Shown here piece after piece: positions 1 to 32,144 of a stretch of DNA of 32,144 bases. Below the pieces are notes generated by a model, which was not told the DNA's origin, made no database searches, and saw only the letters and a list, made by a program, of their open reading frames with translations. A program made the position numbers and the translations under genes. The stretch is from Vulcanimicrobiota bacterium (GTDB lineage: Bacteria; Vulcanimicrobiota; Vulcanimicrobiia; Vulcanimicrobiales; Vulcanimicrobiaceae): positions 1-32,144 of the forward strand of contig JABEUX010000004.1 in NCBI GenBank assembly GCA_013044185.1. Direction: 5' to 3'. Position 1 is the first letter of the stretch; each line of letters opens with the position of its first letter.

Positions 1-1
1 A

Positions 2-142
2 CCCTCGTTACCGCACGAGTCTGCGTTAGAACTCATGGCCAAGGAGCGCGGGCGCGTCAGCGACCCCGAGCTTTTCGACGTGTTCGCGCGGACGATCGAA
101 ACGAGTCCCTGGAAAGCGAACGGAGCGAATCGAAGCTTGTAG
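2..142 (+). CDS. C-terminal fragment of HD-GYP/HD-domain-like protein (partial, begins outside window)
   Basis: Open + frame from window edge to TAG at 140-142: PSLPHESALELMAKERGRVSDPELFDVFARTIETSPWKANGANRSL*; the 'LELM..ERG...DPELFDVF' pattern resembles HD-GYP C-termini. Confidence 0.45.
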   Translation, partial: PSLPHESALELMAKERGRVSDPELFDVFARTIETSPWKANGANRSL

Positions 143-154
143 GCCGAGAAGCGC

Positions 155-979
155 TTATCGCTCGGGAAAGCGCCTCTCGCGCACCTCGCGCGCATACTCG
201 ACGAGCGCGTCGGTCGCGGCGGATCCTAATTCGGCGAAGCGTTTCGCAAAGGGCGGCGACTGCGAATAGATTCCCAGCGCGTCGTGGAGGACGAGAACCT
301 GCGCGTCGCAGTGCGGTCCGGCACCGATACCGACCGTTGGAATTGCAATCGAGGCAGTAATCTCTTCGGCGATCTCGCTATCGACCACTTCGAGCACGAT
401 CGCGTATGCGCCGGCGCCTTCAACCTTTTTTGCCTGCTCCAACAACCGTTCGCGATTTGCGCGCTTCTTGTATCCGGGGCCGAGCCCCGCGGTCTGCGGC
501 ATCACACCGATATGCCCCATCACCGGGATTCCGGTTGCAGCGATCGCGGCGATGCGGTCGGCCTCCATGCCGCCGCCTTCGAGTTTGACGCTGCACGCGC
601 CGCCCTCTTTTACCAAGCGAATGGCATTGCGTACCGCATCTTCGTCGCTGACGTGATAGGAACCGAAGGGCATATCGACGACGATGTGCGCGCGCGAAGT
701 GCCGCGTACCACAGCTTGCGCGTGATGGATCATCACCTCGACCGTAATCGGTGTCGTTTCGTCGTAGCCGAGGACGACATTTGCGAGGCTATCGCCGACC
801 AAAATGATATCGATCCCCGCCGCTTCGGCGAAGCCCGCAAAGGGCGCGTCGTACGCGGTGACGATCGGGAATGGCGTGCCCTTCCGGCGCCGAACGGCAC
901 CCGCCGTTATCCGGCGCACCGCACGCCCGTGCGCCGGCTCGTAGGGGCGCGCCTGATCGCTCGCGCCGTGCGCGGACAT
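155..979 (-). CDS. panB: 3-methyl-2-oxobutanoate hydroxymethyltransferase
   Basis: ORF contains TAYDAPFAGFAEAAGIDIILVGDSLANVVLGYDETTPITVEVM and VKLEGG, typical PanB; start placed at MSAHGAS just after the pepA stop. Confidence 0.95.
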   Translation of the reverse strand: MSAHGASDQARPYEPAHGRAVRRITAGAVRRRKGTPFPIVTAYDAPFAGFAEAAGIDIILVGDSLANVVLGYDETTPITVEVMIHHAQAVVRGTSRAHIVVDMPFGSYHVSDEDAVRNAIRLVKEGGACSVKLEGGGMEADRIAAIAATGIPVMGHIGVMPQTAGLGPGYKKRANRERLLEQAKKVEGAGAYAIVLEVVDSEIAEEITASIAIPTVGIGAGPHCDAQVLVLHDALGIYSQSPPFAKRFAELGSAATDALVEYAREVRERRFPER

Positions 980-981
980 CG

Positions 982-2463
982 CTATCCCGCGATCTTCTCG
1001 GCGAGGTGCACGAATGCGCGCACGGGCGTACCGGTCGGGCCCTTCGCCGACCATGCCGTCTCGCCGTCGACGTACGCCGTACCGGCGACATCGAGATGGA
1101 TCCACGGCGTCTTGTCGACGAAGACTTTTAAGAACGCCGCGGCGGTGAGCGTGCCAGCAGGGCGCCCGCCGGTGTTTTTGAGATCGGCGATATCGCTCTT
1201 CATCGCGTTGCTGTAGTCGTCGTAGAGCGGCATGCGCCAGTACCGTTCGCCGCAGTCCTTCGCCGCATCGAGAAAGAGCGATGCGAAGGCATCGTCATTA
1301 CTCACCGCGGCGCTCGCGGCGTGGCCGAGTGCGATGACGCAGGCACCGGTGAGCGTTGCGGCATCGACGATCTGCGTCGCTTTGAGCGAGCGGGCATAGA
1401 CCAGCGCATCGGCGAGGACGAGCCGGCCTTCGGCATCGGTGTTGATGACTTCGATCGTCGTGCCGTTGCTCGCACGGACGATATCGCCGGGCTTCGTGGC
1501 CTTCCCACCCGGCATATTTTCAGTTGCGGGAACGATGCCGACGACGTTGAGTTTCGGTTTGAGTGCGGCAATCGCTCCCATTGCAGCGATCACGCCGGCG
1601 CCGCCGGACATATCGTATTTCATCTCTTCCATCTTCTCGGGGGGCTTGAGCGAGATGCCGCCGGTATCGAAGGTGATGCCTTTCCCGACGAGTGCGAGCA
1701 ATTGCTCGCTACCGGGCGCACCACGGTAATGCATGACGATGAAGGCGGGCGGCTGCGCGCTGCCCTGCGCGACGGAGAGGAAGGAGCCCATCTTATTCTT
1801 CGCGGCCCAGGCGGCATCGTGGACTTCAATCTCCATGCCGTGCGCCTTGGCGACCGCTCTCGCTTCGGCGGCGAGATGCGTCGGCGTCATATCGTTCGCC
1901 GGCGTCAGCGCCAAGCGACGCGCAAGATTGACCGCTTCGCCGATGGCGACGCCGCGCTTCAGCCCGCGGCCGATCGCTTCGGCATTGAATCCGTGAGAGA
2001 GGAGGAGAACCTCGCCGACGGCGATCGCGCGTTCGGGAGCGCTCTGGTAGGTCGTCGTCTCGAAGCTGCCGGCGATCGCTCCTTCGGCGGCGAACGAGGC
2101 GCAGCGCTCTTCGTCGCCGGCGGCCTGCTGCGGAAATGCGATTGCGAGTTTGGTCGCGCCACGTTTGCCGAGTGCGCGAACAGCGCTCCCTGCGACCTTT
2201 GCGAGTACCGATGGGCTGAAGGTTGCGGCATCGCCGAGGCCGACGAGGAGGACGCGCTTGAAGGGGTGCGCCGCCGCGTGCAACAGCGTGCTCTCTCCGA
2301 TCTTTCCTTTGAACTCACCCGAGGCGAGAATATCGGCGATCGCCCCGCCGAGGAGGGTATCGAGCTCTTTTGCGACTCCGGCGAGCGGACTCTCCGAGGG
2401 AATCGGCACGGCAATCGCGCATGGCAGCGAACCGAGAGCATCAGATGATTGAAGAACGTGCAT
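982..2463 (-). CDS. pepA: Leucyl aminopeptidase (M17 family)
   Basis: VGKGITFDTGGISLKP, NTDAEGRLVLADAL and DAATLTGA motifs; start at MHVLQSS. Confidence 0.95.
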   Translation of the reverse strand: MHVLQSSDALGSLPCAIAVPIPSESPLAGVAKELDTLLGGAIADILASGEFKGKIGESTLLHAAAHPFKRVLLVGLGDAATFSPSVLAKVAGSAVRALGKRGATKLAIAFPQQAAGDEERCASFAAEGAIAGSFETTTYQSAPERAIAVGEVLLLSHGFNAEAIGRGLKRGVAIGEAVNLARRLALTPANDMTPTHLAAEARAVAKAHGMEIEVHDAAWAAKNKMGSFLSVAQGSAQPPAFIVMHYRGAPGSEQLLALVGKGITFDTGGISLKPPEKMEEMKYDMSGGAGVIAAMGAIAALKPKLNVVGIVPATENMPGGKATKPGDIVRASNGTTIEVINTDAEGRLVLADALVYARSLKATQIVDAATLTGACVIALGHAASAAVSNDDAFASLFLDAAKDCGERYWRMPLYDDYSNAMKSDIADLKNTGGRPAGTLTAAAFLKVFVDKTPWIHLDVAGTAYVDGETAWSAKGPTGTPVRAFVHLAEKIAG

Positions 2464-2563
2464 GGTCAACCTTTCCCGTGGGTGAAGAAGGCGAGGTGAA
2501 AACGCCTTCCGTTGAACCCAACTTTCCGTCGTCGGGCTGCGATGCCCTTGCGGAGCTCCGCCG

Positions 2564-3595
2564 ATGAGCGAGAGCAAGGATGCCTACGCGCTCGCGGGCG
2601 TCGATATCGCCGCTGGGAACGCGGCGGTCGCTCAGTACCGCGAGGTCCTCGGGCGCTGGCAGCACCCCGACCAACTCGACGCGATCGGTGGTTTCGGCGG
2701 CCTCTTTGCGATGCCGGGGGACGCGGCGCGCGCGTTGGTCGCGTCGACCGACGGGGTCGGCACCAAAATACTCATCGCCGCCGAGTTGCAGCGCTACGAT
2801 GGGGTCGGGCGCGACCTCGTCAACCACTGCGTGAACGATATACTCGTCGTGAACGCATCGCCGCTCTTCTTTCTCGATTACTATGCGGTCGGAAAACTCG
2901 ATCCCGAGATCGCCGCGGCGGTGGTGCGCGGCTGTGCGAACGCCTGTCGCGCGCATGGCTGCGCCTTGCTCGGTGGTGAGACCGCCGAGATGCCCGGGCT
3001 CTACGCACCGGGGCACTTCGACCTCGCCGGAACGATCGTCGGTGTCGTCGATCGCGCTGCGGTTCCCAATCCTGCAAGCGTCGAACCCGGCGACGCGGTC
3101 ATCGGTCTCCCCGCCGTCGGCTTACACACGAATGGCTACTCGCTCGCACGTGCGCTCATTCCACACGAACAATGGCTGCAACCGTTCGGCGATGCAACCT
3201 ACGCCGATGCGTTGCTCGCCGAGCACCCATCGTATTACGATGCCGTGCGCGCGATTCAAAAAGTCGCATCGGTGAAGGTGATGGCGCATATTACCGGCGG
3301 CGGATTGCTGGAAAATCTGCCGCGAACGTTGCGCCCCGGAGTAAAGGCCGTACTCGAACAATCGCGCTGGTCGGTTCCCGCGATACAACAAGTCTTAGTC
3401 GATCGTGGTGGGCTCACGCACGAAGAGCGGTATCGCACGCTCAATATGGGCATCGGCTACACGTTGGTCGTCCCGGTCGAGGATGCGGCGCGCGCCGTCG
3501 CTGCGGCGCCGGGGGCGACGACGATCGGTTGGATCGAAGCGCGAACGGGAGAAGAAGCGCAGGTGACGATCCATCCGGCGCGCAGCACCGATTGA
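2564..3595 (+). CDS. purM: Phosphoribosylformylglycinamidine cyclo-ligase (AIR synthetase)
   Basis: STDGVGTKILIA, GLHTNGYSLAR, HITGGGLLENLPR and NMGIGY motifs. Confidence 0.95.
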   Translation: MSESKDAYALAGVDIAAGNAAVAQYREVLGRWQHPDQLDAIGGFGGLFAMPGDAARALVASTDGVGTKILIAAELQRYDGVGRDLVNHCVNDILVVNASPLFFLDYYAVGKLDPEIAAAVVRGCANACRAHGCALLGGETAEMPGLYAPGHFDLAGTIVGVVDRAAVPNPASVEPGDAVIGLPAVGLHTNGYSLARALIPHEQWLQPFGDATYADALLAEHPSYYDAVRAIQKVASVKVMAHITGGGLLENLPRTLRPGVKAVLEQSRWSVPAIQQVLVDRGGLTHEERYRTLNMGIGYTLVVPVEDAARAVAAAPGATTIGWIEARTGEEAQVTIHPARSTD

Positions 3596-4740
3596 GAGCG
3601 CTCGCCAACCTCGTCGTCGATCTTCGCAGCGATTCGTTCGACCGAGAGTTCGCCGCCGAAGTGCGACGGCGATTGGAGGCCCGAGGCCTGCAGATCGAAG
3701 AACGAGAGCGCGACGATGCGCTCTGCGCGTGGATCGATGTTGCTTTCGGCGGAGGCTGGAGCGGCGAGGCGTATCGTTCGAAGAATCTCGTACTCTCGCG
3801 GGACGGGCAACGGCGCGCCTTCGTCTCGCTCGCCGCACAAGGATTGCGCTACGCCTGGTTACGCAACGAGGGAGCGCGCCCCGGTACCGGTATTTTCGGC
3901 CCGATCGGCGTAGCCGCCGATTCGCGTAGCGATGGGATCGGTGCCGACCTCGCGCTCGTAGGGTGTGCGCGACTGCGCGAACTCGGGTACGAACGCGCGC
4001 TCATTCCGGCGGTTGGCGGCCTGCAGCTCGAACGCTTTTACGAGCGTGCGCTCGGCGCGCGCGTTGTCGAACGCATCGACCCTATGCGGTGGTGGGAACC
4101 CCGCGCGCGCGTCGTTGCAATGGCGTCGGGAAACGGGAGCAATTTGCAGGCGTTGCTCGATGCGATCTCGCGTAACGAGTTGCCGATCGACCTCGCGGCG
4201 GTGGTGGTGAATCGTGGCGATGCGGGCGCCGCGGAGCGCGCTCGCGCGGCGGGCGTGCGACACGTCGAAAAAACGATATGGCTCCGCGCTTCGGAATCGC
4301 GGGCGAGCTACGACGCGCGGTTATTGGCGAGCGTCGATCGCTTGGAACCCGAAGGTGTGGTGTTGCTCGGTTGGATGCATCTGCTCGATGCAAAATTTGT
4401 CGCGCGCTTTCCCGAACTCCTCAATCTGCATCCCGCCTATCTGCCGCACGATCCGCGCGCCGATTCGGTGACGCTGCCCGATGGGAGTTCGATTCCGGCC
4501 TTTCGCGGCGCGCACGCGATTCGCGATGCGCTCGCGGCGGGCAGTGCCTGGGTCGGCGCGAGCGTGCACCGCGTTAGCGCGGATACCGATCGCGGCGAGG
4601 TGCTGCTTCGGCGCCCGCTCGTCTCCGAGGGACGCAGCGAAAGCGAGCTCGCTTCCGCGTTACGCCCGATCGAACACCGCATCACCGTCGAGGCGATACG
4701 GTTGTGGTGCTTTATGCGCGAACGCATTCGCGTGGTGTAG
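3592..4740 (+). CDS. purN: Two-domain protein: N-terminal GNAT-like acetyltransferase fused to phosphoribosylglycinamide formyltransferase (PurN-like)
   Basis: Likely TTG start at 3592 overlapping the purM TGA (TTGA). N-terminal part has GIFGPIGVAADSRSDGIGADLAL...LGYERALIPAVGG..FYERALGARVV (GNAT-like); from about 4102 ARVVAMASGNGSNLQALLDAI...LLNLHPAYLP...FRGAHAIRDAL...GASVHRVSADTDRGEVLLRR (PurN). Confidence 0.85.
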   Translation: MRALANLVVDLRSDSFDREFAAEVRRRLEARGLQIEERERDDALCAWIDVAFGGGWSGEAYRSKNLVLSRDGQRRAFVSLAAQGLRYAWLRNEGARPGTGIFGPIGVAADSRSDGIGADLALVGCARLRELGYERALIPAVGGLQLERFYERALGARVVERIDPMRWWEPRARVVAMASGNGSNLQALLDAISRNELPIDLAAVVVNRGDAGAAERARAAGVRHVEKTIWLRASESRASYDARLLASVDRLEPEGVVLLGWMHLLDAKFVARFPELLNLHPAYLPHDPRADSVTLPDGSSIPAFRGAHAIRDALAAGSAWVGASVHRVSADTDRGEVLLRRPLVSEGRSESELASALRPIEHRITVEAIRLWCFMRERIRVV

Positions 4741-4814
4741 CGAGCGGCGGAGCCGCTGCGCGAGAATATGTTCTTAATGTAGAGGTGCCCCCACCCCCGA
4801 GAAAAGGCGCCACT

Positions 4815-4840
4815 CGCAGGGATCTGCGGTTAATTTTTTT
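4815..4840 (+). terminator. Candidate intrinsic terminator after purMN
   Basis: CGCAG-GGAT-CTGCG hairpin (4815-4828) followed by TTTTTTT at 4834-4840; short stem. Confidence 0.4.
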
Positions 4841-4867
4841 GCCAGTGCTTTTTCAACGGGAGAATGT

Positions 4868-5698
4868 GTGAAATCTCAAAAACTACGAGCGACGCTTATG
4901 GTATTGCTCGCTACCAGTGCCCTCGCCGCGTGTAGCCCCGGAACGACCGGGATGTTGCCGACGAGCCCTCAAACACAAAGCCTGTCCCAGAGCGCGAATC
5001 GCGCCGCAGGCTCCGCCGCGAGCGGAGTAGGATTGCACGCAACCGTCCACACGCCTAATAGAATGGCCTCGCCAAATGTGCCCGAGTTCGATCCGGGTGC
5101 TTCGACGGATCCCTACTCAAAACCAAAACCGATGTTTGCCGAAGCCCCTAACCCGTGTCCTGCGGGCATGCAAGAGATGCCCGATGGAGGCGGATTCACC
5201 TGCGACCCCGTCAATCCTAATCCGCCTCCCGCTCAGGGCCCCACGGGCTGCGGAACAGGCGCGTATAATGGCTGCGCCCCACCGTGCTACACCGGGCAAG
5301 GCGGGGCAGGGTGTATCGCAAGCAATGCCACATGCCCTGGTGCTCTTTCGAAAAATACGACCACGGACGGCACGAATCAGCACAATAGCCAAATTAGCAA
5401 CGTGCTGTCGTTTTGGATTGACGGACCCGCTGGAAACGAAGAAATTGCTTACGAATATCAAACCTATGGCGGGCAAGAATATATTCAGTTTAATTATGCT
5501 ATTGCAGTCGCTATCGGCCCGGTCTCGATCGGTAATTCGATGAGCCCATTATATCATTTAAATGGTAGTTGGTTTTCAACCCTTCAGGACGCTTTGAGCG
5601 TCGTTCACAAAACAACAAAGGACCTTCCGCCACCATACAATACTCTTTCACAATTTAGTGCGCACGAACTACCGTGCACGCAAAATACTCTGGGATAA
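4868..5698 (+). CDS. Hypothetical Cys/Pro-rich secreted lipoprotein
   Basis: GTG start; N-terminus MKSQKLRATLMVLLATSALAACSPG has a lipobox (LAAC); Pro/Gly/Cys-rich middle and more AT-rich sequence than neighbours. Confidence 0.75.
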   Translation: MKSQKLRATLMVLLATSALAACSPGTTGMLPTSPQTQSLSQSANRAAGSAASGVGLHATVHTPNRMASPNVPEFDPGASTDPYSKPKPMFAEAPNPCPAGMQEMPDGGGFTCDPVNPNPPPAQGPTGCGTGAYNGCAPPCYTGQGGAGCIASNATCPGALSKNTTTDGTNQHNSQISNVLSFWIDGPAGNEEIAYEYQTYGGQEYIQFNYAIAVAIGPVSIGNSMSPLYHLNGSWFSTLQDALSVVHKTTKDLPPPYNTLSQFSAHELPCTQNTLG

Positions 5699-5703
5699 TA
5701 CGG

Positions 5704-6186
5704 ATGATACATGCAATTTTATTAACACGAACATTGGTGCTTCCGTCAACCAACCAAGGCCAGCCGTTTATGCCAATTCAGGTTTGTCGCGATGAGGTGA
5801 CGCCGTTCGGCAGTGGGTATGGACTAAATATTCGTGCTGAAGTGGCAAATAATCTTAATACAGTCATTGCCGTTCAGCGAGTGACGCGTAAGGATGGCAA
5901 GAAAATAATCGCTTACATAATTCAGTTGGCCAATAGAAACGAATACATACAAAACGAGCCGGCGATGTTTGTATCCAGGGCTAATAGGAATCGCTTACTT
6001 CGAGTTGCGGAAAAATCGAAACTATTAATGCATACCACGATTCCCAATTTTAAAATCGCACTTAACTCAAAAGGGGCGCTGTTCAATAGAATATATCCGC
6101 TCAAGAGCATTCGGCCGTTTCTGGCACAAGGTCTCACGATTAGGGCTTGCACGCCACATAGCATCGGGGTCCCGCCGCCCGTCTAG
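5704..6186 (+). CDS. Hypothetical protein, partner of upstream lipoprotein
   Basis: ATG 6 nt after the upstream stop, 160 aa, AT-rich; no recognised family. Confidence 0.6.
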   Translation: MIHAILLTRTLVLPSTNQGQPFMPIQVCRDEVTPFGSGYGLNIRAEVANNLNTVIAVQRVTRKDGKKIIAYIIQLANRNEYIQNEPAMFVSRANRNRLLRVAEKSKLLMHTTIPNFKIALNSKGALFNRIYPLKSIRPFLAQGLTIRACTPHSIGVPPPV

Positions 6187-6327
6187 AGCGTATTGCGCTT
6201 CTCGTTGCCTACAATGTCTTGATTTTGAGGCGATTCAACGACACGGCGAGGTCGGGTGATTTCATGGCCAGACCTCGCTGCTGCGCCGTCTATGAGAAAA
6301 AAGGCCCTACATCGCGGCGCCCGCCAA

Positions 6328-6563
6328 CATATGTCGCGCAAGCAGTTGGGCGAGCGCGGCGTCCTCGGCGTCCTCGGCGATGTGCTCGCGGGCCCGCATG
6401 GTAGCCGGTGATCGCATGGAGAACGAGTGCTATGCGCCCGCGGGGTCGGCGAAAATGTTGTTGATATCGTCGCCGACGGGGAGCCGAATCATGCTCTCGC
6501 CAATTTCGCTCGCCAAACGTTCTTGCGGCCGCAGCTCTCCGTGTGTCGCCAAAGCACGGTGCG
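6328..6563 (-). pseudogene. Degenerate, internally deleted relic of metX C-terminus / metX N-terminus / metY C-terminus
   Basis: 6328-6373 resembles 8931-8976 (catatgtcgcgyaagcagttgggcgagcg); 6400-6443 resembles 9709-9751 (ggtgakcgcrtggagaacgag..gcgcccgc); 6443-6563 resembles 9872-9992 (gccgacggrgagccgaatc, ctcgccaamcgttcttgcggccgca). The three segments are in the same order and orientation as in metX-metY. Confidence 0.8.
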
Positions 6564-6600
6564 CGCTCCAAGAAGAAGGGGTAAAAAGCATGTCGGTCAT

Positions 6601-8220
6601 CTACCCTCTATGCAGTGCGATTGCGGCGACGCGAAAGACGACAAGCCCGACCGCTAATATGAGGTACACTCGTAAGATAATGAGCCACACGCGACTGAGC
6701 GGCGTTAGGCGCACCTTGGGAAGCGATGCGAGCGGCGGCATCTGCCACTCGTGGCGCATCGAACGCTCGTAAAACATGTCGTCGTTTGGATCGGATGGCG
6801 CAAAAGCCATCCATACACCCGCGACGACTGTCAGTAAAGCGCCGATGCCAAGGATCCAGAGAATTTGAATGGCGTCGATCGCCGGAAAGAGCGTAGCGGC
6901 GGTGAGTACGACCGAGAGCATGAGGAGCGCGGCGATCACAATGCCCGTAAAGATGTTCGTGCGACGTGTGTTTACCCACGGGCCGAGCAGCGGCTTGTCA
7001 TTGGAGAGCAGCAGCAAGAACACGGTCGCGCTCGGGAGCAACACCCCCGCGAGCACCTGCACCGCGTTCGTGAGGAGCCCGAGAGGGCTTCCAGGAATAA
7101 GCACGATTGCTGCGGCGATTGCGATCAGACCGGCGTAGACCAGATAGAAGACCGGGGCGTCGCTAACCTTACGATGAAGCGAGTGATTCAACGAGATTAC
7201 GTCACCTATGGCGTACGCAGTTGAGAGCGAAACGGCGGCCGCGCCGATGATCGCGGCATCCATAAGGGCAAGCGCGAACAAATCGCCGGGAAGTCGGCCA
7301 ACGTAATGCGCGATTCCGGCAGCAACCGCGCCCGTGTCTTGAAAGTTTCCAAACTCCTTATGACCGGCGAAAGCGCCCGCCGTAGACGAGAATATCGCGA
7401 ATCCTCCAAGAATAACGAACACGATTCCGAGTGCGAGATCCCAACGTTCGTAATTGAGCCATCGAGTCGTGATCCGCTTATCGATCACATAGCTTTGCTG
7501 GAAGAAAAGTTGCCAAGGGGCGACGGTCGTTCCCACGATGCCGATAATGAGGATCATAACGACGCCCAGATCCGTTCCTTTTGGCATACCGATAACGAAA
7601 AAATCATGTACGGATTGTCCGATCGGTGCATGCACGATCAGGAGCAGCGGGAGCATCAACAAGCTGCCGAAGCACAACACCAGTGCAAATCGTTCGAACC
7701 GTCGGAAATTTCCCGTTGCCGCACCCGCCATCACGAACACCGCGGCGATTGCGACGCCCAGCATTTTTGGTAAACCGAAGTAATCGAGCGCGAGGCTGAT
7801 CCCGATAAACTCCGTAACGATTGTCAATGCGTTAAGAATGAAAAGGTCGATGACGCTAAAGGCGCCCCAAAACTTGCCAAAGCGCTCGATGATCAGGCGC
7901 GCATGGCCAACGCGTGTGACCGCGCCGAGGCGCAGAACCATTTCCTGGTTTACGAAGAGCACTGGAATCAGGAGCAAGAGCGTCCACAGCAGCGTCGTGC
8001 CATAGTTTTGAGCCGCCTGTGCGTAGGTTGAGAATGCACCCGCATCGTTATCGCCGACCATAACGATCAAGCCCGGACCAACAATCGCCGCAAACGCGAC
8101 GAGCTTCGCCCAAAGCCCTTTGCGCGAAGCGGTGTCGTTCTTAGCAATGGTGCCCAACGCACCGCGAATATCGCCCGCGTGCATCCCATCGAGATGCGCG
8201 GCTTCGAATTGTTCCGTCAT
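6601..8220 (-). CDS. NRAMP-family divalent cation transporter (noncanonical motifs)
   Basis: Multi-TM ORF with GPGLIVMVGDNDAGAFSTYAQA and GIVGTTVAPWQLFFQQSYVIDK; start at MTEQF preceded by GGAGG. Confidence 0.85.
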   Translation of the reverse strand: MTEQFEAAHLDGMHAGDIRGALGTIAKNDTASRKGLWAKLVAFAAIVGPGLIVMVGDNDAGAFSTYAQAAQNYGTTLLWTLLLLIPVLFVNQEMVLRLGAVTRVGHARLIIERFGKFWGAFSVIDLFILNALTIVTEFIGISLALDYFGLPKMLGVAIAAVFVMAGAATGNFRRFERFALVLCFGSLLMLPLLLIVHAPIGQSVHDFFVIGMPKGTDLGVVMILIIGIVGTTVAPWQLFFQQSYVIDKRITTRWLNYERWDLALGIVFVILGGFAIFSSTAGAFAGHKEFGNFQDTGAVAAGIAHYVGRLPGDLFALALMDAAIIGAAAVSLSTAYAIGDVISLNHSLHRKVSDAPVFYLVYAGLIAIAAAIVLIPGSPLGLLTNAVQVLAGVLLPSATVFLLLLSNDKPLLGPWVNTRRTNIFTGIVIAALLMLSVVLTAATLFPAIDAIQILWILGIGALLTVVAGVWMAFAPSDPNDDMFYERSMRHEWQMPPLASLPKVRLTPLSRVWLIILRVYLILAVGLVVFRVAAIALHRG

Positions 8221-8224
8221 CGGC

Positions 8225-8368
8225 CTATCCTCCGAAGAGGGCGCGGTAGACGCCGAACGGAGCGCGATCACCGAACTGACCTGCGCGTAGGTTGTCGTTG
8301 TGGGGCGGGCTCATGCCACGGAGGCGAGCGAGGGCAGCACCAAATAGGGATGCCAGGATTTTTTTCAT
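8225..8368 (-). CDS. Small 47-aa ORF immediately upstream of the NRAMP-like gene
   Basis: RBS-like GAAGG then ATG at 8368: MKKILASLFGAALARLRGMSPPHNDNLRAGQFGDRAPFGVYRALFGG*; stop 4 nt before the transporter ATG, whose SD overlaps the small ORF's 3' end. Confidence 0.5.
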   Translation of the reverse strand: MKKILASLFGAALARLRGMSPPHNDNLRAGQFGDRAPFGVYRALFGG

Positions 8369-8438
8369 GACACATTACCTTCAAAAGCTTACGGTTGGCC
8401 GCGCCCGACGTACGAACGCAGCAGAAAAAAATTGAGTC

Positions 8439-8459
8439 ATCTTGAATCGGTTGCAAGAT
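8439..8459. promoter_or_regulatory. Inverted repeat upstream of the small ORF/NRAMP pair, candidate operator
   Basis: ATCTTG-aatcggttg-CAAGAT perfect 6-bp arms. Confidence 0.3.
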
Positions 8460-8891
8460 TGGCTTCTACTAGGCCCATCGTCCATGGCTTGACATCACCC
8501 CCTTTCAAAATGAAAACTGCCGCACGCATCCTCGCAAGCGACAGTTCAAGAAATCCCAAACGGCTCGGCCGTGGATTTTCCCTCACCGTCGAGCTTTAGC
8601 ACCGCACACCGTAGAGTCCCGAGGAACTCAACCGCATTAGATTCCGCCTTGATTCGGCGGGATCTGGTCAACCCATTGGGGTCTCTCGACCTTTCTGGGC
8701 AGCGGCATTTTTTGTGCGGACGCCTCACCTAACGAGGAATCCTCAGCAAGAATACGCGCCGCACGGTAGGACTGTCAAGTCGAAAGGAGCACTTTGGAGC
8801 GCCCAATCATTGGCTCCGTTCCGACATTACGAGCAATGTATTCCACAACCGCCGTCAGGCTAGATATATCCGCACGGGTTTTGTCGACCGG

Positions 8892-9854
8892 TTATTGCGT
8901 CGTCGCTCCAGTGGGTACAATGTTGTACCGCATATGTCGCGTAAGCAGTTGGGCGAGCGCTGCGTCCTCGGCGAGGAAGGCATCGTGGCCGTGATCGCTG
9001 CGAAACTCAAGATAGCCAGCGTCGATTCCCGCGCATGCGATGCGTTCGGCGGCATCGCGCACTTCGCGCGCCGGGAAGAGCGTGTCCGAGGAGATGCCCA
9101 CAAACGTGAGTGGCGGCGTCCTTTCCGGCCACCGTGCCTCGCTCAGATCGAAGGAATCCATCGCATGCGTGAGCGTGCGATAGGTCTCGGCGTCGATGCG
9201 CTCGATGAGTTTCGCCGCCTGTGCATCGAGGAAGCCCTCCACATCGAAGCCCGTTCGACCGTTGCGGTCGGGGCGACGTCCATGTCGTCGCGAGAGCAGG
9301 GCATCGCTTTTGTACGACAGCATGGCGATCTTGCGGGCCAATCCGAGCCCGGCGATGGGATCGAGCGCGAGTGCATCGCGTTGAATCGTATTGAACGCGA
9401 TCGCGGTCGTCCCGGTGCGATCCGGCGCGCCGATTACGATGGCGCGGCCGATGCGCTCGGGAGCGTCGTGCGCCCACTGGAGCGCCTGCATGCCGCCCAT
9501 CGATCCGCCGATCGCGAGATCGATCCGTTCGATGCCGAGGCGGTCGAGTGCGCGCCGTTGCGCGCGCACGATATCGGCGATGGTGATGCGCTCGCGCGTC
9601 TGCGTCGATCCGTAACAGGAGCCGAGCATATTGATGCCGACGATGCAGTGCTCGCGGGGATCGAGGAGTGCGCCCTCGCCGACGATTCCCGGCCACCATG
9701 CTGCGGCGCGATGATCGCCGGTGAGCGCGTGGAGAACGAGCGCGACGCGCCCGCAGTTCGGATCGCCGTAGATCGCGACGCGCTGCTCGACGGCGGGCAG
9801 TATCTGCCCGCCGTCGAGCTCGAGTGCGCCGATCGCTATCGTCCGTTCGGTCAC
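8892..9854 (-). CDS. metX: Homoserine O-acyltransferase (MetX family)
   Basis: [28 protein letters not shown] and DHGHDAFL motifs of alpha/beta-hydrolase MetX. Confidence 0.95.
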
Positions 9855-11146
9855 GATCCTAGAGCGCCCGCGAGGTCGGCGATGATATCCTCAATATCTT
9901 CGATGCCGACGGAGAGCCGAATCGTACTCTCGGTAACTCCGCTCGCCAACCGTTCTTGCGGCCGCAACTGTCGGTGCGTCGTCGAAGCGGGGTGGATCGC
10001 GAGCGACTTTGCGTCACCGACATTGGCGAGCAGCGAGAAGAGCTGCAAGCGATCGATCGCCGCGCGAGCTTCAGCCTCGCCGCCGCGCACGTCGAAGGTA
10101 ACGATCGCTCCCGCACCCTTCGGAAGATAGCGTCGAGCGAGCGGATGCTGAGGATCGCTTTCCAGGCCGGGGTAGCGCACCGAGGCGACGCGGGGATGTT
10201 CGGCGAGATACTCGGCAACCTTGGTGGCGTTGGCGACATGCCGTTCGATGCGCACTCCTAGGGTTTCGAGCCCTTGTAATAGCAGCCAGGCATTAAATGG
10301 GGAGAGTGCGGCGCCGATATCGCGCAGCAGCTGCACGCGCGCCTTCACGATATATGCCGCCGCTCCGAATGCGGCGGCGTATTCGATATCGTTGTAGGTC
10401 GGGTCGGGATTCGTAAACTCCGAGTGGCGTGAGCTCTCTGCCCAATCGAAGCGGCCGCCGTCGACGATGATTCCGCCGATCGCTACGCCGTGTCCGCCGA
10501 TAAATTTCGTCGCCGAATGGACGACGATATCGGCGCCGTACTCGATCGGCCGTAGCAGGTACGGCGTCGCAAGCGTGTTGTCGACGATGAGCGGTAGCGA
10601 ATGGCGGTGAGCGATTTCTGCGACGCTGGAGATGTCGAGCACGTCCAGGCGCGGATTGCCGATACTCTCGCCGTAGAGCGCTTTTGTCGTTGGGCGAATC
10701 GCCGCCTCGATCGCAGCGAGATCGGAGAAATCGACGAGCGATACGGTGATACCGAATCGCTGCAGCGTATGTGCGAATGCGTTATAGGTGCCGCCGTAGA
10801 GCGAGGCGGAGCTGACGATATGGTCGCCGGCTCCGGCGAGATTGAGGATGGAGTAGATCGCCGCAGCTTGGCCGCTCGCGACGGCGAGCGCGCCGACGCC
10901 GCCTTCGAGTTCGGCGATGCGTTTTTCTAAAACGTCGGTGGTGGGATTATTGATACGGGTGTAAATATTGCCAAACTCTTCGAGCCCGAAGAGTCGTCCG
11001 GCGTGTGCGGTGTCGTCGAAGCGATAGGAGGTGGTCTGATAGATCGGGAGCGCGCGGGATTTGGTGGTCGGATCGCCGTCGAAGGCGGCGTGAAGGGCGA
11101 GCGTGTTAAGGCCCCGAGATCGGGTCTCTTGGGTGGTTACGGACAT
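9851..11146 (-). CDS. metY: O-acetylhomoserine sulfhydrylase / PLP-dependent Cys/Met metabolism enzyme
   Basis: [34 protein letters not shown] and RLSVGIED motifs. Confidence 0.95.
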
Positions 11147-11161
11147 GAGATGGTCCTTTCG

Positions 11162-12271
11162 TTAGCGTGCCGACGATGAGTGCGCAGCATCGAGCTGCGT
11201 CGCCGGAGATGTGAGGAATCCATCGTTCCAGATGGCGAGCGTGTCGGGAAAGATCGGGCGAATGTCGAGAATCGGCGTGAAGCCATCGATGCGATCGTTG
11301 CGCTGCGTGCGGGCGACGATGCCACGCAGCACGTCGGCGATATCGCCGAGAATCGCGCTTGAAGTTGCGGGGCGCCCCGCGCCGACGCCGCGGAGGTAGA
11401 GCTCGCCGGCGTCACGCGCGCGTAATAGAACGCCGTTCTGCGCGCCCTCAAGCGCGCCGAGTGGATGATCGCGAGGAACGAGCGCCGGAGCGACCTCCGC
11501 TGCGATGCCGTCCTCATCGCGTCGTGCCGCTGCGAGGAGTTTCATGCGGTAGCCGCGCTTCCTATAGCGGCGCAACGCATCGCCGTCGATGCCGCGAATG
11601 CCGCGATATCGCAGGCGCGGCGTAATCGCGGCGGCGCCGAAGGCTCGTTGAACGAGAATGGCGAGTTTATGCGCGCTATCGACGCCGTCGATATCCTCGC
11701 TGGGATCGGCTTCGGCGAAGCCGGCGCGTTGTGCGTCGGCGAGCGCTTCTTCGAAGCTTCCACCCTGCTCCATCGCGCTAAGGATGGCGTTGCACGTGCC
11801 GTTGAGGACGCCGACGAAGCTCTCGATGGGATCGCCCGCGAGTGCCTCGTCGATCGTTCGCAGAATCGGGAGCGCGCCGCCGACCGCCGCTTCGTATCGC
11901 AGGCTCAAGCCGCGCCGCGCCGCGAGAGCATGAAGCCGTGGGCCCTGCGAACCGATCAGCGCCTTGTTCGCAGTAACGACGTGGCAACCGCGTTCGAGCG
12001 CACGCTCGACGAACTCCGCAGCGAGCGTCGTCCCGCCCATCGTCTCGACGACGAGATCGATACGATGATCTGCGAGCAGAGCGTTCGCCGAATCGATGAG
12101 CAAGGAGCGTGGGATTCCCTCGGCACGAGCGGTAGCGAGCGAGCGCACGGCAATGGCGTGGACGGTATGGTCGACGCCGTAGACGTGCGGCTCTTTTGCG
12201 AGTAAGCGCTGGGCGACGCCGCCGCCGACGACGCCGCAGCCGAGAATACCGATTCCGATTGATGCTTGCAT
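11162..12271 (-). CDS. hom: Homoserine dehydrogenase (369 aa; no evident C-terminal ACT domain)
   Basis: GILGCGVVGGGVAQRL, VTANKALI, GVLNGTCNAIL and DPSEDIDGVDSAHKLAIL motifs. Confidence 0.95.
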   Translation of the reverse strand: MQASIGIGILGCGVVGGGVAQRLLAKEPHVYGVDHTVHAIAVRSLATARAEGIPRSLLIDSANALLADHRIDLVVETMGGTTLAAEFVERALERGCHVVTANKALIGSQGPRLHALAARRGLSLRYEAAVGGALPILRTIDEALAGDPIESFVGVLNGTCNAILSAMEQGGSFEEALADAQRAGFAEADPSEDIDGVDSAHKLAILVQRAFGAAAITPRLRYRGIRGIDGDALRRYRKRGYRMKLLAAARRDEDGIAAEVAPALVPRDHPLGALEGAQNGVLLRARDAGELYLRGVGAGRPATSSAILGDIADVLRGIVARTQRNDRIDGFTPILDIRPIFPDTLAIWNDGFLTSPATQLDAAHSSSAR

Positions 12272-12317
12272 GGGTCTGCCTCCTGGTGAGATGAGGAAAG
12301 CGACTGAGGAAATGAAA

Positions 12318-12347
12318 GCGCCCCCGTCGCTGCTGCGACGGGGGCGC
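12318..12347 (-). terminator. Terminator-like hairpin in the hom leader (candidate attenuator)
   Basis: Perfect 13-bp stem GCGCCCCCGTCGC-AGCA-GCGACGGGGGCGC followed on the - strand by TTTCATTT, about 46 nt before the hom ATG. Confidence 0.6.
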
Positions 12348-12540
12348 CTAGGTCGATGGTGAGCGCCGAGCGCTCTACGTCATCGCAAATGGCAACCTCG
12401 CCGTCGCGCGCTTGGCGGAACAGCAAGTGGACATTCGCGAGGCGAACGAGATCATGGCGTGCATAGTACCCCATGCCCACGGATCCGTCAAGCGAGGAGT
12501 TGTCGTTAACGAAATCGTGACGCATGCCGACCTCACGATT
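12348..12540 (-). ncRNA. Candidate structured 5' leader of hom-metY-metX
   Basis: Upstream of the hairpin the - strand can form CGATG..GAGCGC-TCG-GCGCTC..CATCG and CCTCGC..GCGAGG helices; no recognised riboswitch consensus. Confidence 0.3.
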
Positions 12541-12625
12541 CGAAGGTGATGCTTAAATGCTCGGCAATATCGCGGAGACGCTGTGCCGTTGGGTGCGGCC
12601 GTACTGGAAAGGTATGTGGACACGG

Positions 12626-12778
12626 ATGAGTATCTCCTCGATTACCTCCGCTTCGGTAGGGGTACAGAGCGCCGTCAAGTCGCTCGTTACGACGCAACAG
12701 GAAGCGCAGTCGGAGGCGACTGCCGGCATTAAAGATGGTGACGAAAACGTCGGCACCAACGTCAACCAGACCGCATAG
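12626..12778 (+). CDS. Putative 50-aa small protein
   Basis: ORF MSISSITSASVGVQSAVKSLVTTQQEAQSEATAGIKDGDENVGTNVNQTA*; followed 20 nt later by a strong + strand terminator. Confidence 0.45.
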   Translation: MSISSITSASVGVQSAVKSLVTTQQEAQSEATAGIKDGDENVGTNVNQTA

Positions 12779-12798
12779 CGCACCTTCTACGGTTGCCG

Positions 12799-12837
12799 GG
12801 GACGCGGGCGTTACAAACGTGCGCGTCCCTTTTATTT
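12799..12837 (+). terminator. Intrinsic terminator downstream of the small + ORF
   Basis: GGGACGCG (12799-12806) / CGCGTCCC (12822-12829) with inner CGT/ACG pairing, followed by TTTTATTT. Confidence 0.7.
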
Positions 12838-12838
12838 C

Positions 12839-13729
12839 CTACGATACAGTGCGAACGAGCAATCCCCGCGCACTCGGGCGCAGGCGCAGCGTTGCGCTCG
12901 CGATCCCGGCATCGGTAAAGCGCGCCCGCAACTCCTCGCCGATGCGCCGTGCGTCGGCGCGTACATCGAGCAACGCGACGACCGTTGGCCCCGCACCGGA
13001 GAGCGCAACGCCCCGCACGCCGGGCGCGTCGTAGGCGAGGAGCGCGGGCAATCCGGGAATCTTTGCGGCGCGATAGGGCTGATGGATGCGGTCGTTCATC
13101 GCCGCGCGCAGGCAATCGAGCTTGCCCGATGCGAGTGCAGCTCCGAGCAATGCGGCCCGCTGTACCGAAAACACGGTGTCGGCGCGAGAATAGCGCGCGG
13201 GGAGTAGCGAGCGCGCTGCTGCGGTCGAGAGATCGATCTGCGGAATCGTGAAGAGCGCGATCGTATCGCGTAGCGGCGGCAAGCGCACGACGTTGCGCGC
13301 GTCGCACGCGATGGTGGTGCCTCCATAGAGGGCGGCGAGGGCGTTATCGGGATGCCCCTCGAGTTTGCACGCGAGCGCGGCGATCCGCGAGCGGTCGATG
13401 CGATTCCCCGCCGCTCGTTCTGCGATGCCAAGCGCGAGTATCGTCGCGGCGGCGCTCGATCCCAACCCGGCCCCGAGCGGAATGGCGTTGGTAATATCGA
13501 TGCGGATGCACGGAAGAGCGCCGATGCTATGCATCGCACGCTCGATCGCCTCGCGCAATCCGTCGTGCGTCGGCGCCTGCGGCCCCGGAGCGAAATGCAA
13601 CGCGAATCGACGCGCCGGTGCGACCGTCGCTTGCATGCGCAGCGCGAGCGCTATACCGACCGAATCGAAACCAGGGCCGAGGTTCGCGCTGCTCGCCGGT
13701 GTGCTTACCTGAAAGCTATGCGTCGGCAT
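12839..13729 (-). CDS. thrB: Homoserine kinase
   Basis: TPASSANLGPGFDSVGIAL and IPLGAGLGSSAAATI GHMP-kinase motifs. Confidence 0.95.
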   Translation of the reverse strand: MPTHSFQVSTPASSANLGPGFDSVGIALALRMQATVAPARRFALHFAPGPQAPTHDGLREAIERAMHSIGALPCIRIDITNAIPLGAGLGSSAAATILALGIAERAAGNRIDRSRIAALACKLEGHPDNALAALYGGTTIACDARNVVRLPPLRDTIALFTIPQIDLSTAAARSLLPARYSRADTVFSVQRAALLGAALASGKLDCLRAAMNDRIHQPYRAAKIPGLPALLAYDAPGVRGVALSGAGPTVVALLDVRADARRIGEELRARFTDAGIASATLRLRPSARGLLVRTVS

Positions 13730-14924
13730 CGCGACGATCTGCGACGCGCAGGCTCGCGTCGCTATCTTTGAGCACGTGCCCGGTCAATACCGCGACGATA
13801 TCGTCGTGCTCGCCGATCGTGCCCTCGGCGCGTAGCCGCACGATCCCGGCGAGCGTCGCCGCGGAGGCCGGTTCGCAGCCGATCCCGGCCGCGCCGATCC
13901 GTCCCTTCGCTTCGTCGATCTCGTCGTCGCTCACGGCGATTGCGGCTCCCTGCGATGCGTCGAGCTCCGCGCGCGCCTTCCGCCACGATCTCGGCGCACC
14001 GACCGCGATCGCGCTTGCAATCGTATGCGGGGCGATCGGCACGAGGTCGGCGCCGGAGCGATAGAGCTCGACAAAGGGTGCAGCGCCCTCGGCTTGCACG
14101 ACGGCGATGCGCGGGAGACGGTCGATCAGCCCGAGCGCGCGTGCTTCGCGAAATCCCTTGCCAATCGCGCTGGAGTTCCCGAGATTTCCCCCGGGTACGA
14201 CGACCCAATCGGGAACGCGCCATGAGCGCGCTTCGAGGATGGCAAACGCGGTGCATTTTTGCCCTTCGAGCCGATAGGGGTTGATCGAATTCACGACGGC
14301 GGCGCCATCGCCCGAGCGCGAAGTGAGTTCGGCGAGCGCATCGTCGAACGAGCCCTCCACTTCGACGACGCGTACTCCGTAATCGCGCATCTGCGCGAGT
14401 TTTGCCCCGGAGATTTTACCGCGTGGAACCAACGCATAGGCCTCCATGCCGGCACGTGCGGCGTACGCCGCCATCGAGGAGGCCGTATTCCCGGTGCTCG
14501 CACAGATCGCACGCGTTGCGCCCTCGGCGCGGGCGGCCGAGATGGCGACGGTCATCCCGAGATCTTTGAACGAACCCGTTGGGTTCATCCCGAGGTGCAA
14601 AAACGCGAGTGCGGCGATGCGTTCGCGCGCGGCGATCTCCGGCACGTCGTAGAGCGGCACGTTTCCTTCGGCGAGCGTGACGACCGACGCATGCGGAATC
14701 GGCGGCAGTAACTCGCGCCAGCGCCAGATGCCGCTACGATCGAGCGGATCGTTGCTCGCGCGGCGACGGGCGACCATCGCTGCATACTCGCGTGCTGCCG
14801 GTGCATCGGGTGCATCGGCTTGCAATGCAAACTCGAGCAGCTCGCCGCAGGCAACGCAGGGGAGATCGTGACGCTGGGCGGGTGCGTTACAGGTGCTGCA
14901 GCGCAATTCGTAGCGCGCGATCAT
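13716..14924 (-). CDS. thrC: Threonine synthase
   Basis: LRCSTCNAPA zinc-ribbon-like N-terminus, LHLGMNPTGSFKDLGM and STGNTASSMAAYAARAG motifs; ATGA overlap with tsaD. Confidence 0.95.
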   Translation of the reverse strand: MIARYELRCSTCNAPAQRHDLPCVACGELLEFALQADAPDAPAAREYAAMVARRRASNDPLDRSGIWRWRELLPPIPHASVVTLAEGNVPLYDVPEIAARERIAALAFLHLGMNPTGSFKDLGMTVAISAARAEGATRAICASTGNTASSMAAYAARAGMEAYALVPRGKISGAKLAQMRDYGVRVVEVEGSFDDALAELTSRSGDGAAVVNSINPYRLEGQKCTAFAILEARSWRVPDWVVVPGGNLGNSSAIGKGFREARALGLIDRLPRIAVVQAEGAAPFVELYRSGADLVPIAPHTIASAIAVGAPRSWRKARAELDASQGAAIAVSDDEIDEAKGRIGAAGIGCEPASAATLAGIVRLRAEGTIGEHDDIVAVLTGHVLKDSDASLRVADRRDADA

Positions 14925-15940
14925 GCTGCGTTCCCGATGCGTTCGAATGGAAGGTTGGGATCGGCGGCGAGATGGAGGGGATCGACGCGGACTGCCTCGC
15001 CCTGCGCCTCGGCGGCGGCGGCGATCATCGCGGCGTTGTCGGTGCAGTAGGCGAGCGATGGAACGAAAAGTTCGATGCCGTTCCGCTGCGCCCACGCCCG
15101 CAACGATGCCTGTAACAACGAGTTTGCCGCAACGCCGCCGGAGAGCGCGACGGCGCGAAACGATCCGCGCGCAAACGCCGCCGCGACGCGAGCCACGAGC
15201 ACCTCGACGACCGCCGCCTGAAAACTCGCGGCGACATCTTCGCGGCGAACGCCTGCGTTCTCGGGGCGTTCGAGAAAGTAGCGAACCGATGTCTTTAACC
15301 CCGAAAACGAAAAATCGAGAGCATCGCCCTCGGGGCGATAGCGCGGGAAGGCGATCGCGCGCGCGTCGCCGTCGCGGGCGAGCGCATCGAGTGCCGGCCC
15401 ACCGGGAAAACCCAGGCCGAGGAGGCGCGCGGTTTTATCGAAGGCTTCGCCGGCGGCATCGTCCCGCGTTTTCCCGAGGACGCGTAGTTGCATCGCTCCG
15501 TCGACGGCGACGAGTTGCGTGTGCCCTCCGGAGACCAACAATGCGAGAAACGGATAGGGCGGCGCTTCACTGCGCGAAAGAAAGGGCGCGAAGAGATGCC
15601 CGTGCAGATGGTTGACGGCATAGAGCGGGCGTCGCGCGGCGAAGGCCAGCGCCTTTGCGGTTGCCACCCCGACGAGAAGGCTGCCGATCAGCCCCGGACC
15701 GTAGGTGACCGCGATACCGTCGCATCGATCGAGCGTTATCTGTGCGCGATCCAGCGTGTGTTCGACCGCCGCGGAGAGCAGCGCGAGGTGCGCCCGGCTC
15801 GCAATCTCCGGCACGATGCCGCCATACGCACGATGAAACTCATCCTGGTTCGTCGAGACGTTCGCGAGCACGTCGCGTCCGTCGCGGACGATGGCGACGG
15901 CGGTGTCGTCACAGGAGGTTTCGATTCCCAGCAGCAGCAT
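14921..15940 (-). CDS. tsaD: tRNA N6-adenosine threonylcarbamoyltransferase
   Basis: GIETSCDDTAVAIV, YGPGLIGSLLVG, NHLHGHLF and SGGVAANS motifs. Confidence 0.97.
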   Translation of the reverse strand: MLLLGIETSCDDTAVAIVRDGRDVLANVSTNQDEFHRAYGGIVPEIASRAHLALLSAAVEHTLDRAQITLDRCDGIAVTYGPGLIGSLLVGVATAKALAFAARRPLYAVNHLHGHLFAPFLSRSEAPPYPFLALLVSGGHTQLVAVDGAMQLRVLGKTRDDAAGEAFDKTARLLGLGFPGGPALDALARDGDARAIAFPRYRPEGDALDFSFSGLKTSVRYFLERPENAGVRREDVAASFQAAVVEVLVARVAAAFARGSFRAVALSGGVAANSLLQASLRAWAQRNGIELFVPSLAYCTDNAAMIAAAAEAQGEAVRVDPLHLAADPNLPFERIGNAA

Positions 15941-15976
15941 CGTCGCTAGGTTGGCGCTCGGCTCGCTCCTCTCCGC

Positions 15977-16786
15977 TTACGCGATGATGCTCGCATCGTG
16001 ACGATCGCGCGCGGCACGCAACGCGCCGGGGCCGGCGAGGCAGATGTAGGCCGCCTCCGCGCCGCCCTCGCGAGCAGCAATTGCGGCACGAAGTTTCGGG
16101 CGCATGCCGTCGCGGCACTCGTCGCTATCGAGAAACGCACGAGCGCTCTCCGGCGAAAAGCGGTCGATTCCGCTGCCGGGGTCGCTTGCAACCGCGCGCA
16201 CGCGGGTGATATCGGTGACGAAGAAGAGCGCGCTCGCTCGCAGCGTAGCGGCGACCGCAGCGGCGGCTTCGTCGGCGTTGACGTTGAGTGCCGCCGCTCG
16301 GTCGATCTCGAGTGCGAGCGGCGCGAGCACCGGGATCGCCGGCATCGCGAGAATCGCCGAAAGCAGACGCGGATCGCAGATGACCCGCTCGCCGACGGCG
16401 CCGAGCCGCCCCTCGAAACGCGTACTCCGTCGCGCCTGCAACGTTCCGTCATCTTCACCGGAGATGCCGACGGCGCGCGCGCCGCGCGCGCGTAATGCTC
16501 GGACGATCCGCTTGTTGATCGTCGCGCAGAGCAGCATTTCAACGACGGCGAGGCTCCGTTCGTCGGTCGCGCGCAGGCCGTCGATCCGCTCGCCCTCGAT
16601 CGAGCGCTCGCGGAGAGCCTCGTCGATCTCCGGGCCGCCCCCGTGGACGAGCACGATGCGCTCGCCGGCGGCATGGAGGGCGGCGATCTCGTCGAGGAGG
16701 GGGTCGCTCGGCTCCGCCCCTGGGCGAGTGCTTCCACCGTATTTCACCACCGAGATCCTCGGGGGTATTGCATATTTATGCGTCAT
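15977..16786 (-). CDS. argB: Acetylglutamate kinase (start uncertain: 16816, 16786 or GTG 16750)
   Basis: VVKYGGS, VLVHGGGPEIDEAL, LNVNADEAAAAVA and FVTDI motifs; GTG at 16750 has GAGG upstream and would leave the ARG boxes intergenic. Confidence 0.92.
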   Translation of the reverse strand: MTHKYAIPPRISVVKYGGSTRPGAEPSDPLLDEIAALHAAGERIVLVHGGGPEIDEALRERSIEGERIDGLRATDERSLAVVEMLLCATINKRIVRALRARGARAVGISGEDDGTLQARRSTRFEGRLGAVGERVICDPRLLSAILAMPAIPVLAPLALEIDRAAALNVNADEAAAAVAATLRASALFFVTDITRVRAVASDPGSGIDRFSPESARAFLDSDECRDGMRPKLRAAIAAREGGAEAAYICLAGPGALRAARDRHDASIIA

Positions 16787-16801
16787 ATGCATAATAATAC
16801 A
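16769..16801. promoter_or_regulatory. Pair of ARG-box-like operators between divergent argB and argF
   Basis: TGCAT-ATTT-ATGCG (16769-16782) and TGCAT-AATA-ATACA (16788-16801), AT-rich in a GC-rich context, resembling ArgR/AhrC ARG boxes; argR is encoded in the same operon. Confidence 0.75.
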
Positions 16802-16805
16802 CATA

Positions 16806-17783
16806 ATGATCGCCACAAGGCTAGCCCCTCACCTCCGTTTGCAGGGGCGGCACTTCCTCGACCTCGCCGAGTTGCTCCCCGCGGAGTTTCTCGCCCTCAT
16901 GCGTCTGGCGCGCGAGCTCAAAAGCGATGCCTCGGTCGCAACCCGTGCCCTCTTGCGCGGACGCACCTTGGCGATGCTCTTCGAAAAACCGAGCCTGCGG
17001 ACGCGCGTCTCCTTCGAGGTCGCCGTAACCTCGCTCGGCGGCCAGGCACTCTTCGCAACCGGCAGCGAGATGCTCCTCGGCACGCGCGAATCCCCCGAAG
17101 ACGCGGCGCGAGTGCTCTCCCGCTACGTCGATGCCGTGGTCGTTCGCACGCACGAACACGAGCCGCTCGAACGCTTCGCCGCCGCCGCGAGCGTCCCGGT
17201 CATCAACGGGCTCTCCGCGCTCTATCATCCGTGCCAGGCCTTCGCCGATGCGTTGACGATGGAAGAGCGCTTCGGTTCGCTCGAAGGTTTGCGCGTCGTC
17301 TATCTCGGCGATGCTCGAAATAATGTCGCCACATCGCTCGCGCAGGCGGTCGTCATGCTCGGCGGTTCGATGCGCTTTGCCTCGCCCTTAAGCCATCGGC
17401 CGAGCGAAGCGACGCTCGAACGGCTCGCAGAGCTCGGTGCGAGCAGCGGTGGTCGCGCGCGTGCATTTACCGATCCCGTGCGCGCGCTCCGCGGCGCCGA
17501 CGTCGTCTATACCGATGTTTGGACCTCGATGGGCGAGGAGCACTTGCACGAACGCAATGCAGCGATGCTGTTACCGTACGCGGTAACCGAACACTCCTTC
17601 GCCTACACGGCGCCGCACGCCGTCTTCATGCATTGCTTGCCCGCGCACCGCGGACAAGAAGTCGCAGCCGCCGTCATCGACGGCTCGCGCAGCCTGGTCT
17701 TCGACCAAGCTGAAAATCGTCTCCACGCGCAACGGGCGTTGCTCGTCGCGCTGATCACCGATGGGAAGGGAACATCATTATGA
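16806..17783 (+). CDS. argF: Ornithine carbamoyltransferase
   Basis: FEKPSLRTRVSFEVAVTSLGG, NGLSALYHPCQAFADALT and FMHCLPAHRGQEV motifs. Confidence 0.95.
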   Translation: MIATRLAPHLRLQGRHFLDLAELLPAEFLALMRLARELKSDASVATRALLRGRTLAMLFEKPSLRTRVSFEVAVTSLGGQALFATGSEMLLGTRESPEDAARVLSRYVDAVVVRTHEHEPLERFAAAASVPVINGLSALYHPCQAFADALTMEERFGSLEGLRVVYLGDARNNVATSLAQAVVMLGGSMRFASPLSHRPSEATLERLAELGASSGGRARAFTDPVRALRGADVVYTDVWTSMGEEHLHERNAAMLLPYAVTEHSFAYTAPHAVFMHCLPAHRGQEVAAAVIDGSRSLVFDQAENRLHAQRALLVALITDGKGTSL

Positions 17784-18253
17784 AGGAGCGTCGTCAACGC
17801 GCGATTCTCACGTTGGTTGCAACGCGACCGATTCATTCGCAGGAAGAGCTCGTCGCGCTTCTTGCCGCGCAGGGTTTTGATGCCGTCCAAGCGACCGTTT
17901 CGCGCGATATCAAAGAGCTCGGGCTGGTGAAGGTGCCGGTGAAGAGCGAGCGTGGCGATGAAGCGCTCTTTAAATACATGCTTCCGAATGCGACGGTTCA
18001 GTACGCCAGTCGCCTCCATCGGGTCGTTGCCGAACTCGTTCTCGCCGTCGAAGGGAGCGCGAACCTCATCGTGCTCAAAACGCCGCCGGGGAGCGCGATG
18101 ATGGTCGCCTCGGCGATCGACGATGCCGGTTGGCCCGAGATTCTCGGAACGATCGGCGGCGACGACACGATTCTCGTCATCGTGCGCGATGCGAAAACGA
18201 TGCCGATGATCGTCCAGCGCTTTCGCGATCTCGGCGCGGAGGGCGAGGCGTGA
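17780..18253 (+). CDS. argR: Arginine repressor ArgR
   Basis: RRQRAILTLVATRPIHSQEELVALLAAQGFDAVQATVSRDIKELGLVKVP and C-terminal GTIGGDDTILVI. Confidence 0.95.
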   Translation: MKERRQRAILTLVATRPIHSQEELVALLAAQGFDAVQATVSRDIKELGLVKVPVKSERGDEALFKYMLPNATVQYASRLHRVVAELVLAVEGSANLIVLKTPPGSAMMVASAIDDAGWPEILGTIGGDDTILVIVRDAKTMPMIVQRFRDLGAEGEA

Positions 18254-19464
18254 GTACGATCGTTCTTGCGTATTCGGGAGGGCTCGATACCTCGGTTCTG
18301 CTCAAACGTCTCCTGCTCGAAGGGAACGATGTGATCGCACTCACCGCCGATCTCGGTGAGAGCGACGCTGCGACCGGCGATGCAGCCGCAGCTGCAATCG
18401 GGGCGATCTCGGCGAAGGCACGCGCGCTCGGAGCGCGCGATGCGGTCGCGCTCGACGTACGCGAACGCTTCTTTCACGAGTACGTTCTGCCGGCATTCGC
18501 TGCGAACGTACGCTATGAAGGTTGTTATCCGCTCAGCGCCGCGCTCTCGCGCCCACTGATCGCAGCGTTGCTCGTCGAAACCGCGCGCGCATACGGCGCC
18601 GACGCGGTCGCGCATGGTTGCACGGGGAAAGGGAACGATCAGGTGCGGATCGAGTTGGGGGTGCGTGCGCTCGATCCAAATCTCACGGTGCGCGCGCCGC
18701 TCCGCGAATCCCCGCTTTCGCGCCCCGATGCGATTACGTTTGCCGCCGAACACGGCATTCCAATCGCACAGAGCGCGGCGAAACCCTATTCGATCGACGC
18801 GAATCTCTGGGGGCGCTCCATCGAAGCGGGCGTTCTCGAAGATCCGTGGGTCGCACCGCCCGAGGATGCATTTGGTTGGACCGCTTCACCGCAGGATCGC
18901 CCCAGCACGGCAGAAGAGATCGTCGTGCTCTTTCGCGAGGGCGTTCCGCTCGTTGCGGGGATCTCGGGGGCGCCGTTACTCGCTCGGCTCAACGCGCTCG
19001 GCGGAATGCATGGCATCGGTCGGATCGATCTTATCGAGGACCGAGTGATCGGTTTGAAATCGCGCGAGCTCTACGAGGCTCCGGCCGCGACGATCTTACT
19101 CGCCGCACGCGAAGCGCTCGAACGGCTCGTCCTCACGCGCGACGAACTGCGTTTTAAGGCCGGGGTCGACCGCAAATACGGAGAGCTCGTCTACGATGGG
19201 CTCTGGCATTCTCCGTTGCGTGCGGCCTTCGACGCATTCAATGCCGTTTCGAGCGTACGACTCTCCGGTGAGGTTCGCGTGCGTCTCTATCAGGGTAGCG
19301 CAACGGTCGTCGGCGTTCGTTCGCCGTTCGCGTTGTACGATGAAGGCTTGGCAACCTACGGAGCCGGCGATCGTTTCGACCACCATGCTGCCGATGGGTT
19401 CATCCACCTGGCGGGGCTGCCGCTCGATCGTTTGGCGCAGGTTGCGGCGGTCACCGCAGGGTGA
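18250..19464 (+). CDS. argG: Argininosuccinate synthase
   Basis: GTG start overlapping the argR stop; VLAYSGGLDTSVLLKRL, GCTGKGNDQVRIE and KSRELYEAPAA. Confidence 0.97.
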   Translation: MSTIVLAYSGGLDTSVLLKRLLLEGNDVIALTADLGESDAATGDAAAAAIGAISAKARALGARDAVALDVRERFFHEYVLPAFAANVRYEGCYPLSAALSRPLIAALLVETARAYGADAVAHGCTGKGNDQVRIELGVRALDPNLTVRAPLRESPLSRPDAITFAAEHGIPIAQSAAKPYSIDANLWGRSIEAGVLEDPWVAPPEDAFGWTASPQDRPSTAEEIVVLFREGVPLVAGISGAPLLARLNALGGMHGIGRIDLIEDRVIGLKSRELYEAPAATILLAAREALERLVLTRDELRFKAGVDRKYGELVYDGLWHSPLRAAFDAFNAVSSVRLSGEVRVRLYQGSATVVGVRSPFALYDEGLATYGAGDRFDHHAADGFIHLAGLPLDRLAQVAAVTAG

Positions 19465-20873
19465 GCGCGGGTTCGTTGCAATGGGGCGGTCGCTTTCACA
19501 GCGCGCCCGACCCGGCGTTGCTCGCATTCGGGTCGTCCTTTGAAGACGACCTGCTGCTCGCGCGGTTCGATCTGCAAACCTCGCAGGCGCACGTCCGTGC
19601 ATTGCTCGGGGGCGGGACGATCCCACCGGAGATCTTCGACGCGCTCGTAGCGGCGCTCGATCGCATCGCCGAGGAGATCGAGGACGGAACCTTTACCGCG
19701 TGGGCGAGGAACGGAGCCTTCGAGGATATTCATGGCGCGATCGATGCGCGCGTTCGCGAGATCGACGATGTTGCGGGGCGTTGGCTCCATGCCGGGCGGA
19801 GCCGCAACGATCAAGTCGCAACCACGTTGGCGCTCTACGCTGCATCGCGCGCGCGGGACGGCCTCGCTCGCACGACGTCGATCGCCCGCGCTCTTGCGTC
19901 GCGCGCTGCTCTCGCGCTCGAGCAAAAAAGCGTTCTCGCCGGTACGACGCACGGCCAACCCGCGCAACCAATTTTGCTCGCCTTTTGGCTGCAGGCGGCG
20001 GCCGAGCCGTTCGTTCGGAGCGCGCGACGTTTTGCGGCGCTCGCTCGCGACGCGATGGAGGCGATGCCCTTAGGTTCGGGGGCGCTCGCCGGGAGTTGCA
20101 TTCCGCTCGATCGCACCGCTGCCGCGCAGTACCTCGGTTTCGCGCGGCCCTCTCGTAATGCGCTCGATGCGGTGGGAACGCGAGATGTTCTGTTCGCGTG
20201 TGCCGATGCGTGGGCGACGAGTTGCGTGCCCGCCGCGCGCGTCGCTGCAGAGATCGTTACCTGGGCCTCTCCGCACTTCGGCTACGTTCGCGTCGGCGAC
20301 GCATCGGCGAGCGGCTCGAGTTTGATGCCGCAGAAGCGGAATCCCGATATCTTCGAGCTCGTGCGCGCCGGTACCCAGCGCGCGTTATCCGACGCACGTG
20401 CTGCCTGGGCTGCGAGCGCCGCCGTTCCGCTTTCGTATCACCGCGATCTCCAAGAGTGCAAGCAGAGCGCGATCGCGGCGATCGAACGCGCCGATTCGAT
20501 TCTTACCGCCTTCGCGCGCGCCTTTGCGGATATCGAATTCGATGTGGAGCGGATGGAACGGCAGGCAACCACCGGCTATACACTCGCGACCGATCATGCC
20601 GATGCGCTCGTCCGCGGCGGTCTCGATGCGCGGCGAGCGCATCGTTTGGTCGGCGAACGGGTCGCTATCGCCGAAGCGCAGGAACGAGCGTTCGACGCGA
20701 GCGATCTCCGTGCGCTCGGCGCGCACCTCGGCGTTCCCGCCCTCGTCGCACCACTCGACGCACGTGCGAGCGTGCTTGCGAAAGTCACCGATGGATCCAC
20801 GTCGCCCGAGGCCGTCGCTCGAGCGCTCGATGCACTCGAGTGCGAGCTCTCCGAATGCGATGCATCGGTATGA
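19461..20873 (+). CDS. argH: Argininosuccinate lyase
   Basis: WGGRFHSAPDPALLAFGSSFEDD, AGRSRNDQVATTLALY and GSSLMPQKRNPDIFELVR. Confidence 0.97.
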   Translation: MSAGSLQWGGRFHSAPDPALLAFGSSFEDDLLLARFDLQTSQAHVRALLGGGTIPPEIFDALVAALDRIAEEIEDGTFTAWARNGAFEDIHGAIDARVREIDDVAGRWLHAGRSRNDQVATTLALYAASRARDGLARTTSIARALASRAALALEQKSVLAGTTHGQPAQPILLAFWLQAAAEPFVRSARRFAALARDAMEAMPLGSGALAGSCIPLDRTAAAQYLGFARPSRNALDAVGTRDVLFACADAWATSCVPAARVAAEIVTWASPHFGYVRVGDASASGSSLMPQKRNPDIFELVRAGTQRALSDARAAWAASAAVPLSYHRDLQECKQSAIAAIERADSILTAFARAFADIEFDVERMERQATTGYTLATDHADALVRGGLDARRAHRLVGERVAIAEAQERAFDASDLRALGAHLGVPALVAPLDARASVLAKVTDGSTSPEAVARALDALECELSECDASV

Positions 20874-21838
20874 CGCGCGTACACGTGTGGGGCGCAGCGG
20901 GGTACGCTGCCGCGCAAGCGATCGAATGGATCGCCGAGCACCCACGGCTGGAGATCGGTTTGCTCGAGAGCAAGAGCCACGCGGGAGCGTTGCTCGGCGA
21001 GAGTTTTTCCGCGTTTCGTCGCAGCGATCTGCGCTTTGTGGAGAGTGGAAGCATCGCTTCCGAGCTCGCGGCGGGCGAGATCGTCCTTGCCGCCGGCGCG
21101 CACGGGCAGGGGCGCGATACGGTGGAGCGCTTTCTCGATCGCGGCGCTCGCGTCGTCGATCTCTCGGCCGACTTTCGCTTCGACGAACGCGCGGCGTACG
21201 GCCTTGCCGAATGGAACCGCGATGCGATCGCCGAGGCCGCCCTGGTCGCGAATCCCGGATGCTACCCGACGGCATCGTTGCTGCCGCTGCTGCCGTTAAC
21301 CGCAGCCTTTGCGCCGCTGGCGATCGTGATCGATGCGAAGAGCGGTATCACCGGTGCGGGGCGGACGCCTGCGCTCGGCTCGATGTTCGCCGAAGTCGAT
21401 GGAGAGATTCGCGCGTACGGGCTCTCGGGGCATCGCCATCAACCCGAGATCGAACGAGCGCTCGCAACGCGTGGTTGCGCGAGCCCACTCACCTTTACCC
21501 CACACGTCGTTCCGCTCTCCCGAGGCATGCTCGCGGATATCTATCTCGTGCTCGATCGCGCTCCCGATCCGCATGCGGTCGAATCCGTGTTGCAGGATGC
21601 CTATCGCGCGTCGCCATTCGTACGGATCCTCGAACGGGGAGGCGCGCCGAGCGTCGCTGCCGTCGTCGGTACGAATGACGCCGAGATTTCCGTCGACCTC
21701 TGCGGCAAGACGATTCGCGCGATCTGCGCGATCGATAATCTCGGCAAAGGCGCCGCCGGCCAGGCGCTTCAGAACATCAACATCATGCTTGGATATCCCC
21801 AAGAGGAGGGCTTTCATGCTCGCAGCGTCGCAGCCTGA
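20870..21838 (+). CDS. argC: N-acetyl-gamma-glutamyl-phosphate reductase
   Basis: GAAGYAAAQAIEW, LSADFRF, NPGCYPTASLLPL and KSGITGAGR. Confidence 0.95.
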   Translation: MTRVHVWGAAGYAAAQAIEWIAEHPRLEIGLLESKSHAGALLGESFSAFRRSDLRFVESGSIASELAAGEIVLAAGAHGQGRDTVERFLDRGARVVDLSADFRFDERAAYGLAEWNRDAIAEAALVANPGCYPTASLLPLLPLTAAFAPLAIVIDAKSGITGAGRTPALGSMFAEVDGEIRAYGLSGHRHQPEIERALATRGCASPLTFTPHVVPLSRGMLADIYLVLDRAPDPHAVESVLQDAYRASPFVRILERGGAPSVAAVVGTNDAEISVDLCGKTIRAICAIDNLGKGAAGQALQNINIMLGYPQEEGFHARSVAA

Positions 21839-23036
21839 ACTTCAAGATCGCATCGTCGCGCTGCGCGGAGGGATCGGGAGCGTGCCCGGCCTCCGCGTGA
21901 GCGGCGTCCATGCCGGCATCAAACGGCGCAAACGCGACCTTGCTTTGATCGTCTTCGACCGAGAGCAAGCGTGCGCTGCGGTCGTTACCACCAACGACGT
22001 CAAAGCGGCACCGATTACCGTTAGCAGCGAGCACCTCGCGTCGGGTATGGGTGTGCGTGCGTTGGTCTGTAATTCGGGCTGCGCGAATGCTTGCACCGGC
22101 GAACGCGGCGATCGCGACGCGCGCGCGACGGCCGCACAAGCCGCAGCGTTGCTCGATATAGCGCCGCAACAAGTCATCGTTGCGTCCACCGGGGTTATCG
22201 GCGTGCCGTTGCCGCTCGACCGGGTCCAGCGCGGCCTCGAACGCTGCGTCGACCAACTCGATGAAGGCTTAAAGGCGGCGCACGATGCCGCCGAGGCGAT
22301 CATGACCACCGATCGCGTGCCGAAACTTTCGGCATACGCGTTCTACCACGATGCAAAGCGCTACACGATCGGCGGTATCGCTAAGGGCTCGGGAATGATC
22401 GCTCCGAATATGGCGACGATGCTGGCGTTTCTCGCGACGGATTTCCCCGTCGCGCAGGGAGAGTTGCAGCGCTCGCTCGCGGCGGCAGTGGACGGAACCT
22501 TCAATATGATCTCGGTCGATGGTGATATGTCGACCAACGACGCCGTCTATCTCTGCGCGCCTCAAGGGACCCAACCTCTTCCTGCGATCTTCGAACAGGT
22601 CTTAGGAAAAGTCGCGCTCGATCTCGCGCTGGCGATGGTCGACGATGGTGAGGGTGCGACCAAGCGCTTGGAGGTACGTATCGTCGGTGCGCGCGATTCA
22701 GGCCAAGCACGTACGGTTGCGCGAGCAATCGTCAATTCGAGTTTGGTGAAGACCGCACTCTACGGCGAAGATCCGAATTGGGGAAGAATCATTGCTGCAG
22801 CTGGCGCGGCGCGGATCGGCTTGGAACCGCATGTGTGGTCGCTCGCACTGAACGATCGCTGTTGGGTCGAGCGCGGAGGTATAGAAACACTCTCCGAGGC
22901 TGAGGCTCACCGGGAGTTAGAGGAGCGCGAGATCGTCGTAACGCTCGATCTCGGTCTCGGCGACGCGATTGCAACGGCGTGGGGATGCGATCTTTCGCGC
23001 GACTACGTCCGTATCAACGCGAGTTATCGCACGTGA
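21816..23036 (+). CDS. argJ: Bifunctional glutamate N-acetyltransferase/amino-acid acetyltransferase
   Basis: AGGAGGG RBS; VCNSGCANACTG and IAKGSGMIAPNMATMLAFLATD (autoprocessing region). Confidence 0.95.
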   Translation: MLAASQPELQDRIVALRGGIGSVPGLRVSGVHAGIKRRKRDLALIVFDREQACAAVVTTNDVKAAPITVSSEHLASGMGVRALVCNSGCANACTGERGDRDARATAAQAAALLDIAPQQVIVASTGVIGVPLPLDRVQRGLERCVDQLDEGLKAAHDAAEAIMTTDRVPKLSAYAFYHDAKRYTIGGIAKGSGMIAPNMATMLAFLATDFPVAQGELQRSLAAAVDGTFNMISVDGDMSTNDAVYLCAPQGTQPLPAIFEQVLGKVALDLALAMVDDGEGATKRLEVRIVGARDSGQARTVARAIVNSSLVKTALYGEDPNWGRIIAAAGAARIGLEPHVWSLALNDRCWVERGGIETLSEAEAHRELEEREIVVTLDLGLGDAIATAWGCDLSRDYVRINASYRT

Positions 23037-24226
23037 ACGATTCCGCGCTCCTCGCCAACTATTCGCGCGCGCCGGTGCGCTTCGTTGCGGGCGAAGGCTG
23101 TTATCTGATCGATGAACGTGGTCGGCGCTACCTCGATGCAATCGCCGGCATCGCCGTCTGCGCGCTCGGTCACGCCCATCCCGGCATCGCCGAGGCGGTC
23201 GCTCGCCAGGCCAAAACCTTGGTGCACGCGAGCAATCTCTACTATCACGAGCCCTCGGGCGAGCTCGCCGGTGAGCTTACTCGGCGCTCCGGCTTCGCGC
23301 GCGCGTTTTTTTGTAACTCCGGAACCGAGGCGAATGAAGCGGCGATCAAACTCGCACGGAAGGCGGCATATCGACGCGGGGAGAGCGAACGTACCACGAT
23401 CCTCGCCTTTAGCGGGGGATTCCACGGGCGCACTCTCGGTGCGCTAGCGGCGACGGCGAACCCGGAGTATAAAGTGGGTTTCGAACCGCTACCGGCTGGC
23501 TTTGCCTGGGCGCCGTTCAACGACGTCGCCGCACTCGACGCAGCGATCGACGAGCGCACGGCCGCGTGCATCGTCGAACCCGTGCAGGGTGAGAGCGGCG
23601 TTCACCCGGCGTCGGCCGAGTTTCTCGCTGAACTTCGTCGCCTCTGCTCCGAGCGCGGCGCGCTCCTGATTTTCGACGAAGTCCAATGCGGAATGGGGCG
23701 ACTTGGAAATCTTTTCGCATTCGAGAGCGTCGGCGTGCGCCCCGACCTCGTGACGATGGCGAAGGCACTCGGCAACGGTCTCCCGATCGGCGCGATGCTC
23801 GTCGATGGCGCGCTCGCCGATGCATTGCAACCGGGCGATCACGGTTCGACCTTCGGCGGCTCCCCCGTCAGCGCGGCGGCCGCGCTCGCACACCTGCAGA
23901 TTCGCGACGAACTCGATCTCGATAGACACGTGCGCTCGGTCGGCGAGTATGCATTCGCGCAATTATCGATGCTGGCGCAAGGCTTTCCAGCGCATTTTGA
24001 AGCGCCGCGTGGGCGCGGCCTTCTACTGGGCTTGCCCGTTCGGGAGCCCTATCGCGCCGCGGAGCTCGCCGGAGAAGCGCGCGAACAGGGGCTCTTGCTG
24101 GGAGTAGGCGGGGGGAACACCTTGCGCCTCGCCCCACCCTTGATCGTAACGGCCGCAGAGATCGACCGCATCATCGAGACGATCGGCATCGTCGCTGCGG
24201 GGATGGGCGTCCTCGCTGCGAAGTAG
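23033..24226 (+). CDS. argD: Acetylornithine aminotransferase
   Basis: GTG start overlapping the argJ stop; YLDAIAGIAVCALGHAHP, FCNSGTEANEAAIKLAR and FDEVQCGMGRLG. Confidence 0.95.
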   Translation: MNDSALLANYSRAPVRFVAGEGCYLIDERGRRYLDAIAGIAVCALGHAHPGIAEAVARQAKTLVHASNLYYHEPSGELAGELTRRSGFARAFFCNSGTEANEAAIKLARKAAYRRGESERTTILAFSGGFHGRTLGALAATANPEYKVGFEPLPAGFAWAPFNDVAALDAAIDERTAACIVEPVQGESGVHPASAEFLAELRRLCSERGALLIFDEVQCGMGRLGNLFAFESVGVRPDLVTMAKALGNGLPIGAMLVDGALADALQPGDHGSTFGGSPVSAAAALAHLQIRDELDLDRHVRSVGEYAFAQLSMLAQGFPAHFEAPRGRGLLLGLPVREPYRAAELAGEAREQGLLLGVGGGNTLRLAPPLIVTAAEIDRIIETIGIVAAGMGVLAAK

Positions 24227-24231
24227 AGCGT

Positions 24232-24882
24232 ATGACTACGATTGAGGAATTGCGCCGGCTTCCGTCACCTGCGCCGCGGCCGCAGGCGCTCGCATACGAT
24301 GGCACGACACTCTGGATGGGCTCCGTGGCGACGGGACGGCTCTATGCGATCGATCCGCTGCATTGGACCGTGCATGAAGAAGTGCAGGCCCCCGGTATGC
24401 CCTGGGGGATGACCGTGGTTGGCGGTGAACTGCGGGTCGTCTGTGGTTTTGGGGAGAACGACGATCGCTATATCTGTCGCTTCATTCCGGGACATGGGTT
24501 TAAAGAGAACGAGAAGATTGCGTGCCCGGATTTCACGGGTTCGCAGTTAGGATATGACGGTGAGATGCTCTTTCTCTCGCAATTTTACAATAGCCGAGTT
24601 CTCGAACTCGACGCTCACGGCGGAATCGTTCGGAGTATCGCGGCGCCGCGGCAGATCTGCGGGCAGACGATTCTCGACGGAACGATCTATTTATTGACGA
24701 CCGCCGATGAGACGAAACCGGAGTATTTCATCACGCAGGTCGATGCGCGCGGTACCGTCCCTCGCACGCGCGATCTCGCCGTCGTGCCGTTTCATGCGCG
24801 GTCGCTCGCCTTCGATGGCTCCCGATTCTGGACGAGTCACCGCGAAGCGCACGAAATCGTCGCGTTCGCCGATCCACGATAA
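24232..24882 (+). CDS. Hypothetical beta-propeller-like protein
   Basis: Repeated 'AYDGTTLWMGSVATGRLYAIDP', 'LGYDGEMLFLSQFYNSRVLELDAHG', 'LAFDGSRFWTSHREAHEIVAF' blade-like motifs; 5 nt after argD. Confidence 0.7.
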   Translation: MTTIEELRRLPSPAPRPQALAYDGTTLWMGSVATGRLYAIDPLHWTVHEEVQAPGMPWGMTVVGGELRVVCGFGENDDRYICRFIPGHGFKENEKIACPDFTGSQLGYDGEMLFLSQFYNSRVLELDAHGGIVRSIAAPRQICGQTILDGTIYLLTTADETKPEYFITQVDARGTVPRTRDLAVVPFHARSLAFDGSRFWTSHREAHEIVAFADPR

Positions 24883-24888
24883 GCGTTG

Positions 24889-26142
24889 CTAATCGAGAGC
24901 TTCGTCGCGGCGTTCGGGCGTTATGAGAAATCCGAACGCCGCTAAGGCAGCTACCGCTACGAGAACGACGATGGCGATCGCCGCGAGCGCGCGCGCATAA
25001 TCCGCGCCCCCGTTCGGTAAGGCAAAGGAGGTTGCGGCGATCGTCGCCTCGATTTGCGCCGCACCCGCGGAGAGCAGGTTGCCCATTTGGTAGACCGTTC
25101 CCGGGAAGGAGCCACGCAGAAGCGGTGGCGATATTTCATTGAGGTGTGCCGGTATGATTCCCCACGCCCCTTGCACCGCAAATTGCATCGCGAAGGCACC
25201 GGTGGCGAGAGCGGGGACGCTGCCGGCGTACGCCCAGAGCGGAATCGCCGCTACGCCCAGCAACGCCGCAACGATGATGCCGACGCGCCGCCCAACGCGC
25301 TGCGAAAGTGCACCAAAGGCGATGCCGCCGAGAATCGCACCGATCGCGGCCACGATCGCTAAGAACGAGACGACGCTCGGTGAAAAACCGTGTTGCTTCT
25401 GAAGAAAGGTCGCGTAGAGATCCTGTGTCCCGTGCGACATGAAGTTGAATGCCGTCATAAAGAGTATGGCGTAGAACATGAGCGGCAGAGATTTGACGGT
25501 TGCGATTCCGCGGCTGTTGACGATGTCGGGGCGTTTACTCGCGGCGGACCACGTCGGCGATTCCTCGACGTGACGGCGGATGAAGAAGAGCAGAATTGCG
25601 GGGAGCACGCCGATGATAAACAGCGCGCGCCACCCCCACGGCGTCCACGTAAAGACGACGAAGTTTGCGACCGCGGCGAGCAGATAACCGACCATGTAGC
25701 CTTCTTGCAGGAGGCCGCTGAGAATGCCGCGCGTTTTCGTGGGGAGGCTCTCCATCGTCAACGCCGCGCCAAGTCCCCATTCGCCGCCCATGGCGACGCC
25801 GAAGAGTATTCGCAGGATGAGAAAGACCGCATAATTCGGCGAAAATGCCGTCGCGAATTCAATCAGCGAAAAGAGCGCGATATCGATCATCAACGGCAAG
25901 CGGCGCCCGACTGAGTCGCCGAGCGCGCCGAAAAAAATTGCACCGAACGGGCGTGCGGCGAGCGTAAGCGTTATCGCGAGCACGATCTCGGGGATCGAGC
26001 GATGAAAATCCGCGGCGATCTTGGTGACGACGAAGGTAACGATAAAGAAATCGAACGCGTCGAGCGTCCAGCCTAAAAAGGCCGCGATAAAACTCGTTTT
26101 CGCTCGTCTATCGAGCGATCGAATCGCCGCGAGCGTACCCAC
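24889..26142 (-). CDS. MFS transporter (sugar/acid symporter-like)
   Basis: FLGWTLDAFDFFIVTFVVTKIA, ARPFGAIFFGALGDSVGRR and GGEWGLGAAL motifs. Confidence 0.9.
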   Translation of the reverse strand: MGTLAAIRSLDRRAKTSFIAAFLGWTLDAFDFFIVTFVVTKIAADFHRSIPEIVLAITLTLAARPFGAIFFGALGDSVGRRLPLMIDIALFSLIEFATAFSPNYAVFLILRILFGVAMGGEWGLGAALTMESLPTKTRGILSGLLQEGYMVGYLLAAVANFVVFTWTPWGWRALFIIGVLPAILLFFIRRHVEESPTWSAASKRPDIVNSRGIATVKSLPLMFYAILFMTAFNFMSHGTQDLYATFLQKQHGFSPSVVSFLAIVAAIGAILGGIAFGALSQRVGRRVGIIVAALLGVAAIPLWAYAGSVPALATGAFAMQFAVQGAWGIIPAHLNEISPPLLRGSFPGTVYQMGNLLSAGAAQIEATIAATSFALPNGGADYARALAAIAIVVLVAVAALAAFGFLITPERRDEALD

Positions 26143-26148
26143 GACTCG

Positions 26149-27081
26149 TTACGGCGAGGCCGACGCCGCCGGGCTCGGGCTTGCGCTCGGACTTGCGCTT
26201 GCGCTTGGGCTTGCGCTCGCACTCGCACCGGGGCTCGGCGATGGTGTCGTGGGGCGCTCATCTCCGTAGAGAACCAGCAACCACGTTTCGCCTTTCTTGA
26301 TCGTCAACTTCGGCGTGAGGAACGAGAAGGTCAACGTCGTTCCTTTCAGGGTCGAGGTATCGTAGGTGCCGATAAAGGTGTCGATGGATTTCTTTTTGCG
26401 ATGAATCTCTTGAAAGAGTTGAACGGCGAAGCCGCGACCGGGGATCTGCGCCTTCGGAAGCGTGTAATCGATGCGCGCTCCACCGGAGATCGTCGTATCG
26501 GCGCTCGTCGTTAATCGAAGCGCCACGAGTGCGACGGTGCCAGCGCTCTTGGTATCGGGCTTCACCATTGCGGGGGCGTCGCTGGTGAGCGCCTCGATGT
26601 GGAGCGTCATTTCGGGGCCCGCGGGGGATGCGCTCGCCTTTGGACTCGGCGAACCGGATGGGCTCGACGAGGGCGAGGTACTCGGCGTCGGAGTTGGCGT
26701 CGGCGTCGGCGTCGGGCTGGGACTTGGCGTCGGCGAGGCCGATTTCCCTGAGGTCCCGGGTGAGCCCGAAGCGCTCGGGCTCGGCGATGGGGTCGGCAGA
26801 TCGAAAGCGAGCACGCAGCTGAAGCCCTTGCTCGCCGGGCATCGCATCCCCGAGGCTGCCTGTGAGACCGGATAGGTGACCGTATCGCCGGGTGGCGGAG
26901 TTCGCACCGACGCGGTTTTGCCCGGCGAGGCGACAGGATTGACACCGGGAGTCGGAGCGAGCCCGCCGGGCGTAAAGCCGTTCGGTTGAGCGGTGCCACC
27001 GCTCGCGAAGTTTCCCGAGCACGCACCGAGCGCGAAGGTGAATGAAAGGGCGGCGATCGCCGCAATCGTTCTCGGCCTCAT
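26149..27081 (-). CDS. Hypothetical lipoprotein with Ser/Pro/Thr/Ala low-complexity linkers
   Basis: N-terminus MRPRTIAAIAALSFTFALGACSG (lipobox LGAC); (SP)n/(TP)n linker and C-terminal SPSPGASASASPSASASPSASPSP tail; ATGA-type overlap with the thrS stop region. Confidence 0.8.
   Translation of the reverse strand: MRPRTIAAIAALSFTFALGACSGNFASGGTAQPNGFTPGGLAPTPGVNPVASPGKTASVRTPPPGDTVTYPVSQAASGMRCPASKGFSCVLAFDLPTPSPSPSASGSPGTSGKSASPTPSPSPTPTPTPTPTPSTSPSSSPSGSPSPKASASPAGPEMTLHIEALTSDAPAMVKPDTKSAGTVALVALRLTTSADTTISGGARIDYTLPKAQIPGRGFAVQLFQEIHRKKKSIDTFIGTYDTSTLKGTTLTFSFLTPKLTIKKGETWLLVLYGDERPTTPSPSPGASASASPSASASPSASPSPAASASP
26156..26244. repeat. Short-period coding repeat (Ala/Ser/Pro tail)
   Basis: Reiterated gcttgcgctcgg-like units. 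Confidence 0.7.
26640..26805. repeat. Short-period coding repeat (SPSPTPTPTPTP linker)
   Basis: Reiterated ggcgtc/ggcgtcggcgtc and related hexamers. Confidence 0.7.
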
Positions 27082-28814
27082 CGGCGGCGTGCCTCGATCT
27101 CGGTGCGCAATTCTTCGGCGAAGGCCTGCGGGGTCATGCTGCGTTTCTCTTCGATACCACGCTGGTTCACATTAACGGTGCCGTCGGCAAACTCTTGTTT
27201 TCCGACGACGAGAACATAGGGTACGCGTTGGGTTCTCCAATGGCGGATTTTGTAGCCGATCTTCTCGTTGCTCTCGTCGACCTGCGCGCGGAAACCCTGC
27301 TCGTGTAACGAGCGTGCGACCGAGCGAGCGTACTCGAGCTGATGTTCGGAGATCGGGGCGACGACGGCCTGGATCGGCGCGAGCCAGGTTGGAAATGCAC
27401 CGCCGTAATGTTCGATGAGGATGCCGAAGAAACGCTCCATCGAACCCGCGAGCGCGCGATGGATCATGACCGGGACGTGCTCGTTCCCGTCACTTCCGCG
27501 ATATTTCAGGTCGAAGCGTTGCGGTAGCACGAAATCGACCTGCACCGTGCCGAGCTGCCATTTCCGTCCGATCGCATCGCGCACGTTGATGTCGAGTTTG
27601 GGTCCGTAGAACGCACCGCCGCCGTCATCGATCTCGAATGCGACGCCTTTACTCGCGAGGGCGGCGCGGATCGCATTTTCGGCGATCTCGTCGGTCTCCA
27701 CGCGATCTTTCGCCTCGCGTTTCGAGAGGACGTACTGAAAATCGTTGAAGCCGAAGGCATCCATCAGCCGGAGCGCTTCGTCGAGCGTCTGTTCGAACTC
27801 CGACTGCAGTTGCTCGGGCATGCAAAAGAGATGGGCGTCGTCTTGCGTGAAACCGCGAACGCGGGTGAGTCCGTGGAGCACGCCGCTCCGTTCGTAGCGA
27901 TAGACCGTTCCAAATTCCGAGTAGCGAATCGGCAGTTCGCGGTAGGAGCGCGGTTTATCGCGATAGATGAGAATGTGCCCGGGGCAGTTCATCGGTTTGA
28001 GGCGAAAGCGCTGCTCCTCTACATCGAGCGCTCCGAACATGTTCTGGGCGTAATTATCGAGGTGCCCCGAGATCGCGTAGAGACGCTCGCTCATGACGTG
28101 CGGAGTGACGACGGGCTGGTAGCCGCGCTCGCGCAAACCCTCGCGTATAAATTCTTCCACGATCCCTCGCACCGTCGCGCCCTTCGGATGCCAGAAAATG
28201 AGGCCGCCGCCCGCCTCCTCTTCTATAGAGTAGAGATCGAGTTCGACCCCAAGCTTGCGATGGTCGCGTTTTTGGGCCTCCTCGATCTGCGCGAGGTAGG
28301 CGTCGAGTTGCGACTGCGTCGGCCAGGCGGTGCCGTAGATGCGCTGCAGCATGGCATTCTTCTCGTCGCCGCGCCAATACGCGCCCGCGATCGAGGTGAG
28401 CTTGAGCGCACGGAGATCCCCGGTACGCTCGGCATGTCCGCCGCGGCAGAGGTCGGTAAATGCGCCGATCGTATAGAGCGTGATCGGGTCACCTTCGGGA
28501 ATCGCTCGCGCGAGTTCGACCTTGTACGGATTCTCCTTAAAGCGTTCGATCGCTTGCTCGCGCGTGACGCTCTCCCCGGTCATCGGATAGTCGGCGGCGA
28601 CGATCTCGCGCATCCGTGCCTCGATCCGCTCGATATCCTCCGGCGTAAACGGCGTCGTACGGTCGAAGTCGTAATAGAAGCCGTTCTCGATCGATGGGCC
28701 GATGGTCGGCTTGGCCTCGGGAAAGCAATCTTGCACCGCGTACGCGAGAACGTGCGCGGCCGTATGGCGGAGCGCGGCGAGTGCCGCCTCGTGCGCCTGG
28801 TCGTTATCGGGCAT
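27078..28814 (-). CDS. thrS: Threonyl-tRNA synthetase
   Basis: KPMNCPGHILIYRDKPRSYRELPIRYSEFGTVYRYERSGVLHGLTRVRGFTQDDAH. Confidence 0.97.
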   Translation of the reverse strand: MPDNDQAHEAALAALRHTAAHVLAYAVQDCFPEAKPTIGPSIENGFYYDFDRTTPFTPEDIERIEARMREIVAADYPMTGESVTREQAIERFKENPYKVELARAIPEGDPITLYTIGAFTDLCRGGHAERTGDLRALKLTSIAGAYWRGDEKNAMLQRIYGTAWPTQSQLDAYLAQIEEAQKRDHRKLGVELDLYSIEEEAGGGLIFWHPKGATVRGIVEEFIREGLRERGYQPVVTPHVMSERLYAISGHLDNYAQNMFGALDVEEQRFRLKPMNCPGHILIYRDKPRSYRELPIRYSEFGTVYRYERSGVLHGLTRVRGFTQDDAHLFCMPEQLQSEFEQTLDEALRLMDAFGFNDFQYVLSKREAKDRVETDEIAENAIRAALASKGVAFEIDDGGGAFYGPKLDINVRDAIGRKWQLGTVQVDFVLPQRFDLKYRGSDGNEHVPVMIHRALAGSMERFFGILIEHYGGAFPTWLAPIQAVVAPISEHQLEYARSVARSLHEQGFRAQVDESNEKIGYKIRHWRTQRVPYVLVVGKQEFADGTVNVNQRGIEEKRSMTPQAFAEELRTEIEARRR

Positions 28815-28860
28815 CCCTGCGGGTTCGGCGCCGGTGGGGGGGCGGGCCTTGCGCGAGCGC

Positions 28861-28887
28861 CTTAATCACTCTTAAGAGTTCCATAAG
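28861..28887. promoter_or_regulatory. Possible Pho-box-like repeats upstream of pstS
   Basis: CTTAAT (28861), CTTAAG (28871), CATAAG (28882) at 10-11-nt spacing; includes perfect palindrome ACTCTTAAGAGT (28868-28879). Confidence 0.3.
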
Positions 28888-28984
28888 CCGGTGTTTACCA
28901 GCGCGTCGTATGCTCAGGCTGAGGGCGCGCGCAGGCGGGCCCGAGCGTCGTACCGCACTCGTTATCGTACATGAAGGGAATTAC

Positions 28985-30037
28985 ATGCGTAAGTTCACCG
29001 CCGTCGCACTTGCAGCCGTGTTCGCACTCGGCTCGCTCGCTGCGGCGCGGGCCGCGACCCCGGTCCTTGAGACCGGCTCGTCGCTGCTCTATCCGCTGAT
29101 GAATCTTTGGGTCGCCTCGTATCAGGCGAAAAACCACACCGTCCAAATCACCACGCAGAGCACGGGCAGCGGCACGGGCATTTCGCAGGCAATCGCCGGC
29201 GTCGCTCAGATCGGCGCCTCGGATGCCTATATGGGCGATCCGCAGATGCGCGGACACCGCATGCTCAACATTCCGCTCGCCATTAGCGCCCAGCAAATCA
29301 ACTACAATATCCCTGGGTTGAACAACGTACACTTGCATCTCTCGGGCCCCGTTCTCGCCGGCATCTACATGGGCCGGATTAAGTATTGGAACGATCCGCA
29401 GATCAAGGCGCTCAATCGCCCCTACGCCGGCCGCCTGCCGCACCGGACGATCATTCCCATCCACCGTACCGACGGCTCGGGCGATACGTTCATTTTCTCG
29501 CAGTATCTTTCGTTCACCACGCCGATGTGGAGCCACGGCCCCGGCTACGGCACCTCGATCAGCTGGCCCTCGGTCTCGACAGCGGTCGGAGCGAACGGAA
29601 ACCCCGGTATGGTTCAGGCCTGTAAAGCGACCCCGTTCTCGATTGCCTATATCGGCGTCAGCTTTATTAACGAAACCAATCACGCCGGACTTGGCTACGC
29701 GTTGCTCAAGAATCGCGCCGGACGCTTCGTCGCTCCGACCTCCTCGACGATCGGCTCGGCTGCGGCAGCGATGTACCCGAAGACCCCGCGCGACGAGCGC
29801 ATCTCGCTGGTCTTCGCTCCGGGAGCGAACTCCTACCCGATCATTAATTACGAATATGCCATCGTCAACCCGCACCAAAAAAATGCGCAGACGCGCGAGG
29901 CGCTCGTGAAGTTCCTCTCGTGGGTTCTCGACCATAACGGTGGCCAGGAGATGCACTTCCTCAACGCCGTCCACTTCCTCCCGTTGCCGGCCTCGATTGC
30001 CAAATTGAGCCGGTCCCAGATCGCGCAGATCCACTAG
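28985..30037 (+). CDS. pstS: Phosphate ABC transporter substrate-binding protein
   Basis: Signal peptide MRKFTAVALAAVFALGSLAAARA; ETGSSLLYPL, STGSGTGISQAIAGVAQIGASDAYM and RTDGSGDTFIFSQYL. Confidence 0.95.
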   Translation: MRKFTAVALAAVFALGSLAAARAATPVLETGSSLLYPLMNLWVASYQAKNHTVQITTQSTGSGTGISQAIAGVAQIGASDAYMGDPQMRGHRMLNIPLAISAQQINYNIPGLNNVHLHLSGPVLAGIYMGRIKYWNDPQIKALNRPYAGRLPHRTIIPIHRTDGSGDTFIFSQYLSFTTPMWSHGPGYGTSISWPSVSTAVGANGNPGMVQACKATPFSIAYIGVSFINETNHAGLGYALLKNRAGRFVAPTSSTIGSAAAAMYPKTPRDERISLVFAPGANSYPIINYEYAIVNPHQKNAQTREALVKFLSWVLDHNGGQEMHFLNAVHFLPLPASIAKLSRSQIAQIH

Positions 30038-30038
30038 G

Positions 30039-31073
30039 TTGGCGAGCCTTACGCCAACGGTAGGGAGGAACCGCACGCGCCGCGTTGCGGTTCCTTTCTC
30101 GCAATCGCCGGCCAGCGGAATGCTGGCCGGCGTTCTGACATCGATTGCCGCAGGGCTTTGCCTCCTGTTGGTCGTGTTGATGCTGGTCTTTTTGCTCTGG
30201 TATACGTGGCCCGCGATCCGGTATAACGGCCTGAGCATTCTCAACGATATAACCTGGAATATCGGCAACCAGTACGGTACGGGGAGTTCGGTGCATAACG
30301 GCGTCTCCGCGGAGCCCGGTGCCGAATTCGGCGGCCTCGTATTCTTGGTGGGCACGTTGCTCTCGGCGCTCCTGGCGATGGTCTTCGCCGTACCGCTCGC
30401 CTTAGGTGTCGCGTTGACGATCGTCTATCGCCTACCGGAGCGTTTGCGTCTGCCCACGAATGCACTGATCGAACTGATGGCCGGTATCCCATCGGTCGTC
30501 TACGGATTGTGGGGTACGATCGTATTGGTGCCGTGGGTCGGCAACCACGTCGCGCCGTTCGTCACCCATCATTTCGGGTTCGTTCCGTTTCTCGGAGGGG
30601 ATGCTGGAAGTGGGAATGGCCTCTTTGCAGCGGCGATCGTCCTGGCGATTATGGTGATGCCGATTATGGTGGCAACGGTGCGCGACGTTTTGTTGGCGCA
30701 GCCGAAGAGTTTCTACGAGGCGAGCATGGCCCTTGGAAGTACCTCGTGGCAGGCCGTCACGCACGCAGTGCTGCCGAGCGTACGGACCGGGATCGTCGGC
30801 GCAATTCTCGTCGCCTTCGGGCGCGCTCTCGGTGAAACGATGGCCGTCCTCATGGTGGCCGGGAATGCGATCAATATTCTCCCGCATAATATTTTCTCGC
30901 CGATCAATACGATCGCAGCGGTCGTCGTATCGCAATTAGAGTCGGCGGTCAGCGACGCCAGCGGTATCGCGCAGCGCTCGTTAGCCGAACTCGCGCTCGT
31001 GTTGTTCGTCATATCGCTGACGGTGAATACCATCGCTCGCGTGGCGATACGCGGACAGGACCGGTCGCACTGA
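30039..31073 (+). CDS. pstC: Phosphate ABC transporter permease PstC (TTG start or a later ATG)
   Basis: IELMAGIPSVVYGLWG, EASMALGSTSWQAVTHAVLPSVRTGIVGAILVAFGRALGETMAVLMVAGN. Confidence 0.95.
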   Translation: MASLTPTVGRNRTRRVAVPFSQSPASGMLAGVLTSIAAGLCLLLVVLMLVFLLWYTWPAIRYNGLSILNDITWNIGNQYGTGSSVHNGVSAEPGAEFGGLVFLVGTLLSALLAMVFAVPLALGVALTIVYRLPERLRLPTNALIELMAGIPSVVYGLWGTIVLVPWVGNHVAPFVTHHFGFVPFLGGDAGSGNGLFAAAIVLAIMVMPIMVATVRDVLLAQPKSFYEASMALGSTSWQAVTHAVLPSVRTGIVGAILVAFGRALGETMAVLMVAGNAINILPHNIFSPINTIAAVVVSQLESAVSDASGIAQRSLAELALVLFVISLTVNTIARVAIRGQDRSH

Positions 31074-31930
31074 TGGTCTCCCGCGTCGCCCGCAACGTTG
31101 CGATATCCCGCTTCTGGTGGGTGCTTTGCATTGCGTCGTTGGTTGCGGCGTTGCTCGTGCTGCTCTCGCTCTTCGGGTTCGTTTTCGTGCGCGGCATTGC
31201 GGCGATTCGCCCTGACATTTTCTTTACGGTGACGCAAGGCATCGCCGGCGGCCTCGCCAACGCGATCGTCGGCACGTTGTTGCTGGTGACGCTGGCGATC
31301 GCGTTGGTCGTGCCGGTCGGCATCGGCGCGGCCGTCTGGGTCACGCAATTTGCGCCCGAGCGACTGCGCATCGTCGTACGACTTTCGATCGACGTTCTTT
31401 TCGGCGTTCCTTCGATCGTCGTCGGATATTTTCTGTACGTCGCACTGGTCGAGACGGCGGGCTGGGGATTCTCACTCGCTGCGGGGGCGCTCGCGCTGGC
31501 GATTATTATGCTGCCCTACGTGTATCGTGCTGCCGACCTTGCTTTTTCGGCGGTGCCGCGCGATCTCGTGGAGGCCTCGGTCGCTTTAGGGGCTCGTCCG
31601 TTGACAACGTTCGTGCGCGTCGCGTTTCCGTGGGCGCTCCCGGGAACGCTGACGGGGCTGCTCATCGGCGTCGGCATTGCCTTAGGCGAGACCGCTCCCC
31701 TCATCTATACCGCCGGTTGGTCGAACTATATGCCGACGCTCGCTCCAACGCATTCGCCGGTCGGCTATCTCACCTACGTCGTGTGGACGTTCATCAACGA
31801 GCCCTTCAAGCAATCGCATCAACTTGCGTATGCCGCAGCGTTCCTGTTGATGATCGCGATCTTCGTTACCAATTTCGTCGCGCGTGCGGCGGTGGAGTAC
31901 TGGGCCTCCCGCACCCGCTCCCACTCTTGA
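31073..31930 (+). CDS. pstA: Phosphate ABC transporter permease PstA
   Basis: FGVPSIVVGYFLY, LVEASVALGARPLTTFVRVAFPWALPGTLTGLLIGVGIALGETAPLIYTAG. Confidence 0.95.
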   Translation: MVSRVARNVAISRFWWVLCIASLVAALLVLLSLFGFVFVRGIAAIRPDIFFTVTQGIAGGLANAIVGTLLLVTLAIALVVPVGIGAAVWVTQFAPERLRIVVRLSIDVLFGVPSIVVGYFLYVALVETAGWGFSLAAGALALAIIMLPYVYRAADLAFSAVPRDLVEASVALGARPLTTFVRVAFPWALPGTLTGLLIGVGIALGETAPLIYTAGWSNYMPTLAPTHSPVGYLTYVVWTFINEPFKQSHQLAYAAAFLLMIAIFVTNFVARAAVEYWASRTRSHS

Positions 31931-32041
31931 TTCCGGGCTGAATCCGCCGATATCATCGTTGCCGAAACGCTCGCGTACTTCACGTACGCGTCGCGCTTCG
32001 GCGCCTCGATCTCGACGAATTCAGCTCCGGAATCACTTTTT
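31928..32041 (+). repeat. ~108-nt imperfect palindrome with near-perfect terminal arms, followed by T5 (large hairpin/terminator or MITE-like element)
   Basis: Left arm TGATTCCGGGCTGAAT (31928-31943); right arm ATTCAGCTCCGGAATCA (32019-32035) is its complement bar 1 nt; inner GCCGAA/TTCGGC and CGCGTAC-ttcac-GTACGCG; TTTTT at 32037-32041. Confidence 0.75.
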
Positions 32042-32045
32042 GAGA

Positions 32046-32144
32046 GGACGGGGAGAGATGTGGAGACGACGGGGACGAGGGAGATGATAAGGGGACGGGG
32101 AGAGATGTGGAGACGACGGGGACGAGGGAGATGATAAGGGGACG
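32046..32144. repeat. Perfect 47-bp tandem repeat, at least 2.1 copies, runs off window end
   Basis: GGACGGGGAGAGATGTGGAGACGACGGGGACGAGGGAGATGATAAGG at 32046-32092, identical at 32093-32139, then GGACG. Confidence 0.95.

What the first reader, a model, noticed from the sequence alone, without database searches (positions are those of the whole stretch)
3592..4740. GNAT-like acetyltransferase domain fused to the N-terminus of PurN
The frame is continuous from the purM stop (TTG start within TTGA) through a GNAT-like segment (GPIGVAADSRSDGIGADL...GYERALIPAVGG..FYERALGARVV) into a full PurN-like domain. PurN is normally a stand-alone ~200-aa enzyme. Coupling an acyl-CoA-binding fold to a formyltransferase in the purine operon is an uncommon architecture and could mean allosteric sensing of acetyl-CoA or modification of a purine intermediate.
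Basis: partly seen in the sequence, partly recalled or inferred. Interest (0 to 1): 0.75.

Follow-up and report, generated by a model that had tools for sequence, protein, structure and literature searches.

The report
Acetyltransferase domain fused onto PurN
In one family of little-studied bacteria (Eremiobacterota), a purine-making enzyme carries an extra acetyltransferase domain at its front; it is a real, conserved fusion, probably two enzymes in one chain, but what the extra domain acetylates is unknown.

Summary
Window 3592-4740 (+) is one open 382-aa frame whose TTG start overlaps the purM stop. Residues 172-382 are PurN (GAR transformylase) with its catalytic Asn/His/Asp. Residues 1-164 are a GNAT domain whose closest solved relatives are the catalytic lobes of glucosamine N-acetyltransferases (GlmA 5KF1; RmNag 4ZM6). 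The fusion is no assembly accident: 84 of 99 genomes of the window's family have it, and the N-domain is under the same purifying selection as PurN. Sister families keep LAP, purM and purN without the domain and carry its relative as a separate gene elsewhere, so one relocation plus fusion at the base of the family explains the data. PurN residues are invariant in 82 of 82 fusions. The GNAT tyrosine is kept in 77; the domain is decayed in a few genomes and cleanly missing in one, so PurN does not seem to need it. Best reading: a bifunctional chain in which an independent, mostly active acetyl-CoA-dependent N-acetyltransferase shares transcript and chain with PurN. Allosteric acetyl-CoA sensing, or modification of a purine intermediate, has no positive evidence. 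New domain architecture made of known families; moderate interest.

The parts
2564..3595 (+). purM (AIR synthase), immediately upstream; its stop overlaps the start of the fusion
   Evidence: PF00586 + PF02769; ORF
3592..4740 (+). GNAT-PurN fusion gene, 382 aa, TTG start
   Evidence: open frame; relatives spanning both domains in 84 genomes of the family
3592..4083 (+). N-terminal single-lobe GNAT domain (residues 1-164); AcCoA motif R112-xx-G115-x-G117 at 3925-3942; presumed catalytic Tyr150 at 4039-4041
4084..4104 (+). short linker (residues 165-171) between the two domains
   Evidence: identical in close relatives, variable across the family
4105..4737 (+). PurN / GAR transformylase domain (residues 172-382); catalytic N278, H280, D333
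4447..4503 (+). 19-residue segment (residues 286-304) between HPxxLP and RG in PurN, about 17 aa longer than in E. coli PurN; present in fused and stand-alone PurN of the phylum
982..2577 (-). leucyl-aminopeptidase-like frame, divergent from purM (the gene itself probably starts just downstream of the frame's first start codon); conserved synteny marker (LAP / purM / purN) in families with and without the fusion
   Evidence: name from reading the translation

Best explanation
A bifunctional protein. The C-terminal half is the organism's only recognisable GAR transformylase (PurN, 10-formyl-THF dependent). The N-terminal half is a single-lobe GNAT, homologous to the catalytic C-lobe of tandem glucosamine N-acetyltransferases, that most likely transfers acetyl from acetyl-CoA to the amine of a small metabolite (amino-sugar-like or aminoacyl-like), with Tyr150 as general acid. 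It arose once, when an ancestral separate GNAT gene was moved into the purM/purN junction and fused in frame at the base of the family. In the window it is co-expressed with purM, probably by translational coupling at the TTGA overlap. The two activities are probably independent. Shown: the fusion, homology, conservation, synteny and the single clade of fused domains. Inferred: catalysis, substrate class, coupling and independence of the two activities.
For: Continuous conserved frame. Profile hits to GlmA C-lobe 5kga/5kf1 (E=5e-11), MshD 2c27 and RmNag 4zm6; Foldseek of the N-domain model to 4zm6 (TMq 0.67), 5kf1 (0.62), MprF synthase domains and MshD. The tyrosine aligned with GlmA Y297 (mutated in 5kgh) and corresponding to RmNag Y842, whose alanine mutant loses transacetylation (PMC4680927), is invariant in the 40-sequence set and kept in 77 of 82 fusions; R112 and G117 in 79 of 82 each. 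PurN N/H/D in 82 of 82. No PurT over cut-off in 99 family genomes; the only other PF00551 hit in the own genome reads as Fmt. Fused GNATs form one clade (94/97) beside the stand-alone GNATs of sister families, which keep LAP, purM and purN without the domain.
Against: The single-sequence Pfam hit is below the gathering score. GlmA Asp287 (mutated in 5kga) is replaced by Pro/Gly/Ala in the family, and the first Gly of RxxGxG is variable, so substrate or mechanism may differ. Five of 82 fusions lack the tyrosine and one genome lost the domain. No acetylation activity or substrate has been shown.
Confidence: 0.6

Rival explanations
1. Regulatory module: the GNAT domain binds acetyl-CoA (or acetylates a lysine of PurN or PurM) and so tunes purine synthesis to the acetyl-CoA supply.
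For: Fixed order with a short linker across the family and long retention of the fusion; CoA-site residues mostly conserved.
Against: A relative exists as a separate gene beside non-purine genes in sister families; clean loss in G127 and decay in G035/G125 with PurN intact; the linker is poorly conserved between genera.
Confidence: 0.17
2. The GNAT domain acts on a purine-pathway amine, e.g. the glycyl amine of GAR, which resembles the aminoacyl-amino-sugar part of mycothiol synthase's substrate; PurN and GNAT then compete for or share one substrate.
For: Homology to MshD and physical coupling to the enzyme that formylates GAR; the chemical analogy is my own inference.
Against: Separate GNAT genes in sister families sit near GH125, AstE/AspA-like, cation-efflux or aroA genes, not purine genes; acetyl-GAR has no use known to me.
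Confidence: 0.1
3. The GNAT domain is a catalytically dead relic or a folding/solubility appendage of PurN.
For: Loss of Tyr150 in 5 of 82 and loss of motif A in G035 while the domain stays; no counterpart of GlmA Asp287.
Against: dN/dS about 0.11-0.15; Tyr150, R112, G117, W56, E59 kept in more than 90% of fusions.
Confidence: 0.1
4. Two separate proteins are made (an internal start gives PurN alone), so the fusion is only on paper.
For: ATG codons at 4084 and 4120 lie at a suitable place in the window.
Against: M165 occurs only in the window's genus and M177 is Met or Leu; full-length matches run through both domains in one frame; linker residues conserved in congeners.
Confidence: 0.03

Closest known systems
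PurN, phosphoribosylglycinamide (GAR) transformylase (E. coli 1C2T/1CDE)
   Same: Whole domain, glycine loop, catalytic Asn106/His108/Asp144 equivalents (N278/H280/D333), place after purM
   Different: N-terminal GNAT fusion; 17-aa insert after HPxxLP; TIGR00639 score below the equivalog cut-off
GlmA, glucosamine N-acetyltransferase of Clostridium acetobutylicum (5KF1, 5KGA, 5KGH), C-terminal lobe
   Same: Best profile hit; W..E motif, GP(I/F)GV strand, RxxGxG-type loop, catalytic tyrosine
   Different: GlmA is a tandem of two GNAT lobes; here one lobe, and the GlmA Asp287 position is Pro/Gly/Ala; fused to PurN
RmNag GH3 N-acetylglucosaminidase-GNAT (4ZM6; PMC4680927)
   Same: A GNAT of the same kind fused to another enzyme; catalytic Tyr842 corresponds to Tyr150; best TM-score among the listed hits of the N-domain model
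   Different: Fusion partner is a glycosidase; tandem GNAT; GNAT at the C-terminus
Mycothiol synthase MshD (2C27)
   Same: GNAT C-lobe homology; acetylates an amine of a sugar-linked aminoacyl substrate (from memory)
   Different: Tandem; low sequence similarity (E=3.5e-5 with a profile)
Eukaryotic GART (PurD-PurM-PurN) (from memory)
   Same: PurN as part of a fusion in the purine pathway
   Different: There the partners are purine enzymes; no GNAT

Membership tests
PurN (GAR transformylase) | Formyl_trans_N domain | tested here: met
   PF00551 97.9 bits, cut-off 26.1
PurN (GAR transformylase) | Catalytic Asn, His, Asp | tested here: met
   N278, H280, D333 in 82 of 82 fusions
PurN (GAR transformylase) | TIGR00639 equivalog cut-off (an annotation threshold, not a property of the enzyme) | tested here: not met
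   127.7 vs 150.1 bits; 1 of 99 family genomes passes; the match is split at the insert
PurN (GAR transformylase) | Purine operon context, sole copy | tested here: met
   purM directly upstream; no PurT over cut-off; other own-genome hit reads as Fmt; own genome 73% complete
PurN (GAR transformylase) | GAR formylation | not testable with these tools
   needs an assay or complementation
GNAT superfamily | GNAT fold topology | tested here: met
   AF2 N-domain model pLDDT 75; top Foldseek hits are GNAT or GNAT-like folds
GNAT superfamily | Pfam gathering score for the window protein (an annotation threshold) | tested here: not met
   PF00583 18.2 vs 20.7 bits, though 38 of 40 relatives match at E<=0.01
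GNAT superfamily | Motif A R/Q-x-x-G-x-G/A | tested here: met
   R112-S-D-G115-I-G117 in the window; R112 and G117 in 79 of 82; G115 variable
GNAT superfamily | Acetyl-CoA binding and transfer | not testable with these tools
   needs purified protein
GlmA-type glucosamine N-acetyltransferase | Tandem GNAT architecture | tested here: not met
   single lobe only
GlmA-type glucosamine N-acetyltransferase | Both Asp287 and Tyr297 (residues mutated in the solved structures) | tested here: not met
   Tyr297 equivalent present; Asp287 position is Pro/Gly/Ala
GlmA-type glucosamine N-acetyltransferase | Glucosamine acetylation | not testable with these tools
   needs an assay

The most novel reading that the evidence does not exclude
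The GNAT domain acylates GAR or another purine-pathway amine, or senses acetyl-CoA to gate PurN, giving a direct acetyl-CoA control point on de novo purine synthesis in a whole bacterial family.
Probability: 0.2. Interest if true: 0.72.

Novelty: new variant of a known kind. Interest (0 to 1): 0.42.

Why it matters
It is a family-wide architecture (dozens of genera) joining an acetyl-CoA enzyme to a folate-dependent purine enzyme, with a natural set of controls: sister families with the parts separate, genomes with a decayed GNAT, and one with a clean loss. If the activities are linked, it would be a new control point between acetyl-CoA and purine synthesis; if not, it is a well-placed case of gene relocation and fusion that can be tested in a cultured strain.

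Tried and rejected
Chance or assembly artefact: rejected. Frameshift or two genes: rejected. Conserved neighbourhood of the stand-alone GNAT as a clue to its substrate: no single context. Loci carry GH125/AstE-AspA/MFS neighbours, SecD-like/cation-efflux neighbours, or aroA/SBP_bac_5 neighbours. A GAF gene next to both the stand-alone GNAT of some f3 genomes and the fusion in three f1 genera looked like a shared ancestral pair, but the two GAF proteins are only weakly alike (29% over 91 aa) and the gene orders differ. The full-length AF2 model was poor (pLDDT 57, shallow alignment) and was used only for rough matches. Literature searches for PurN-GNAT fusions found nothing relevant. Occurrence outside the phylum could not be surveyed: the one genome-contig scan reaches close relatives only.

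Full report
Observation. Window 3592-4740 (+) is an uninterrupted frame of 382 aa that starts with a TTG overlapping the purM TGA. Pfam and NCBIfam recognise PurN from residue 173 on (PF00551 97.9 bits; TIGR00639 127.7 bits in two stretches, cut-off 150.1), and phmmer aligns it to E. coli PurN over 174-367. The N-terminal half is a sub-threshold GNAT hit on its own.

Reality of the fusion. Five congeneric relatives (L001-L005) keep the same frame, the same TTG(A) start and the same linker. N-domain dN is 0.08-0.13 with dS 0.7-1.1; PurN dN is 0.11-0.15 with dS 0.7-1.1. Residues 160-176 are identical in all five comparisons, with dS above 1 in the four where it could be calculated. In the phylum survey of 149 genomes, 84 of the 99 genomes of the window's family have a match spanning both domains, 6 have partial matches (most at contig ends) and 9 have none (my count). 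Outside that family, matches cover PurN alone or the N-domain alone.

What the N-domain is. A profile of 40 relatives finds C. acetobutylicum GlmA (5kga/5kf1, E=5e-11), mycothiol synthase (2c27) and the GNAT part of RmNag (4zm6); 38 of 40 members match PF00583. An AF2 model of residues 1-169 (pLDDT 75, pTM 0.73) matches MprF synthase domains, 4zm6 (TMq 0.67), 5kf1 (0.62) and 2c27 (0.55). It lacks the second lobe of these tandem proteins. The tyrosine mutated in 5kgh (Y297F, title) aligns with Y150; the equivalent RmNag residue Y842 is the predicted general acid, and its alanine mutant lost transacetylation (PMC4680927). The position of GlmA D287 is Pro/Gly/Ala here.

Conservation over the family. 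In 82 aligned fusion rows (the window plus relatives), PurN N278/H280/D333 are invariant; GNAT Y150 is kept in 77, R112 in 79, G117 in 79, W56 in 76, E59 in 76. Exceptions show decay of the GNAT with PurN intact (L125/G035, L121/G125). In G127 the GNAT is missing cleanly: purM is followed within a few bases by a PurN frame with a linker-like start. PurN is therefore kept without it.

Origin. LAP, purM and (GNAT-)purN lie together in the fused loci that could be read far enough; the two f2 loci and two f3 loci checked have LAP, purM and purN in the same order without the domain, although spacing differs. All four f2 genomes and ten f3 genomes have a separate single-lobe GNAT elsewhere, 33-39% identical to the fused domain. 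On the tree the fused domains form one clade (94/97), with f2 (100/99) and f3 (92/96) as separate clades. I saw no f1 genome with a further separate homologue clearly distinct from the fusion; the second match of G043 lies at a contig end and overlaps the first at 97% DNA identity. The simplest history is one relocation and fusion at the base of the family. That the f2/f3 copies are not true orthologues is not excluded.

Function. PurN is the sole recognisable GAR transformylase: the other PF00551 hit of the own genome reads as Fmt, and PurT reaches its cut-off in 0 of 99 family genomes (the lower-scoring matches are expected from other ATP-grasp enzymes). Because the GNAT stands alone in sister families next to unrelated genes (GH125, AstE/AspA-like, cation efflux, aroA) and can be lost or decay, I judge an independent small-molecule N-acetyltransferase most likely (0.6), over regulation (0.17), action on a purine intermediate (0.1) or a relic (0.1). 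None of these was tested by experiment.

Limits. Taxa outside the phylum were not surveyed for this architecture. That G118 is Vulcanimicrobium alpinum rests on its single 3,508,363-bp contig against 3.50 Mbp in PMC9758169.

Noticed in passing
L061:2345-2746 (G043), L066:1367-1765 (G045); also G040, G042, G044, G046, G047, G051, G072, G073, G107, G108: In three genera of the family a small GAF-domain gene sits between purM and the GNAT-PurN fusion (a few bases upstream of it in G073); no match in the window's genus.
   Followed up: partly
window 4447-4503; L055-L059: PurN throughout the phylum sample has a 17-aa insert after HPxxLP, in the region that is the mobile active-site loop of E. coli PurN (from memory); it is also in stand-alone PurN, so it predates the GNAT fusion.
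   Followed up: partly
L060:2560-2680 (G127): Natural clean deletion of the GNAT domain within a genus whose other members have the fusion.
   Followed up: yes
L125 (G035), L121 (G125), L120 (G089), L102 (G095), L111 (G076): Fusions that lack the presumed catalytic tyrosine of the GNAT domain while PurN residues are intact.
   Followed up: partly
window 8892-24226: Reading of the translations suggests a homoserine/threonine/methionine block (metX, metY, hom, thrB, thrC) next to an arginine block (argB, argF, argG, argH, argC, argJ, argD); names not tested.
   Followed up: no
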